The notes beneath the pieces were generated by a model. It saw nothing but the letters and a program-made list of their open reading frames with translations. It did no database searches and had not been told where the DNA came from. Positions 1 to 64,000 of a DNA stretch of 64,000 nucleotides are shown piece by piece (position 1 is the stretch's first letter; the number at the start of each line of letters is the position of its first letter). Source of the DNA: Chlorobiaceae bacterium (lineage in GTDB: Bacteria; Bacteroidota; Ignavibacteria; UBA10030; SZUA-254); the NCBI GenBank assembly GCA_013824245.1, contig PNNN01000049.1, positions 121,068 to 185,067 of the forward strand, in the 5' to 3' direction. The position numbers and the translations under genes were made by a program.

Positions 1-1428
1 CCACCTTTTGCAATAACAGACGATGTAAATGCAAGTGAAGAACTTCGTCTTCAATATCGATACCTTGATCTTCGCCGGTCTCCACTTCAGAAAAATTTTC
101 TCATTCGTCACCAAATGTATCAAATTACGAGGAAGTATTACGATGAATTGAACTTCATCGAAGTTGAAACTCCGATACTTATGAAGAGCACGCCGGAAGG
201 TGCTCGCGATTACCTGGTCCCAAGCCGTGTTCATCACGGTAAATTTTATGCTCTTCCACAATCGCCGCAAACATATAAGCAATTGTTGATGGTTGCAGGA
301 ATGGATAGATATTTCCAGATAGTCAAATGTTTCCGTGACGAGGATTTACGTGCAGATCGACAACCGGAGTTCACTCAGATAGATGTTGAGATGTCTTTTG
401 TAGATGAAGAAGATATTTATCAGGTGACAGAGGGATTAATGAAACGGTTTTTTAAAGAGATTAAAGGAATCGAAATTCAAACACCTTTTCCCCGTTTGAC
501 TTATAAAGATGCAATAGAAACTTACGGCTCGGATAAACCGGATACGCGATTTGACTTAAGGTTTACACAAGTAAATGAATTGGTTCAGGATTCAGGATTC
601 AAAGTCTTTGCCGATGTTGTGAAGAAGGGTGGAGTGGTTGCCGGGTTTGTAGCACCTCAATGTGCGAACTATTCACGCAGTCAACTCGATCTTCTTACCG
701 ATCTTGCAAAGAAAATGGGTGCCGGCGGTTTGGTGTGGATGAAAGTTACAGCCGAAACTGTTGAATCACCAATAGAAAAATTTATCGGTAAAGAAGTTCT
801 TCTAGCGGTCAAAAATAAAATGAAAGCCACTTCAGGTGATCTTATTCTTCTAATCTCCGATAGTTGGATGAAAACGTACTCAATCCTCGGTAATCTCCGG
901 CTTGAAATTGCCAAGAGGTTGAACCTCCTTGATGATTCGAAGAATAATTTATTGTGGGTAACCGATTTCCCGATGTTCGAGTATGATGAAAACGACAAGA
1001 GATACGTTGCGGTTCATCATCCGTTCACATCACCGAAGATAGATGATTTACCGCTATTAGATTCTGATCCATCCAAAGCGCGGGCACGTGCATACGATTT
1101 GGTTTTAAACGGAAACGAAATCGCTGGCGGCAGTATCAGGATTCATGATCGGACATTACAGAGCAAAGTCTTTACACTTTTAGGGATCGACGAAGAACAC
1201 GCGAAGAAGAAATTCGGATTCTTGCTCGAAGCATTCCGTTACGGCGCGCCTCCACATGGCGGAATCGCTTATGGGTTCGACCGTATCTGCATGTTGCTGA
1301 CAGGCGAGAAATCGATTCGTGATGTTATAGCATTTCCAAAAACAACAAGCGCAATGTCATTGATGGATGAATCGCCTTCGGAAGTCGATGAAGCACAGTT
1401 AAAAGAGCTGCATATTAAACTTGTTTGA
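1..1428 (+). CDS. aspS: Aspartyl-tRNA synthetase (5' partial, continues upstream of window)
   Basis: Frame is open from base 1 (PPFAITDDVNASEELRLQYRYLDLRR...) into the 115 ORF; class II aaRS motifs including FRDEDLRADRQPEFTQIDVEMSF and the C-terminal GIAYGFDRICMLL. Confidence 0.97.
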   Translation, partial: PPFAITDDVNASEELRLQYRYLDLRRSPLQKNFLIRHQMYQITRKYYDELNFIEVETPILMKSTPEGARDYLVPSRVHHGKFYALPQSPQTYKQLLMVAGMDRYFQIVKCFRDEDLRADRQPEFTQIDVEMSFVDEEDIYQVTEGLMKRFFKEIKGIEIQTPFPRLTYKDAIETYGSDKPDTRFDLRFTQVNELVQDSGFKVFADVVKKGGVVAGFVAPQCANYSRSQLDLLTDLAKKMGAGGLVWMKVTAETVESPIEKFIGKEVLLAVKNKMKATSGDLILLISDSWMKTYSILGNLRLEIAKRLNLLDDSKNNLLWVTDFPMFEYDENDKRYVAVHHPFTSPKIDDLPLLDSDPSKARARAYDLVLNGNEIAGGSIRIHDRTLQSKVFTLLGIDEEHAKKKFGFLLEAFRYGAPPHGGIAYGFDRICMLLTGEKSIRDVIAFPKTTSAMSLMDESPSEVDEAQLKELHIKLV

Positions 1429-1523
1429 AAAAGTTTTATGCAACAAATTATTTCACACGAAGGCGCAAAGAAAAATAGAATAATTAATAAAAGAATTAAC
1501 AAAAATTTATTGAAGGAGAAATT

Positions 1524-2570
1524 ATGGTCGGAATTGTTGGTTTTGGCGCGTACCTCCCACGGTACCGCATAAAAGCAGAAACAATAGCAAAGCAATGGGG
1601 GATGGATGCTAATTCTATCATTCGGGGATTGCAGTTGAATGAAAAAACTGTTCCCGGACAAGATGAAGATACTATCACAATCTCAGTAGCGGCGGCGAAG
1701 AATGCACTATTGCGTGCACAAATCGATCCGCAGGATATTGGCGCATTGTATATAGGTTCTGAATCGCATCCGTATGCGGTTAAACCAAGCGGCACAATTG
1801 TAATCGATGCGCTTGGAATTGGTCCGCATGTTCACGTTGCAAGTTATGAATTTGCATGTAAAGCAGGAAGCGAAGCAATGTATGTTGCTGCAAATCTTGT
1901 AAAAGCTGGTGAGATGAAATATGCAATGGGCATCGGTGCAGATACATCGCAAGGTGCACCGGGGGATGCGCTGGAATATTCCGCCTCGGCTGGCGGCGCC
2001 GCGTTTATCATGGGAACCGAAAAAGTTGTGGCTGAAATTCTTTTCACTCACTCTTACACTTCCGATACTCCCGATTTCTGGCGGCGCGAAGGTGAAGATT
2101 ATCCCCGTCATGGCGGAAGATTTACAGGCGATCCCGCATACTTCAAGCACGTTATGGGTGCGGCGACTGCGCTTCTTGAAAAATCTAAAATGAAACCTTC
2201 CGATTTTAAGTATGCTGTTTTTCACATGCCAAACGGAAAGTTTCCTCAGGAAGTCGGCAAGCGTCTCGGCTTTACAAAAGAGCAGTTGGAAGTCGGATGG
2301 ATTGTGCCTTGGATGGGTAACACTTATTCTGGCTCATCACCAACCGGACTTGCGGCGATTCTCGATGTTGCTAAACCGGGCGACATGATTTTCATGGTAT
2401 CGTTTGGTTCCGGTGCAGGCAGTGATGGTTTCATCTTTAAAGTTACCAAAGAAATTACTAAGGTTCAGAATCGCGCGCCGAAGTTGAAAGATTATCTTGA
2501 TAAAGATAAAATCTATCTCGACTACGGTGAGTACGCGAAGTTCCGTAAAAAAATTAAACTTAATGAATAA
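1524..2570 (+). CDS. Hydroxymethylglutaryl-CoA synthase (archaeal-type family)
   Basis: MVGIVGFGAYLPRYRIKAETIAKQWG..., thiolase-fold HMGCS motif ASYEFACKAGSEAM; followed by thiolase and DUF35 genes as in archaea. Confidence 0.9.
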   Translation: MVGIVGFGAYLPRYRIKAETIAKQWGMDANSIIRGLQLNEKTVPGQDEDTITISVAAAKNALLRAQIDPQDIGALYIGSESHPYAVKPSGTIVIDALGIGPHVHVASYEFACKAGSEAMYVAANLVKAGEMKYAMGIGADTSQGAPGDALEYSASAGGAAFIMGTEKVVAEILFTHSYTSDTPDFWRREGEDYPRHGGRFTGDPAYFKHVMGAATALLEKSKMKPSDFKYAVFHMPNGKFPQEVGKRLGFTKEQLEVGWIVPWMGNTYSGSSPTGLAAILDVAKPGDMIFMVSFGSGAGSDGFIFKVTKEITKVQNRAPKLKDYLDKDKIYLDYGEYAKFRKKIKLNE

Positions 2571-2582
2571 GGAGACCCGACT

Positions 2583-3734
2583 ATGAGAGATGTAGTAGTA
2601 ATAGGAGCCGGCATGACGAAGTTCGGCGAGCTTTGGGGCAAATCAATAAAAGATATTTTTGTTGAAGCCGCCCTGAAAGCAATCGAAGATGCCGGAGTAA
2701 AACAAATCGACTCGATGTACGTCGGTGCAATGTCGTCGGGATTGTTTGTTGGACAAGAACACTTAGGTGCGGTGATGGCAGATTACCTTGGTGTTACTCC
2801 GATTCCGGCAACACACGTTGAATCGGCTTGTGCATCGGGCGGTGTTTCGTTCCGACAAGCATATTTAGAAGTCGCTTCCGGTGCGAGTGATATCGTACTT
2901 GCAGGCGGTGTTGAGAAGATGACAGACGGCGCCGATGTAACAGAAGCGCTGGCAACTGCCGCCGATCAGGAGTATGAAGTGTATCAGGGCGTTACGTTTC
3001 CCGGATTGTACGCCATGATCGCACACGCGCACATGAAGGAATTCGGCACAACCCGAAAACAACTTGCCGCGGTCGCTGTGAAGAATCACAGAAACGGAGC
3101 CAAGAATCCGAACGCACAATTCCGCTCGGAGATTACGATAGATCAGGTACTTAACGCGACGATGGTTTCGGATCCGTTCGGGCTGCTCGACTGCTCACCA
3201 GTGAGCGATGGAGCCGCAGCCGTAATTGTTACGACGATGGAAATGGCAAAAAAACTTAAGAAGAAACCAATCAAAGTTATCGCATCTGCTCAAGCTTCAG
3301 ATACGATAGCGCTTCACAGCCGACCGAGCATAACCACTATCGGTTCAGTTGTGAATGCCGCGAAGAAAGCGTACAAGATGGCGGGATTAAAACCGTCGGA
3401 TATCGATCTTTGCGAGGTGCACGACTGCTTTACGATTGCCGAGATTGTTGTCTCGGAAGATTTAGGATTTTTCAAAAAAGGCGAAGGTGGAAAAGCCGCT
3501 GAGAAAGGTTTAACCGCCATCGGAGGAAAAATTCCAATCAACACAAGCGGCGGACTGAAATCTAAAGGTCATCCGGTTGGAGCAACAGGCATCGCACAAA
3601 TAATTGAACTTTATGAACAACTCAATGGCAAAGCAGGTGACCGTCAGGTTAAAGGCGCGCGGATCGGTATGGCGCAAAACATGGGCGGAAGCGGCGCAAG
3701 CTGTGTCATTCATATTTTGGAAGGTGGAAAATGA
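2583..3734 (+). CDS. Thiolase family protein (archaeal-type acetyl-CoA C-acetyltransferase)
   Basis: [51 protein letters not shown] motifs of SCP2/archaeal thiolases. Confidence 0.93.
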
Positions 3735-4123
3735 TTACTGCACGTTATCATCGCGAAGTTCCTCAACGCTATCGGCTCGAAGCAGGCAAATGCACAAAGT
3801 GCGGATATGTTGCTTTTCCGCCGCGGCTTGTTTGTCCGAAATGCAGCACGAAAAAATTCAAACCAATCGTGTTGAAGGATGAAGGTAAAATAATTACCTA
3901 CACTGTAATCCGTGTGGGACCCGATAAATTTTCAAAAGAAACTCCATACGCAATCGGGATTATCGAATTGAACGATAAACTCCGCTTGACTGCTCAAATT
4001 GCTGGTGTGGTTGATTTTGAGAAACTGAAGATCGGACAAAAGGTAAAGCTTGTCTTCCGAAAAATTCAGGACGATGGCAAAGCCGGAATCCACATGTATG
4101 GGTATAAAGCTGTTTTAGCTTAA
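3731..4123 (+). CDS. Zn-ribbon/OB-fold (DUF35) acyl-CoA-binding protein
   Basis: [20 protein letters not shown] rubredoxin-like Zn ribbon then OB fold; ATGA overlap with the thiolase stop. Confidence 0.92.
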
Positions 4124-4130
4124 GAAAAAA

Positions 4131-4180
4131 CCTCCCGAAGTGCTTGCTCTGTCGTTAGCGAAGGCTCTATCTTCGGGAAG
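4131..4180 (+). terminator. Hairpin downstream of the HMGCS-thiolase-DUF35 operon
   Basis: cctcccgaag ... cttcgggaag inverted arms just after the DUF35 stop codon; no strong U tract. Confidence 0.45.
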
Positions 4181-4228
4181 TTAAGAGTTGTTTTTATATA
4201 TCAAGAGAATTATTTACCTTAAATCGGT

Positions 4229-4411
4229 ATGAAGAAAAAATTTGATTGCGTGGAAATGAAGCACAATATTCAAGCGAAGATTTATAAAGAAATCAAGGGA
4301 ATGACGCACGCAGAAGAATTAGAATATTACCGTCGTAAAGCCGAAGAGCTATGGAAAAGATTTGGTAAAGAAAGGCCAAATATCGGGAAGCGTAAAAAAG
4401 AAATAGCATAA
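4229..4411 (+). CDS. Small charged protein, possible orphan antitoxin-like
   Basis: 60 aa, MKKKFDCVEMKHNIQAKIYKEIKGMTHAEELEYYRRKAEELWKRF; resembles small antitoxin-like proteins; no adjacent toxin. Confidence 0.6.
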   Translation: MKKKFDCVEMKHNIQAKIYKEIKGMTHAEELEYYRRKAEELWKRFGKERPNIGKRKKEIA

Positions 4412-4453
4412 ATAAGGGCTTCAAACTTTCGAGAGGTTAAGAGGACTTTCTCT

Positions 4454-4864
4454 ATGAATACAAAGCAATTAGTACCTATACTGATTCATGCATCTGTCGG
4501 TTGGGTGTTTTGTGCAGCAACGATAGGAATAGGCATGGCTACGACCTCAATCAAGAATACGTTGATCATTCACGTAATCGGTGCTCCTGTTTTCTTCATC
4601 GCAGTTTCAATTGCTTACTTCACCAAGTACAGGTATGGAACACCGCTTTTTATTGCCATATTGTTTATAGCTTTCGTGGTAACAGTTGATTTTTTTCTTG
4701 TAGCATTGGTCATTAACAGAAGTCTTGAGATGTTCACCAATTTGCTTGGGACGTGGATTCCGTTCGTTTTAATTTTCGCTTCAACATATTTTACAGGAAT
4801 CATAATCATTGCACGACATCGTGGAAACAATAATACCAGCGCAGTCAAACAGGTAAAAAACTAG
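4454..4864 (+). CDS. Hypothetical multi-pass membrane protein
   Basis: 136 aa, four hydrophobic segments. Confidence 0.6.
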   Translation: MNTKQLVPILIHASVGWVFCAATIGIGMATTSIKNTLIIHVIGAPVFFIAVSIAYFTKYRYGTPLFIAILFIAFVVTVDFFLVALVINRSLEMFTNLLGTWIPFVLIFASTYFTGIIIIARHRGNNNTSAVKQVKN

Positions 4865-5033
4865 CTGGGAGTGAATTCCATTTCGAAGTAGAGGATTTGG
4901 TTTTGTGTATTATTAACCATACATTTACGCTAAATTTAAAACGGTTTAAAGAGCGTGATGAGTGTAAAAAACCAGCTGAAACAATGGAAAACACATTCAT
5001 CTTTCAAGGAATTGATGACTCTTGTAACACAGA

Positions 5034-6566
5034 TTGATGCTTAGCAACGTAAGACAGCCCCTTCACATATTGTTTCTCGCCAGCGTGATGCTGCTGGTTG
5101 CTTCTGACCCCGTCGTCTCGGCGAACAGAACGTTTACCGGTCCCGGCAATTTCAGCGACGCTACAAAGTGGAGTGGTAGTTCGATTCCTAACGCAGGAGA
5201 TAACCTCTGGATCAGAGGAACGTGCACTTTTGACAACGCTGCAAACAGCTTAGCATACGGCGCACTGGATGTTGGACATACAGTAGCGGGTACGCTGAAT
5301 TGGCCTGTCGGCGGAACCAATACTCTGAATGTAACTGATGTCAGTTCGACGAATGCCGGCAGTGCCATCGATATGACTAACGGGGGAACGCTTCAGATCC
5401 GCACATCTTGGACTACTACTAACCAGACATTTACACCAGGGACTGGTACGATTACATTTGCCGGAACTCAAACAATGCCAGCCGCAATATCAACATACAA
5501 CAACTTGACCATTAACATAGCAGCGGGTACTGTAACTTTTGGCGTTGGAACGACAGTGAATGGTAATTTGCTGATCTCTGCCGGAACTCTCAGTGTCGGA
5601 GCAAGCAATTTTGTATTAAACGCGAAAGGTAATTTCACAAACAACGCTGGCTTTACCCAAGGCAGCGGCACAGTAACATTGAACGGCACCACAGCTCAAG
5701 CCGTAGGTGGAACTACAAGTACAGCATTCAACAATTTAACCATTTCCAATACCAGTGCTACAGTTTCTGCAAACACAAACTTCAGTGTCGGAGGCACTCT
5801 AACAGTCAATGGCAGCGCAGTCTTGAATCCTGCTGCCGCTGTGGTCATCAGTGGATCTGGTACGCTGACGGGAAGTGGCACGGTCAAAGTAACTCGAACT
5901 GCTGCGACGGCTGACTTCGCTTCTCAATACACGATCACGGCTAAGACACTCACCAACTTAACGGTAGATTACGACGCCACAGCGGCGCAGACAGTGAACG
6001 AGTTGAATTATTTCAACCTGACTGTCAGTGGTAATCGCGGCAGTGCGACTGTAACGCTTGCATCCGGCACGGTGGGAATCTCGGGGACCTTCACTCTCAA
6101 TGCGACCAATGTTGTCTACGCAACATCAGGGAATACGGTGGACTTTAACGGAAGTGGTGCCCAAACGATCACGGCATTCAATTATAATAACCTGACTGTC
6201 AGTGCTACTCGAGTTACGAACAACATAACGTGGTCATCCAGCAGTACAATTGGAATAGCTGATGTCCTCGGTTTGACGGCGACCTTTACATCAGGTTCTC
6301 ATATTACGACTGGCAGTACGATTGACTACAACGGCGCCTCGGCTCAGAGCATCACGGCGACATCGGCAAAGTTTAGTTATTACCATCTGATTCTCTCCAA
6401 TACTGGCGCGAAATCCATTAGCAGTCCGGTTACAGCAACAGGAAACATGACCGTAAATGCCGGGGCGAGCGTCACGGTTGTACCCGGTGTGACTCTGCAA
6501 GTCAATGGAGATATCGGAAACGCCGGCACAATCACGAACAATGGTATAATCAACGCAGGGAATTAG
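5034..6566 (+). CDS. Secreted beta-solenoid-like repeat protein, no T9SS sorting domain
   Basis: Signal-like N-terminus; repeated NNLTIS/NLTVSGN...GTVTLNG-type repeats; ends VNGDIGNAGTITNNGIINAGN. Confidence 0.75.
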   Translation: MMLSNVRQPLHILFLASVMLLVASDPVVSANRTFTGPGNFSDATKWSGSSIPNAGDNLWIRGTCTFDNAANSLAYGALDVGHTVAGTLNWPVGGTNTLNVTDVSSTNAGSAIDMTNGGTLQIRTSWTTTNQTFTPGTGTITFAGTQTMPAAISTYNNLTINIAAGTVTFGVGTTVNGNLLISAGTLSVGASNFVLNAKGNFTNNAGFTQGSGTVTLNGTTAQAVGGTTSTAFNNLTISNTSATVSANTNFSVGGTLTVNGSAVLNPAAAVVISGSGTLTGSGTVKVTRTAATADFASQYTITAKTLTNLTVDYDATAAQTVNELNYFNLTVSGNRGSATVTLASGTVGISGTFTLNATNVVYATSGNTVDFNGSGAQTITAFNYNNLTVSATRVTNNITWSSSSTIGIADVLGLTATFTSGSHITTGSTIDYNGASAQSITATSAKFSYYHLILSNTGAKSISSPVTATGNMTVNAGASVTVVPGVTLQVNGDIGNAGTITNNGIINAGN

Positions 6567-6623
6567 CAGATGTACTATTCACGAATTAAACATATATCAA
6601 CAACAAACAAAGGAGAAAAAGCA

Positions 6624-6653
6624 ATGTGTTACGAACAATTCAGACCGCCTTAG
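6624..6653 (+). other. Possible leader mini-ORF (MCYEQFRPP) followed by hairpins
   Basis: AAAGGAGAAAAAGCA-ATG spacing; followed by ccgccttagtgcgg and gcccgacgtgagcggtcgggt hairpins before the next gene. Confidence 0.3.
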
Positions 6654-6827
6654 TGCGGAACGGCATTTTACGAGCCCGACGTGAGCGGTCGGGTCGTAGA
6701 TAAGAACAACGTTAACCATTTAACAAAATAAAAAGGAACAATTATCATGAAAACGCAAAATTTAGTAAACAAAAATCAAAACAAAAATTCAAACTATTTA
6801 AAAACAATTTCAAAAAGGAGTAAAGTA

Positions 6828-8417
6828 ATGTTTAAATCAATTTTATTCGCAATCGTCGCCTTATTCGTTATCGTAGGCGTAACTTTTAGCCAGAATCTTG
6901 TAATTCAATCTGGAAGTAGTTTTACGGGAACTGGAACTTATAATATCAAAGGCAACATAACAAATAGCGGTGTTGCCGCTCCAACCACAATAGAAGGTAC
7001 AGTAAATCTCACTGGTGCTGACCAGGGTATCGGTACAGCAACTAATGGCGGACTCACATTTGGGACTCTTAGTTCTGCGGGGACGCTTGCCAAAACTCAG
7101 AATGTTGCCGTAACCGTATCGACTGCTTACACAGTTGCCGGTACAGGCAGCTTTGATGTCAATGGACAAACTCTTAATCTTGATGGTTCTGCCAATAGAA
7201 CAAGTGGTGCACTCGCAGCAAGCGGTGGTGGCAGCACTGTGAACTATCGTGCAAATGCGGGATCACAGACTGTTATCGATGCAAACTATACTAATTTAAT
7301 TCTCTCGAATGCTGCTTCAAAAAGCCTGCAAGGTCCAGTAATCGCTGGGACAATGACACATACCGGTGGTGACCTGACTGTGGATCGAGACCTTACGGTC
7401 AACACGTCGGGTACTTTGGCAACTCTGGCAAACATTACTGCCGGTAGAACGCTAACCTTCGGAACTGGAGCAAGCAGCATCAATACAATTACAGCGATAA
7501 ACGGTACAGGGAGTCTGATCAACGGTTCCGGTGCTCTCACAGTTACTAACCTGAGTGGCAACAGCGGTACGATTACGTCGGCTGCTGGTGGTGGAACAAT
7601 GTCCTTTACTAATGCAGCAACAAACGGTGGCACGATTACAGGTGGAGCGGGCTTGGTAACATTCTCCAACACACTTGATCATGGCACAGGAACGATAACT
7701 GCAGGAACAGGCGGTCTAAAATTCGACGGTGTGTTAACAATTAATTCCGGTACCGTTACTGCTGGAACAGGAACAAATCTTGACTTCAACGCTGATGTTG
7801 CGATTAAAGTTGGTGGTACGATATCACTTATAGGTACAGGAGAAGCAACTTTTGCTAGTACCTTTGCAGAACAATCTGGAACTGTTAACCTCGCCGTCGG
7901 ATCTTTGTGGACGTATGATGGTGGCGATCAAAATGTCGCTGGTGGCGGAGCTGGTGTTACTTACGGAAGGTTGACGATGGCAGGCACTGGCAGCAGTAAA
8001 AAGACAGCCCTTGGTGACCTCACAGTCAACGGGGATTTCACAAATTCACCAACTATTACAACAGACATGAGAACGTTTGGCTTGACACTGGCTGCTGGCA
8101 AGATCAACACAGGCGCAACGATGCAATTTGCCGGTCTAAACAACGGTGTAGTGTTCAATACTGGTACGGTTGAGTACAATGGAACAACGGGTGATGCTGC
8201 TACCCAGACAGTTGCTACTGGAACGTATGCAAATTTGTTATTTACCAACAATTCTCCAAAGAATATTCTCGGTGGAACGGTTAGCACATCTTCTAATCTC
8301 GGCATCAACTCTGGCGTAACGGTGAATGTGCAAGGTACAGGCATTTTGACAGTTGGTGCTGATTTGATCAACGCCGGCACGCTCAACAACGCTGGTACAG
8401 TCAACGTGGGTGAATAA
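6828..8417 (+). CDS. Secreted beta-solenoid-like repeat protein, no T9SS sorting domain
   Basis: Signal peptide MFKSILFAIVALFVIVGVTFSQ with SD aaaggag (ORF track start 6747 is upstream in frame); GTITAGTGG/GTLTFGTG repeats; ends GADLINAGTLNNAGTVNVGE. Confidence 0.75.
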   Translation: MFKSILFAIVALFVIVGVTFSQNLVIQSGSSFTGTGTYNIKGNITNSGVAAPTTIEGTVNLTGADQGIGTATNGGLTFGTLSSAGTLAKTQNVAVTVSTAYTVAGTGSFDVNGQTLNLDGSANRTSGALAASGGGSTVNYRANAGSQTVIDANYTNLILSNAASKSLQGPVIAGTMTHTGGDLTVDRDLTVNTSGTLATLANITAGRTLTFGTGASSINTITAINGTGSLINGSGALTVTNLSGNSGTITSAAGGGTMSFTNAATNGGTITGGAGLVTFSNTLDHGTGTITAGTGGLKFDGVLTINSGTVTAGTGTNLDFNADVAIKVGGTISLIGTGEATFASTFAEQSGTVNLAVGSLWTYDGGDQNVAGGGAGVTYGRLTMAGTGSSKKTALGDLTVNGDFTNSPTITTDMRTFGLTLAAGKINTGATMQFAGLNNGVVFNTGTVEYNGTTGDAATQTVATGTYANLLFTNNSPKNILGGTVSTSSNLGINSGVTVNVQGTGILTVGADLINAGTLNNAGTVNVGE

Positions 8418-8492
8418 GTGCATCGCGTAAAAAACATAACAATGGGTACAGTCATGTAACAGGTGAATACATAATAATGTGAAGACAATCTC

Positions 8493-8551
8493 GTAGCACG
8501 AACTTCAGTTCGTGAACCGGTGGCGTGGCTGCGACATGAATGTCACGCTAC
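8493..8551. repeat. BIME-like pair of REP palindromes in inverted orientation
   Basis: GTAGCACGAACTTCAGTTCGTG followed on the opposite strand by GTAGCGTGACATTCATGTCGC; both have a GTAG head next to a palindrome. Confidence 0.65.
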
Positions 8552-8590
8552 ATGTAGTTCGCCGATGCGTGGTCCATAAAGTAGGACTGA

Positions 8591-8672
8591 ATGTTTGCAG
8601 CTTTGCACTCATCCGACATATTACGCCCGGTCGCCCGCCGGAGGGCGGGTTCGAGTCGGATGTCGGCTGCAG
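8591..8672. repeat. Compound hairpin (catccgac ... gtcggatg with inner cgcccgccggagggcg)
   Basis: Nested inverted repeats in the intergenic region. Confidence 0.5.
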
Positions 8673-8698
8673 CGGAAATTGTTCGTCAACAGTATTGA

Positions 8699-8812
8699 GA
8701 TGTCATGCTGAGCGAGGTCCCACGAAGCGGGACGGAGTCGAATCATCTGAAGCAAGATGTCAGATTCCCCCTCCTGCCAAATTTGTTCAACATCGGGACT
8801 CAGAATGACACT
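8699..8812. repeat. Dispersed 'tgtcatgctgagcgag...actcagaatgaca' intergenic element
   Basis: gtcatgctgag / ctcagaatgac imperfect inverted termini around gaagcgggacggagtcgaatcatctg. Confidence 0.55.
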
Positions 8813-8897
8813 GAGGCAGTTGATGTGTATGATAAGTTTGAATTAATGAAAGTGCGTTTTCATGTAAAATGATGAAAAAATATAAAGTTAAAAAACC

Positions 8898-8951
8898 CTC
8901 CTGAAAACTGGTGGTGAGATTCTGCTCAAATCTTACCACTGGCAGCAGGAG
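8898..8951. repeat. Long stem-loop
   Basis: ctcctg...gtggtgagatt-ctgctc-aaatcttaccac...caggag. Confidence 0.5.
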
Positions 8952-9086
8952 AATGAACCACGAGGTGAAGGCGTTTTTTATTCTGAGCCAAAAGCTCATG
9001 CGCCTCTGGCAGGCGGGCCTTCACTTCAGTTGATTGTTTGGATGATATTGAAATGAAAAAAAATATTAGAATTTTAGAAAGAGTGT

Positions 9087-11456
9087 ATGATGTCAGCCGA
9101 TAATTATTTGAGCGCTGATCAAGGATCAAGCGTTCAATTCAAAAAGTTAATCGCCTGTAAAAAGTTTTTGTTAATTGTATATGCATGCTTATTCTTTGTT
9201 GATTTCAGCATTGCACAGAATCTGATTAATACAGGTCAGATCAATAACTCTGGTACCTTTAGAGTGAAGCAACATGCAATAGGTTTACCCGATTCGATTG
9301 ACGGCGTTTTTGATTTTTTTGGAGCCGATCAAGTTATCCCCGCAAGACAGTATCGACATCTTCGTGCAACCGGAACAGGAACAAAAAATTCTCAAGGTGG
9401 GAATTTTGTCGTTTCCGGCGATGTAACAATCGGACAGGCAGTTGCTTTTAAAATTGAAGCCGGATTCATTCTACAATTAAGGGGAAGTTTATCGGAACAA
9501 GGATATCTCAGTGGGAGTATCGGGAAGAATGTCGATCTTTCCGGCGCCACAACCTTTTCTGATTTTGGTAATATTGGCGCTGCTATTAGCTGGAGTGGAA
9601 CGGTTCCAGGCAGCACAATAACTACTCGTACTTCTGGCGTTTCACAAACTGGCAATGGCTACGAATCGGTTAAGCGATATTATGATATCTTCCCAACTAC
9701 AAATAATGGTCTAAGCGCAAGTTTAATTTTACAATATTCTGACCAAGAACTTAACGGTCATGATCCAACAAAATTACTCCTCTGGAAATCAATCGATGGA
9801 GGTCAAACTTGGATAGTTCAGGGAGGAACAATCGACATTAGTTCACGGACGATGACCAAACATGGCATCACATCTTTTGGACGCTGGACATTTGCAGATT
9901 CTTTACATCCGCTTGGTTCTTTAAGACCTATTGGTATTCTTGCCATTGTCTCCGGAAGCAACCAAAGCCAACCAATCAATTCAACTCTTCAGCCATTTGA
10001 TGTCGTTGTTACAGATTCTGAAGGGACGTTGTTAGAAGGAGAAACTGTTGTATTTAGTATTGTTGGATTCCCACAGGGCGCTGTAGGACAAGTCTTAAGT
10101 CAGACGGTCATTCGAACTGGTTCAAACGGCATTGCCTCAACGACATTGAAGTTGGGTAATAAAATTGGCTTGTATACAGTTGCTGCTGAAATTACTGGGG
10201 GAAATAACAATCCAGTTATTTTCACCTCGACCGCTTATGCGGATGTTGCGGCATACCTGTACCAGACGGCAGGCAGCAACCAAACGCAGGATATTGGAAC
10301 AATGTTGGCAAATCCATTTACTGTTAATGTAACCGATTCGGGTGGTAATGCTGTTGCGGGAGTAAATTTATTATTTACCATCTCAGGTACACCAACGAAT
10401 GCTGTCGGACATGCTTTAAGTCATACAAGTGTGATAACAGATTCTCTTGGTCAGGCGTCATCTATCCTAAAACTGGGAAGCAAAATCGGCCGTTACACTG
10501 TAGCTGCAACTATTCAAGGATTATCAATAGATGCAGTATCTTTCAATGCTACTGCAACAGCGTTTCTTGCTGATGCTAATGACGATGGAAGCGCCAACAT
10601 CGGTGATTTAACAACCGTCATCGATCAAATTCTTGAGCGTCTTGATCTATCTGATGAAAACTTTACACGCGCCGATGTGGATACGAATAATACTATCGAT
10701 GCCCGTGACGAAGTGATTATTCTTGGCGGTTTGCTCGAAGGCCGATGGGATAGTATTGCAGTTTCAAAAAATAGAATCCAATCATTGTCCGATTCCTATA
10801 AGGGTGAATTCGAGATTACACCGCAGGGTCTTCGGTTTAACCTGAACAATAAAACCGAGGTGAAGGGAATTCAGATTGCCTTGAGAATGAGAAATCGGAT
10901 AAATGTTCCGAATCCCGATCTTATCTTCAACCGTGGGAAACATATGCAAATACCGCTTCAGCGCGAAGACGATATCCTCCGCATCGTCGTTTACAATAAC
11001 GACAATGCAACGGTAAATGCAGGCAGTGGATCGATATTCAGGCTTCCTCTGGCACATCTCAAACTCGATGACTTCGAGATTGTGTATGTTATAGTAAGTA
11101 CTCCAACAAACGAAGGTATTCAAATTCCGGCGCAGAAAGTTGTGGCACCGTCAGGTAAATACCCGGAAACATTTGCACTCGACCAGAATTTCCCGAATCC
11201 ATTTAATGGTGATACCAAAATCCGCATTCAGGTTCCCGATGGTGCAGGCACGAATCATACTATCTTGCTAGAAGTATTCGATCTCTCCGGAAGAAAGGTC
11301 AGGACAATTCTTAATGGGGAGCTTGAACCAGGAACATATATCTACAACTGGGATGGAACTAATGATGCGGGGAAGCAGGTTTCATCCGGTTCATATATTT
11401 ATCGCATGCAAACGAAGGATGCTGCCCTTGTAAAACGAATGATGTTCATCAAGTGA
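9087..11456 (+). CDS. T9SS-sorted secreted protein with Ig-like (Big_1-type) repeats and a dockerin-like EF-hand region
   Basis: Two Ig-like repeats (..GAVGQVLSQTVIRTGSNGIASTTLKLGNKIGLYTVAAEI..), ADANDDGSANIGDLTTVIDQIL...ADVDTNNTIDARDEV dockerin-like segment, C-terminal ALDQNFPNPFNGDTKIRIQV...GSYIYRMQTKDAALVKRMMFIK. Confidence 0.88.
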   Translation: MMSADNYLSADQGSSVQFKKLIACKKFLLIVYACLFFVDFSIAQNLINTGQINNSGTFRVKQHAIGLPDSIDGVFDFFGADQVIPARQYRHLRATGTGTKNSQGGNFVVSGDVTIGQAVAFKIEAGFILQLRGSLSEQGYLSGSIGKNVDLSGATTFSDFGNIGAAISWSGTVPGSTITTRTSGVSQTGNGYESVKRYYDIFPTTNNGLSASLILQYSDQELNGHDPTKLLLWKSIDGGQTWIVQGGTIDISSRTMTKHGITSFGRWTFADSLHPLGSLRPIGILAIVSGSNQSQPINSTLQPFDVVVTDSEGTLLEGETVVFSIVGFPQGAVGQVLSQTVIRTGSNGIASTTLKLGNKIGLYTVAAEITGGNNNPVIFTSTAYADVAAYLYQTAGSNQTQDIGTMLANPFTVNVTDSGGNAVAGVNLLFTISGTPTNAVGHALSHTSVITDSLGQASSILKLGSKIGRYTVAATIQGLSIDAVSFNATATAFLADANDDGSANIGDLTTVIDQILERLDLSDENFTRADVDTNNTIDARDEVIILGGLLEGRWDSIAVSKNRIQSLSDSYKGEFEITPQGLRFNLNNKTEVKGIQIALRMRNRINVPNPDLIFNRGKHMQIPLQREDDILRIVVYNNDNATVNAGSGSIFRLPLAHLKLDDFEIVYVIVSTPTNEGIQIPAQKVVAPSGKYPETFALDQNFPNPFNGDTKIRIQVPDGAGTNHTILLEVFDLSGRKVRTILNGELEPGTYIYNWDGTNDAGKQVSSGSYIYRMQTKDAALVKRMMFIK

Positions 11457-11710
11457 GAATTGGAGAAAGGCGATAATTATTTCTGAGGCAGCAATTTGTT
11501 CAGAGATTAAACAAATTATTGTTTCAAAGTACACAAAAGATAAATTTTGTTCATTAATATAAGTATTACTGCTTTTATTTATTAACGAATTATTTAACAA
11601 AGATTGAACTCGGGAAGGAACAACCAATCATGGCTATAAAACTATTTGAATTTTGTTGACAGATAAGTATATTGTCATTATCAATTATCCTTAATAATAA
11701 GATATTTTAC

Positions 11711-11959
11711 ATGCCAAATATTGATGAAATAAAGAAAACAATTGAAACACTATCTCCTGATGATTATGGGAAATTAAGACAATGGTTTTCAGAGAGAGAT
11801 TGGGAAAGATGGGATGAACAAATTGAGAATGATTCGAAATCCGGGAAGCTGGATTTTCTGGTTAAAGAATTTGAAGATGATGACAAAATATTTAGTGAAG
11901 CTCGTCTTCCGCAAAATACAGGACGACGGCAAAGCCGGAATCCACATGTACGGGTATAA
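11711..11959 (+). pseudogene. Truncated antitoxin-like gene running out of frame into a DUF35 remnant
   Basis: MPNIDEIKKTIETLSPDDYGKLRQWFSERDWERWDEQIENDSKSGKLDFLVKE then divergent C-terminus encoded by 11898-11975. Confidence 0.6.
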
Positions 11960-11975
11960 AGCTGTGTTGGCTTAA
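11898..11975 (+). pseudogene. 3'-terminal 26-codon remnant of a second DUF35 gene
   Basis: Reads [25 protein letters not shown], identical at protein level to 4046-4123; 71/78 nt identical, all 7 differences synonymous. Confidence 0.9.
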
Positions 11976-11983
11976 ATAAAATA

Positions 11984-12045
11984 TTACCGCAGAGGCGCAG
12001 AGGAACGCGGAGAATAACTCAGCGATCTCAGCGTCTCCGCGGTGA
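11984..12045. repeat. CGCAGAG-type hairpin repeat
   Basis: ttaccgcagaggcgcagaggaacgcggag...ctcagcgatctcagcgtctccgcggtga inverted arms. Confidence 0.65.
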
Positions 12046-12209
12046 AAAAATACGCAAGCTGGGAAGGAGTTCTACTCCTGACCCAAGGAGAGCAGGGATT
12101 TGATTTTGTGTCTTTTTCATCATACATTAACGCTGAAATTATAGAAGAACAAGTTGAATAAGAAAATAGCAATCTCACTGCCTGTATGTTAGCACGACAT
12201 AGGGCAGTA

Positions 12210-12225
12210 TAATTAATAGTTAGGT
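12210..12225 (+). other. attC-right-end-like box (tAATTAATAGTTAGGT)
   Basis: GTTAGGT matches the GTTRRRY core; shares TATAATTAATAGTTAGG with 20169-20185 and AATTAATAGTTAGG with 34419-34433. Confidence 0.5.
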
Positions 12226-12292
12226 TGCGATTTGGAAAAATTAAATATTTTTTTCTAAAGAAGAGTTTTTAGTAACAGAGAAGGAGAATTAA

Positions 12293-13639
12293 ATGAGAAT
12301 ATCACGTATTTCTATCAAAGGTCTATTCGGAATATTTACACACGAAATTGGCTTGAAATCTGACGAGCGCATTACAATTATTCATGGACCTAATGGCGTA
12401 GGCAAAACAGTGATTCTAACCATGATCAATTCATTCTTTTGTGGGCGTTATGGTATTTTTCAGAGCATCCCATTCGAAGAATTTTCGATAGCATTTGATG
12501 ATGGTAGAATCCTTAATCTTAAAAAGATTCCAAGGCCGACTGACCCAAACCTGCCACCTCACAAACGTCAGGATGATTTAATATTGGAATTTCATACGGA
12601 AGGTTCTAAGCCTTTATCATATCCTCTTAAACCTTTGCAAGATATTAGGCTTCAAATGCCTGTACAGATGATAGAACAAGTTATCCCTGGACTAGAAAGT
12701 ATTGGTCCAGCTACTTGGCATTATTTACCAACACAAGAAATCTTATCTATCGAGGATATTGTAGAACGATTTGGGGATAGACTACCTATTGAGAGACGTC
12801 CTAAAGAAACACAACCAGAATGGCTTTCTGAAATTAAAAAGGGCATTAGTGTAAAATTTATAGAAACTCAGCGTTTGCTAACATATTCAAAGATTAGAAG
12901 ACAAAGAGAATTCGAAGATAAACCTTCAATGATTCCTGCTGTACGAACCTATTCTGAAGAACTTGCTACAATGATTCAATCAAAGTTAGCTGAATATGCT
13001 TCGCTTGCTCAATCCTTGGATCGATCATTTCCGACACGACTCGTGAAAGGCTCTGGTACAATTCATTCAACAATCGATCAGCTTAGAAACGATCTCAATT
13101 CACTCGAAGAAAAGCGAGCACGATTAGAAATTGCAGGTCTTCTAGACAGAGATCCAGATGTTGACTTTCGAGAATTTCTCAATATAGATGCTAATAATAG
13201 TTTTGTTTTATCAGTTTATATCGATGACGTAAAAAAGAAATTGGCTGTGTTTGATGAATTGTCTAATAAAATTGATCTCTTAGTTAAAATTATCAATAAT
13301 CGTTTTCTATTCAAAGAAATGTCAATAAGCAAGAAAGATGGTTTCGTATTTAAAGCATCAAATGATAAAAAAGTTCCAACAGCAAGTCTCTCCTCTGGTG
13401 AACAGCATGAGCTTGTATTATTCTATGAATTACTATTCAAGGTAAAACCTTCGTCGCTTATTCTTATAGATGAACCAGAATTATCATTACACGTTGGTTG
13501 GCAACAACAGTTTCTAAATGACATAGAGGATATAACAAAATTGACAGGTTTTCATATCCTTATAGCTACACATTCACCTCAAATAATTCATGACCGTTGG
13601 GATATTACTGTAGAGCTTAAGGGGCCACAGAATGCTTAG
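12293..13639 (+). CDS. AAA/ABC-type ATPase, AriA-like (PARIS) defence ATPase
   Basis: Walker A GPNGVGKT, signature LSSGEQHELVLFYELLF, Walker B SSLILIDEPELSLH, H-loop ILIATHSPQII; overlaps a DUF4435 gene. Confidence 0.85.
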   Translation: MRISRISIKGLFGIFTHEIGLKSDERITIIHGPNGVGKTVILTMINSFFCGRYGIFQSIPFEEFSIAFDDGRILNLKKIPRPTDPNLPPHKRQDDLILEFHTEGSKPLSYPLKPLQDIRLQMPVQMIEQVIPGLESIGPATWHYLPTQEILSIEDIVERFGDRLPIERRPKETQPEWLSEIKKGISVKFIETQRLLTYSKIRRQREFEDKPSMIPAVRTYSEELATMIQSKLAEYASLAQSLDRSFPTRLVKGSGTIHSTIDQLRNDLNSLEEKRARLEIAGLLDRDPDVDFREFLNIDANNSFVLSVYIDDVKKKLAVFDELSNKIDLLVKIINNRFLFKEMSISKKDGFVFKASNDKKVPTASLSSGEQHELVLFYELLFKVKPSSLILIDEPELSLHVGWQQQFLNDIEDITKLTGFHILIATHSPQIIHDRWDITVELKGPQNA

Positions 13640-14483
13640 TTGTTTGACAGCAAACGATATCGCAAACACTGTACGCCTAACGCGGACAACATTTGCTGGG
13701 GCAATCGTAATTACTGAGGGTGGTACAGATATTAGGGTGTATGAGCGTTTTCTTAACAAACCTCGTTGTCGGTTCATACCTTCGAACGGTAAGCCCAATG
13801 CAGTAAAAGCCACTTTAATACTTGATGGTGAAAACTTCGCAGGGCTGTTAACAATTGTAGACGCTGATTTTGACTATTTAGAATCGATTACTCCTCCAAG
13901 CCCAAATATTCTTTTCACTGATACACATGATCTCGATACGATGCTTTTAGGTTCATCATCACTTGATAAAGTTTTGAGCGAACTATTATCTATCCCAAAA
14001 GCGAAGAGCATGCCTGCTCCTATTCTTACTCTTGCCTTTCAAGCAGCATTACCGGTAGGCTATTTTCGATGGATTTCATCGCCACATAAAGATAACTTAG
14101 GTCTGAAATTCAAAGGTATTGTTTTTGCTAATTTTGTTACAACTCCATCTTTTACTACAAATGTTGATGATATGATCAACGAAGTTACGAGGGTTACAGG
14201 TTCTTGTTCAATTGATGTTACAAATATTAAAGCACAGCTTGCGACTCTCAATTCCGGCTCTTTTGACAAATGGCAGGTTTGTTCTGGACACGATTTGGTT
14301 GAGTTGCTTTATTTGGCTCTGAAGATACACTGGGGTAATCATCGCTTATTATCAATTACATCTGATATCTTTGCTGCAATGCTTCGGATGGCTTATGAGT
14401 ATTCTGATTTTAAGTCTAGTAATCTATTTCGCCAAATATTAGCCTGGCAAACAAATAATGCTTCATTTCAAGTCATACAGTAG
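13632..14483 (+). CDS. DUF4435 (TOPRIM-like) protein, AriB-like
   Basis: ITEGGTDIRVYERFL...NGKPNAV..., LLTIVDADFDYLES, ILFTDTHDLDTMLLGS; 8-bp overlap with the upstream ATPase. Confidence 0.82.
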   Translation: MLSCLTANDIANTVRLTRTTFAGAIVITEGGTDIRVYERFLNKPRCRFIPSNGKPNAVKATLILDGENFAGLLTIVDADFDYLESITPPSPNILFTDTHDLDTMLLGSSSLDKVLSELLSIPKAKSMPAPILTLAFQAALPVGYFRWISSPHKDNLGLKFKGIVFANFVTTPSFTTNVDDMINEVTRVTGSCSIDVTNIKAQLATLNSGSFDKWQVCSGHDLVELLYLALKIHWGNHRLLSITSDIFAAMLRMAYEYSDFKSSNLFRQILAWQTNNASFQVIQ

Positions 14484-14513
14484 ATTAATTATATACATCA
14501 CTCGGCAAAACGC

Positions 14514-14581
14514 AACCTAACCAACAGCTCAAGCTGACGGAATGATCGCACTGCAATTTGCATGGCTGGCAACGGTTTAGA
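14514..14581 (+). other. attC-left-end-like element downstream of the ATPase/DUF4435 pair
   Basis: aaCCTAACCAACAGCTCAAGCTGACGGAATGA...gctggcaacggtttag; near-identical to 34954-34982. Confidence 0.5.
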
Positions 14582-14601
14582 ATAAATTTGAAAGCTAAAG
14601 G

Positions 14602-15576
14602 ATGGATAATAAAATGAAAGCTATAGTTTATCATAAATATGGATCACCCGATGTTCTTGAATTAAAAGAGGTAGAAAAACCTACTCCAAAGGATGATGAA
14701 GTCTTGGTAAAAATTCATGCGGCATCCCTGAATGCATATGACTGGCATGTCATGAGAGGTAAACCGTTCTTGGTGCGCCTAATGGGCTTTGGGTTTCTGA
14801 AACCAAAAAAACAAATCCTCGGAGCTGACATGGCGGGGCGGGTTGAAGCGGTTGGCAGAAACGTAAAACGGTTTCAGCCGGATGATGAGGTATTCGGGAC
14901 CATATCGGGCAGTTTTGCCGAGTATGTATGTGCTCGTGAAAAATATCTGGCGTTGAAACCGGCAAATATGTCGTTCGAGGAAGCAGCGGCTGTACCTATG
15001 GCGGCAATCACCGCCCTGCAGGGTCTTCGCGACAAAGGACAGATTCAGCCAGGGCAAAAGGTCTTGATCAATGGTGCGTCTGGTGGTGTTGGTACGTTCG
15101 CTGTGCAGATTGCCAAATCGTTCGGGGTTGAAGTGACTGCCGTGTGCAGCACAAGGAATTTGGACAAGGCGCGCTCGATTGGCGCTGATCAGGTCATTGA
15201 TTATACTCAAGAAGATTTCACCAAAAATGGGCAGCGGTATGACCTGATTCTTGTTGCTAACGGACATCAATCGATTTTAGATTACAAGCGTGCATTAAGT
15301 CCCAAGGGAATTTGTGTCATAGCCGGAGGAGGTTCCATGACTCAAATGTTCCAAGCCATGCTGTTAGGACCATTGATATCAAAGACCGGGAGTAGGAAAA
15401 TGTATAACATGCTGGCGAAACTAAACCAGAAAGATTTGGTCTTTCTAAAAGAGCTTCTTGAAGCCGGCAAAGTAGTACCTGTTATAGACAGACGTTATCC
15501 GTTTAGTGAGGTTCCTGAAGCTCTCCGGTACCTTGAAGAAGGACATGCCCGAGGGAAAGTTGTTATCACACTGTAG
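14602..15576 (+). CDS. NAD(P)-dependent alcohol dehydrogenase / quinone oxidoreductase (MDR family)
   Basis: MKAIVYHKYGSPDVLELKEVEKPTPKDDEVLVKIHAASLNAYDWHVMRG..., VLINGASGGVGTFAVQIAKSFG. Confidence 0.93.
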   Translation: MDNKMKAIVYHKYGSPDVLELKEVEKPTPKDDEVLVKIHAASLNAYDWHVMRGKPFLVRLMGFGFLKPKKQILGADMAGRVEAVGRNVKRFQPDDEVFGTISGSFAEYVCAREKYLALKPANMSFEEAAAVPMAAITALQGLRDKGQIQPGQKVLINGASGGVGTFAVQIAKSFGVEVTAVCSTRNLDKARSIGADQVIDYTQEDFTKNGQRYDLILVANGHQSILDYKRALSPKGICVIAGGGSMTQMFQAMLLGPLISKTGSRKMYNMLAKLNQKDLVFLKELLEAGKVVPVIDRRYPFSEVPEALRYLEEGHARGKVVITL

Positions 15577-15696
15577 TGCCGCTGCTTAATCAGCGGCTCA
15601 ATCTGAATATCTAGACATCTAAGTTATTCCTACCCGATTTTGTTTTATCTTCTATTCTGCTTAATTTAAATCAAAGTTTACTATATGAAGATATAT

Positions 15697-15764
15697 TTCA
15701 CGAAGGAACACGAAGAAAAAGATTTCACGAAGAACCACGAAGCTTTTCCGTGATCTTCGTGTAA
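15697..15764. repeat. CACGAAG hairpin repeat
   Basis: ttcacgaaggaacacgaag...cacgaagaaccacgaag...ccgtgatcttcgtgtaa. Confidence 0.7.
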
Positions 15765-15783
15765 CAAAACAAAGGAGGGGAAT

Positions 15784-16155
15784 ATGGAGTTTGAATCGTT
15801 ATCGAAGGATGTCCTTGGCGCCGCGATAGAAGTTCATAAACATCTGGGACCTGGGTTGCTGGAGTCTGCATATGAAGAATGTCTATCCTACGAATTGATG
15901 CAATGGGGATATAAGATTGAGCGACAGAAACCGATTCCTGTAGTGTACAAAGAAATTAAGTTGGAGTGTGGATACAGAATCGATATCCTCGTTGAAGATA
16001 AAATTGTATTGGAATTAAAATCGGTAGATTGCTTTAATCCGGTTCATGAAGCGCAGATACTGACTTACATGAAATTTGCTCAAAAGAAAGTCGGGTTGTT
16101 GATCAATTTCAATGTTGCGCTTCTGAAGAATGGTATTAAACGGTATGTGCTTTAG
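15784..16155 (+). CDS. GxxExxY protein (TIGR04256-type)
   Basis: GPGLLESAYEECLSYEL, PVVYKEIKLECGYRIDILVEDKIVLELKSV. Confidence 0.92.
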   Translation: MEFESLSKDVLGAAIEVHKHLGPGLLESAYEECLSYELMQWGYKIERQKPIPVVYKEIKLECGYRIDILVEDKIVLELKSVDCFNPVHEAQILTYMKFAQKKVGLLINFNVALLKNGIKRYVL

Positions 16156-16173
16156 TTATATGATAAAATCATT

Positions 16174-16195
16174 ACACGAAGGGGCACGAAGAAAA
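16174..16195. repeat. CACGAAG half-repeat
   Basis: acacgaaggggcacgaagaaaa directly after the GxxExxY gene. Confidence 0.55.
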
Positions 16196-16198
16196 TAA

Positions 16199-16579
16199 AT
16201 GGCCCGGATATTCTATATTCTGATCTTGTTATTTGTACTCATGCCTGTTGCACACGGGCAAGAACCGAAGGATACTTCAACAATCAAACCGAATATATTC
16301 GATTCAGGATTGTCTATTGTTACCCCGCCTGTTCTCTCCAATTTGTCATTCAGAACTGCACCAGTGTTTTATCCGACACTTCTTCAACCATCGTTTACTT
16401 TAAGTATGCAGCCTTTCTCCTGGAAATCACCTGAGAAAGTTGATCTTGTATCTTCTTGGAAAAGTGTACTGGCCAAGCAGGAAGAACTTAGAACTCTCAG
16501 GACAATTTTGGGAACTGTCCAGCTTGGCGGTGTTGCCTATCTTGCCTACCGGCATATAAAGAAATACGGCTTGAAGTAA
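16199..16579 (+). CDS. Hypothetical secreted protein
   Basis: Signal peptide MARIFYILILLFVLMPVAHGQ. Confidence 0.6.
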   Translation: MARIFYILILLFVLMPVAHGQEPKDTSTIKPNIFDSGLSIVTPPVLSNLSFRTAPVFYPTLLQPSFTLSMQPFSWKSPEKVDLVSSWKSVLAKQEELRTLRTILGTVQLGGVAYLAYRHIKKYGLK

Positions 16580-16710
16580 ATATTTGACTCGACTTTTTGA
16601 TCAAAGCTGTTTATCTTGTCAATCCCATTCCAAATTTTTTTGAATATCCTTTTTGTTGCATTCCGATCAGATATCCTTATTTTTGAACAAAATGTATGGT
16701 ATAAGCGACA

Positions 16711-16734
16711 TAATGTCAAATATATTTGACATTA
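16711..16734. promoter_or_regulatory. 24-bp perfect palindrome, probable operator for the XRE regulator
   Basis: taatgtcaaatatatttgacatta, 57 bp upstream of the XRE start; contains TATATTTG (TAnnTTTG). Confidence 0.65.
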
Positions 16735-16791
16735 AATAAATTAATTATTACATTACTATCGAGTTTCAACAATATCTGTTAGACATAGAAG

Positions 16792-17001
16792 ATGAAAACA
16801 AACTTGCGTAAATATAGATTCGAAGGTGGCGACTTAAGTCAACAGCAGCTTGCTGATATGATTAAGGTCTCGCGTCAAACGATTGTAGCGATTGAGCGGG
16901 GCGACTATAATCTCTCGGTGAAGCTTGCGTTATTGCTTGCCCGCAAACTCAACACGACTGTCGATGAACTTTTTCAACTTGAGGAGAAAGATTATGTTTA
17001 A
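16792..17001 (+). CDS. XRE-family HTH transcriptional regulator
   Basis: LSQQQLADMIKVSRQTIVAIERGDYNLSVKLALLLARKLNTTVDELF. Confidence 0.9.
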   Translation: MKTNLRKYRFEGGDLSQQQLADMIKVSRQTIVAIERGDYNLSVKLALLLARKLNTTVDELFQLEEKDYV

Positions 17002-17662
17002 ATGGGACAAGATATCCTGGATAGCCAGCGGAATATTTCTCGCCGGATTATTGCTTGGTGCATTTGTCAATGAACTATTTCTATATCTGATGGTCGGCGG
17101 CTTTCTGCTGAGATCGACATTGCTCGCCTTCGGTGTAGCAAAAATATATGCCGACGAACGGCAGATGCAAATCCAATATCATTCGGGTAACATAGCGCTA
17201 ACCGTGCTGGTTGTTGCAATCATTATTTTTGCTGTCAAAGCAGGGCTCAGTGGTAAGCAAGCATTCGATGAGTACGCGATGTTAGTTACGATTGCTTTGG
17301 TTGCCAAAGGGGTAGTAGGTCTGGTTATGATCGGCGATTACCGTGCAGTAGCTGTGCGGATTACAGTGATTGCAGGTGTTGCAATTACTCTCTTCGCATC
17401 CCTATCGCATGGTTTTTCATTGGGTACACTTATGGAAGCGTCACCCGGATTGCTTATTATCATCGTAGGGTTGCTTGGAATCAAGCGACCGATGATAAGT
17501 GCTGCGCTGCTTGCTATCATTGGACTCGCGACATTTATATTTTTCGGTCCCGGCGGTGGACTAACAGAAACTCGCATCTTCATGGGAATCATACTCTCGC
17601 TGCCGCTGTTTGTGACTGCGTTCTGTTTTTACAAAGGTGCAAGGATTGAAAAGAAGAATTAA
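16994..17662 (+). CDS. Multi-pass membrane protein coupled to the XRE regulator
   Basis: MFKWDKISWIASGIFLAG..., several TM segments; overlaps the regulator 3' end (track ORF starts at 16925). Confidence 0.7.
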   Translation: MFKWDKISWIASGIFLAGLLLGAFVNELFLYLMVGGFLLRSTLLAFGVAKIYADERQMQIQYHSGNIALTVLVVAIIIFAVKAGLSGKQAFDEYAMLVTIALVAKGVVGLVMIGDYRAVAVRITVIAGVAITLFASLSHGFSLGTLMEASPGLLIIIVGLLGIKRPMISAALLAIIGLATFIFFGPGGGLTETRIFMGIILSLPLFVTAFCFYKGARIEKKN

Positions 17663-17838
17663 TAAATGACTGTATCTCGTGTCTGGATTTATCCAGGTGT
17701 CGGGATATTCTTCATTTGAATTTGGTAACGCAACAGAAAAAGAAACATGCACATGCGTTGGAATGATAGAATAATTGCTCTATCTCAATTACCCTAATTA
17801 ACTAATGTTCAATAAATCAAAATAAGGAAGGAGTCATT

Positions 17839-18372
17839 ATGATCTCCAGAAAATTATATTCGATCGTTCCGATAATTTGTTTGACTATGATCTCAATAGT
17901 TCTCTTTGGTACTGAGAGAACAAATGCACAAACGACCGTAAGAATCGGCACATTCGATTCGAGAGCGGTTGCCATAGTGTATTGCAATTCAAAGTATTTC
18001 AAAAGTTCTATGGAACCGTTGATGGCGCAGATGAAAACCGCTAAGGAAAAGGATGATAAAAAAACAATAACTAAAATTGAAAGAGAAGGATCATTGCGGC
18101 AAACGATGATGCACGAGCAGGGATTCGGTACAGGTTCAATCAGTGGTATCATCGAAACGGTGAAGGATAAAATTGCAGTTTTAGCAAAGGACGAAAATTT
18201 TACAGCAATTGTCTCAAAGTGGGAGTTAGTTTACGGCGGTGCGGATGTTGAACTAGTAGATATAACAGAAAAGATTGCCGCCTTCTTCGAGCCAAATGAT
18301 AGGATGAAAGAAATGATAAAAGAAGTTCTGGAATCGGAGCCGATAAAGGATGCGTATTTGATTGAAGACTGA
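17839..18372 (+). CDS. Hypothetical secreted protein
   Basis: Signal peptide then VRIGTFDSRAVAIVYCNSKYF... Confidence 0.6.
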   Translation: MISRKLYSIVPIICLTMISIVLFGTERTNAQTTVRIGTFDSRAVAIVYCNSKYFKSSMEPLMAQMKTAKEKDDKKTITKIEREGSLRQTMMHEQGFGTGSISGIIETVKDKIAVLAKDENFTAIVSKWELVYGGADVELVDITEKIAAFFEPNDRMKEMIKEVLESEPIKDAYLIED

Positions 18373-18453
18373 ATTATAAAGACTATCGGAAGCATGCCAA
18401 TGAGAATTAATCCTCGTGAACCAGCTTATTAGTATGCTTACGGAAGTTAATAA

Positions 18454-19896
18454 TTGCAAAAATTTTTCCAGTGTATGTGCAGAGATAATCTATCGAGAGG
18501 AAATGATGTTATGACGGAAGACTTAACCCGGCGAATCAATCAGGCGATCTCAAATCAAGAGGCGCAGGCGGAACGGTTAGCTAATTCGGGCCGCATTATT
18601 CTTCTTTCAATCATTACTTTTCTGGCACTCGTCAATATTCAATCTGTATCATTTGAAGCCAACGTAATGAATTTCAGCGTTCTTGCCCTTGGCTATTCAT
18701 ATGGTTTGATTGTTTATATAAGGATGCGCCACTTCGGTTATCATCCTTTTATGAAGTATTTTACCTCCTGTCTTGATGTCATCCTGGTTTTTCTATTACT
18801 GTTTCTATATACCCGGATAGAAATTCCGGCAGTTGCATTGAAGAATTATGTATTCGTCATACTCTATCCACTTATTGGTTTGACCGCCTTCCGGTACGAC
18901 AAGAATCTAACATGGATCGCAGGAGGATTGACGGTCATCTTGTATATTGCACTTGTTTGTTATCTCTATTTCCTTAATGCAATCGAATTGACATCGGGAG
19001 GATACGAGCGTGAGCTTTTTACTCGTGAAGTAACATACATCGGGCAGGCAACAAAATTAATTCTCCTCATTGGATTTATTGCGTTGATCGGTTATCTGGC
19101 TCAGTATTCTCGCCGGCTGATCATCAAACTGGTTCGTGATGAGTCAACAATTAGACAGGAGCAGGAACAGATTCAGGCGGAGCTTCAGGTTGCATCTCAC
19201 GTTCAGCAGCAATTCGTTCCGCGTTCTTTCCCTACGATCTCAGGTCTCGATCTATACGGCATAGTCGAACAAGGTAAATTTGTTGGGGGCGATTATTGTG
19301 ATCTAATTGAGCTGGCACATGATCGGGTTCTCATTGTTGTAGCCGATGTCTCAGGTAATGGAGTGCCTGCCGCATTAATCATGGCGGAAGTGCGAGCTTC
19401 GGTTCATCTTCTTGCTCAAACGGAAATCGGGTTAGAACAACTAGTTGAGCGATTAAACATTTTACTGTTTGAAAGTACACAAAAGAAAAATTTCGTTACG
19501 TTTTTTGTGGCAGAAATAGATACGACGAAGCAAATTATTTCATATGTGAATGCAGGTCATCCGTCACCACTTATACATACCGATGGTGAGATTCGTTCGT
19601 TGAAGAAAGGAACAATCCCTCTCGGTGTTCGTTCGATATTGCCAAACATGACGAAGCAGGTTGAAGAATTTCGGATTGGTAGCACTATTGTCTCTTATAC
19701 CGATGGACTTCTTGAGCAATTCAATTCACAGGAAGAACAATATGGTGAGCAGCGGCTGTGTGAATTCTTCCAATCGAATGTTCACTTGGATGCTCGGACA
19801 TTTGTTCAACATCTTTTAGAACAGGTGAAGGATTTTAGTAAAGGAAAAGTGCTCGATGACGATGTCGGTCTCGTGGTTGTAAAATTTTTGAATTGA
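18454..19896 (+). CDS. Membrane PP2C/SpoIIE-type serine phosphatase (start may be 18511)
   Basis: QQQFVPRSFPTISGLDLYGIVEQGKFVGGDYCDLIEL, VVADVSGNGVPAALIMAE, SYTDGLLEQFN. Confidence 0.88.
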   Translation: MQKFFQCMCRDNLSRGNDVMTEDLTRRINQAISNQEAQAERLANSGRIILLSIITFLALVNIQSVSFEANVMNFSVLALGYSYGLIVYIRMRHFGYHPFMKYFTSCLDVILVFLLLFLYTRIEIPAVALKNYVFVILYPLIGLTAFRYDKNLTWIAGGLTVILYIALVCYLYFLNAIELTSGGYERELFTREVTYIGQATKLILLIGFIALIGYLAQYSRRLIIKLVRDESTIRQEQEQIQAELQVASHVQQQFVPRSFPTISGLDLYGIVEQGKFVGGDYCDLIELAHDRVLIVVADVSGNGVPAALIMAEVRASVHLLAQTEIGLEQLVERLNILLFESTQKKNFVTFFVAEIDTTKQIISYVNAGHPSPLIHTDGEIRSLKKGTIPLGVRSILPNMTKQVEEFRIGSTIVSYTDGLLEQFNSQEEQYGEQRLCEFFQSNVHLDARTFVQHLLEQVKDFSKGKVLDDDVGLVVVKFLN

Positions 19897-19984
19897 GCGA
19901 AACTTGACGGCAAGCTAACGCGGGGGATTTGATTTTGTATCTTTTTTATAATATATTTGCGCTAAATTTAAAACAGTTTATATT

Positions 19985-20122
19985 ATGGAAGTAACCGAAA
20001 ATAAATCTCAATTACTTGATCAGATGAGGGTAATAGATTTAGAGAATTCTTCGTGCGGCACTGGGAAAAAACTTACACGAAGAAACACGAAGGAATACAA
20101 AGAACCACGAAGAGATAAAAAC
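19985..20122 (+). pseudogene. Possible 5' remnant of an integron-type tyrosine recombinase gene
   Basis: ATG frame MEVTENKSQLLDQMRVIDLENSS...; ...QLLDQxR resembles the start of integron/phage integrases; a similar copy lies at 34139. Confidence 0.35.
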
Positions 20123-20131
20123 TTCGTGAAA
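20074..20131. repeat. CACGAAG hairpin repeat
   Basis: acacgaagaaacacgaaggaatacaaagaaccacgaag...aacttcgtga. Confidence 0.6.
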
Positions 20132-20144
20132 TAAAAAATATGTT

Positions 20145-20185
20145 CCTAACGATATACAACCGTGTAGTATAATTAATAGTTAGGT
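20145..20185 (+). other. attC-like element: CCTAAC ... GTTAGGT
   Basis: cctaacgatatacaaccgtgtagtataattaatagttaggt; inverted CCTAAC/GTTAGG ends with imperfect inner pairing. Confidence 0.45.
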
Positions 20186-20221
20186 AGCCACAAATAAATA
20201 TCATTGGAATGGAGGATTGTT

Positions 20222-20647
20222 ATGTTTAAATCATTTTTGTCAATTCGTAACATGATTGTCTCGTTAATACTCCTCGTAGCTTGTTGCATACTCGGCTTTG
20301 CTGCTTCTGCTGTCGGTATTGACGACAATCCATCTGGCATAGCACTTGCGTTTCTTTCTACCATTGCATTGGTTCTCGCTTTCGTCCATCCATTGAGAAC
20401 CTCAAAGCAGTTCCGTTATCTCATATACGCGTCAGGCATAGGATTAATTATTTTTGCCGTTCTTCACAACGTGTTTGAGGGCATAGCCTCGAAGGTAGGG
20501 GAAGCAAACCTATCTTATGGTTTACTCCAAGGTGCTGGTGTTGCATTCTTTTTTATCGCCATTTTGGTTTGCCCAATTGGTTTGTTGGTCGGTGCAATTG
20601 GTGCTGCTATCACTTCCAGTCGGGAGGGTCGTTCGAAAAAAATGTGA
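20222..20647 (+). CDS. Hypothetical membrane protein
   Basis: MFKSFLSIRNMIVSLILLVACCILG..., four TM segments. Confidence 0.6.
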   Translation: MFKSFLSIRNMIVSLILLVACCILGFAASAVGIDDNPSGIALAFLSTIALVLAFVHPLRTSKQFRYLIYASGIGLIIFAVLHNVFEGIASKVGEANLSYGLLQGAGVAFFFIAILVCPIGLLVGAIGAAITSSREGRSKKM

Positions 20648-20698
20648 TCTACCGGCTTGTTGCAGTCCATTATTGTATTAATAATTTAGGAGTATCAA

Positions 20699-21181
20699 AT
20701 GACAGAAATATATCGCAGTATAAATATTGAAGCACCGGTAAATAAAGTTTTTGAGTATGCTTCTAACTATCAAAAATGGCCAGAGTTTTTCGAGGGAGTC
20801 TCCGACGTTAAGCCGGTAACCGAAACAATCCGCGGAAATGGGGCCAAATTTATTTACAAAGTAAAAGTATTAGGTATGAGGGTTGCTGTAGGAACTGAGA
20901 TTCAACAATTCAAAGAAAATGAAGGTTGGATTGGAAAATCATTCAAAGGTTTAGAGCATCAGACTCAGTGGATTTTTGAGAAGTTAAATGGTAATACAAA
21001 GTTTACATTTATCCAAAATTATAAATTCCCGTTGTATTTTGGAGGAAAGATCATTGATAAAATGTTTGCACAGCATGAATGGATTAAGATAATTGAAAAT
21101 TCACTGCAAAACCTAAAAAGAATAATGGAACAAAAAAACAATAATATGTTTTTGCAAAGTTCAAAGGCAGATGCAAAGTAA
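20699..21181 (+). CDS. SRPBCC-family (polyketide cyclase/dehydrase-like) protein
   Basis: IYRSINIEAPVNKVFEYASNYQKWPEFFEGVSDVKPV. Confidence 0.85.
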   Translation: MTEIYRSINIEAPVNKVFEYASNYQKWPEFFEGVSDVKPVTETIRGNGAKFIYKVKVLGMRVAVGTEIQQFKENEGWIGKSFKGLEHQTQWIFEKLNGNTKFTFIQNYKFPLYFGGKIIDKMFAQHEWIKIIENSLQNLKRIMEQKNNNMFLQSSKADAK

Positions 21182-21263
21182 AGTTCTGTATCGAAGATTT
21201 GTGGATTAGTAATTCCGTTATACTAAACGATAATTCATTACTCATTAACTTAGGAGAGATCAT

Positions 21264-21632
21264 ATGCATTTCTCAAATAATCTCCCTTTTCAAATATTTA
21301 GTATTATTACAATCGTTCTGGGAATCCTTGTGGCTTCGTTTCTGCTGCTCATTGGGGTGGTAGAACTTATTGATCCACATGTACCCGACAACTACTTAAA
21401 CCAGAACACACGCGTTTGCATAATGGTAATTCTAACCGGACTGGTTACGATATATGCGATATTTCGCCCTTACTCTGGTGGTATCTTGTTGTGCATTTGT
21501 GCCCTGGTTTTCTTCGTCATTGTCATTAATAATCCAATATTCATTCCTATCATTCTATTTGGTATTCTGTCGATTGTTCGTGGTTATTTTAATCGACGGA
21601 AAGTCTTGAAAGGAACAGATCAGACTTCGTGA
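21264..21632 (+). CDS. Hypothetical membrane protein
   Basis: 122 aa with several TM segments. Confidence 0.55.
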   Translation: MHFSNNLPFQIFSIITIVLGILVASFLLLIGVVELIDPHVPDNYLNQNTRVCIMVILTGLVTIYAIFRPYSGGILLCICALVFFVIVINNPIFIPIILFGILSIVRGYFNRRKVLKGTDQTS

Positions 21633-21710
21633 AGGAGTTCTCTACGAGTTTACGGACTCGAAGAGCCGTAGACTACTCCTGACCTACAGAAGACCCATAA
21701 AAAAAATAAT

Positions 21711-21801
21711 TTCACGAAGTACCACGAAGCAAAAAAAATATCACGAAGAACCACGAAGAATCTCAGTGGAACTTCGTGTCTTCTCCGTGATCTTCGTGTA
21801 A
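21711..21801. repeat. CACGAAG hairpin repeat
   Basis: ttcacgaagtaccacgaag...atcacgaagaaccacgaag...cttcgtgtcttctccgtgatcttcgtgtaa. Confidence 0.7.
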
Positions 21802-22036
21802 TGAACACAGGGGAGAGGGACTTGATTTCTTATCTTATGTATGATACATTTTCACTGTGTTTACTATTTAGATATTTGGCAGTTTTATCCGCCTTTGGCG
21901 GAATGTTGTTGTTTACCCGCCGAAGTGCTTTTTTTGCACGTAGGCGAGGTTGTTAGTTGATTGTTAATTGACGATTAGCCATTGACAATTCATTATTTTG
22001 TCTAACATCTGACTTCTGACATCTGATATCTCTCAC

Positions 22037-23974
22037 TCATCGTAATTCACCAAGTGATTTTGTGCTATTCGATTTTGTTTCATCAGCCAGTGATTTGACG
22101 ATAGATTCTAATTCTGCCAATCGTTTTGAAAGTTCTTCATTCTTTGTTTTAAATTCTTTATTCTCTGCTCTTAGCTCTATGCTCTCCGCCCTTAGCTCTA
22201 CGCTTGTTTTATATAACTCTTGAATCGCCGCAAGCGCCACACCTGCCGGGTCAATTGTTGAAATTGTTATCTCATCTTCACCCAAACCGAATGCTGCATA
22301 AAAATCCTGAGCCATCGGACCGATATGCTCTATGCTCGGGTCTTGTGTTAGATAACTCCATTGCTTAATAGGCAGATTTCCAACTTTGTCGAGTATATGT
22401 TTTGTATTTACTAAACGGATGTTCCTTTTTTTTGTGCTATCAGAAGCACTTATCCAACCATTACCACCGATAGGAAGTTCTACACCTGCTGTAAGTGCGG
22501 CGTTAGAGTATATACGCGTTCCGTCAGAGGCACGGACATTAAATTGATTAGGTACCCCCGAAGAAAAATCCGCATCATTTTGGTCAGCCCATACGAAGGC
22601 ACCATGGTGATTGGCTTTTGCCCGGCGACCTGCAGCAAATGAATAATTACCAAGTGCGGTGTTAGATTGCCCGCCGCATACTGTTGAACCCCAACCGCTC
22701 GCCGTGTTAGTAGTGCCGCCGCCGACTGTTGCAACATCACCGCTTGCCGCGTTAGCAGTGCCGCCACCAACCGTTGACTGAATACCGCTTGCCGTATTGT
22801 TTCGACCGCCGCTAACTGTTGCAGAAGTACCGCTTGCCGTGTTATCAATGCCACCGCTAACTGTTGTGTAAATATTGCTTGCACTGTTGCTCTCGCCGCC
22901 GCTAATTGTCGCCGAAGTTCCGTTTGTAGTGTTATCAAAGCCACCGCTAACTGTTGCATTCGCCGAAATTGCTTTATTGCTTCTACCACCACCAACGGTA
23001 GAGTAATCACCAATTGCAGAGTTTGAATCTACCTCAGCTCCTCCACCACCGCTAACTACTGAAAATTGTCCGCGTGCCCGATTTTGATTACCGCCACCGA
23101 CAGTTGCATAATCACTGCTTGCGGTATTGTATCTGCCGCCGGCAACTGTAGTTGCAAAACCACTTGTTAAATTCTGAGAGCCACCACCAATAGTTGAACG
23201 CTCACCAGTCGCTAAATTTATTCTACCGCCTCCGACTGTGGAAATTGCACCGCTTGCCTTGTTATTATAGCCGCCACCGACTGTTGCACGAGCACCGCTT
23301 GCCTTGTTAGCCCATCCACCGCCGACTGTGGAAGTTGCACCGCTTGCCGAATTTGAATCCTCTAAACTTGCACCACCTCCTCCGGAAACAACTGAATAAT
23401 CACCACGCGCTCGGTTATTTCTGCCCGCTACAAAAGCATCAGTACCTGTGTTGATGTTGTTAGCTCCGAAATTTCCTTTGCCCATAGTAATAGCTGGATT
23501 ACCCGCGTTAGTTATTGCTCCTGTCATTGTCCCACCTGAAAGCGATAAAAATGTTCCAGACACAGTTGCTTTGGCAAAATTAGCCGTATCGGCTGTTATT
23601 GATTTAATACTATAACCAACCGCAGTCAGAGGTATGCGGGGTGTCATCTGTGGTTGTCCGCCCGCTTGAATTGCTAACCAATATGGTTTGTCAAATGTTA
23701 CCGATGCCCCGAACGGTATAACATCTCCTAAAATTGTTGAGAACAAACCACGGCTTGTCTGGAGAACCTTTGATTCAGTCCATAATTGAGTGCCTTCTGT
23801 AGAGTCATCATACAACCGGAAAGTTAAGCCCCACGATCCGTCGCCGACCGGTTTTCCAAGACTATCCGTTAACACACCTTGGAATGAAATGGTGCGTGGT
23901 ATTTGTGCCGATGATATAGACGTGATTAACACGATTAAAAGTATTACGTTTAGTAATTGAATTAAATGTTTCAT
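22037..23974 (-). CDS. Surface protein with YadA-head-like repeats and C-terminal peptidase S74 chaperone domain
   Basis: Repeated TVGGGxxNxASGxxATVSGG; C-terminal SDSTKKRNIRLVNTKHILDKVGNLPIKQWSYLTQDPSIEHIGPMAQDFYAAFGLG plus coiled coil. Confidence 0.88.
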   Translation of the reverse strand: MKHLIQLLNVILLIVLITSISSAQIPRTISFQGVLTDSLGKPVGDGSWGLTFRLYDDSTEGTQLWTESKVLQTSRGLFSTILGDVIPFGASVTFDKPYWLAIQAGGQPQMTPRIPLTAVGYSIKSITADTANFAKATVSGTFLSLSGGTMTGAITNAGNPAITMGKGNFGANNINTGTDAFVAGRNNRARGDYSVVSGGGGASLEDSNSASGATSTVGGGWANKASGARATVGGGYNNKASGAISTVGGGRINLATGERSTIGGGSQNLTSGFATTVAGGRYNTASSDYATVGGGNQNRARGQFSVVSGGGGAEVDSNSAIGDYSTVGGGRSNKAISANATVSGGFDNTTNGTSATISGGESNSASNIYTTVSGGIDNTASGTSATVSGGRNNTASGIQSTVGGGTANAASGDVATVGGGTTNTASGWGSTVCGGQSNTALGNYSFAAGRRAKANHHGAFVWADQNDADFSSGVPNQFNVRASDGTRIYSNAALTAGVELPIGGNGWISASDSTKKRNIRLVNTKHILDKVGNLPIKQWSYLTQDPSIEHIGPMAQDFYAAFGLGEDEITISTIDPAGVALAAIQELYKTSVELRAESIELRAENKEFKTKNEELSKRLAELESIVKSLADETKSNSTKSLGELR

Positions 23975-23987
23975 TTTAGTATCTCCT

Positions 23988-26102
23988 TTATTTGACTAAC
24001 AATATTTTTTTAGTTGATGTAAAACCCTGTCCTGAGCCACCGTCCTGAGTGGAGCCGAAGGATGTGGAAGGGTTGCCTGCCGTAAGACGATAGAAATACA
24101 TGCCGCTTGAAAGAGTGGATGCGTCAAACCTAACTTCATATCTTCCGAGCTTCTTAGCTTCATTAACCAGAGTTGCTACTTCTCTACCAAGTACATTGTA
24201 CACCTTCAATGTTACCCAATTGTCAATTGGCAATTGATAATTGATAATTGTCAATGGATTGAACGGATTTGGATAATTCTGCTCTAATGAAAACTTAGTT
24301 GGAATTGTATTCGGGTTCTCAGTTACTCCGGTTACGATTTGTGATAGTGGACGACGCCAAACGCCGCTTACTTCTGTTCCGGCGTATAGGTTTGAGTCTT
24401 TTACAAAAAGTGAATTGACATAATAATCTCCCAATCCTGTACTAACCTGAGTCCAGCTTGAACCATCATTAGCAGAGACATAAACGCCATAATCGGAAAT
24501 TCCTAAAAAGAGATTATCTCCCTCCACAATAATTGTTTTTATTTCTCTGCTGGGTATTCCCGTATTTACCGGGTTCCAGTTTGTTCCGTTATCGGTGGAA
24601 AGAAAAATACTACCTGTAGTTCCAACAAAAAGTTTTTCTTCTTTAACTGCAATACATCGGATATATGTATTTGTCAAACCATTATTGATTTGACTCCAAC
24701 TTGTACCTTGATCAGTTGATATAAACATTCCACCATTAGTTCCGGCAAATATATTTGGATTTACGAAGACAAGTGAATTTACATACAAATTTGTCAATCC
24801 ACTGTTGACTGCAGTCCAACTCGTACCGTAGTTTGTTGAGTGGTACACGCCACTACCTTGTGTGCATGCAAAAATGTTTGTTCCGTTAATGACAATAGAA
24901 TTTACATGAGTAGAGGATATCCCACTATTGACAGCAAACCAGTTGGTTCCGTTGTTAGTAGAGCGAAAAACCCCGGCGCCCAACGTACCTGCAAAAATAT
25001 CCGAACCGTTTATCACCAGCGTATAAATATTAGCATTGGTAAAACCATCATTCATCCTATCCCAATTAATACCATTATCTGAAGATGAAAATACGCCTCC
25101 GCCCCAGGTTCCAGCAAATAGGTACGAAGAATTTTCAACAAAGCAATTAATTTTTGTGGCTAATAAATTATGATTAACATCCGTCCAGCTATCACCATTA
25201 TTTGTTGAAAGAAAAACGCCGCCGGAAGTGCCCGCAAAAAGATATGGATTATTTACAGCAAAAGCCCTTGTGGAGGGAGTCGTTAATCCATTATTTACCG
25301 GATTCCAGTTTATACCGTTATTAGTTGAGAGGAATGCACCACTATAAGTTGCAACAAAAATATTCTGGTTATTAACGGCAATTCCAGTTATGTTGAGATT
25401 TGTTAAACCCGTATTAACAGGAGACCAGTTTGTTCCGTTATTCGTAGATAGAAAAACTCCCCTGTTGTATGTTCCGGCAAAAACATTCGTGCCACTGATG
25501 GCAAGAGAATAAACATACAGACCGGTCAAACCGGTATTAACGGCATTCCAATTATCTCCGTTATCGGACGAATAGAAAACTCCTCCGGCATAAGTGCCTG
25601 CATAGATATCCGATCCGATTCCGGCAAGAGAATATATTTGATTGCTTGTTAAACCGGAATTTACTGCCGTCCAGTTCGCGCCATTATCAGACGAACGAAA
25701 TACACCGCCACCCCATGTCCCTGCAAAAATATTTGTATCAATGACAGCAAGACTCTGTATTGAGTTATTCGTTAAACCGGTATTAAGTGCCGTCCAGTTT
25801 GTGCCGTAGTTAGTAGATAAAAACACGCCGCCACCCCCGGTTCCTGCAAACAAGTTAGTACCGTTTATAGCAAGTGCGCGAACTATTTTATTTGTCAATT
25901 CGGTATTTACTGCTGTCCAATTTGCACCGTTGTCTGTAGAAAGAAATACGCCGCTTCCATAAGTCCCTGCAAAAGTATTTGAACCAATAACGGCGAGAGA
26001 ATAAATGTTACCGCCGTATGGTCCGTTTGTTTGCTGCCATTGTGCTTGCGTTGATAGCGAAGAAAGAAGAAGAGCTATTATTAACTGTAAATATGTTTTC
26101 AT
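23988..26102 (-). CDS. T9SS-sorted beta-propeller (BNR/sortilin-like repeat) protein
   Basis: About 14 repeats of GGGVFLSTNNGTNWTAVNTGLTN.xxxLAVxGxNIFAGT; C-terminal SLEQNYPNPFNPLTIINYQL...GREVATLVNE...KKILLVK. Confidence 0.88.
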   Translation of the reverse strand: MKTYLQLIIALLLSSLSTQAQWQQTNGPYGGNIYSLAVIGSNTFAGTYGSGVFLSTDNGANWTAVNTELTNKIVRALAINGTNLFAGTGGGGVFLSTNYGTNWTALNTGLTNNSIQSLAVIDTNIFAGTWGGGVFRSSDNGANWTAVNSGLTSNQIYSLAGIGSDIYAGTYAGGVFYSSDNGDNWNAVNTGLTGLYVYSLAISGTNVFAGTYNRGVFLSTNNGTNWSPVNTGLTNLNITGIAVNNQNIFVATYSGAFLSTNNGINWNPVNNGLTTPSTRAFAVNNPYLFAGTSGGVFLSTNNGDSWTDVNHNLLATKINCFVENSSYLFAGTWGGGVFSSSDNGINWDRMNDGFTNANIYTLVINGSDIFAGTLGAGVFRSTNNGTNWFAVNSGISSTHVNSIVINGTNIFACTQGSGVYHSTNYGTSWTAVNSGLTNLYVNSLVFVNPNIFAGTNGGMFISTDQGTSWSQINNGLTNTYIRCIAVKEEKLFVGTTGSIFLSTDNGTNWNPVNTGIPSREIKTIIVEGDNLFLGISDYGVYVSANDGSSWTQVSTGLGDYYVNSLFVKDSNLYAGTEVSGVWRRPLSQIVTGVTENPNTIPTKFSLEQNYPNPFNPLTIINYQLPIDNWVTLKVYNVLGREVATLVNEAKKLGRYEVRFDASTLSSGMYFYRLTAGNPSTSFGSTQDGGSGQGFTSTKKILLVK

Positions 26103-26205
26103 CTTTGTATCTCCAATTAGTAATTGGTTATTTGACTAACAGCATAAAGATGGAGCCCACTTTAAAAGTGGACTCCATCAGTTTAGTCATTTCACTGTAA
26201 TCGTA

Positions 26206-28836
26206 CTACTGTTGATCAGATTGAGAAGGCGCCTTCTGATCAAGCGCGGGAGGTTTAGGTGAAGAAAGATTTTCATCATCCTTCATCGTTTCAGTTGGCA
26301 GTTTGGGCATGTGGAGTGCACCGATGCCTTCTTCGCGTGGCTTACCGTATAGTTCCGGATGCAGATATTTGCCGCGTTCTCTACCCTGTTTAAATTCCTC
26401 AATTGGTTGAGGATATCTTTCTGCATAGGCATCTTTCCTTATTCCTGTAACTTGCCAAGATACTTTCATGCCTGAAGTTCCACCTGCAATTTTAAATTGG
26501 TTGTTATTAACCTCCGATGCGATATAAAGGTTTGGACCTGATGTGCCAATCGCGGTAAGTTGATAACGGAATTCTTTATTTAATGCACCAAACCAATCTG
26601 GAAATATGATAGTCGCTGCACCATTAACATCCAAGATTACCGTTCCATCATATATATTCTTCCTCTCGGGAGATTCCACAAAGGAGTGAAAAAGGTATTT
26701 ATTTTCTGGATCAAGAGGATGATCGATTCTAAATGATCCACTCGTTTTATATAATTCACCCATCACCGCAACGAACCCATTAAATATGGCCGCTTTACCA
26801 GGTAATCCTGAGGCATATCCGATAATGCCAGCACCGGTGTTACCAGTATGAATACCCACTACACCTGCTTTTATACCATGACCCCAAACTCCAGCCCCAT
26901 CAGGAGAATTAGTTTTTCCATATACACCGATCTTTTCCCCACTCGTTGCGGTTGAGACACCGTACACTCCAGTATTTGGTGAAGTGCCATATACGCCGTA
27001 CCCTTCAGTAGAGTAAGTTCTCCCATAGACTCCATAGTTTAATCCGGTTGTAGCTTCGGCTCTGCCATACGTACCGAGGTAAGGCGAAATTCCCTGTACA
27101 CCACGACCAGATGTAGAATAGCTCTCGCCGTAGACTCCAAAGTTCGAACCGCTTGATGCGATGTTAACTCCATAAACACCGTAACCAATAGTTGAAGCAC
27201 TTGAACCGTACACACCATAGTTCACAACATCTGTTGCGGTTGCGCGTCCTTCCACACCGGCTATTTGCCCAGATCCGTAAACACCCCTTCCCCATGCTGA
27301 ACTGCTTGTTCCGTACACACCATAATTAACTCCGGTCGCAGCTTCTGCGGTTCCATAGACACCATAACCTTCGGTTGACATACTTTTTCCATACACACCA
27401 TAATTTACTCCGGTTGTTCCGTCTGCTCTGCCGTAAGTACCAAGATAAGGAGAAACACCCTGGACACCGCGGCCCGATGATGAATTGCTTTCTCCGTACA
27501 CACCATAATTTGTACCGGTGATTGCAGTAGCGAAACCATACACACCGTAACCAGTTGTTGAATAACTAGTTCCTCCCACACCATAGGTAGTTCCGAAACT
27601 TGATTTAGCCCAACCATGTACTCCATACCCGGACGAAGATTCTGAAAGGCCATATACGCCATGACCGGGGCCGGAAGTTGCTAAATGTTTTCCATAGATG
27701 CCATAACCAGCCAATTCAGATTCTCCCAAAATTCCAATGCGACCTTTTCCGTAAATTCCATAACCATTAGAGCCGGTGTTGGTGATACTAAAGACATTTG
27801 TCTCGGAAATGGCGCTTCCTGCAAACGGAAGTGTAAGTCCACCGCCGACTGGATTCCCCCATATCACATTCGATCCATTCCAGATCATCGCTTGCCCTAC
27901 ACCTGCACCTGCCGAATTTAATTTTGCAGGAGTGATTGCCGCATTGGCAATCTGAGCGCTCTTGATTCCTAAATTTGCAACGTTGATTGTAGCTGTTGGT
28001 CCGTTTGGATCGGTGATTGTCAATGAGGCATCTGTGTTTTGAACGCCTTGAATTCCTGTACCACCACCACCGGTTCCGGCATTAATAATAATCGTATCAC
28101 CGTTTGAAGTAATAGTTGCGCCACCCTCTGCCGCTAAGATGATATTGTCTTTTAAGTTGTTAAGACTTTTAACGACTTGCGAATTTGCAATCTTAATTTC
28201 AGTTAATGAACCATTTGGTACAGTGCCTGCGATACGCGCACTATCGGTAACAGGAATGTTGGCGGTATTCCGCGCATACATTGCTGTGTCGCTGTAAGGA
28301 GCAATAAATGTTGGTGCAATATCTTCTGTCCCAATAGTTCCGTCAATAATATTTAAATTTGTAATAGAATTTTCTGCTATAGTGCCGGCAACTCTCGCGC
28401 TGTCAGCAAACATTTGTTTAGAAACCGTTTCGGCATACTTTGCCGTGTCCGACTTGATTGAACTAATGCTATATGCAACGGCAGTGAGGGGAATGCGGGG
28501 TGTCATCTGTGGTTGTCCGCCCGCTTGAATTGCGAGCCAATATGGTTTGTCAAATGTTACCGATGCCCCGAACGGTGTAACATCTCCTAAACCTGTTGAG
28601 AACAAACCACGGCTTGTCTGGAGAACCTTTGATTCAGTCCATAATTGACTGCCTTCCGTAGAGTCATCGTACAGCCGGAAAGTTAAGCCCCACGATCCGT
28701 CGCCGACCGGTTTTCCCAGACTGTCTGTTAACACACCTTGGAATGAAATTGTGCGTGGAATCTGTCCTTGCATGATTGAACTCACTATGAGTATCAATAT
28801 AAAACCTGCAAAAAATGAATAGCATATTTGTTTCAT
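26206..28836 (-). CDS. Large surface protein with GVYG-type repeats; N-terminal module shared with the 22037-23974 gene
   Basis: MKQICYSFFAGF signal; QIPRTISFQGVLTDSLGKPVGDGSWGLTFRLYDDSTEG module; many NYGVYGxSxSTxGYGVYG repeats (track ORF extends to 28878). Confidence 0.85.
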   Translation of the reverse strand: MKQICYSFFAGFILILIVSSIMQGQIPRTISFQGVLTDSLGKPVGDGSWGLTFRLYDDSTEGSQLWTESKVLQTSRGLFSTGLGDVTPFGASVTFDKPYWLAIQAGGQPQMTPRIPLTAVAYSISSIKSDTAKYAETVSKQMFADSARVAGTIAENSITNLNIIDGTIGTEDIAPTFIAPYSDTAMYARNTANIPVTDSARIAGTVPNGSLTEIKIANSQVVKSLNNLKDNIILAAEGGATITSNGDTIIINAGTGGGGTGIQGVQNTDASLTITDPNGPTATINVANLGIKSAQIANAAITPAKLNSAGAGVGQAMIWNGSNVIWGNPVGGGLTLPFAGSAISETNVFSITNTGSNGYGIYGKGRIGILGESELAGYGIYGKHLATSGPGHGVYGLSESSSGYGVHGWAKSSFGTTYGVGGTSYSTTGYGVYGFATAITGTNYGVYGESNSSSGRGVQGVSPYLGTYGRADGTTGVNYGVYGKSMSTEGYGVYGTAEAATGVNYGVYGTSSSAWGRGVYGSGQIAGVEGRATATDVVNYGVYGSSASTIGYGVYGVNIASSGSNFGVYGESYSTSGRGVQGISPYLGTYGRAEATTGLNYGVYGRTYSTEGYGVYGTSPNTGVYGVSTATSGEKIGVYGKTNSPDGAGVWGHGIKAGVVGIHTGNTGAGIIGYASGLPGKAAIFNGFVAVMGELYKTSGSFRIDHPLDPENKYLFHSFVESPERKNIYDGTVILDVNGAATIIFPDWFGALNKEFRYQLTAIGTSGPNLYIASEVNNNQFKIAGGTSGMKVSWQVTGIRKDAYAERYPQPIEEFKQGRERGKYLHPELYGKPREEGIGALHMPKLPTETMKDDENLSSPKPPALDQKAPSQSDQQ

Positions 28837-28881
28837 AACATCTCCATTAATAATTTTACATTTATGGTTAATTAACAAAAT

Positions 28882-29418
28882 TTACTTCAATAGGATAAAT
28901 TTCTTCATCGATACGTAGTCATTGGAAACGAGGCGGTAGAAATAAACGCCGCTTGTGAGTCGTGATCCAACATATGATATCTCATGATATCCCGGTTGTA
29001 CAACTTCATTTACTAATGTTGTTACCTCTTGTCCTAATATGTCATAGACCTTCAGAGTTACATGCGATTCTCTTGGAATTGCAAATTTTATCTTCGTACT
29101 CGGGTTGAAAGGATTCGGGTAGTTTTGGTCCAACGAAAATGTTTTTGGTAATTCTTTACCATCAACCACCGATACTAATGTTCCTCCAAATAGCGTATCA
29201 GCAAGAAATCCGCTAATGACTTGGAAATCATTGTACATTACAGTTCCAACAAATTGCTGTCCGACAACGGATTTAATCTTTAAGTTAGATGATTCCACCT
29301 GTCCGTATCCCATATTGAACGAGAACCAACTGACTTTACTGTTCTGAGCGGTTGTTGAGACTAAAGGAATAAAGAGGAGATAGAATATCATGATGAAATT
29401 GATTGATCTTTTTGTCAT
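28882..29418 (-). CDS. Small T9SS-sorted secreted protein
   Basis: Signal peptide; C-terminal FSLDQNYPNPFNPSTKIKFAIPRESHVTLKVYDILGQEVTTLVNE...MKKFILLK. Confidence 0.85.
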   Translation of the reverse strand: MTKRSINFIMIFYLLFIPLVSTTAQNSKVSWFSFNMGYGQVESSNLKIKSVVGQQFVGTVMYNDFQVISGFLADTLFGGTLVSVVDGKELPKTFSLDQNYPNPFNPSTKIKFAIPRESHVTLKVYDILGQEVTTLVNEVVQPGYHEISYVGSRLTSGVYFYRLVSNDYVSMKKFILLK

Positions 29419-29520
29419 AACATTCCTTTTCTGTTATTGTGAGATAAGTATAGTTTACTCAAAAGATAAGTGAAAGCGATTTAAAAATAAATAGAACAAA
29501 TTGACTAATTTTTCCAAAAA

Positions 29521-29570
29521 TGACACAAGTTAGCAATCCCGCGAAGCGGGGGCAGCTAACTTGTATGTCA
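29521..29570. repeat. Intergenic hairpin element
   Basis: tgaca-c-aagttagc...cccgcgaagcggg...gctaactt-gta-tgtca. Confidence 0.55.
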
Positions 29571-29769
29571 TTTTGAGAATCCCGCCGAATCCCGCTTTGA
29601 CCGGAGTAGGCGGGATCAAAGATCTGGCGGGATCAGAGAGCAATGAGCGAAGGCAGAAGGTAAATTTGAATAAAATAGGTAGAACGGATACAAATGGAAA
29701 TGTGGATTGATGGATTAATTGGGAATTTGTTCATCGGATCATTGAACCATTTAATTATTGACTCAATGA

Positions 29770-29827
29770 ATCAATGAGAAAATGAATCAATAAATCAATA
29801 AATCAATAAATCAATAAATCAATAAAA
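29770..29827. repeat. AATAAATC 8-bp tandem repeat
   Basis: gaatcaataaatcaataaatcaataaatcaataaatcaataaa. Confidence 0.8.
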
Positions 29828-29848
29828 TATCACTCCACTACTCCACTA

Positions 29849-30493
29849 TTATTTCTTCGACACCAGTCTTTCATTCAACGCTTTAGAAACTGCCTGTGAT
29901 TTTGAGTGAACGTGGAGCTTATCGTAAATATTTCTGATGTGAGCGCGGACGGTGAAGATGCTCAGAAAAAGCTTTTCAGCAATGAGTTTATAGTCATCTC
30001 CCTGTACAAGGTGTTCGAGCACGTCGAGTTCTCTGTCGGTCAGATTGTAATCTGCCTTCGGCGGAGGTAGATGCTCTTTGAACATTTGCAGCATTTTCCG
30101 GGCGATGTGAGGAGAAATCGGGGTTCCGCCATTGAAAGCATTTTCAATAGCTTCTAATAATTGTTGCGGTGTTACAGGTTTTGAAACATAACCTATAGCC
30201 CCGGCACAAATAGCATTGAAGACATTATCATCATCTTCGAAGACCGATAAAATAATAATCTGTATTCTCGGATATTTTTCTTTAACGATTGATGTTGCCT
30301 TAATTCCCGTCATTCCCGGCAAACCGATATCCATAAGAACTACATCGGGGAGAAGACGATCAACTTCATCAAGAAAATCCTCAGCATTAGCGAATTCACC
30401 TACAATCGTGCAAGTGGGCGAAGCACGGAGGATTAACGAAATTCCTGCACGGTAATCGGGATTGTCTTCAACTATTGCAACAGTTACTGGCAT
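29849..30493 (-). CDS. NarL/LuxR-family response regulator
   Basis: Receiver DVVLMDIGLPGMTGI; HTH LTDRELDVLEHLVQGDDYKLIAEKLFLSIFTVRAHIRNIYDKLHVHSK. Confidence 0.95.
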   Translation of the reverse strand: MPVTVAIVEDNPDYRAGISLILRASPTCTIVGEFANAEDFLDEVDRLLPDVVLMDIGLPGMTGIKATSIVKEKYPRIQIIILSVFEDDDNVFNAICAGAIGYVSKPVTPQQLLEAIENAFNGGTPISPHIARKMLQMFKEHLPPPKADYNLTDRELDVLEHLVQGDDYKLIAEKLFLSIFTVRAHIRNIYDKLHVHSKSQAVSKALNERLVSKK

Positions 30494-30511
30494 ATTTTAT
30501 TTTATTATTTT

Positions 30512-30592
30512 TTAGCGACTCTTAGTGCACTTCGTGCCTTAGTGGTGAAATTATTTGTTTTTCTTTTTACCACTAAGACACTTAGGACACAA
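30512..30592. repeat. CTTAGTG-type hairpin repeat
   Basis: cttagtgcacttcgtgccttagtggtgaaa...ttaccactaagacacttaggacac. Confidence 0.6.
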
Positions 30593-30684
30593 ATGCCCAT
30601 AAAGATTTTTTCCACCGTATTATCAAGGTAGTAAACTTGTGTAAGTTACAACGAAACAATTCGTTCTGCAATAGAACATAATAA

Positions 30685-33600
30685 CTATTTTTTCATCTTC
30701 CATTGAAATAAGATCTCCGTGCCGTTACCCACCTGGGAGTTAATTTCTAACTTTCCGCCTAATTCTTCAGCTCGCATCTTCATCGTCTCTAAACCTTTAC
30801 CGTTCGTTTTTGTAGCTCTATCGAAACCATTCCCATTATCTTTAACTCGAATATCAAGCAATCCGGAACGATGTGTTGTTTCAATCAATATTTCAGAACA
30901 TCCTGAATGTTTACATGCATTATTTACTGCTTCTTTCAATAATAGCCAGAGGTTTTTGTTTGTTTCCGGTTCTAAGTAGAACGATGGCAAACTATCCTTC
31001 GGCGGCAGGTCGAATTTTAATTGGAAATCTCTCGCTCTGCAATTTATAACTGTTATATCGTGCAATCGTGTTAATAAACTTCCGATTGTTTCCTGTTTTG
31101 TATCCAACGTCCAGATTATATCGCGGACTGCATCTACCGATTCTTTCGCTAATGTTGTAATCCTTCCTAAAAGCCCTGATTGCTGCTGCGGATTTTCCTG
31201 AACGATATTACTGAACATTGCTATACTACTCAGGTTTGTCGCAAGTTCATCGTGAAGGTCTGAAGCGAGATGGCGGCGAAGATGTTCCATTTCTAAAATT
31301 TTATTCACACGGTAACGGTATATCAGATAAACCATCAACCCAATAAATATCACCACGATTGCAGTGAACCACCACCGCTGCCACAGTGGTGGAAGAATAG
31401 TGAATTCCCAAGTCGCCGGCTCTAAACTTACAACGCCATTTTGATTGATCGCCCGAACACGAAACGTATAACGACCCGGTTTCAATGCCGCCATTGTTAC
31501 GCGTGAATGTTCGAGAGGTTGACTCCATGTCGTGTCGTTCTCTCCGATTGTATATTGATAGCGAACAGCACGTTCACCTTTATAACTTATTCCGACATAA
31601 TTAATTTCACAATTGCTCATATCGTAAGTGAGTTCCATCCCGTCATAAAATGGAACCTGATTTCCATTTATTGATACGCTTCGAATGTATATTGGAGGAG
31701 CCACTTCTTGTCTTATATCTTTTTTATAATCATAGATAGTAAGTCCGTCGGGACTTAACCCCCATACCAGTCCATCGGTCAACTCACCACACTTGAAAAT
31801 CCATCGCCCATACATTGGAAAAATAGTATGAATAGTATTTATTTGAGCACTCTTCAGATAACATAAGCCATGAGAGGTAGCGAGCCAAATATTATCATCG
31901 TTGCCTTCATAAATATCCCAGATAGTATTGCTTAGTAAACCGTCAGTCGTTGTTATATTCTTAATCCGATCCGATTGAAGAATAAACAAACCATTTCCGC
32001 TTGTTCCGATCAGAAGTTCGCCATTTCGTGTCTGCAGAATACTTCTAACATGTATATCTTTAAATGTTTTACTCTCAAGGATTGGCTGGCTGTCATTAGA
32101 GGATGTAAATTTTAATGAATACAACCCATTCTCAAATAAACTAAACCACACGGTGCTATCAGGCGAACGGTATATTGTATGAGCATTTTGTCGATTCGGT
32201 ATAGACACTTTTATTCTATCGTTAGTGGGAGAATCAATGAACGATAAAATATTCTCTTCCTGAGCAACCCATAAACGATTACGATGATCAGACTGTACCG
32301 CATAATTTTTCCCCGGAAGAGCAAAGCTTTGATTTACTTTTAAAAATGAACCACCATCGGCAGATGGTTGTATCTCAAGCCGTTGAATAGTTCCATCGTT
32401 AGTGGTTATAATAAGTCGATTGTTATAATCAATCGTCATTAAAGATATCTTATCATTACGATCAAAGTTTTTTAAATCATGAATTTTATCCCGCAATACG
32501 GGATAATCACCTTTACTTTCGCGCCAGTATTCTATCAAGTGATTGGGCATGGCGACCCAGATGTGATTCTGTTGATCTATAACGGCGTTTTTTGGATTTT
32601 CGAGTGGGAAATGATAGAAGAACTGATTTTCTAATTTTATTAATCCGTTGCTATTGTTACCGAACCATAGATTGCCTTCACGATCCTTAAGCATTGCCCA
32701 ATAACTTTCGTGTGGTAACCCATTCGCCGGTGTATAAAGGGTTGCCTGTTTTATGTCTGATGATTTGGCTATCCGTAATAAACCGATCACGTCTGCAGCC
32801 CAAATAAATCCTTCTCCATCGTCTAATCCCGGTTGCATATAATTATTACCTATTTTGTAACTTGCATCTGCCACTAAATTATGAACACGAACAAGAGAAC
32901 CATCAACAATTCCTATCCAGATATCGCCATCATCATCAATTATGGCATCTATCGTATAATCCTTTGTAAGATCTAAGTGCAACGGGATGAGTTTAGTTTG
33001 ATTGTTGTTACGATTGAATAAATAACAATCAACATCGCTCACAATGACCATCAAACTGTCGCTAACCGTGAATATGTTTTTTACTGATTCAAATTTTAGA
33101 TTTGTATTGATTTTATTAAAATTACCGTCTGCGAAATAAAATAATCCATATCGTGTTCCGCACCATAGCGTACCGGATGGATCTTCATAAAAACAAAATA
33201 CATAGTTTTGATAATTCTCTGTTCCGATTTTATAAACGACCGCTGTATCATCGCTAAACCTAACAACTCCTTCGCCGGCAACACTTAACCAGATATTGCC
33301 CGGTTGATTGCCGCTTTCATAAATGGATAAAACTGTACCAACAGGAAAGCCATTCGCTTTACTGTAGTTCTGAAAATTAGTGCCGTCATAAACACTTAAA
33401 CCCTCTGTGGTTCCAATCCAGATAAATCCTTTTGAATCTTGCATGAGGGCTCTTACTCTATTTCCTACAAGTCCATCTTTGATTGTGTAGGTTCGAAAGG
33501 GTAGAAGTACTTTGGGTTCGATCAGATCAAGTTTCTTGGTTTTAATTCGGTCAACGCGGATATGTATATTCTCCCGAATATCAGCCGAAATGTTGGCGGG

Positions 33601-33786
33601 TGTGTCGCTATCGATTTTGTTCAAAGTATTTACGCCGTTACGAGATTGAAAAATGGAATTCACGCTCGTGTACGAAAGTTCTTCAGCGAAATAGTCGAAT
33701 CGAATATTCGACTTTCCATCAGTGAGCATAACTCCGGCTACGAGAAATGCAAAGATGATTATGCGTAAATGGTCAGTAATAATCAT
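30685..33786 (-). CDS. Sensor histidine kinase with two-component propeller repeats, Y_Y_Y domain, HisKA_3 and HATPase
   Basis: GLVGNRVRALMQDSKGFIWIGTTEGLSVYDG..., YQYTIGENDTTWSQPLEHSRVTMAALKPGRYTFRVRA, HLASDLHDELATNLSSIAMFS, NNACKHSGCSEI. Confidence 0.95.
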   Translation of the reverse strand: MIITDHLRIIIFAFLVAGVMLTDGKSNIRFDYFAEELSYTSVNSIFQSRNGVNTLNKIDSDTPANISADIRENIHIRVDRIKTKKLDLIEPKVLLPFRTYTIKDGLVGNRVRALMQDSKGFIWIGTTEGLSVYDGTNFQNYSKANGFPVGTVLSIYESGNQPGNIWLSVAGEGVVRFSDDTAVVYKIGTENYQNYVFCFYEDPSGTLWCGTRYGLFYFADGNFNKINTNLKFESVKNIFTVSDSLMVIVSDVDCYLFNRNNNQTKLIPLHLDLTKDYTIDAIIDDDGDIWIGIVDGSLVRVHNLVADASYKIGNNYMQPGLDDGEGFIWAADVIGLLRIAKSSDIKQATLYTPANGLPHESYWAMLKDREGNLWFGNNSNGLIKLENQFFYHFPLENPKNAVIDQQNHIWVAMPNHLIEYWRESKGDYPVLRDKIHDLKNFDRNDKISLMTIDYNNRLIITTNDGTIQRLEIQPSADGGSFLKVNQSFALPGKNYAVQSDHRNRLWVAQEENILSFIDSPTNDRIKVSIPNRQNAHTIYRSPDSTVWFSLFENGLYSLKFTSSNDSQPILESKTFKDIHVRSILQTRNGELLIGTSGNGLFILQSDRIKNITTTDGLLSNTIWDIYEGNDDNIWLATSHGLCYLKSAQINTIHTIFPMYGRWIFKCGELTDGLVWGLSPDGLTIYDYKKDIRQEVAPPIYIRSVSINGNQVPFYDGMELTYDMSNCEINYVGISYKGERAVRYQYTIGENDTTWSQPLEHSRVTMAALKPGRYTFRVRAINQNGVVSLEPATWEFTILPPLWQRWWFTAIVVIFIGLMVYLIYRYRVNKILEMEHLRRHLASDLHDELATNLSSIAMFSNIVQENPQQQSGLLGRITTLAKESVDAVRDIIWTLDTKQETIGSLLTRLHDITVINCRARDFQLKFDLPPKDSLPSFYLEPETNKNLWLLLKEAVNNACKHSGCSEILIETTHRSGLLDIRVKDNGNGFDRATKTNGKGLETMKMRAEELGGKLEINSQVGNGTEILFQWKMKK

Positions 33787-33967
33787 TGTGAAAAATACGA
33801 ATGTTTTATATCAATCTCAAAAAGAGATATTTGGCCAACCTTTTCGATGCGATTTCAAAGATTTAAGCGTTTTCTCACTTTCAATGGATGAAAACTTTTA
33901 ACTTTTCCATCAAGCCGGGGAAAAGTCCTGCTCCTGACCTACAGAAACACCCATGAAAAAAAATAAT

Positions 33968-34061
33968 TTCACGAAGTGCCACGAAGCATAAAAAATAATA
34001 TCACGAAGAACCACGAAGAACCTCAGTGGAACTTCGTGTCTTCTCCGTGAGCTTCGTGTAA
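33968..34061. repeat. CACGAAG hairpin repeat
   Basis: Near-identical to 21711-21801, including preceding 'ctcctgacctacagaa'. Confidence 0.7.
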
Positions 34062-34138
34062 TAAACGCAGGCGAGAGGTGATTTGATTTTGCCTTTTATT
34101 AATAATATGATAACGCTAAGTTTAAAACGGTTTATATT

Positions 34139-34195
34139 ATGAAAGTAACAAAAAATAATCCTCAATTACTTGATCATATGAGTATAATAAAATAA
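34139..34195 (+). pseudogene. Possible 5' remnant of an integron-type tyrosine recombinase gene (second copy)
   Basis: MKVTKNNPQLLDHMSIIK*; homologous tract to 19955-20100. Confidence 0.35.
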
Positions 34196-34228
34196 GGAAA
34201 ATCCTTCGTGCGGCTCTTGTAAAAAACT

Positions 34229-34310
34229 TACACGAAGAAACATGAAGGAATACGAAGAACCACGAAGAATCTCAGTGGAACTTCGTGTCTTCTCCGTGAG
34301 CTTCGTGTAA
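34229..34310. repeat. CACGAAG hairpin repeat
   Basis: cacgaagaaacatgaaggaatacgaagaaccacgaagaatctcagtggaacttcgtgtcttctccgtgagcttcgtgtaa. Confidence 0.7.
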
Positions 34311-34395
34311 TAAACACAGGCGAGAGGGATTTGATTTCTTTTCTTTTTTATGATACATTCTCACTGTGTTTAATTCTAAATATTTGGCAGTTTTA

Positions 34396-34433
34396 TCCGC
34401 CATTCTTTACGGCGGAATAATTAATAGTTAGGC
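34396..34433 (+). other. attC-right-end-like box with hairpin (ccgccattctttacggcgg...AATTAATAGTTAGGC)
   Basis: GTTAGGC core and AATTAATAGTTAGG shared with 12211-12224 and 20171-20184. Confidence 0.5.
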
Positions 34434-34456
34434 GGAAAAATTAGAAAGGAGCGTAT

Positions 34457-34957
34457 ATGGCAACTGGACGTAGCAATCAGCTGATCAAACAAGTTGGTGA
34501 ATATCTTGTTGCCTGTGAGCTTGCCCGAAGGGGTCTTCTTGTCGCGACTTTCTCAGGCAACGTCCCAGATTTCGATCTAATCGCTACCGATTTCAAGGGA
34601 TCATCATGCCCAATTCAGGTCAAGACAATCAAAGGCGGTGCTTGGCAATTCTCGATTGAGAAATTTGCTGACATTACTTTCGAAGGAAACAAGCAGCTTA
34701 TTGGGGCCAAGAAGCCATTGTCGATTTCGCACCTTGTTTGTGTCTTTGTTCTTGCTGCTGAGAAATACGGCGAGGATCAATTCTTCGTTCTTGAATGGTC
34801 ACAGGTTCAAGATATACTAATCGCAAATTACACGAGCTGGCTCGACTCTCATGGCGGAGTGAGACCTAGAAAGCCTGATTCTCTACATTGTTCCATCGTC
34901 CAATCCAATTTGCTAGATCACAAAGACAATTGGTCCATAATTACTGGTAGGCTCTAA
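34457..34957 (+). CDS. PD-(D/E)xK-like nuclease-fold protein in a cassette-like setting
   Basis: VGEYLVACELARRGLLVATFSGNVPDFDLIATDFKGSSCPIQVKTIKGG: E, PDFD, QVK motif series. Confidence 0.7.
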   Translation: MATGRSNQLIKQVGEYLVACELARRGLLVATFSGNVPDFDLIATDFKGSSCPIQVKTIKGGAWQFSIEKFADITFEGNKQLIGAKKPLSISHLVCVFVLAAEKYGEDQFFVLEWSQVQDILIANYTSWLDSHGGVRPRKPDSLHCSIVQSNLLDHKDNWSIITGRL

Positions 34958-34999
34958 CCAGCAGCTCAAGCTGACGGAATGAGCGTAGGTGCGTTAAGT
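34952..34999 (+). other. attC-like element (CTCTAACCAGCAGCTCAAGCTGACGG...GTTAAGT)
   Basis: Stop codon of the preceding gene (34955-34957) lies inside the CTAAC core; GTTAAGT at 34993-34999 fits GTTRRRY. Confidence 0.55.
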
Positions 35000-35051
35000 G
35001 GCACATGGATAAAATCAAATATTTTTGCACAAATTATTTTATGAGGACATC

Positions 35052-35303
35052 ATGCCAACACCCGAAGAAGCGCAAAACAAAGAACTCGACCGTAAACTCA
35101 GCGCTCTCAATAATAATTCTGAATATTATAACAGTATGTCAATTTTTCGTATTCTCTCGGATAGACTAATAGAATCGCTAAATAAAAACGCATCGTCTGC
35201 CAATAGATTATCTTGTACGCTTATTTGGCTTAACGTAATTATGACCATAGGTACTCTTGTTGCAGTGTGGATCGCTGTTATGATGTTTTTGAGGCCACAT
35301 TAA
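35052..35303 (+). CDS. Small protein with one C-terminal TM segment
   Basis: MPTPEEAQNKELDRKLSALNNN...LNVIMTIGTLVAVWIAVMMFL. Confidence 0.55.
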   Translation: MPTPEEAQNKELDRKLSALNNNSEYYNSMSIFRILSDRLIESLNKNASSANRLSCTLIWLNVIMTIGTLVAVWIAVMMFLRPH

Positions 35304-35323
35304 ATTATCTATAAGGGAAACAC

Positions 35324-35941
35324 ATGAAATCACAAAGGTGTCAACCCATGGCCAGTCCGTCCCATGCTGACTATCTAAAACTTCTCGGTTTGATATCTGT
35401 AAGGATGTCCAACATTGAAACCCACATGAGGAACTTCATCAGTGAGATGATTAGCGACGACTATGAACTCAATGTTCGTATTATGGCAGGTAATTCTTTC
35501 ACCGATCTCTTGAGATTGTTGAAATCAGTATTTCCATACCGGGTGTCAGAAAAAAAAGTCTTGCAACAATTCGATGCACTTGCTATCGATCTCAGTAACC
35601 TCAATGACGAGAGAGCGAAGTACATACATTCTGATTGGACGCTGGGAGATGTTGACGGTATTGCAGTCGCAAAGCGGATGAAAGTCTCGAGACATAAAAG
35701 AGGGCTTCGAGTAGACCTGAAGCAGAATGAATTCGAGTTACTCCAAGACTTTCTTGATAAAGTAGAGGTCGTAATTGAGAAACTCACACAACTCAAAGTT
35801 GTGAGCATGCCCATCTACATCGCACATAGAGCCGAAACCGCTAAGAAGCCTTATATGGCATGGGACAAGGATGGGTTCCCAATACGAACTCCCATAAATA
35901 AAACTATCCCGAAGCGTCCCTCAGTTGTGGGGCATTCGTAA
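35324..35941 (+). CDS. Hypothetical helical protein with HEPN-like RxxxxH motif
   Basis: MSNIETHMRNFISEM...LNDERAKYIHSDWTLG. Confidence 0.6.
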   Translation: MKSQRCQPMASPSHADYLKLLGLISVRMSNIETHMRNFISEMISDDYELNVRIMAGNSFTDLLRLLKSVFPYRVSEKKVLQQFDALAIDLSNLNDERAKYIHSDWTLGDVDGIAVAKRMKVSRHKRGLRVDLKQNEFELLQDFLDKVEVVIEKLTQLKVVSMPIYIAHRAETAKKPYMAWDKDGFPIRTPINKTIPKRPSVVGHS

Positions 35942-36066
35942 TAAGCAGATTAAAAATTGAAAGTGAAGTGAATTAACTTGTTTCGTTTGGGACATTTTAA
36001 AAGTTATCAGTACCGCAACTTAGCGGCCATCTGTAAGGTCTCTTCCATGCGAAACTTAGAACAACA

Positions 36067-36597
36067 ATGGTAGACGAAGAAACAATAGATCTCGAGTTCT
36101 ATAAATGGATTTCCCGAAGTCATCTTCTGTATCTCAAACGCCTTAGACTCTTGGGCCATAAGATCGATAATAAGAGAATCGAGACGCTTGAAAAAGAAAT
36201 GTACTCAGAGCTGGATCAGCCTGAGAACCAAGGCGGAGGATTGCTTGGGCAAAGAGACGTAGATGAGTTGCAGTTATTGTTTTCAATTGCTGAAGAGCAA
36301 CCTGCTGTGCGTGCATCTATCAAGGTTAATCTTTGCCAATATGATCACACAGTACTCAGGATGCATCCTGATCACAACCACAAACGCCCGCACTTTCACA
36401 TAGAGTATAAGCAACAATACAAAGCATCTTATTCGATTGATCCATTGGAAAGATTAGCAGGTCATGTACCGGCTCAATACGAAAAGCCCATTCTGGATTG
36501 GGCTTCAACACGTTTGCGAGAATTGAAGCTCACTTGGGATAAATTAAAGTCGGGAGAAGATGTACGGGAATTGGTACTGATAGCGGAAGAGTTCTAA
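36067..36597 (+). CDS. DUF4160-domain protein
   Basis: HPDHNHKRPHFHIEYKQQYKASYSID...LAGHVPAQYEKPILDWA. Confidence 0.65.
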   Translation: MVDEETIDLEFYKWISRSHLLYLKRLRLLGHKIDNKRIETLEKEMYSELDQPENQGGGLLGQRDVDELQLLFSIAEEQPAVRASIKVNLCQYDHTVLRMHPDHNHKRPHFHIEYKQQYKASYSIDPLERLAGHVPAQYEKPILDWASTRLRELKLTWDKLKSGEDVRELVLIAEEF

Positions 36598-36660
36598 ACA
36601 GCAGCTCGTGCTGACCCCGCTTAAAAACGTAGCGGTGCAGGCGGTCTGAGTCCCTCGAAA
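36593..36660 (+). other. Degenerate attC-like element
   Basis: tctaaacAGCAGCTCgtGCTGACcccgcttaaaaacgtagcgg...; stop codon 36595-36597 within it. Confidence 0.4.
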
Positions 36661-36759
36661 AACACTCGGCATAAACTCAAGTACATTTGTCAATCCTACC
36701 CCAAATTTTGTTTTATGAGCGATTATGCGTAATTTAATACCGTAAATATCTCCAGTGAT

Positions 36760-37179
36760 GTGAAAATAAATCGAATAAATATTAATTCAATCAAGAAGAA
36801 ACTTATTCCTTTTTTCAAAAGTCAAGTAGATGTAAGATTGGCATTCCTGTTTGGCTCGGTAGCAGAAAAAAGAACTCACAGCCAGAGCGATATAGATATT
36901 GCTGTATATTATGTGGGAAAAGCAACGTTAAACCGGCACGTCCGGTTAATAAATGATGTCGGTTATTTGTTAGAGACGGATAACATAGATGTAGTAAATA
37001 TGAACACAGCTTCTACTTTTATTTTACACGATATTCTTTCTTTCGGGAATCTGCTTATTTGCAAAGATGATGATCTTTATAAAGGGCTTCGATTGAAAAC
37101 TCTTAGAGATTTTGATGATTTAACTCATATCATCAAGATACAAAGCCAGTATATTTTTAAAGGCGCAACAAATGGTTAA
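36760..37179 (+). CDS. MNT-type nucleotidyltransferase (MntA-like antitoxin)
   Basis: VRLAFLFGSVAEKRTHSQSDIDIAVYY: GSxA...DID nucleotidyltransferase motif. Confidence 0.85.
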   Translation: MKINRININSIKKKLIPFFKSQVDVRLAFLFGSVAEKRTHSQSDIDIAVYYVGKATLNRHVRLINDVGYLLETDNIDVVNMNTASTFILHDILSFGNLLICKDDDLYKGLRLKTLRDFDDLTHIIKIQSQYIFKGATNG

Positions 37180-37219
37180 ATCTGAGTTTATTATCACGAT
37201 GCTCAAACGCAAATATTGA
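37172..37219 (+). pseudogene. Truncated remnant at the expected position of a HepT toxin gene
   Basis: MVKSEFIITMLKRKY* overlapping the MNT stop codon; no longer ORF follows. Confidence 0.4.
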
Positions 37220-37228
37220 GAATATATA

Positions 37229-37510
37229 ATGTTTGGAAGAATCCTGAATCGGATGCGTGAAAAAGTCAGAACACGCCAATACATAATGACTTTACACGCT
37301 GAGGAAGAAATGAATAACGATGGTTTATCGATTTACGATGTTGAACACGTGATACTTACTGGAAAAATTGTCGAGAGACAAAAAGACCCGATCACTGCCG
37401 AATAGAAGTATCTGATACAAGGCAGTTCTCTGGCTGATGGCAGAGTAATTGTAGCTGCAAAATTGAGTCCAACAGGGAAATTGGTTATCTTAACTGTGTA
37501 CACTCGATAA
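37229..37510 (+). pseudogene. DUF4258-type toxin gene with in-frame TAG
   Basis: MFGRILNRMREKVRTRQYIMTLHAEEEMNNDGLSIYDVEHVILTGKIVERQKDPITAE*KYLIQGSSLADGRVIVAAKLSPTGKLVILTVYTR; stop at 37403-37405. Confidence 0.82.
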
Positions 37511-37522
37511 AAAGGAAAATAT

Positions 37523-37750
37523 ATGACATGTGATATTTGCAATAAAAAGGGTGCTCGGCTTCGGCACATAACCAAAAGTTATGGAAAAGGGTCAAGCTTA
37601 TTCATTATTGAAAATGTTCCGGTGATAAGTTGCCCCAATTGTGGTGAGAGTTATTTGACTGCCGAAACTCTTCATGAACTCGAAAGGATCAAACTGCACA
37701 GAAATAAGATTGCAAGAGAACGCGAAGTACCTGTAGCAATTTTTGCATAA
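37523..37750 (+). CDS. YgiT-type zinc finger protein (MqsA-like antitoxin)
   Basis: CDICNKKGARLRHITKSYGKGSSLFIIENVPVISCPNCGESYLTAETLHELE. Confidence 0.9.
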   Translation: MTCDICNKKGARLRHITKSYGKGSSLFIIENVPVISCPNCGESYLTAETLHELERIKLHRNKIAREREVPVAIFA

Positions 37751-37777
37751 CTAATATTTTAATTGAATAAAAATTAT

Positions 37778-38885
37778 ATGTTCGAAGACGTAAAAGATAA
37801 ATTAAAAGAACTTGAAAGTAAACTTACATCTCTCCGGGGGTATCTTTGACCTTGACACAAAAGAAAAGGAAATAGCCGACCTCGAAGCGAAAGCCCACAC
37901 CCCGAATTTCTGGAACGATAACATCGCTGCACAAAAAGTGATGCAGCAAATAGATAGGCGGAAGCAATGGGTGAATTCGTGGACTTCCATCCAACGCAAA
38001 CTTCAAGATGCACAAGCCCTTTTAGAATTGGCAGTAGAATCGTCAGATGACTCTTTTGGGACTGAATTGCAAACTGAGATTACCGATGTTGAAAAACTTC
38101 TTGACGATGTAGAATTCCGCAACATGCTTAGCGGCGATGATGATGAGAAAAATTGCATACTCACCGTTCATGCAGGCGCGGGTGGAACGGAAGCGCAGGA
38201 TTGGACTGAAATGTTAATGCGGATGTATCTCCGCTGGTGCGAGAAAAAGGGCTTTAAAACTTTTTTACTCGATGAGCTTGCGGGCGACGGAGCCGGATTG
38301 AAAAGTGCAACTATCGAAGTGCAGGGACAATTTGCTTATGGATATTTGAAAGCAGAAAGCGGCGTCCATCGCTTAGTTCGTATTTCACCGTTCGATTCAA
38401 ATGCGCGCCGACATACTTCATTTTCTTCAGTCTTCGTCTATCCGGAAATTGAAGATGATGTTGAAATTGAGATCAATCCCGCCGACCTTGATATCGGTAC
38501 ATATCGTGCGGGTGGTAAAGGCGGACAAAACGTAAATAAAGTTGAAACCGCTGTTCGGATCAAGCATATTCCTAGTGGCGTGGTGGTTGCATGTCAGCAA
38601 GAACGTTCACAATTTCAGAACAAAGAACGCGCGCTGAAGATGTTGAAATCACGGCTTTATCAATTGCGTAAGGAAGAGGAAGAAGCGCGGCTTGCAACTA
38701 TCGAAAGTACGAAAAAGAAAATCGAGTGGGGAAGTCAGATTCGCTCATATGTTTTTCATCCTTACAATATGGTGAAAGATCACCGCACAGATGTGGAGAC
38801 GAGTAACACTCAAGGTGTGATGGATGGAGACCTTGATGCATTCATTAAAGGATTTTTGATGGAATATGGAAAGCAAACCCACTAA
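37778..38885 (+). CDS. prfB: Peptide chain release factor 2 with programmed +1 frameshift, join(37778..37846,37848..38885)
   Basis: [23 protein letters not shown] then UGA; shift to [17 protein letters not shown]...; GGQ motif [17 protein letters not shown]. Confidence 0.97.
37836..37850 (+). promoter_or_regulatory. prfB programmed +1 frameshift site
   Basis: GGGGGTATCTTTGAC: SD-like GGGGG, slippery CTT, in-frame TGA C. Confidence 0.96.
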
Positions 38886-38886
38886 A

Positions 38887-38953
38887 AAAAGATTTCGGAT
38901 TTCGGATTTCGCCCGCCTGCCAAAGCGTAGCGGCAGGCAGGGATTTCGGATTT
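38887..38953. repeat. GATTTCGG repeat with embedded hairpin
   Basis: gatttcggatttcggatttcgcccgcctgccaaagcgtagcggcaggcagggatttcggattt. Confidence 0.6.
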
Positions 38954-38969
38954 ATGAGGTTCTTCTGTT

Positions 38970-40181
38970 TTGAGTCCCGCCTGGTTCATAGCAAAGCGTT
39001 ATATTCAGGCTCATCGCAAGAGCGGGTTTCTTTCTTTTATTACCTCCATTGCGATAATAGGAGTAATGCTCGGAACGGCGGCTCTGATCATCACTCTGAC
39101 CGTTCTTGATGGTTTCGAAAGAGAAATCAAAGAAAAGGTTATTGCATTTACCTCTCATATCGAAGTCCGTGGTTACCAAAATCTTCCTCTTACAAATTAT
39201 AAAGAATCGATTCAAAAAGTAAAAAAGCAAATTGCGGGTGTAAGTGAAATCACTCCGTTTGCGGCGCGTGAAGGAATGATTCGATCTTCAGAATCAATCG
39301 ATGGAATATTTTTAAAAGGTATTGATCCTGCATCGCAGGTATTAACTTCACACCAGCATATTATTTCAGGAAGATATATTAACGCCGACAAGCAAGATAA
39401 ACCACAAATCGTGATAGGAAAGAAACTCGCGAATAGATTGAATGTAAATATTGGTGATAAGCTTGTGGTCTTCGCGCTACCTCAGTCGAAAGGTTTACAA
39501 CCGCGGGCAAAACAATTCGAGTTAGTTGGAATTTATGAATCGGGTATGGCTGAATTCGATGATATCAACGCTTACACCGATTTATCAGACGCCCAGCAAT
39601 TATTTCAGATGGGAGAAAATGTTTCCGGATTCGATATTATAGTACATGATATTACAAAAGTTGACGAGGTGGCGGAGCAGGTGCAATCATTGCTTGCTTA
39701 TCCGCATTACGCGCGGACGGTTTTTCAGCTTTATCGAAATCTGTTTTCTTGGGTTGAACTTCAGAAAAAAATGTCGCCAATTCTACTGAGCTTGATAATA
39801 ATGGTTGCCACCGTGAATATCATCGGTACTCTGCTCATGTTCGTTCTCGAAAAAACTCACGCTATCGGTATCTTGAAATCACTTGGCGCAGGTCCGAAAT
39901 TGGTAAAGAGGATATTCCGTTTACAGGGCTTACTGATATCTATCGTTGGAATTTCGTTCGGTAATCTGCTCGCGTACATTTTATGCTGGATTCAACTAGA
40001 ATTTAAAATATTATCTCTGCCATCCGACATATATTATATGGATACGGTACCGATGATGTTGCACTGGGAAAATTTTATTTTAGTCTCACTCGTTGCATTG
40101 CTGCTTTGCATGTTAACAACAATTTTACCGTCGCGCTCGGCATCAAAACTCGATCCGGTAACAGCGTTAAGGTTCGGATGA
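38970..40181 (+). CDS. LolC/E-family lipoprotein-releasing ABC transporter permease (TTG start)
   Basis: FIAKRYIQAHRKSGFLSFITSIAIIGVMLGTAALIITLTVLDGFEREI. Confidence 0.92.
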   Translation: MSPAWFIAKRYIQAHRKSGFLSFITSIAIIGVMLGTAALIITLTVLDGFEREIKEKVIAFTSHIEVRGYQNLPLTNYKESIQKVKKQIAGVSEITPFAAREGMIRSSESIDGIFLKGIDPASQVLTSHQHIISGRYINADKQDKPQIVIGKKLANRLNVNIGDKLVVFALPQSKGLQPRAKQFELVGIYESGMAEFDDINAYTDLSDAQQLFQMGENVSGFDIIVHDITKVDEVAEQVQSLLAYPHYARTVFQLYRNLFSWVELQKKMSPILLSLIIMVATVNIIGTLLMFVLEKTHAIGILKSLGAGPKLVKRIFRLQGLLISIVGISFGNLLAYILCWIQLEFKILSLPSDIYYMDTVPMMLHWENFILVSLVALLLCMLTTILPSRSASKLDPVTALRFG

Positions 40182-41416
40182 TGTTGAATCGTGTTGAGAT
40201 ATTGATTGCTCTCCGTTATCTTCGTTCAAAACGAAAAATTCGTTTTATTAACATTATCGGATATATCTCGATTGTTGGAATTACCGTGGGTGTCGCGGCA
40301 TTATTGATTGCGCTTTCAGTTTTCAATGGATTTAGTGGTGTTGTAACTTCGGTTCTGGTAGGTTTCGATCCGCACATCCGAATTGAAAAACGGGGCAACA
40401 TCTCTTCAGGCGAGTATGAAAAAATTCAATCCCTTATAAAGGATAATCCTGATGTGCTTGCCTATTCTCCGTTTGTTTCCGGCAAGGCAATGCTAACAAC
40501 TGAATCATTCAACAAAGTCGTTTTTATCCGCGGTGTTGATGAGAATGGAATCGGCAGTGTAACAGGATTGAAGAATAAAATTGTTCTTGGTAATTTGAAT
40601 TTTGAAGAAAAAGATGGTTCTCCCGGTATGATAATCGGCTTAACGCTTGCAGATCGTCTTGCATCGATTCTCGGTAATGAAATTGTGGTTTACAGTCCGA
40701 ACAGCGTTCAAACAGCGCTCACCGGTATTAATATGCCCGAAGGATCAAAATTTCATTTAGCGGGAATATATGAATCTAACAACCGAGAGTACGACGCAAG
40801 CTATGCTTACATATCTTTAGCGGAAGCACAAACGATGTTTGGTTTGATTGATAAGTTTAACGGTGTAGAAATTCGTCTGCATGATTTCAACAAAGCCGAT
40901 CATGTTAAAAATATTTTGATAAACGATCTCTCAAATGAATACTCGGTTTCAACATGGTATGATTTGCACAAAAATTTATATTCGGTTATGCAAATTGAGC
41001 GATGGGCGGCTTACATTCTTTTAAGCATAATCATTCTTGTGGCAACTTTCAATATGCTTGGCTCGCTAACGATGGGTGTTCTTGAAAAGCAACGAGATAT
41101 AAGCGTACTTAAAGCGATGGGAATGAATTCGAAAAATCTAATACGTTTATTTATGTTTGAAGGATTAGTGATAGGTGTTATCGGAACACTGCTTGGCATT
41201 ATAATCGGGCTTGTTGTTCTTTACTTGCAGGTTCACTATCAAATATTTCCGCTCGATACATCTGTCTACATTATCCCTGCCATACCGGTTGATATCCAAT
41301 GGACCGATTTCGTTTCTATAACCGTCGCATCTTTGGGACTATCGTTTTTGGCATCATACTATCCGGCACGCAGGGCGGCGGCAACTTTACCTTCGGAAGG
41401 ATTAAGATGGGAATGA
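40178..41416 (+). CDS. LolC/E-family ABC transporter permease (second copy)
   Basis: IALRYLRSKRKIRFINIIGYISIVGITVGVAALLIALSVFNGFSG; ATGA overlap with the previous gene. Confidence 0.92.
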   Translation: MMLNRVEILIALRYLRSKRKIRFINIIGYISIVGITVGVAALLIALSVFNGFSGVVTSVLVGFDPHIRIEKRGNISSGEYEKIQSLIKDNPDVLAYSPFVSGKAMLTTESFNKVVFIRGVDENGIGSVTGLKNKIVLGNLNFEEKDGSPGMIIGLTLADRLASILGNEIVVYSPNSVQTALTGINMPEGSKFHLAGIYESNNREYDASYAYISLAEAQTMFGLIDKFNGVEIRLHDFNKADHVKNILINDLSNEYSVSTWYDLHKNLYSVMQIERWAAYILLSIIILVATFNMLGSLTMGVLEKQRDISVLKAMGMNSKNLIRLFMFEGLVIGVIGTLLGIIIGLVVLYLQVHYQIFPLDTSVYIIPAIPVDIQWTDFVSITVASLGLSFLASYYPARRAAATLPSEGLRWE

Positions 41417-42102
41417 ATAAAATAATATTGAACTGTAAAGAAATCTATAAAAGTTATTACATCGATGAGAAGGAATCATCCCGATTGGAAGTTCTTAAAG
41501 GAATAGACTTCGAAATATCCGAAGAAGAAATTGTAACAATTGTTGGTGCATCCGGTTCGGGGAAAAGTACTTTGCTTCATATACTTGGCGGATTGGATAA
41601 TCCGACAAGTGGTAAAGTGTTTTGGCATGATAAAGATATTTCATTGTTTAACGACGAAACGGTTGCTAAACGCCGTTCTGAAAATATCGGATTCATTTTT
41701 CAATTCCATCATCTACTGCCGGAATTTACATCAATTGAAAATGTGATGATACCATTGATGATTGCAGGTGTGAATAAAACAGACGCTAGAACTAGAGCTG
41801 TCGAGTTGTTGAGTAAAGTCGGAATGTTGCCGAGGGAAGAGCATAAACCGACTGAATTATCGGGAGGCGAACAGCAAAGAGTGGCAGTTGCACGGGCGCT
41901 TGCCAACCAACCAAAGCTTGTTCTGGCTGACGAACCCACGGGGAATCTCGATTCGGCAAGCGGTGAGCAACTTCACGAGTTATTATTAGAATTGAACAAG
42001 ACGGAGAAACAATCGTTTGTAATCGTAACGCATAATGACCGATTTGCGAAGCGGTCTGACCGTAATTTCGTAATGACTGATGGCAAGCTTTTACAAATTT
42101 GA
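41407..42102 (+). CDS. lolD: LolD-type ABC transporter ATP-binding protein
   Basis: [56 protein letters not shown]. Confidence 0.93.
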
Positions 42103-42156
42103 GTAATTGATACTTTTTTCTTACATTACTTTCGAACTTTTTAGGAAATAGGCAGT

Positions 42157-42432
42157 ATGGCAAAAATCGAAAAATCGAAATTATCAAAAAAAATGAAGCA
42201 TGACGAAATACTTCCTTTAGAAAGGGAGAATTATATCATCTTGGGAATCGGATTGCTCGTTATAATCCTCGGATATATTGCTCTTTCCGGAAATCAGGTG
42301 GAAGGATTTTCGCAGTTGACACTTGCACCGATATTGTTAGTTCTTGGATACTGTGTTATAATTCCGGTTGGAATAATGTACAGAAAAAAAGAAAAGAAAT
42401 CTGGATTGCATGCAGAACAAGTTCAGCAGTAA
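42157..42432 (+). CDS. Small membrane protein (DUF3098-like)
   Basis: PLERENYIILGIGLLVIILGYIALSG...LAPILLVLGYCVIIPVGIMYRKK. Confidence 0.7.
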   Translation: MAKIEKSKLSKKMKHDEILPLERENYIILGIGLLVIILGYIALSGNQVEGFSQLTLAPILLVLGYCVIIPVGIMYRKKEKKSGLHAEQVQQ

Positions 42433-42451
42433 AATTAAAGATGATTTTTAT

Positions 42452-42491
42452 AAAGGTATTTTGCTAATCTAACCGCAAGATACCTTTTTAT
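42452..42491. terminator. Bidirectional-looking hairpin between convergent genes
   Basis: aaaggtat...ataccttttta. Confidence 0.6.
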
Positions 42492-42493
42492 TT

Positions 42494-42865
42494 TTAATGG
42501 GAGCCGAGTGTTTTAATTACTACATGCAACAATTCTTCTGGGTCGTATGGTTTTGATATATAATCTTTTGCTCCTAACTTAACGCATTCGAGGGCTGTGG
42601 GAACATCGTTTACCGCGGTGAGCATTATGATGTGCGGAAGACGGTTAGTTTTTTTCAATTCTCTCAGAACAGTTATACCATCCATACGAGGCATTTTCAT
42701 ATCTAACAGGACAATATCATAATGAATGTTTTTTAACTTATCTAACGCGATAATCCCATCCTCAGCCGTGTCGACATCAAAATCTTCGTTCATAAATTGA
42801 TCTTTGAGATTGTTGCGTAACTCGGTGTTATCATCGACGCATAACATTTTCATGTGGGGTGCCAT
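42494..42865 (-). CDS. Receiver-only response regulator
   Basis: MLCVDDNTELRNNLKDQF...DIVLLDMKMPRMDGITVL...AKDYISKPYD. Confidence 0.9.
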   Translation of the reverse strand: MAPHMKMLCVDDNTELRNNLKDQFMNEDFDVDTAEDGIIALDKLKNIHYDIVLLDMKMPRMDGITVLRELKKTNRLPHIIMLTAVNDVPTALECVKLGAKDYISKPYDPEELLHVVIKTLGSH

Positions 42866-43030
42866 TACTATTCCTTTAACGGTTTGAGTGCAGGATTATA
42901 TAAAATTTACAAAAGAGTGAGGGTAATGTCAATATATTTTTATGATTTTATTTAAAAAAATATGGAATAAACTTGATTTTTGAATTTGCATTGGCTATAT
43001 TGGCACAATCAGTTTAAGGGAATTATTACG

Positions 43031-43423
43031 ATGGCGGTTCAAGTAGATAAATCTCGTAAAATATTGTTAGTTGATGATGAAGTCGGATTTGCCGAGTTAT
43101 TGTGCGATCTTCTATCCATGGATAATTACAACGTTGAGGTTGCGAACGACGGAATCGAGGGTTTAGAAAAAGTTGCAACTTTCAAACCCGACGTTATCAT
43201 CTCTGATGTTGTTATGCCGCGAATGAGCGGTTTCGAGATGTTCAAGAAAGTTAAATCAACACCTGAAACGGCGAATATTCCGTTTTTATTTATTACCGGC
43301 TTCCAGGATGACCGAGTGCTCTCCGAAGCTCGTAAAATAGGTGTCTTCGGGATACTTAAAAAACCGATAGATGTCGAGCAAATAGAACTTCGGCTCGAAG
43401 ATCTCCTATCAAAAAGGTTATGA
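43031..43423 (+). CDS. Receiver-only response regulator
   Basis: ILLVDDEVGFAELLCDLL...DVIISDVVMPRMSGFEMF...GILKKPID (track ORF starts at 42980). Confidence 0.9.
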   Translation: MAVQVDKSRKILLVDDEVGFAELLCDLLSMDNYNVEVANDGIEGLEKVATFKPDVIISDVVMPRMSGFEMFKKVKSTPETANIPFLFITGFQDDRVLSEARKIGVFGILKKPIDVEQIELRLEDLLSKRL

Positions 43424-45133
43424 CCGATAAATCAGCAATTGAATCTCTTCGGGTAATAATTCTGAAACTGTACGAATAACATCTCCACGCAACGCTTTAT
43501 CCACTAAACTTCGTTGTGTGGCACCTAATATCAATCGATCTACGGCAAGCGTTGCGGCGTGTTCGGCGATTGTGTATCCGACTTCATTCGATAAAACACT
43601 TATCACTTTAAACGGAATTCCATATTCGTTGCAAATTTCTCCCATCCAATCGTTATTCACAAAATTTTCTGCTGCAATATGTTCTGGTAAAGAACCTGTA
43701 ACGGCGATTTCTTTGATATTTAATATGAAAAGAAACGCTTTCTTCAGTTTTGCATCTTCGCATGCTTGACGTAATAATTTTTGTCCGCCGCCTCTTACAG
43801 CAACGAGCATACGCGAGGTGAATGAGATTATTTCCGGTTGCGGTATAGTGCTGATGGGTGAAACAGCAACAGGTATAGATGGCGCAGTAACTACTTTTCT
43901 TCGGCGCGCGATTTCGCGAGCGCCAAGCCCGATGAATAGTACGCTTAAGGCAAAGAGCACCGCCTTGGATTTTTCTACTACAATCGTAGCTTCGACTAGA
44001 AATAATGTGATAGTAGAAAGAATCATGAAGACTCGCGTCCATACAGGTAATTTTATCGATCGATCGGTTCCGGTCGATCCTACATTAATCATTATAGCAG
44101 CGACCACTCCGATTGCATAAAGAGATGCGAGAGTGATGACATCGTGAACAAGTATCAATACAATTATTGGCAACAATGTTGAGATGATTAGTGGGTAAAT
44201 TGGTACGCCGTATTTATTCAATTTTCTCAATCCAACTGGCAGCTCACCATCCACCGACATTAAAAATTGAATAGACGTAAGAGCGTTAATCGCTGTATTA
44301 CCGGCAGATATTAACAGAAATCCTAATACAAATCCGATGATCGGTCCGAACCAATTTCCTACATAAACCGTCCCAAGATATCGAATCATCTCTTCTTTAT
44401 GTTCAGTACGGTTTAGCTCGGGAACGGCATTCATTGCCAATCCTAAAACAATTGTTACAACAGATATTTTTAAAAGAACTGTGAGAATCGCTCTTCGAGA
44501 GCTGCGCGCTGGGTCTTTCATCACTCCGGTCATATTGGAGATTGATTCGATACCGGATATCGATAAAATTATCGCTACAAAGAAAGACCAATTAGTCATG
44601 AAACCATTCGGATCGGGAGAGAGGGAGATGTTTTGTACAGCCGTGGGAAACGCATATGCAACAAGTAGTGCTAAAGCCGCGAGTGTGGCTGTTGATATTA
44701 TTATTGCAAAACTGCCGGCATGTCTTGGCCCGAACCAATTTAGAGTTCCTATCCCAAAAAGAATTCCAATTGCCCATATCTCGGGTCTGCCGAATGCGAA
44801 ATAATGACAACCTTCGAGAACGGAAAGTGAAGCGGTTACAACATAATCGGCGCTTAACATCAACGCACCGATTACTGCAAGTGAGCGGGAGCGATGGCTG
44901 ACTGAGGAATATACTCCGCCTCCGGAAGGATACAGGCGGCAGATAGTTACGTAATTCAACGCGACCATTATAGTGAACGCGAGCATCATCAAAAGATGCC
45001 AGCCGCTATAGTAACCGGCATGGAAAAAGGCAATGCCTAAAACATAGGCAATGCTCGTTCCCCAATCACCATCAAGAATTGCAGCGCTACGGAGCCACCC
45101 TAAAACTCGTGGGCGGCTGGTGGAAAGTTCCAT
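43418..45133 (-). CDS. APC-family amino acid permease with C-terminal UspA-like domain
   Basis: About 12 TM segments N-terminally; C-terminal RMLVAVRGGGQKLLRQACEDAKLKKAFLFILNI...LILGATQRSLVDKALRGDVIRTVSE. Confidence 0.85.
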   Translation of the reverse strand: MELSTSRPRVLGWLRSAAILDGDWGTSIAYVLGIAFFHAGYYSGWHLLMMLAFTIMVALNYVTICRLYPSGGGVYSSVSHRSRSLAVIGALMLSADYVVTASLSVLEGCHYFAFGRPEIWAIGILFGIGTLNWFGPRHAGSFAIIISTATLAALALLVAYAFPTAVQNISLSPDPNGFMTNWSFFVAIILSISGIESISNMTGVMKDPARSSRRAILTVLLKISVVTIVLGLAMNAVPELNRTEHKEEMIRYLGTVYVGNWFGPIIGFVLGFLLISAGNTAINALTSIQFLMSVDGELPVGLRKLNKYGVPIYPLIISTLLPIIVLILVHDVITLASLYAIGVVAAIMINVGSTGTDRSIKLPVWTRVFMILSTITLFLVEATIVVEKSKAVLFALSVLFIGLGAREIARRRKVVTAPSIPVAVSPISTIPQPEIISFTSRMLVAVRGGGQKLLRQACEDAKLKKAFLFILNIKEIAVTGSLPEHIAAENFVNNDWMGEICNEYGIPFKVISVLSNEVGYTIAEHAATLAVDRLILGATQRSLVDKALRGDVIRTVSELLPEEIQLLIYRS

Positions 45134-45224
45134 ATATCAGCAGTTTTTAGATATTTTAATCATATAAAGCAGGCAAAGTATAAGAAGAATATTTTGAATA
45201 ATCAAACATCAACAAATTTTTGCC

Positions 45225-47126
45225 ATGGTTGAATTTTCCACGCTTTCTAGATATATTATCAGAACGATTATGCAAACTCCATTTTTAAATAGTCTGAGAT
45301 TTAAGATCGGTTTCGGGTACATCGTACTTGTCTTAATCAACGTTAGCGTTACCGGTTGGGCAATTTTTAATTTTGGCAGAATTACTTTAGCATTTAATTC
45401 AATCCTGAATGAAAATTATCCGCATGTTGTCGTGCTCGAGCGAATGGCTCATCTTGTGGAAAGGCATGAGCATGGCCTAAGCATGATATTGAATGGTGAT
45501 TATGAAAACGGTTATTCTGAATTCAGTACGGCTAAAGAAGAGTTCTACCAGATTTTCGATAAAGCGAACGAAAAAAGATCGTTACCGGATGCAGGACCAA
45601 TACTCGATAATATCAAATCAACTTATGCCGGTTACATATTTGTATCCGATTCACTATTCTCATTTGCATCTCGAAAAAGGGATCAGAAGGCGAGATCATA
45701 TTATGGTAATATAGTCAGACCATTCGCTCAGAGGTTGTCCGATAATGCATTCTGGCTGATTGAAGAAAATCAGAAAGAAATGATGAAGATTGCGAAAGAA
45801 TCTAAAAGTACCTCTGACGAAGCAATCATAGCTGTTCTCTTTGCCGCAATCATCGCGATAACTCTAAGCATTATAACTATGATTCAATTCACAAAACGGA
45901 TAATTGAACCGGCTGAAAAATTATCTGCGACGGTAAATCAAATCGGCAGGGGACGGCTTGACTTGAAAATCGATATTACTACGAATGATGAAATCGGGGA
46001 ACTCAGCCGCGAGTTCAATAAGATGACCGAGCGGCTGCGCAAGTATGAAGCGATGAACATTGAAAACATAATTTCTGAAAAACAAAAATCTGAGACGATA
46101 GTCGAGAGCATATCCGACGCAATTATTGTCTGTGATGAAGAAAGAACCATACAATTGATGAACCGTTCCGCTGAACAACTGATTAATATCAGCGAGGCGG
46201 AAGCTTATGGAAAAAAAGTTGAGGATGTAATCACCGATGAGAGGTTAATTGAAATATTTCGCTCTCCACAGGAAGCATCAATTCTCAAAGTGCCGTATCT
46301 GCAATTCAATCATAATAATCGACAAATATTCTTACGCCCGCGTGTTTCCGAGATTGCTGTACCATCGGGTGGAAAACGTGGAGTTGTTTTGATATTGCAG
46401 GATGTTACACAATTTAAAGAATTGGATAAGATGAAATCCGATTTTATGGCAGCAGTTTCTCACGAATTCAGAACACCGCTCACTTCAATTAATATGAGTG
46501 TTGATATATTGCGGCAAAAATTACTCGGCGAGATAACACCGGCACAGCAAGAATTGCTTGAAGCGTCGAAGCAGGATTGTGCGCGGCTTACAAAGATGGT
46601 GAAAGATCTCCTGCAACTATCTAAACTCGAATCTGGAAAGCTTGAAGTTAAAGAAGAACATGTTGAACTTGTGAAAATTATTGAAACGGCTATTCAACCG
46701 ATGCATCTTCAATTTAAAGAAAAGGGAGTCGCGTTGTTGTTCAATTCCGAAAATAAGATTCCGAAATTCATCGGCGATGAGCAGCAACTCATCTGGGTGA
46801 TATCGAATCTTTTAAATAATGCTCTTCGGTACACTGATTCAGGCGGGAAGGTTGAGATAATTGCATCGCAAAATAATAAGAACATACAGATTGATGTGTC
46901 TGACACCGGACGAGGTATACCTCCTGAATACATAGATAAAATATTTGATAAATTTGTTCAGGTAAAACAACAACCAGATACAACTCCAGGCAGTGTAGGG
47001 CTGGGATTGGCGATAGCTAAAGAAATTGTAGATATGTACGGCGGCAATATTTCAGTAAAAAGCGAATTAAATAAGGGGACAACATTCACCATATTTCTTC
47101 CAATAACAGAAGGCGAGATGACCTAA
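45225..47126 (+). CDS. Sensor histidine kinase (HAMP-PAS-HisKA-HATPase)
   Basis: HAMP after TM, KSDFMAAVSHEFRTPLTSINMSVDIL, NLLNNALRYTDSGG, VGLGLAIAKEIVDMYGG. Confidence 0.95.
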   Translation: MVEFSTLSRYIIRTIMQTPFLNSLRFKIGFGYIVLVLINVSVTGWAIFNFGRITLAFNSILNENYPHVVVLERMAHLVERHEHGLSMILNGDYENGYSEFSTAKEEFYQIFDKANEKRSLPDAGPILDNIKSTYAGYIFVSDSLFSFASRKRDQKARSYYGNIVRPFAQRLSDNAFWLIEENQKEMMKIAKESKSTSDEAIIAVLFAAIIAITLSIITMIQFTKRIIEPAEKLSATVNQIGRGRLDLKIDITTNDEIGELSREFNKMTERLRKYEAMNIENIISEKQKSETIVESISDAIIVCDEERTIQLMNRSAEQLINISEAEAYGKKVEDVITDERLIEIFRSPQEASILKVPYLQFNHNNRQIFLRPRVSEIAVPSGGKRGVVLILQDVTQFKELDKMKSDFMAAVSHEFRTPLTSINMSVDILRQKLLGEITPAQQELLEASKQDCARLTKMVKDLLQLSKLESGKLEVKEEHVELVKIIETAIQPMHLQFKEKGVALLFNSENKIPKFIGDEQQLIWVISNLLNNALRYTDSGGKVEIIASQNNKNIQIDVSDTGRGIPPEYIDKIFDKFVQVKQQPDTTPGSVGLGLAIAKEIVDMYGGNISVKSELNKGTTFTIFLPITEGEMT

Positions 47127-47127
47127 G

Positions 47128-48459
47128 ATGACTGAACGCGGTAAAGTTTTAGTGGTTGATGACGAGCCGAATATTTTAAAAACTATAAAAATTGGATTAG
47201 AAGCGATTGGACTTAATGTAGATGGATTTCTTAATCCCACTGATGCTGTTGAGCAGATAGAGGAAGATAAATACGACATCGCATTTATCGATTTGATGAT
47301 GCAGCCGATCGATGGTATGCAAGTGCTGAAAGAAATTCGGACAAAGTCACCCATGACAACTGCGGTCATCATTACAGCACACGGTTCAATTGACAGCGCC
47401 GTGGAAGCAATCAAAGCCGGGGCATTCGATTTTCTTCAAAAACCTTTCGATCTGAAAGAACTTCAATTATTTACCGAAAAAGTTTTAGATCATCACCATC
47501 TACAAACCGAAGTGCATTCTCTGAGGCGCATGGTTGCTGAGATTCAATCGTCATCGGTTATCCTGACACGCAACAATGTAATGCAGCAACAATTAGAGCT
47601 TGCAAGACAGGTTGCCGATAGTTTGCTAACGGTTCTAATCGAAGGTGAAAGCGGGACAGGAAAAGAAATGGTTGCGCAATTTATTCATGATAATAGCAAT
47701 CGAAAATCGAAACCGTTAATAAAAGTGAATTGTGCGGCGCTTCCTGAGAATTTGATTGAGAGCGAACTTTTCGGACACGTTAAAGGATCGTTCACCGGTG
47801 CGATCAAAGATCGTGAAGGTCGGTTCGAAGTTGCAAACGAAGGAACGATATTTTTAGATGAAATAGCGGATATTCCACCTTCATCGCAGGTGAAATTGCT
47901 GCGATTTCTTCAACACCGTGAGTTTGAACGGGTTGGGGAAAATATCACGCGGAAAGTAGATGTCCGTGTAATTGCCGCAACAAATCGCAGGTTAGCCGAC
48001 TCTTTGAAAGAAGGAAGTTTCAGAGAAGATTTATATTATCGGCTAAATGCAGTTCGCATTTCTTTACCTCCATTACGCGAACGATCGGAAGATATTATAT
48101 TATTGATCTATCATTTTATTAAAAAATATTCGAACAAAGAATCAACTGAAATATCACCGGAAGCGATGAAATTATTAACTTCTTATCCTTGGCCCGGGAA
48201 TGTCCGTGAACTTGAGAACATTATCGAGCGGGCTGTCCTTTTAGCAAAACAAAGAACCATCGAAGTGTCGCATCTACCACCCGAACTGCAAAATCCCGAA
48301 TCGGTGAAAACGGGTCTGCTTTCTTTAGAAGCGATAGAACGTTATCATATCTCGCGTGTATTGAAAGTTGTGAAAGACCTTGATGAAGCGGCGCGTATTT
48401 TGAATATTGATCCGGCAACTTTATGGAGAAAGAGGAAGAAATACGGATTACACGATTAA
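47128..48459 (+). CDS. Sigma-54-dependent NtrC-family response regulator
   Basis: Receiver; GESGTGKEMVAQFIH, GSFTGAIKDREGRFE, C-terminal FIS-type HTH. Confidence 0.96.
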   Translation: MTERGKVLVVDDEPNILKTIKIGLEAIGLNVDGFLNPTDAVEQIEEDKYDIAFIDLMMQPIDGMQVLKEIRTKSPMTTAVIITAHGSIDSAVEAIKAGAFDFLQKPFDLKELQLFTEKVLDHHHLQTEVHSLRRMVAEIQSSSVILTRNNVMQQQLELARQVADSLLTVLIEGESGTGKEMVAQFIHDNSNRKSKPLIKVNCAALPENLIESELFGHVKGSFTGAIKDREGRFEVANEGTIFLDEIADIPPSSQVKLLRFLQHREFERVGENITRKVDVRVIAATNRRLADSLKEGSFREDLYYRLNAVRISLPPLRERSEDIILLIYHFIKKYSNKESTEISPEAMKLLTSYPWPGNVRELENIIERAVLLAKQRTIEVSHLPPELQNPESVKTGLLSLEAIERYHISRVLKVVKDLDEAARILNIDPATLWRKRKKYGLHD

Positions 48460-48679
48460 ACATCTTGCATTTTGCACGACCTTTAATCTCTATATTTTTT
48501 ATTGGGTTATGATAAATATCGTTTGATCTTTGAGAACACCTTGCAGAATGCAAGAAATTAGTCCTACCACAACTTTAATTCCAATTTTTATTCATCATTT
48601 TGATTGAATCTTCGGGTGTTTCGTGGCATTCGATTTGCTCGCTTTTCTTTTGGATTAGAATCTAAAGAAGAAATTCACT

Positions 48680-49030
48680 ATGACAGTAAAATCACGAACA
48701 ATTCAAAATGGACGAGTCGCCATCATTGAGGTTAAAGGATCATTGATTGGAGATCAGGACACTGATCAATTTCGTCGTGAAGTCACAGATTTTATCGAAC
48801 AAGGGAATAAATCCCTTATCGTCAACATGCAAAAAGTTAATTATATGAACAGTTCCGGCATCGGAGCTATCATCGCCGCTCATACATCATTTAAAAAAAA
48901 TGGTGGGGAAGTAAAGCTGGTGGGTCTAAGTGAGAACGTGGAAAATCTTCTCGCTATTACACGGCTTGTGGAAATATTTGATGTCCACGATTCATTGGAC
49001 GAAGCAATTGAAAGTTTTATAAAAAAATAA
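48680..49030 (+). CDS. STAS-domain anti-sigma factor antagonist
   Basis: NKSLIVNMQKVNYMNSSGIGAIIAAHTSFKKNGGEVKLVGLSENV. Confidence 0.93.
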   Translation: MTVKSRTIQNGRVAIIEVKGSLIGDQDTDQFRREVTDFIEQGNKSLIVNMQKVNYMNSSGIGAIIAAHTSFKKNGGEVKLVGLSENVENLLAITRLVEIFDVHDSLDEAIESFIKK

Positions 49031-49079
49031 CAATAAATAATCATTTAACTAATCCTCAACTATATTAGGAGTTATACTA

Positions 49080-49856
49080 ATGAAACAATCAACATTTGTT
49101 TCGATCGTTATCTTCTTGGCGATCGCTATCGGTTTTGTAATATGGTGGTTTGTACTTGGAAATCCGACAAATTTCTTCGACGGCGCCAACCGTATGAAAC
49201 CAAATAATTTGATGGGAATGGTTTACACAGGTGGAATTATCGTTCCATTCCTTATCGCCCTTTCAATTATGGTTATCACTTTTATCATCGAACGAGTGTT
49301 ATCTCTTCGGAAAGCACAGGGACGCGGTCCATTGGCAACGTTTTTAAAAACCGTTCAGAAATCGTTAGCGGATGGAAATATTGATGCCGCGATAAAAGCA
49401 TGCGAGCAACAACGCGGTTCGATGGCGAATATTATTCGCGCGGGCTTAGATCATTATCAGTCGTATGCGAAAGAAGGAAAATCCGTTGATGCTGAAAAGC
49501 AAATGGCAGAAGTTCAACGTGCTATTGAAGAAGCGACTGCATTAGAAATGCCGTTGCTTGAAAAGAATCTTATCGCACTGTCAACAATAGCTTCAATCGC
49601 AACAATGTTAGGTTTGTTAGGAACGGTAGTTGGTATGATCCGTGCCTTCCAGGCATTAGCTCGTACCGGCGCACCGGATGCTGTCCAGCTATCGATCGGT
49701 ATTTCGGAAGCTCTTATTAATACGGCATTAGGTATCTTTGCCGCGATCATTGGTATTGTTGCTTACAACTTCTTCGTTAATAAGGTGGATAGCTTCACCT
49801 ATATGATTGATGAAGCGAGCTTCGATATTATTCAGACGTTAAAAGTGAAAAAATAA
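49080..49856 (+). CDS. exbB: MotA/TolQ/ExbB proton channel family protein
   Basis: LIALSTIASIATMLGLLGTVVGMIRAFQALA. Confidence 0.93.
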   Translation: MKQSTFVSIVIFLAIAIGFVIWWFVLGNPTNFFDGANRMKPNNLMGMVYTGGIIVPFLIALSIMVITFIIERVLSLRKAQGRGPLATFLKTVQKSLADGNIDAAIKACEQQRGSMANIIRAGLDHYQSYAKEGKSVDAEKQMAEVQRAIEEATALEMPLLEKNLIALSTIASIATMLGLLGTVVGMIRAFQALARTGAPDAVQLSIGISEALINTALGIFAAIIGIVAYNFFVNKVDSFTYMIDEASFDIIQTLKVKK

Positions 49857-49873
49857 TAATATAGAGGCGTTCT

Positions 49874-50338
49874 ATGCCGAAAATAAAAAAACACAGATTG
49901 GGTATATCAATCGATAACACGCCGCTGGTTGATATTGGGTTTCTATTGTTAACATTTTTTATGTTGACAACCCAATTCAAACCACCGGAAGAAGTGCAGA
50001 TTGTTCTACCGTCATCACACTCAGCGTTTAAACTTCCCGAATCCAACGTCATGGCAATCACAATCAGCAAAGACAATCGTTTGTTGCTTGGTTTTGATTC
50101 ACAAAACATGATGGCAAAGTTGTTCGGCGAAGAAAACAAACTCCGTTTATCCGTAGAAGTAACAACGAAAGAATTACCGGATCTTTTGGTGCGCGCACGT
50201 ATTGCGAATCCGAAACTTCGTACGGTGGTAAAAGGAGACAAAGACGCTGAGTATGGAATAACGGAGGATGTAATGGACATTCTTCAAAAAGTACAAATCA
50301 CTCGTTTTAATCTAGTAACTGATTTAGAAAACGATTAA
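49874..50338 (+). CDS. exbD: ExbD/TolR family protein
   Basis: IDNTPLVDIGFLLLTFFMLTTQF. Confidence 0.92.
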   Translation: MPKIKKHRLGISIDNTPLVDIGFLLLTFFMLTTQFKPPEEVQIVLPSSHSAFKLPESNVMAITISKDNRLLLGFDSQNMMAKLFGEENKLRLSVEVTTKELPDLLVRARIANPKLRTVVKGDKDAEYGITEDVMDILQKVQITRFNLVTDLEND

Positions 50339-50350
50339 GGAAAATAAATT

Positions 50351-50848
50351 ATGGGTATGGTCGATACCAGTGGTCCACGAGGCCACGATCGGAAAAAAGG
50401 AAAACGCAAGAAAAAACGCCGTATTGGTGTAAAGATAGATAATACACCTATGGTCGACGTTGCGTTCCTTCTGTTAACATTTTTCATGTTGACTACAACC
50501 ATGAATAAACCGCAAACAATGGAAATCAATCTTCCTCCAAGCAATGATGTAAACGTCGAGGTTGCCCAAAGCAATCTTATGACAATTCGTGTTAAGGAAG
50601 ATGGTACTATCTATTGGAATATTGCCGTTGAGGATCCGCAGAAAGTTACTTTCAAAGAATTAAAAAATCTTCTTACACAGAAGAACCAAGAAAATCCGAG
50701 ATTGATAACTTTGATTAAGATAGATCGGAAAGGTAAATATTCTACGATGGTTGACATCATGGACGAGTTGAACGTGGCTAATGTTACCCGTTTTAGCTTG
50801 GCGCCAATGCAAGACGCCGATAAAAGAATTCTTGCAAAGTTAATGTGA
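50351..50848 (+). CDS. exbD: ExbD/TolR family protein (second)
   Basis: IDNTPMVDVAFLLLTFFMLTTTM. Confidence 0.92.
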   Translation: MGMVDTSGPRGHDRKKGKRKKKRRIGVKIDNTPMVDVAFLLLTFFMLTTTMNKPQTMEINLPPSNDVNVEVAQSNLMTIRVKEDGTIYWNIAVEDPQKVTFKELKNLLTQKNQENPRLITLIKIDRKGKYSTMVDIMDELNVANVTRFSLAPMQDADKRILAKLM

Positions 50849-50864
50849 GAAAGGAGAACGAACT

Positions 50865-51587
50865 ATGACAGCACAAGCAATAGCAGCAACCGTAAAAAGC
50901 GGTATACAAGACTGGCGGCAATTATATAAACGCCACCTTGGAATAGCCCTCACGATTGCGGTTACGTTTCACATTCTCGCAATTGGATCTTACTATCTCG
51001 TTGGGTATTTGTCTGAAGAGGATGACCCAGTTATGATTGTAAGAATTACCAAATACACAGATCTTGGACCACCGCCATCAATGACTGAGGCAGAAATAGC
51101 CCCAGCAGTTGCAGTAAATGCACCTGTTGCAAAACCAACAGTCGGTATTCCCGTTGCCGTTCCCGATGCTGAGGTTAGCCCAGAGCAAACCATTGCAACG
51201 CAACAGGAGTTATCTTCAATTCAAAGCCCGGTTGTTCAGCAACAAGACGATGGACAGGTTCAAATCGAACAGGATATCAATATATCTGATGAAGAACCGC
51301 CTGATTTTGTACCCGTTGAAAAACAACCGGTTCCTGTTAAACAAGTCCAGCCCGATTATCCGGAAATTGCCCGACGCGCTGGAGTTGAAGGAACCGTATG
51401 GATAAAAATCCTCGTTGATAAAGAAGGAAAGGCAAAGAAAGCTGTTGTTATGAAAAGTGACGCAGAAATATTCAACGAGCCGGCTCAGAAGGCAGCATTG
51501 CAGTGGGTGTTTACACCTGCGATGATGAACAATGGACCGGTCGCAGTTTGGGCGGCAGTTCCATTCAGATTTAAGCTGAACAAATAA
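50865..51587 (+). CDS. tonB: TonB family energy transducer
   Basis: QPDYPEIARRAGVEGTVWIKILVDKEGKAKKAVVMKS...AALQWVFTPAM. Confidence 0.93.
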   Translation: MTAQAIAATVKSGIQDWRQLYKRHLGIALTIAVTFHILAIGSYYLVGYLSEEDDPVMIVRITKYTDLGPPPSMTEAEIAPAVAVNAPVAKPTVGIPVAVPDAEVSPEQTIATQQELSSIQSPVVQQQDDGQVQIEQDINISDEEPPDFVPVEKQPVPVKQVQPDYPEIARRAGVEGTVWIKILVDKEGKAKKAVVMKSDAEIFNEPAQKAALQWVFTPAMMNNGPVAVWAAVPFRFKLNK

Positions 51588-51596
51588 TGGTGTTCT

Positions 51597-51809
51597 GTGA
51601 ACGCTTCACTTATTCTACGAATCGTTACGTATGTCACTGCGGGTTCAATCCTGATCATGGGAATAATAATTCTCACGGGATTTCTTCTGCCGTCTCATAT
51701 TGCACCGAGCTTCAGAATTATGATGGGTATTATGATGATTGTTTATGGCATATATCGCATAGTAATCATTACAATAAAAAATCGTCGTAAAGATGAAACC
51801 GAAGAATAA
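51597..51809 (+). CDS. Small two-TM protein (GTG start)
   Basis: 70 aa, tightly packed between tonB and pstS-like genes. Confidence 0.6.
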   Translation: MNASLILRIVTYVTAGSILIMGIIILTGFLLPSHIAPSFRIMMGIMMIVYGIYRIVIITIKNRRKDETEE

Positions 51810-52731
51810 ATATATTTACTTATTTCTTGGATGGACACTTCTATTCGTGTCCATCCAGGGATGTTTACCTGAGCGGACCGAGACTCCCACAAAAGGAAGA
51901 ATTACAGTCGTCGCAGCGGAATCGGTTGAACCACTGATGCAGCAAGAGAAGGAAAAATTCGAAGGTATCTATACCGGTGCGCATATCGAAATGCTTTTTT
52001 CTTCATCCCGCGAAGCGATTGCACGTTTCTTTAATGATTCAATTCGCATAATTGTGACCTCCCGTCCAATGAATAAAGAGGAACGTTCGGTTGCAGAAAA
52101 ATTTAAAATTGATCTTCAGGAATTTAAAATTGCTATAGATGGAATTGCATTTCTTGTGAATGCAGATAATCCAATATTGCAGATTCGCACCACTCAACTC
52201 GATAGTATCTATGCCGGATTAATAACCAGATGGAATCAGGTTGGCGGTAAAAATGTTCCGATCGATTTATTCCTTCCCGATCAGAATTCAGGAAACTTCG
52301 AAATTGTTCGGATGAAAATTCTAAAAGAGAAAAAATATCAAGCGCCCGCGAACACAATAAAGTCTTCAGAGGAAATGCTGAAAATTGTATCAAGCCATCC
52401 AAATGCTCTTGGCATTGTTGGGCTAAACTGGTTAAGCCAGAAAAAAGATAACGTTACCGTTTTAAAACTGTCAGACCCGAACGCGCCGGATTCGTTGGGT
52501 ACAAAAGGACTATATTTTGCGCCGTTGCAGGCACATGTATATCGAAATTATTATCCGGTAACACGTGATGTGTTCATCTATTCACGTGTAGATATGTATA
52601 GCGTAGGGGCAGGATTTATCTCATTTATTACAAGTGCACCGGGGCAACAACTTGTTGTTTATAACGGGTTGGTTCCAGCCACAATGCCTATTCGTCTTGT
52701 TGAACTATCAAATAAAGGATTACAACCGTGA
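51793..52731 (+). CDS. PstS-like phosphate-binding lipoprotein
   Basis: Lipobox FVSIQGC; GRITVVAAESVEPLMQQEKEKFEGIYTGAHIEM...SSREAIARFFND. Confidence 0.85.
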   Translation: MKPKNKYIYLFLGWTLLFVSIQGCLPERTETPTKGRITVVAAESVEPLMQQEKEKFEGIYTGAHIEMLFSSSREAIARFFNDSIRIIVTSRPMNKEERSVAEKFKIDLQEFKIAIDGIAFLVNADNPILQIRTTQLDSIYAGLITRWNQVGGKNVPIDLFLPDQNSGNFEIVRMKILKEKKYQAPANTIKSSEEMLKIVSSHPNALGIVGLNWLSQKKDNVTVLKLSDPNAPDSLGTKGLYFAPLQAHVYRNYYPVTRDVFIYSRVDMYSVGAGFISFITSAPGQQLVVYNGLVPATMPIRLVELSNKGLQP

Positions 52732-54230
52732 AAAAGCGCATCATTATCTCGCTGCTTGCAATCGTCCTTATTATTGCTTATACCGTTCCGGGAAGAGCGG
52801 ATGATCCACTAAAAGAAGGTATAGCGCAATTTGAAAAAGGCGATTTCCACACCGCCATCAAATCGTTTAAAGAAGCTGTGAAGGATGATAAGAAAAATCC
52901 GCAACCATATTTTTGGCTTGGCGTGACATATTTAAAAACCGATTCATTAGGTCTTGCAGAAACCGCATTTGTGCAAGCTCGCGAATTAGATTCAAAAAAT
53001 TGGAAAATCTACGATAATCTTGGAGATGTGTATGTAGGACAAAAAATTCCTGCTGCTGCCGTGGAACAATATCGGAAGGCAATTGAAATCGGAGGGAAGA
53101 GCGCAGTGATATATATGAAGATTGCCGATGTCAGCCGTAAAGCTCGACAGTACAAAGAAGCCGCGGAAGCATATATAAGCGTTTTGCTTATTGATTCTAC
53201 GAACGTCACCGCGATGAAAGAACTTGCGAATATATATTTTCGCGCAAAACAATATTCTAATGCTCTTCCGCTATATCGCGATCTTGTAAAACTCCAACCC
53301 GATACCATATCGTATCAAAAAAATTATGTGAAGTGTTTATACGAGGCGAAGTATTATGAAGAATTGATTCCGGTTGCGGAAAATATTCGCCGGTTCGATT
53401 CAACTGATGAAGATATTAATATGATGCTTCGCGATGCATATATCCAAACAAGAAAATATGATAAAGCGTTATTGCTTATTACTTATCAAAATCCGGATTC
53501 TATAAGTGTAGATGAGTTGGTTAAGCGTGCAAAAATTTATTATGAACTGAAGATGATAGATTCATCCATATCTATGTATGAATATGCCTATAAACGAGAT
53601 TCAAGCAGATCGGATATGTATTACGAAATGGCGAAATTGTATAACGAGAAAGAGCGTTATGCTGACGCGGTGATGATGTTCGATAAAAAGATCGTTACTG
53701 ATTCGGCGCCCGGTTATCGTTGGGCATGTTATTTTCAGGGTGCACAATCATTAGGTAAAATGAAAGATTACAAACGTGCAAAAGAATATATCACAAAAAG
53801 TATTGAATATAAACCGGAATATATTGAGGCATGGCCCCTCTTAGCGCAGTACAACGAAGCGTTAGGTAATTCAGCAGAGCAAGGCGTCGCGAATCGAAAA
53901 ATTATTGAACTTATATTAAAAGTCGATACTATAGCGAATGGAAATTCTGCAAGGTACAGAACTCTTCTCGATAATGCTTATCGTATGGAGGCATTCCGAT
54001 TATTCAATGAGAAGAAACCATTCGAAGCGATTGAATATTATAAAAAGGCACTCCAACTAAGTCCAAAAGATTGTAAACTCGCATTGACAATCGGGCAGAT
54101 TTATCACCGCGAAAAGAAAGAGATGGACGCTCAGCAATATTACTGTAAAGTAATTCAACTTTGCCCCAAATCTGAAGACGCTAAAAATGCTCAAAATTAC
54201 TTGAAAATGATGGGATTAGACTGTAAATAA
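52728..54230 (+). CDS. TPR-repeat protein, secreted
   Basis: Signal peptide; multiple TPRs; ATGA-type overlap with the pstS-like gene. Confidence 0.9.
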   Translation: MKKRIIISLLAIVLIIAYTVPGRADDPLKEGIAQFEKGDFHTAIKSFKEAVKDDKKNPQPYFWLGVTYLKTDSLGLAETAFVQARELDSKNWKIYDNLGDVYVGQKIPAAAVEQYRKAIEIGGKSAVIYMKIADVSRKARQYKEAAEAYISVLLIDSTNVTAMKELANIYFRAKQYSNALPLYRDLVKLQPDTISYQKNYVKCLYEAKYYEELIPVAENIRRFDSTDEDINMMLRDAYIQTRKYDKALLLITYQNPDSISVDELVKRAKIYYELKMIDSSISMYEYAYKRDSSRSDMYYEMAKLYNEKERYADAVMMFDKKIVTDSAPGYRWACYFQGAQSLGKMKDYKRAKEYITKSIEYKPEYIEAWPLLAQYNEALGNSAEQGVANRKIIELILKVDTIANGNSARYRTLLDNAYRMEAFRLFNEKKPFEAIEYYKKALQLSPKDCKLALTIGQIYHREKKEMDAQQYYCKVIQLCPKSEDAKNAQNYLKMMGLDCK

Positions 54231-54297
54231 TCATTTCAAAATAATATTCGACTTTTTCATCTTTTTTTATTAAATTAAACCTTCCAAGTTTTAAGTT

Positions 54298-54331
54298 CCA
54301 CCCTTGAGTGAACCAAGGGTGGTTCTTTTTT
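54298..54331 (+). terminator. Rho-independent terminator
   Basis: ccacccttgagtgaaccaagggtggttctttttt. Confidence 0.85.
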
Positions 54332-54440
54332 GTTATTATCATGTTCTCGAATTCTTCTTTAATGGGAAAAGAGATTTCGATAATAATATTAAGTCGTTTG
54401 ATTCATAAAATTCAACACAACGAAAGGGTTACTATTTCGC

Positions 54441-56606
54441 ATGGAATTATCACTTATCATCGGAATAAGCGTTCTGGGTTTATTATTTGCACTTTATTTG
54501 ATTAGAGATGTGATGCGCCGAGAAACCGGCACAGAGCGCATGCAAGAAATTTCCAACGCAATTAAACAAGGAGCAGAGGCATTCCTCCGTCGGCAAAATA
54601 GAACAATTGTTTTGCTCGCGATTGCACTTGCTCTTCTAATCTACCTTCTTTATGCGTTTGCTCGCACGCCAAATGTGCATGATCCGGCAAGTGCGGCAGA
54701 CCTTGCACTCTGGACAACTTTATCATTCTTGTTCGGCGCGGCATGTTCGGTTGCGGCAGGATATATGGGTATGTGGGTTGCCATCCGAAGTAATATACGC
54801 ACCGCAGCGGCGGCGCGTAATAATATGAACGACGCTTTACAAACAGCGCTTCGTGGCGGCGCAGTTTCAGGTTTCTTTGTTGTAGCTTTGAGCTTGTTGG
54901 GTGTTGCCGGATTGTTCACAATTGTGAAAGCAATCGGTGTTACAGACGATATAACAAAAATACCTTTGCTTATTGTTGGATATGGTTTTGGAGCGAGTTT
55001 CGTGGCGCTCTTTGCGCAATTGGGCGGCGGTATTTTTACGAAGGCGGCAGATGTAGGAGCAGACCTCGTTGGAAAAGTGGAAGCAGGTATTCCCGAAGAC
55101 GATCCCCGCAACCCGGCAGTTATTGCCGACCTTGTTGGCGACAACGTGGGTGATTGCGCTGGTCGCGGTGCAGACCTTTTTGAATCTACTGCCGCAGAAA
55201 ATATTGGCGCAATGATTTTAGCCGCCGGTTTGTACCGGGCGAACACTCAATATTTTATAGATAATGAATTATCGCTTCTTGGTGTTATTCTTTTTCCGCT
55301 CGTTGCTCGTGCGTTTGGTATCATCGCTTCGATTGTCGGAATACTTACAGTGCGGACCGCTGAGAATAAAGACCCGATGAAGGCGCTCAACCGCGGTTAC
55401 TTTGTTACTGCAATATTAGCGATAGTCGGATTCTTCATTGCATCTCAATGGTTGTTGGGCGAAAATTATTTCAACTTCTTTTTAGCAGGCGTGATCGGTG
55501 TTCTCACTTCGGTAGCGTTTGTTTATATCACTCAATATTACACAGAGTACCATTACCGCCCCGTAAAATCTATTGCTGAAGCATCGCAAACCGGACCGGC
55601 AACAAATATCATTTCCGGTATAGCTGTCGGTATGGAATCAACTGGTTATCCGATAATCGTAATCGGCGTTGCTTTGGTCTCCTCATATTTTCTTGGTAAT
55701 TCTTCAGGAATGGTAGACGGCGGATTATTTGGAACGGCAGTAGCGACTATGGGTATGTTAGGAACAGCCGCATACATACTTGCCATGGATACATTCGGTC
55801 CGATTACAGATAATGCAGGCGGCATTGTTGAGATGAGTCAACAGCCAGAAGAAATTCGCAAACGCACAGACCGACTTGATTCGGTTGGCAACACAACTAA
55901 GGCGCTAACAAAAGGATATGCAGTTGGTTCAGCGGCACTGGCGGCATTTTTACTTTTTGGTGCGTACATGGATGAAGTCAAAAATTATATGCCCTCATTT
56001 CAGCCGGTTATTAATCTTAATAAACCGGAAGTATTCGTCGGGGCTATGTTGGGTTCTGTGTTAGTCTATTTGTTTTCATCTCTCGCAATCAAAGCAGTTG
56101 GAAAAGCGGCATACGCAATCATCAACAATGTGCGGGAGCAGTTTAGAAACAATCCGGGAATAATGAAGGGAACATCCAAGCCCGATTACGGACAGTGCGT
56201 TGATATCGCAACTAAAGCCGCGCTTCAAAAAATGGTTTTACCCGGAGTTCTTGTGGTTGGCATGACCGTTGGTGTTGGAATTATTTTTAAATGGTTATAC
56301 TATGCAGGCGGGCAATCGCCGCACGGTGCAAGCGGCGCCGAGGTTATTGGCGGATTCCTGATGTCAGGTACCATCACGGGAATTTTAATGGCGCTCTTCT
56401 TGAATAACAGCGGAGGTGCATGGGACAATGCGAAAAAATATATCGAGACAGGAATGTACGGAGGTAAGAGATCAGATCCGCACAAAGCCGCAGTGGTTGG
56501 TGATACGGTTGGCGATCCGTTCAAAGATACAGCTGGACCATCGCTTCACGTGCTGATTAAATTATTAGCAACCCTCACGTTGGTGTTGGCGCCGTTGTTT
56601 ATTTAG
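54441..56606 (+). CDS. hppA: Membrane-bound proton-translocating pyrophosphatase
   Basis: DVGADLVGKVEAGIPEDDPRNPAVIADLVGDNVGDCAGRGADLFES; GNTTKALTKGYAVGSAALAA. Confidence 0.97.
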   Translation: MELSLIIGISVLGLLFALYLIRDVMRRETGTERMQEISNAIKQGAEAFLRRQNRTIVLLAIALALLIYLLYAFARTPNVHDPASAADLALWTTLSFLFGAACSVAAGYMGMWVAIRSNIRTAAAARNNMNDALQTALRGGAVSGFFVVALSLLGVAGLFTIVKAIGVTDDITKIPLLIVGYGFGASFVALFAQLGGGIFTKAADVGADLVGKVEAGIPEDDPRNPAVIADLVGDNVGDCAGRGADLFESTAAENIGAMILAAGLYRANTQYFIDNELSLLGVILFPLVARAFGIIASIVGILTVRTAENKDPMKALNRGYFVTAILAIVGFFIASQWLLGENYFNFFLAGVIGVLTSVAFVYITQYYTEYHYRPVKSIAEASQTGPATNIISGIAVGMESTGYPIIVIGVALVSSYFLGNSSGMVDGGLFGTAVATMGMLGTAAYILAMDTFGPITDNAGGIVEMSQQPEEIRKRTDRLDSVGNTTKALTKGYAVGSAALAAFLLFGAYMDEVKNYMPSFQPVINLNKPEVFVGAMLGSVLVYLFSSLAIKAVGKAAYAIINNVREQFRNNPGIMKGTSKPDYGQCVDIATKAALQKMVLPGVLVVGMTVGVGIIFKWLYYAGGQSPHGASGAEVIGGFLMSGTITGILMALFLNNSGGAWDNAKKYIETGMYGGKRSDPHKAAVVGDTVGDPFKDTAGPSLHVLIKLLATLTLVLAPLFI

Positions 56607-56808
56607 GTCCAGAGTAAGTAGGTTTTTCCAGAAAAAAGTTTCCTTCTTGATCGTTGAAACCGATGAGAGGGAAACTTTTTATCTTGAATAGATGATAAAA
56701 TTTATTGAGCATAAATATCATAATCCTTGCCTATTTCACAAATTTTTTGTAGATTTAATAAGTTATTTTTGAAAACCTATCATATTTTATCATTTTCAAG
56801 GATTTTTC

Positions 56809-57258
56809 GTGGCTTTAAGACAGAAATTAACACATTCATTCAGGCAGGACGAGGTTTTAAAGAAATGGTTCCTCGTTGATGCTGAGGGACAAACGCTCGG
56901 TCGCCTCGCAAGCCGTATCGCGACTGTACTGCGCGGCAAGAATAAACCACAGTTTACAACTAACGCCGACTGCGGCGATTTCGTAATTGTGGTGAACGCA
57001 GATAAGATAAAGATCGCCGCTAAACGTGAAGAGCTGAAAACTTATTTCCACCATACATTATATCCGGCAGGCGCGACAGTTGAATCGTACAAAGAGCTTA
57101 TGAAAACCAATCCTGAGCGTATTGTAACGATGGCAATTAAAGGAATGATACCGCATAACCGGCTTGGAGTTCAGGTGATAAAAAAATTAAAAGTGTACCG
57201 CGGAACAGAACATCCACATTCGGCACAAAAACCCGAGCCGCTTAAGTTCGGAAAATAA
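56809..57258 (+). CDS. rplM: 50S ribosomal protein L13 (GTG start)
   Basis: KKWFLVDAEGQTLGRLASRIATVLRGKNKPQFTTNADCGDFVIVVNADKI. Confidence 0.97.
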   Translation: MALRQKLTHSFRQDEVLKKWFLVDAEGQTLGRLASRIATVLRGKNKPQFTTNADCGDFVIVVNADKIKIAAKREELKTYFHHTLYPAGATVESYKELMKTNPERIVTMAIKGMIPHNRLGVQVIKKLKVYRGTEHPHSAQKPEPLKFGK

Positions 57259-57349
57259 ATATCAGTTTCGGGATCCGAAATTCTAAACGAATTAGGATTT
57301 AGTAATTAAATAGGTATTCGAAATTAGAAAATAGTATTTAAGGAATAAA

Positions 57350-57739
57350 ATGGTTCATCATAGAATATCAGTCGGCAGGCGTAAGACAGCAGTTGCACGC
57401 GTAATTTTAAAACCCGGTTCGGGAGAAATAAAAATTAACGACATCGCTTTGGAAAAATATTTTCCCATCGAAACATTAAAGACAGATGTGCTTCTTCCAT
57501 TTACCGTTACCGAGTTGCTTGGTAAGTACGATGTGGATGCGATAGTCAACGGCGGCGGATCGAGCGGACAAGCGGGCGCAGTGAAGCTTGGTATATCGCG
57601 CGCTTTAGTCGACCTTAATAATGATTTGCGCGGAAAACTTCGCGAGCATGATTTGCTTACACGCGATTCAAGAATGGTTGAGCGTAAAAAATACGGTCAA
57701 CGCAAAGCACGCAAGAGATTCCAGTTCAGTAAGAGATAA
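57350..57739 (+). CDS. rpsI: 30S ribosomal protein S9
   Basis: SVGRRKTAVARVILKPGSGEIKIN...RKKYGQRKARKRFQFSKR. Confidence 0.97.
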   Translation: MVHHRISVGRRKTAVARVILKPGSGEIKINDIALEKYFPIETLKTDVLLPFTVTELLGKYDVDAIVNGGGSSGQAGAVKLGISRALVDLNNDLRGKLREHDLLTRDSRMVERKKYGQRKARKRFQFSKR

Positions 57740-57745
57740 TCTTTT

Positions 57746-57832
57746 AGTAGATGAGTATATGAGTATTTAAGTAGATGAGATTGAGAAGAAAAATTTACTC
57801 AACTACTCAGATACTAAACTACTCAACTACTT
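57746..57832. repeat. Low-complexity inverted repeat (tagtagatgagtatatgagta... / ...ctcaactactcagatactaaactactcaactac)
   Basis: Opposing degenerate short tandem arrays. Confidence 0.6.
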
Positions 57833-57858
57833 AATAAATCAAACATACTCTCTGATTT

Positions 57859-57894
57859 TGAGGGAAGTGTCCCGTTTCAAATGGGATCCCCTCA
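57859..57894 (+). promoter_or_regulatory. Stem-loop in the rpsB leader
   Basis: tgagggaagtgtcccgtttcaaatgggatcccctca. Confidence 0.4.
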
Positions 57895-57940
57895 GAAGAT
57901 GACGGGAGTAGAAGAAATAACTAACATAAAGGAGTAACAA

Positions 57941-58696
57941 ATGCCACGTATAGAATTAGCCGACCTACTTGATGCAGGCGCTCACTTTGGGCACCTCACA
58001 CGCCGTTGGAACCCCAAGATGAAACCGTTTATTTTTATGGAGAGAAACGGTATACACATCATCGATCTTAAAAAAACTCAAGACCTTTTAGAAGGTGCCG
58101 CAAACGCTCTCGCTAATATTATTGGCGAAGGGAAGAAAGTTCTTTTTGTTGGAACTAAAAGTCAGGCATCGGTAGTGATCGAAGAAGAAGCGAAGAGATG
58201 CGGCGCGTTTTACACATCATCGCGCTGGTTAGGCGGTATGCTGACCAATTTTTCCACAATCAGAAAAAGTGTTAAGCGTCTTCAGAATATTGAGAAGATG
58301 GAAACCGACGGAACTTACGATAAGATAACAAAGAAAGAAGCTTTAGTTTTAGATCGCGAGAAAGAGAAACTCTCGGATGTTCTCTCGGGCGTGGTTGATA
58401 TGACAAGATTGCCGGGCGCTTTGTTTGTTGTTGACATCAAAAAAGAAGAAATTTCGGTGCGTGAAGCAAAGCGATTAGGAATACCGGTATTCGCAATTGT
58501 AGATACGAATTGCGATCCTACATTTGTTGATTATCCGATTCCGGCGAACGATGATGCGATAAAATCAATTCAGGCGATAACCAGAGTTATAGCGGATGCG
58601 GTTCTTGAAGGACAAGAGCGTGTGAGCGCCATGCAGCAAGCCCTTACCGAGCATGAAAAAGAAAAAGCACCCGAGCCGAGACAGAGAAGAAAATAA
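57941..58696 (+). CDS. rpsB: 30S ribosomal protein S2
   Basis: [38 protein letters not shown]. Confidence 0.97.
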
Positions 58697-58734
58697 GTTG
58701 AACAATTTATAAATTGAAGAATAGCGAGATTTAA

Positions 58735-59334
58735 ATGGAAATTACATCAGAACAAGTTAAATTATTACGAGACAAAACAGGCGCAGGGATGATGGACTGC
58801 AAAAAAGCACTTGCAGAATCGAACGGCGATATGGATAAAGCTATCGATTACCTGCGAAAGAAAGGTGCGGCAACCGCGGAGAAGCGGGCTGATCGCGCCA
58901 CAAATCAAGGTGTTATCGAATCATATATCCATGCAGGCGGACGAATCGGTACGATGGTTGAAGTGAATTGCGAAACCGATTTCGTAGCAAAGACGGACGA
59001 CTTCAAAGCATTCGCACGAGAGCTTGCAATGCAGATAGCGGCAATGAATCCGTTATACGTAAGCCGTGAAGATGTTTCAAAAGACATGATTGAACACGAA
59101 TTGGAAATTTACCGCACCCAAGCTAAGAACGAAAAGAAACCCGATCAGGTTGTTAACCGGATTGCCGAAGGTAAGTTGGAGAAGTATTACCAGGAGTTTT
59201 GCCTGACAGAGCAAATCTATATTAAAGATTCAGGAAAAACGATTAAGGATCTTATTCTCGATCTGATGGCAAAGACGGGAGAAAAGATAACAATCCGACG
59301 GTTCAAGCGTTTTCATCTTGGAGAAAATTCATAA
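58735..59334 (+). CDS. tsf: Elongation factor Ts
   Basis: VKLLRDKTGAGMMDCKKALAESNGDMDKAIDYLRKKG, VEVNCETDFVAKTDDFK. Confidence 0.97.
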   Translation: MEITSEQVKLLRDKTGAGMMDCKKALAESNGDMDKAIDYLRKKGAATAEKRADRATNQGVIESYIHAGGRIGTMVEVNCETDFVAKTDDFKAFARELAMQIAAMNPLYVSREDVSKDMIEHELEIYRTQAKNEKKPDQVVNRIAEGKLEKYYQEFCLTEQIYIKDSGKTIKDLILDLMAKTGEKITIRRFKRFHLGENS

Positions 59335-59346
59335 AAACAAAAATTC

Positions 59347-59375
59347 AGGTCTCGCATTCGTGAGACCTTTTTTTT
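59347..59375 (+). terminator. Rho-independent terminator
   Basis: aggtctcgcattcgtgagaccttttttttt-type hairpin plus U tract. Confidence 0.85.
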
Positions 59376-59384
59376 ATATCGACT

Positions 59385-60128
59385 ATGAAAAAAAATAAAC
59401 CGGCATTCAAAAGAATCCTTTTAAAAGTCAGCGGTGAAGCGTTGATGGGCGAAAAAGAGTTCGGAATCGATTCGAATATTCTGAGTAAGTTCGCTTCTGA
59501 GATCGGCGAGATACATAAATACGGCATCGAAATCGGAATCGTTATCGGAGGTGGAAATATTTATCGGGGGGTCGAGAATTCATCCGACGGCGTTGATAAA
59601 GTAACAGGCGATCAGATGGGAATGCTTGCAACAATCATAAACGGACTTGCATTGCAAAGCGCGCTTGAACATCATGGTGTGTTCACGCGGTTAATGAGTC
59701 CCATTAAAATGGAAGAAATGGCAGAACCGTTCATCCGTCGCCGCGCGATCAGACATTTAGAAAAAGGACGTGTTGTAATATTCGGTGCTGGAACAGGCAA
59801 TCCTTATTTCACAACCGATTCTGCCGCCGCTTTAAGAGCGATGGAGATAAATGCAGACGTTATTATTAAAGGCACACGGGTGAACGGAGTTTACGATCGT
59901 GATCCGGAGAAACACAAAAATGCAGTCATGTATCACGAGATATCGTATCAGGATGTGCTTGAAAAAAATCTTAAAGTGATGGACCTTACCGCAATAACAC
60001 TCTGCAAAGAAAACCTTATGCCGATTATAGTTTTTAATTTTAATAAATCCGGAAATTTACAACGGCTTCTGCAAGGACAAAAAGTAGGAACATTTGTTCA
60101 CGCGAAAGCCAAAAAAATTAATAAGTAG
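59385..60128 (+). CDS. pyrH: UMP kinase
   Basis: [50 protein letters not shown]. Confidence 0.97.
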
Positions 60129-60155
60129 ACTTGTCGAACTATTTAAGGAATAAAT

Positions 60156-60713
60156 ATGATAAAAGAAATCATTAAACAAACAGACGACAAGATGCACAAA
60201 GCGGTGGAAGTTGTGCGTCAGGAATTCATAAAGATCAGAACCGGAAAAGCTACTACTGCTCTGCTCGACGGTGTTAAAATCGATTATTACGGACAGCATT
60301 CACCTCTCACCCAGGTTGCTAATGTCAGCGTTAAAGACATTCACACAATCTCTGTTCAACCGTGGGATAAAACAATGCTGCAGCCAATCGAGAAAGCGAT
60401 CATCGCGGCAAATTTAGGTTTGAATCCGATTGTTGATGCAAACGGAATCCGCGTGCCAATACCTCCTTTGAACGAAGAAAGAAGAAAAGAACTAGTAAAG
60501 TTGATAAAGAAGTTTGCCGAAGAAGGCAGAATTGCCGTACGCAACATAAGACGCGATGCTATTGAACATCTGAAGAAGTCTGAGAAGGATGAGCATTTTT
60601 CTGAAGACGAGCGGAAACGTGCGGAACAAGATGTTCAAAAAATGACAGATAAATTTATCAAAGATATTGATGGTTTAATTGTAGTGAAAGAAAAAGAAAT
60701 AATGGAAGTTTAA
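60156..60713 (+). CDS. frr: Ribosome recycling factor
   Basis: MHKAVEVVRQEFIKIRTGKATTALLDGVKIDYYGQ. Confidence 0.97.
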   Translation: MIKEIIKQTDDKMHKAVEVVRQEFIKIRTGKATTALLDGVKIDYYGQHSPLTQVANVSVKDIHTISVQPWDKTMLQPIEKAIIAANLGLNPIVDANGIRVPIPPLNEERRKELVKLIKKFAEEGRIAVRNIRRDAIEHLKKSEKDEHFSEDERKRAEQDVQKMTDKFIKDIDGLIVVKEKEIMEV

Positions 60714-60893
60714 ACAACAAATTTATCGAGTTTCGATAGATGATTATTGAGGTTGGTGCCGATTCGAGATATTGAGTCGGCATTTTGTTTTAATTGAGAT
60801 TGCTCACTACTGCACAAAACACACCAAAATATTCGAAACATTTGGGCAATCTCAAACGTAAAATGATGTAAGCAAAAAAAGAAAGCTGAAAAA

Positions 60894-61589
60894 ATGGAAG
60901 CAAATGGACATATAAACCGACGGCTATACAAATCGCGCCGAAACAAAGTGATAGATGGTGTGTGTGGAGGTATTGCCGAATATTTTGATGTTGACCCGAC
61001 AATAGTGCGCTTGCTCTGGGTGCTTGTTACTTTGATGGGTGGTTCGGGTTTTATATTATACATCGTCGGTATGATTATCATGCCTGTCAATCCTGAACAT
61101 CTGGCGACAACAACAAATCAGATACAACCTGTCAGCCACGGAACGGATAAGAAAAGATTTTTCGGTGTTATGTTGATTCTTGCCGGCGCATTCTTTTTGC
61201 TTCTTAATATCGGTTGGTTCTGGGGCTTTAGTTGGTGGTCTTTCTCACGCTCTGTTCTATTACCAGTTTTGTTGATAATGCTCGGAGTATTTTTCATATA
61301 TATGCAAACCTCGAAAAGAAAAAATCACGCGTCACCCGTTTCAGAAAATGAGACGGAAATGAATTCAGAACCTTTTGTTGAACAACAGAAAGAATTACGA
61401 CGTTCGAGAACCAATCGTAAGTTATTCGGAGTTTGCGGCGGTTTAGCGAATTATTTCGATCTCGATCCAACGCTTGTAAGATTTATTTTTGTCGCGTTGA
61501 TATTTATTTCATTCGGATGGGGTTTACTCATCTACATCATACTTGGCATAATCATGCCTGAAGAAAAATTAATTGAAACATCTGCGTAA
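60894..61589 (+). CDS. Protein with two PspC domains
   Basis: RRNKVIDGVCGGIAEYFDVDPTIVRLLWVL and RTNRKLFGVCGGLANYFDLDPTLVRFIFVA. Confidence 0.92.
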   Translation: MEANGHINRRLYKSRRNKVIDGVCGGIAEYFDVDPTIVRLLWVLVTLMGGSGFILYIVGMIIMPVNPEHLATTTNQIQPVSHGTDKKRFFGVMLILAGAFFLLLNIGWFWGFSWWSFSRSVLLPVLLIMLGVFFIYMQTSKRKNHASPVSENETEMNSEPFVEQQKELRRSRTNRKLFGVCGGLANYFDLDPTLVRFIFVALIFISFGWGLLIYIILGIIMPEEKLIETSA

Positions 61590-61599
61590 GGAAATTATA

Positions 61600-62160
61600 A
61601 TGAACGGAAATATAAAGAAAGTTTCGTGGTTCGGGATTGTCCTGATTGTTCTTGGATTATTCATGCTTTTAGATAGGTTCGATTTGATTCAATTTCATTT
61701 TTCCAGTGTCTTTTGGCCCCTGATGATATTGCTTGGAATCATGGCGGTCGCGCGCGGATTCAATCAGAACCGTCGCGGAAAGATATTCTGGGGAACAACG
61801 CTGTTTCTGTATTCGCTTTTTTTCCTTCTCAAGTCTATAGATTATTTTGAAATCTACGGGCAAACAATATTTCCCGCAACGTTTATAATTTTCGGAATCG
61901 CCTTCTTCATGTTATACATCAACAACCTGAAAGATTGGCCCTTCCTGATTCCTACCATATTATTAACCGGAATCGGTGCAGCGTTTCTTTTGAGCGAATA
62001 TGGATATATTTACAGGTGGGATGTGATTGATGCTGTCCGCATATATTGGCCCGTTATTTTAATTCTCACTGGCGTAGGACTTTTATTTCGGCGCTACAAC
62101 ACACAAGCGAATGAAGCGGTTCAGAAGAATGATCCAAATGTAGGGAATCAGCCCAAATAA
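61600..62160 (+). CDS. Membrane protein, LiaF/DUF5668-like
   Basis: WFGIVLIVLGLFMLLDRFDLI...FWPLMILLGIMAVARG. Confidence 0.75.
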   Translation: MNGNIKKVSWFGIVLIVLGLFMLLDRFDLIQFHFSSVFWPLMILLGIMAVARGFNQNRRGKIFWGTTLFLYSLFFLLKSIDYFEIYGQTIFPATFIIFGIAFFMLYINNLKDWPFLIPTILLTGIGAAFLLSEYGYIYRWDVIDAVRIYWPVILILTGVGLLFRRYNTQANEAVQKNDPNVGNQPK

Positions 62161-62179
62161 GATTTTAATAAAAGTATCT

Positions 62180-63889
62180 TTATTTTATAAAACTCACTTT
62201 ACCAGTAATTATATTTTCTCCGATCTTAAGACGGTAAAAATAAATTCCGCTTGTTACTGTTTTCCCACCATCATCAGTAGCATCCCAGCGCGTCATATAA
62301 TTTCCTGATGATATTGTTTCCTTCAATAGTTTTTTTATAATCTGTCCCTGAACATTGTAAATTGTCAATTCAACTAAAGAATTCGTCATCGATGATGGAA
62401 TGCTGAAGCTGATTATGGTTGAAGAATTGAATGGATTTGGATAACATTGCCGCAACGATAATTTTTGTGGATGTTGAGAGGTTGAATTATTGTTTACAGA
62501 TGTGAACAGGTTTGTGCTGGATGGTAACTCGGTCCCGGTTGAGTCTGCCAAATACAGATTAACAAATGAAGGACGATTTGATTGAAGCAAATAAGAAGCT
62601 TTCCACTCTTCATCCGAGAGTCGAAAGAAATTTGTTGAGAGATATTCATGATAGCTTGAAACGGGACCCACAAAGGCGGTTGCTTGACCACCGGGAAGTG
62701 TAGCGATAAAAACACCCATATTTATTTTTCCTGTGCCTGTATGCAATACCCATCCGATAGGATCTCCGGCGGCATCGGTTGGTGCGGTGTGAATATCTGC
62801 AACTAAATAATCTTGTTTACAAAACACGCCGCCTTGTCCATCCTCGCCATAAAATAATTGAGGGTACCAACCGCCGTATGTTTCAACGCAGCCAAATTCT
62901 CTCGTAAGTGATCTTCGCAGAAAAACGGATTCAGGTCCCGAGAAAGGTACACCCGATAATTCTTTTTGTGCGATTGTCTTAAGTGTATCCATGATAAAAT
63001 ACATATTATTGAAATAAGAAATAATCTCGTCCTGCGTGTATGAACTTGGGAATGTAATTGTTTGGAACTTATTCCGTGCGACATCTGCATAGGTTTTAAC
63101 CGCATCAAAGAATTGAGGATTTGGCTCAACGTATGAGTATGGGTACGAACAAATATAGCCGGCTGTGTATGATTGTTTGGCATATAAAAGATTATCATGT
63201 CGAAGTTCTGCCCATGAAGCGAGTTGGGTATTCATTTTTTCTTGCCACCACGCGGCTGTTTGCATGAAATTAAGGAGCGAATCGCGATTAACAGGTGGAT
63301 TGAGAGTTCGAATTGCTGACAGCCAGAGATTGAAAAGGGAACTTCTCCAAAAGTTTGAATCGTAATGATCGACAAGATATCTCAGCGTTGCAAGATTTGT
63401 GCTGTATTTATATTGCTCCAGTTCATCTTTCAACAACTGCGCCGAAGCATCGTTTCCTAATGCAAACAAAACATCGAGCGTTGATGGAAGCATACGCCGG
63501 ATTTTAACATCGTTAAATTTAATCCTGTCGTACACAACTTGACCGGTGATGTACGAATCGATTATAAACCGTTGTCCCAGAAGCATAAAAGCCGATGCCG
63601 GGGTGATGCTATCGGGATCAAAATCGTCCGCTGTTAAAATCTGAGATAAAATTCTTTGAAATGCGAACGACTTTAATCGAAGCGTATCTTGAAACTCTTT
63701 TAATTTCATCGTATCAAGAAGCGACTCGGCTGATGTAATATTCATGGCTGAAGTAATCGTCTCGAAATTATTTAGCGTTACATTATCCGACTCGCCTACG
63801 AAAAATTCTATTATGTTATTCATATCTTCAAGGACCGGAAATGCATTCGATAGCCGAGCGGCTTCGAGTATTAATTCAGTATCAATCAC
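62180..63889 (-). pseudogene. DUF3160-domain protein with T9SS sorting domain, apparently 5'-truncated (GTG start shown; no signal peptide visible)
   Basis: DUF3160-like body, C-terminal SLRQCYPNPFNSSTIISFSIP...GKVSFIK; upstream frame enters a palindromic element and hits TAG at 63986-63988. Confidence 0.6.
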
Positions 63890-63923
63890 TTGTCTGGCAA
63901 TATCTTTTATTAAGCCGTTAAAA

Positions 63924-63943
63924 CACCAGACTCCTGTCTGGTG
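63924..63943. repeat. REP-like palindrome
   Basis: caccagac-tcct-gtctggtg, followed by a further inverted segment (ggcagtccagac). Confidence 0.6.
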
Positions 63944-64000
63944 ATGGATAGGCAGTCCAGACGATGTGGTGTTGTGATTAAAGTGCTATACTGTATGTAT

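What the first reader, a model, noticed from the sequence alone, without database searches (positions are those of the whole stretch)
12210..14581. PARIS-like AAA ATPase + DUF4435 defence pair framed by integron-cassette-like boundary motifs
Seen: two overlapping ORFs (8-bp overlap) encode a complete ABC-type ATPase (GPNGVGKT, LSSGEQ, LILIDEPELSLH, ATHSPQ) and a DUF4435/TOPRIM-like partner (ITEGGTDIRVYERFL, VDADFDY, THDLDTML). The pair starts about 70 bp after GTTAGGT and is followed by CCTAACCAACAGCTCAAGCTGACGG. Knowledge: AAA ATPase + DUF4435 is the AriA/AriB layout of PARIS, where AriB is the effector nuclease. Inference: a PARIS-family system captured as a two-gene integron-type cassette in an FCB-lineage chromosome.
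Basis: partly seen in the sequence, partly recalled or inferred. Interest (0 to 1): 0.82.

Follow-up and report, generated by a model that had tools for sequence, protein, structure and literature searches.

The report
PARIS-like phage defence in integron cassette
Two intact genes that look like the bacterial anti-virus alarm system PARIS sit in this chromosome as a gene cassette of the integron type, at a docking spot where related species carry different cassettes.

Summary
Two intact, 8-bp-overlapping ORFs (12293-13639, 13632-14483) encode an AriA-like ABC ATPase and an AriB-like DUF4435/TOPRIM protein. Sequence families, PDB sequence searches and AlphaFold plus Foldseek rank PARIS AriA and AriB first, and 78 of 80 AriA-like loci from other genomes have a DUF4435 partner beside the ATPase. 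The pair passes the published PARIS detection rule. Trigger and target are untested.

The cassette reading also holds, with corrections. The left edge G|TTAGGTTGCG pairs with CGCAACCTAAC after ariB; none of 78 homologous loci shows this, nor do 3000 mispaired controls. The right edge is the 5' half of an attC whose complete copies form large integron arrays in same-order genomes. Its 3' half is missing, so the cassette is eroded. The left edge is not an attC but an attI-like site (hairpin + ATAATTAATAG|TT), which in a related genome lies just after a true integron integrase gene.

The most interesting part lies outside the original finding. Two such integrase-free sites, syntenic in three related species, carry different genes in each. 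PARIS and defence-bearing integrons are known kinds, so this is a new member, with an unusual platform.

The parts
12097..12128 (+). Left element GATTTGATTTTGTGTCTTTTTCATCATACATT; repeated before other attI-like sites; possibly a cassette promoter (inference)
   Evidence: five copies in the window; also at the orthologous sites of G001 and G006. The promoter scan did not flag it.
12177..12208 (+). Hairpin ACTGCC/GGCAGT directly before the crossover motif
   Evidence: Alone it is not significant (P 0.11), but 11 of 21 such sites have arms of 6 bp or more against about 8% in shuffles.
12209..12225 (+). attI-like crossover site ATAATTAATAG|TTAGGT
   Evidence: The same motif follows a full integron integrase gene in G020.
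12220..14587 (+). Cassette: from TTAGGTTGCG to the surviving 5' half of its attC
12293..13639 (+). ariA-like gene, 448 aa ABC/AAA ATPase
13632..14483 (+). ariB-like gene, 283 aa DUF4435 TOPRIM nuclease
14511..14521 (+). CGCAACCTAAC: attC R'' box, complementary to the cassette's first bases
14516..14587 (+). 5' half (R''-L'' arm and part of the loop) of an attC; the 3' L'-R' half is absent
   Evidence: nhmmer model positions 2-74, E 4.8e-12; 87% over 53 nt to a complete attC of G431
14602..15576 (+). Zinc-type alcohol dehydrogenase gene, apparently the next cassette of the same eroded array; its start is 96% identical in G006
15585..15606 (+). Weak attC R''-L'' remnant right after the dehydrogenase stop codon
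   Evidence: (E 1.3, position suggestive)
15638..15667 (+). Right element TTTTGTTTTATCTTCTATTCTGCTTAATTT, degenerate copy of the one at 36706
   Evidence: the surrounding stretch aligns in G001 and G006
34414..34430 (+). Second attI-like site (site B); window/G006 homology breaks at the crossover
34457..36597 (+). Cassette genes of site B with attC halves at 34954-35006 (5') and 35969-36038 (3'); G006 has different genes here
36706..36735 (+). Right element of site B, shared with G006 and G001
20169..20185 (+). Third attI-like site ATAATTAATAG|TTAGGT followed by small genes; no attC found

Best explanation
12220-14587 is a two-gene integron cassette carrying a PARIS-family defence pair. It was captured next to an attI-like site in the chromosome and then partly eroded by loss of the 3' half of its attC. 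Working model by homology with E. coli PARIS: AriA forms an ATP-dependent sensor assembly that holds AriB inactive; a phage protein of the anti-restriction, DNA-mimic kind binds AriA and releases AriB; AriB cuts host tRNA in the anticodon stem-loop with its metal-dependent TOPRIM site, halting growth before phage are made. Shown here: gene pair, folds, conserved catalytic residues, cassette edges, attI-like site, attC family, turnover of cassettes at the site. Inferred: expression, trigger, tRNA target, abortive infection, and integrase-mediated capture.
For: Pfam AAA_21 64.5 bits, AAA_15 60 bits and DUF4435 58.9 bits exceed the thresholds of the original PARIS detection rule (27, 32, 27; PMC9122126). 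Best PADLOC models are AriA and AriB. The AriA profile hits PDB AriA at E 2.7e-33, ahead of PtuA at 3.4e-15. AlphaFold models: AriB pLDDT 96.5, whose only PDB match with E<=0.001 is PARIS AriB; AriA pLDDT 84, whose 15 best matches are AriA chains. 78 of 80 AriA-like loci have a DUF4435 gene next to them. E29, D33, D77 and G219 are invariant in 63 AriB homologues, and N34, G35, G37, K38, T39, S367-E370 and D393-P395 in 50 AriA homologues. Cassette: edge pairing unique among homologues, attC profile hit, 28 complete attC with compensatory L''/L' changes in G024/G431/G034, attI-like site next to an integrase gene in G020, different cassettes at the same site in G006 and different genes in G001.
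Against: AriB has no sequence-level match to PDB AriB, and fold similarity is moderate (TM 0.51/0.47), so this is a distant member; trigger and substrate may differ. The attC lacks its 3' half. There is no integrase at the locus, and the closest IntI-like recombinase of this genome matches the integron-integrase profile in two pieces with the stretch between them unmatched, scoring below the curated cut-off (235.9 against 265 bits). No promoter was identified.
Confidence: 0.78

Rival explanations
1. The pair is an OLD/Septu/retron-type ATPase-nuclease defence system rather than PARIS.
For: The ATPase resembles PtuA and retron ATPases and TOPRIM nucleases occur in OLD proteins; the second-ranked AriB fold match is an OLD C-terminal region, E 0.064.
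Against: AriA ranks first by profile and by fold with a clear gap. The partner is DUF4435, not an HNH PtuB. AriB is the only significant fold match.
Confidence: 0.08
2. The edges are terminal inverted repeats of a transposon-like element, not integron recombination sites.
For: The module is exactly framed by a 16-nt inverted repeat.
Against: The repeat sequence differs from element to element while staying complementary within each (GTTAGGTTGCG/CGCAACCTAAC here; GTTAGGTGTGCACC/GGTGCACCTAAC in G006; GTTAGCCAGCAT/ATGCAGGCTAAC in G006:C9). The right side continues into an attC family with L''/L' covariation. No transposase gene is evident.
Confidence: 0.05
3. The cassette inserted at a non-specific genomic secondary site (attG), not at an attI-like docking site.
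For: attG insertion of cassettes into chromosomes is known (Loot et al. 2024, cited in PMC12444791). No integrase gene is at the locus.
Against: The left site is conserved (ATAATTAATAG|TT, usually with a hairpin) across many sites and genera and lies just after an integrase gene in G020. Two such sites are syntenic in related species with different content. attG insertions in E. coli are spread over many loci (PMC12444791).
Confidence: 0.22
4. Genes swapped at these sites by ordinary homologous recombination between flanks, the integron marks being old relics.
For: The attC 3' half is missing and the two species share flanks on both sides.
Against: At site B homology breaks at the crossover base, and the incoming genes carry their own complementary R'' ends.
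Confidence: 0.2

Closest known systems
PARIS (AriA/AriB), Rousset et al. 2022 (PMC9122126); AriB mechanism PMC12409363
   Same: Two adjacent co-directional genes, ABC ATPase plus DUF4435 TOPRIM protein, catalytic residues kept, nearest solved folds AriA and AriB
   Different: Distant in sequence (no direct AriB-PDB match); found as an integron cassette in a chromosome rather than in a P4-like satellite hotspot; trigger and target unknown
Integron cassettes carrying phage defence (Darracq et al. 2025; Getz et al. 2025; Kieffer et al. 2025, cited in PMC12444791)
   Same: A defence module packaged between cassette recombination edges in a chromosome
   Different: Two-gene PARIS-type module; eroded attC; integrase-free attI-like site; no earlier report of a PARIS cassette turned up in the few open-access searches made, which is not proof of absence
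CALIN (cluster of attC sites lacking integrase) and attG insertions
   Same: Cassettes in a chromosome without a neighbouring integrase gene
   Different: Conserved attI-like left end, usually with a hairpin, and a shared right element at syntenic sites with different content between species

Membership tests
PARIS | AAA_15/AAA_21 ATPase gene (>=32/27 bits) next to a DUF4435 gene (>=27 bits) | tested here: met
   60/64.5 and 58.9 bits, adjacent with 8 bp overlap (rule in PMC9122126)
PARIS | Walker A, signature, Walker B and H-loop motifs; TOPRIM Glu and DxD | tested here: met
   the equivalence of E29 with AriB E26 is inferred from motif position
PARIS | AriA and AriB folds | tested here: met
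   TM-scores moderate
PARIS | AriA assembly sequestering AriB | not testable with these tools
   complex not modelled
PARIS | Activation by Ocr or another anti-restriction protein | not testable with these tools
   needs experiment
PARIS | tRNA cleavage and growth arrest | not testable with these tools
   needs experiment
Integron gene cassette | 5' end TTRRRY complementary to the R'' of its own attC | tested here: met
   15 of 16 bases, unique among 78 homologous loci
Integron gene cassette | Complete attC (R''-L''-L'-R') at the 3' end | tested here: not met
   only the 5' half, model positions 2-74 of about 158; filed as an eroded cassette, not an intact one
Integron | Integron integrase gene next to attI | tested here: not met
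   none at the locus; an IntI-like recombinase with its own attC array is on contig C12
Septu (PtuAB) | PtuA ATPase with HNH nuclease PtuB | tested here: not met
   partner is DUF4435

The most novel reading that the evidence does not exclude
Genomes of this family keep several integrase-free attI-like docking sites (promoter-like left element, usually a hairpin, ATAATTAATAG|TT, and at two syntenic sites a shared right element) at fixed chromosomal places. Cassettes, including this PARIS module, are exchanged there by a recombinase acting in trans, so the integron is split over the chromosome rather than built as one array beside its integrase.
Probability: 0.4. Interest if true: 0.68.

Novelty: new member of a known kind. 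Interest (0 to 1): 0.52.

Why it matters
It shows how a PARIS-type alarm can move between distant organisms: packaged as an integron cassette placed first behind an attI-like site. Among 78 paired homologues tested, from archaea to Streptomyces, only this one has cassette edges, so it is a rare capture. The syntenic, integrase-free attI-like sites with different cassettes in three related species offer a testable model of a dispersed integron platform outside Proteobacteria.

Tried and rejected
Folding the right edge alone as DNA gave no stable hairpin (z +0.9), explained later by the missing 3' half. A strict attC hairpin search of the window found nothing, for the same reason. Direct AriB-PDB sequence search gave no hit; the 63-member profile gave only weak matches, best to RNase M5 TOPRIM domains. 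Thiolase-anchored loci in G002, G004 and G007 showed no attI-like site or convincing attC, so site A is not shared by the whole family. Plasmid and phage searches found few distant homologues. A transposon with terminal repeats was rejected because the repeats vary between elements while staying complementary within each.

Full report
What is there. The window (contig C3, bases 121068-185067, of a 3.23 Mb genome) holds two intact ORFs, 12293-13639 (448 aa) and 13632-14483 (283 aa), overlapping by 8 bp. The first has all ABC ATPase motifs; Pfam gives AAA_21 (64.5 bits) and AAA_15 (60 bits), and the second is DUF4435 (58.9 bits). PADLOC ranks AriA first for the ATPase, narrowly ahead of PtuA models, and AriB clearly first for its partner. 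The published PARIS detection rule (AAA_15 >= 32 or AAA_21 >= 27 bits together with DUF4435 >= 27 bits; PMC9122126) is met.

Relatives. A scan of genome contigs with the AriA alignment gave 80 relatives in very different organisms, the closest a Methanosarcinales MAG at 57% identity; 78 of the 80 have a DUF4435 gene beside the ATPase. In 63 aligned AriB homologues E29, D33, D77 and G219 are invariant and G30, D79, D100, R146, H220 and D221 nearly so; in 50 AriA homologues the Walker A, signature and Walker B residues are invariant. In 396 genomes of the same phylum only two others encode a recognisable AriB relative, so the pair is a recent or rare acquisition here (inference).

Fold. AlphaFold2 with the homologue alignment gave a very confident AriB model (pLDDT 96.5) whose only PDB match with E<=0.001 is AriB of the E. 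coli PARIS complex, 8ux9_A (E 2.2e-5, TM 0.51/0.47); an OLD TOPRIM region follows at E 0.06. The AriA model (pLDDT 84) matches AriA chains in the 15 best places, and the AriA profile finds AriA sequences at E 2.7e-33, well ahead of PtuA. Direct AriB sequence search finds nothing, so this is a distant member.

Cassette edges. The edges G|TTAGGTTGCGATTTG (12219) and CAAAACGCAACCTAAC (ending 14521) pair in 15 of 16 positions. In integron cassettes the first bases are complementary to the R'' box of the cassette's own attC (established knowledge). None of the 78 homologous pairs shows this, and 3000 mispaired controls never exceed 9 of 14 against 13 here.

attC family. The motif after R'' (CAACAGCTCAAGCTGACGGAATGA) occurs tens of times in two genomes of the same order (G024, G431), often spaced 0.5-1 kb, and these genomes have integron integrases over the curated cut-off. 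From the fetched loci 28 complete attC sites, 150-231 nt, were extracted; 27 come from these two genomes and one from G034. Their L''/L' arms show compensatory changes (GGCGC/GCGCC, GCGGC/GCCGC, GCAAC/GTTGC, GCGCA/TGCGC, GTTGC/GCAAC). A profile of them hits the window at 14516-14587 (model 2-74, E 4.8e-12), 34954-35006 (5' half) and 35969-36038 (3' half), with weak remnants at 15585-15606, right after the dehydrogenase stop, and 36594-36615. The reversed window gives only one weak hit, E 1.7. So the defence pair, the dehydrogenase and the genes at 34.4-36.6 kb look like eroded cassettes.

Left edge. The sequence before the crossover, ATAATTAATAG, recurs at 20169 and 34414 in the window, elsewhere in this genome and in relatives. 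At nine or so of these sites the following gene ends in a matching R'' box, most of them continuing into an attC-like arm. Hairpins of 6 bp or more directly precede 11 of 21 sites against about 8% of shuffles; three sites have none detected. In G020 the motif lies about 150 bp after a full-length integron integrase gene, the place of an attI. Known minimal attI cores, AAACAAAGTTRRRY and AATAAAATGTTRRRY (PMC12901181), are similarly AT-rich before G|TTRRRY. The left edge is therefore best read as attI-like.

Turnover. At site A, G006 has the same left motif and the same dehydrogenase start (96% identity over 250 bp), but a different two-ORF cassette with its own attC start in between. G001 has the left element with an eroded motif and different genes. 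At site B, window and G006 align up to the crossover and again at prfB, with different cassettes between; G006 keeps a complete attC there (22848-23003 of the reversed contig piece). A right element, TTTTGTTTTATGAGC.ATTATGCGTAATTT, is shared at site B by the three species, with a degenerate copy at site A. G002, G004 and G007 show no such site after the same anchor gene.

Where is the integrase? This genome has an IntI-like recombinase on C12 followed by a normal-looking attC array of another type. It scores 235.9 bits against a 265 cut-off and matches in two pieces, leaving profile positions 180-234 unmatched, the region where integron integrases carry their extra domain (knowledge). Whether it can serve these sites is open.

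How it likely works. By homology AriA is an ATP-dependent sensor that holds AriB until a phage anti-restriction protein binds; AriB then acts as a two-metal TOPRIM RNase on tRNA (PMC12409363, PMC9122126). The genes are intact, but trigger, target and expression here are inferred, not shown. Position directly behind an attI-like site would favour expression of the first cassette, but no promoter was demonstrated.

Verdict. PARIS-family membership is supported on every feature testable by sequence and fold; functional features are untested. Cassette origin is strongly supported, but the cassette is not intact. The two kinds are known separately: PARIS, and integrons as stores of phage defence (papers cited). 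The dispersed, integrase-free attI-like sites are the part that may be new.

Noticed in passing
window 4043-4129 and 11895-11981: An 87-bp direct repeat (88.5% identity): the 3' end of the gene at 3731-4123 is copied at the far end of a 7.8-kb stretch with large secreted-protein genes; partial copies also recur in G002 (L214). Looks like insertion at a gene's 3' end with duplication of the tail.
   Followed up: partly
L019 4440-11450 (G000:C12:54439-61449): A separate integron: an IntI-like tyrosine recombinase apparently lacking the extra integron-integrase region, followed directly by an array of small genes with normal attC sites (TAACAAGGCAAAAAC...GTTTTTGCC..GTTAGG). Similar two-piece matches occur in G001, G002, G006, G030 and G034.
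   Followed up: partly
G024 and G431 (L059, L061, L064-L084): Large integron arrays with at least 19 and 43 copies of one attC family, the central part of the attC also conserved.
   Followed up: partly
window 19880-21220: Relative to G006 a segment with left element, attI-like site C and two small genes is present here and absent there (about 1.3 kb against about 0.1 kb); no attC was found at its right end.
   Followed up: partly
L021 (G000:C20:1-3800, minus strand): Two more attI-like sites; one follows a gene end ...CACCTAAC directly, separated by a long repeat with CCCGCC/GGCGGG arms, and its gene is followed by GGTTGCCTAAC matching its start GTTAGGCAGCC.
   Followed up: partly
window 15700-15760, 20060-20130, 21730-21800, 33950-34320: Dispersed repeats of the type CACGAAGAACCACGAAGAATCTC...GTGATCTTCGTGTAA next to cassette sites and intergenic regions.
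   Followed up: no

Follow-up and report, generated by a model that had tools for sequence, protein, structure and literature searches.

A degraded cassette array without an integrase, probably seated on an orphan attI, in an Ignavibacteria chromosome

Integrase-free cassette arrays are common, in some genera at conserved positions, and how they are seeded is debated: by the decay of whole integrons, or by insertion of cassettes at attG sites. The same question is raised by positions 34396-36660 of the window, the 64,000-nucleotide stretch of a Chlorobiaceae genome analysed here, where genes stand between attC-like boxes and there is no integrase gene around the locus: what are these boxes, and on what was the array built? 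An earlier sequence-only reading saw integron cassette boundaries, a CALIN-like class and no integrase nearby, and was right on all three. Judging from sequence comparisons with relatives, the segment is very probably a degraded, CALIN-like cassette array seated on an orphan attI.

A long attC family, broken in the window

The box TAAMCAGCAGCTCNNGCTGAC occurs at 34953, 36593 and 14516 in the window, with a weak copy at 15587. The three exact copies (14516 being the third, missed in the sequence-only reading) compare with 0 in 100 shuffles; across the genome (3.23 Mb, 76 contigs) they are the only three, all on the + strand of a single contig, and the reversed control gives 0. Scanning with the relatives' consensus at up to 4 mismatches places the window copies at 14518, 15587, 34955 and 36595, all four on the + strand with 0 on the - strand, against a chance expectation of 0.009 with up to 3 mismatches; each coincides with a gene end or follows one by no more than about 35 bases.

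Arm pairing with covariation, together with extrahelical bases, defines an attC, and the complete sites of the relatives have both. The box is present in 24 of 100 related genomes, with large arrays in one genus; the full site, CCTAACCAGGCGCTCAAGCTGACGG ... CCGCAGCTTAGCGCCGGTCCGTTAGGC, is mostly 154-196 nt long, and intact copies separate unrelated genes in arrays of dozens of cassettes with a single orientation. The inner arms covary (GGCGC/GCGCC, GCGGC/GCCGC, GCAAC/GTTGC, GCGCA/TGCGC), and the RNAalifold consensus of 24 bottom strands from the relatives has 19 pairs, 6 of them changed on both sides, and leaves two bases of the 3' arm unpaired (extrahelical). In the related genome G024 the cassette array adjoins a canonical IntI (442 bits) of divergent orientation. 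The covarying arms, the extrahelical bases and this adjoining integrase identify TAAMCAGCAGCTCNNGCTGAC as the left half (R''-L'') of a long attC, which we call family A. Unusually long attC sites, reaching 233 nt, occur in the large arrays on G052 C61 and on G024 C1 and C7, and in some of these sites the central loop carries additional stem-loops.

Every attC copy in the window is broken, since only separate halves are found (Table 1) and a generic scan for pairs of TAA[CA]/GTTA arms gives a window count not above that of shuffles. The copy at 34954 stops matching after 45 nt (at about 34998), and the matching right half, its R' degenerate (TGTAAGG), lies about 970 bp and two ORFs further downstream. 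For the copy at 36593 no right half was found, and the profile of the relatives' sites does not report it; after the weak remnant at 15587 comes sequence resembling the right flank at 36692. Within 1.7 kb there are pieces of two or three sites, none of them intact; the CALIN class is defined by at least two neighbouring attC sites. An Rfam scan of the segment gave nothing above chance.

These results bear on several claims of the sequence-only reading. The letters it quoted are all present (AATTAATAGTTAGGC, ending at 34434; CTCTAACCAGCAGCTCAAGCTGACGGAATGA, starting at 34952; TCTAAACAGCAGCTCGTGCTGAC, at 36593-36615), and the stop codons do fall inside the attC R'' box: the TAA of the PD-(D/E)xK-like gene at 34955-34957 and the stop of the DUF4160 gene at 36595-36597. 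Both checks that could have refuted that reading turn out in its favour: the relatives show the boxes recurring around unrelated genes, and their attC has a bottom-strand fold with compensatory changes. Its boxes at 34953 and 36593 are indeed attC, as left halves, but the one at 34420 is an attI core (see below); GTTAAGT (34993-34999) was mistaken for the end of the attC, whose only right half lies 1 kb downstream, and the attC sites of the window are fragments.

Table 1. Features of the attI and cassette system in the window (the bar marks the crossover).
Feature	Position	Strand	Evidence and details
Second orphan attI core	12209..12225	+	GGCAGTATAATTAATAG|TTAGGT; predicted crossover between 12219 and 12220
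AriA-like ATPase (12293-13639) and AriB-like protein (13632-14483)	12293..14483	+	PADLOC 1.2e-23 and 1e-23
Left part of family-A attC, shortened (model 1-71)	14516..14585	+	nhmmer E 1e-11
Putative further cassette gene, quinone-reductase-like protein	14602..15576	+	NCBIfam TIGR02824 2.4e-53, below cut-off
Weak left-half attC remnant	15587..15607	+	Profile and consensus scan
Third orphan attI core	20169..20185	+	TAGTATAATTAATAG|TTAGGT; three small genes follow
Small genes after the third core	20204-20647, 20699-21181, 21264-21632
Orphan attI	34396..34434	+	Hairpin TCCGCC (34396-34401)/GGCGGA (34411-34416), core ATAATTAATAG|TTAGGC; predicted crossover between 34427 and 34428
Cassette gene 1, 166-aa PD-(D/E)xK-like protein	34457..34957	+	ORF; motif PDFDLIA..QVK read by eye
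Left part of family-A attC (R''-L'' and following bases, model 2-46)	34953..34998	+	nhmmer E 7.5e-11; exact box
About 970 bp between the two attC parts	34999..35968	+	ORFs 35052-35303 (membrane-like) and 35324-35941 (205 aa)
Right part of family-A attC (L'-R', model 88-157)	35969..36042	+	nhmmer E 1.3e-10 to 1.6e-11, profile match at 35969-36038; R' degenerate
Cassette gene, DUF4160 protein	36067..36597	+	Pfam PF13711 6.8e-10
Left-half attC remnant spanning the stop codon of the DUF4160 gene	36593..36615	+	Exact box and consensus scan
Right flank of the cassette locus, upstream of prfB	36692..36746	+	Common to G006 and G001

How the two parts around the 970 bp came about can be told in two ways, between which we see an even balance. 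The pieces cover non-overlapping portions of the model, as one split site would, and the other account, in which two adjacent attC sites each lost one half and the 83-aa and 205-aa genes form a normal cassette with no insertion into an attC, requires two independent losses; yet the end of the 205-aa gene lies immediately before the right half, where that of a cassette gene is expected, and the arms that remain, GCAGC and GCCGC, pair imperfectly by eye. Nowhere in the arrays retrieved from the relatives do genes separate the halves of an attC, so neither splitting nor half-loss would be a common event, and frequent splitting of attC sites by genes in this group was rejected on that ground. Homologues of the 205-aa protein elsewhere do not adjoin family-A attC.

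Orphan attI sites and the genes behind them

An attI is the docking site of cassettes and normally adjoins the integrase gene of its integron. By its sequence the box at 34396-34434 is an attI and not an attC, because an identical core adjoins intI genes bearing the I2 segment in relatives: in G020 (430 bits) and in Melioribacter nzgw155 an I2-bearing intI ends about 130 bp before ATAATTAATAG|TTA, and the core also closely follows intI in M. roseus FI88 and, with intI reduced to its 3' part, in E14.218. In G023 a near-copy of the core adjoins intI on its divergent side. That the 34396 box might be an attC of the same family was ruled out, as it has no partner arm. The 19-mer GCAGYATAATTAATAGTTA is found at 32 places in 264 Gb of named genomes, the large majority in Ignavibacteria or in metagenome bins with the same leader, and the few elsewhere are about what chance would give (estimate about 4).

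Transcription of the cassettes may start from a promoter in the leader. A promoter and terminator scan of 34000-37000 stayed at shuffle level, with a sigma-70 model that does not extend to the promoters found in this phylum, and for this reason the proposed promoter upstream of attI is drawn from the repeated TTTGATTT...ATACATT leaders.

The attI at 34396 is one of several. Besides the two further cores in the window, the second of which (20169) has no recognisable attC after it, there are copies on two other contigs of the same genome, one exact and two close. The segment of the sequence-only reading, 34396-36660, therein proves part of a larger system, which also takes in 12209-15607 and probably 20169. 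The core ATAATTAATAG|TTAG is present as well in G001, G002, G006, G020, G027, G047 and G071, preceding different genes, and the exact 15-mer core numbers 20 in the relatives versus 2 with the reversed pattern. About ten attI sites have attC profile matches within the next 2.5 kb of the same strand; at many orphan attI sites outside the window no attC is within reach. The genome G047 has seven matches to GCAGYATAATTAATAGTTA and no IntI at E 1e-25. Among the papers that could be searched (subscription literature being outside the scope) we found nothing on such dispersed orphan attI copies, and they appear to be undescribed. Repeats of the form CACGAAGAACCACGAAG...AACTTCGTGT lie between genes at 15695-16195, 20074-20140, 21710-21800 and 33958-34327, often upstream of orphan attI leaders.

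The genes loaded behind these sites are varied. The 166-aa protein of the first cassette has no Pfam, NCBIfam or PADLOC match, and its structure model (pLDDT 43) is too poor for use, while the DUF4160 protein is weakly like the DhiT toxin (NCBIfam toxin_DhiT 1e-8, below the cut-off). Between the orphan core at 12209 and the attC remnant at 14516 stand the AriA-like and AriB-like genes, which are adjacent and overlapping as in PARIS (AriA/AriB); this is a predicted PARIS-type anti-phage pair carried as a cassette, and its place downstream of an orphan attI is what distinguishes it from the known system.

One locus in two genera, with no IntI found

The sister genus represented by G006 has the locus in the same order, with cassettes between a histidine kinase and prfB. 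To the left of the cassettes it matches the window at 91% identity as far as 34432 (G|TTAGG). From there on it carries different genes: a 257-aa gene is followed by a complete attC (E 6e-19), then come a 235-aa gene and an HNH gene, and after them an attC remnant, the flank common with the window, and prfB. A flank so alike up to the attI cut, with different cassettes beyond it, points to cassette exchange at this site. In G001, which belongs to the same genus as the window, the locus takes yet another form. Between the right flank of the array and prfB, at 36760-37750, the window holds an MNT-like nucleotidyltransferase, a DUF4258 ORF interrupted by an in-frame stop and a gene for a YgiT/MqsA-like zinc-finger protein; the G006 locus is without these genes.

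No IntI (TIGR02249) is found at E 1e-90 in the genome of the window, a draft of 76 contigs from which an intI could be missing, and none at this threshold in G001, G002 and G006. A complete integron, with an I2-bearing intI adjoining attI, is found neither in the window nor in its genome (E 1e-90). The locus thereby differs from the complete sedentary integrons of the Ignavibacteriota, with which it otherwise has much in common: the attI core with G020 and nzgw155, and the attC family with G024 and its relatives. From the closest known class, the CALIN as described for IntegronFinder (PMC9024848), with which it shares attC cassettes, the lack of a nearby intI and few, degraded sites, it is set apart by a recognisable attI as its left edge, by several loci per genome and by the fragmentary state of the attC sites in the window.

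Proposed loading and spread of the attI platforms

We propose that an I2-bearing tyrosine integrase, ancestral or acting in trans, would have recombined circular cassettes through the folded bottom strand of attC. Cassettes would have entered attI at G|TTAGGC (34427|34428), bringing the PD-(D/E)xK-like, DUF4160 and other genes, and the same attI would have been used at the same chromosomal place in the sister genus, where other cassettes were loaded. The lineage would now be without such an integrase, having lost it or never having had it in residence. The attC sites have since decayed, one of them split by, or fused around, the stretch of about 970 bp, and others left as half sites. Because attI exists in several dispersed copies free of intI, cassettes would accumulate as small, separate islands.

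Two accounts may explain how the attI copies multiply. That each orphan site is the remainder of a whole integron, duplicated or acquired and then stripped of intI, instead of a copy of attI alone, has a chance only a little short of even. One of the G047 leaders keeps the last codons of intI, encoding GVKSPLD of the IntI C-terminus; the leaders of G071 resemble the spacer between intI and attI in FI88 and G020; and CALINs are usually regarded as degraded integrons, by the authors of IntegronFinder among others, who require two attC (PMC9024848). This short match aside, however, tblastn finds no intI remnant at E<0.1 upstream of orphan attI sites, those of the window included, and up to seven copies in a genome would require seven independent losses. 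Tandem units of attI, gene and attI moreover suggest a different vehicle, namely attI-flanked cassettes: two cores flank one gene in G000:C20:1-3600, in the window's own genome, and in G002:C204:3500-10600. The attI on both sides of the gene recalls the delta-attI cassettes of mobile and class 1 integrons (PMC12901181), from which these units differ in being known from sequence alone and in lying on chromosomes without IntI.

The system in these Ignavibacteriota could also be pictured as a multi-site integron, in which stand-alone attI platforms multiply through the chromosome and are loaded in trans, the loader in the genome of the window being an I2-less integrase on contig 12; we hold this picture to be improbable. 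The idea that orphan attI sites are correlated with the I2-less integrase was unsupported, G020, G047 and G071 having the core without that enzyme. The contig-12 locus (G000:C12, about 54439-62000, outside the window) is an integron-like array with a 313-aa integrase, followed by about seven attC-like sites in the same orientation, far above shuffles. The enzyme is nearest to the integron integrases (TIGR02249, 236 bits against a cut-off of 265; closest PDB chain 2a3v, the recombinase IntI4), but its I2 segment, 33 residues long in 24 of 24 IntI compared, has 3 or 4 in 26 of 26 members of its clade. The clade is present in 34 of 100 relatives searched, and its members mostly precede an attI that appears to be of another type, as a rule TAG|TT with a CATTGCC-like stretch after it. 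I2 is described as docking the extrahelical bases of attC, and its deletion abolishes the function of IntI1 (PMC7790495); the array merits separate study because a segment described as essential for IntI1 is the one reduced here.

Insertion at attG sites shares with the window cassettes outside an integron and the lack of a cis integrase (Loot et al. 2024, as cited in PMC12901181 and PMC12444791), and is established for IntI1 according to the citation in PMC12901181. Applied here, it would have cassettes placed off-target at chance GTT sites, with the likeness of the junctions due to a loose core preference of the integrase. The left junctions do require only G|TT, and leaders of different families diverge beyond about 20-60 nt. 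Yet the 11 bp before the cut are identical at many loci and abut a hairpin arm, three G047 loci have leaders alike over about 140-180 nt, and the same core adjoins intI genes; these intI-linked copies largely refute the explanation, which we consider improbable. As these citing papers present them, attG sites diverge from attI and are widely spread, whereas one attI sequence, conserved in core and leader, recurs here. Xanthomonas CALINs occupy conserved loci away from intI, as opposed to the scattered attG insertions of E. coli experiments (PMC12444791).

Least probable of all is that boxes of the 34420 type belong to a second attC family as its right halves (L'-R'), in an array continuing leftward with lost cassettes: they do end in GTTAGGC with one hairpin arm before it, and G000:C20 and G002:C204 do have TAA and a complementary arm upstream, just after a gene, but upstream of the three sites in the window, and of most of the rest, there is no such TAA partner arm, arrays have these sites at their left edge, and the core adjoins intI in several relatives, where an attI is expected.

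With the array read as seated on an orphan attI, the origin of integrase-free arrays becomes testable, since a recognisable attI is found at their left edge at several loci per genome, and one locus differs in its cassettes between two genera. An attI motif (YNTAATNANTAG|TTA) is gained for a phylum in which current software detects no attI, attI being poorly described outside class 1 (PMC9024848), and a predicted anti-phage gene pair is seen on an orphan attI platform.
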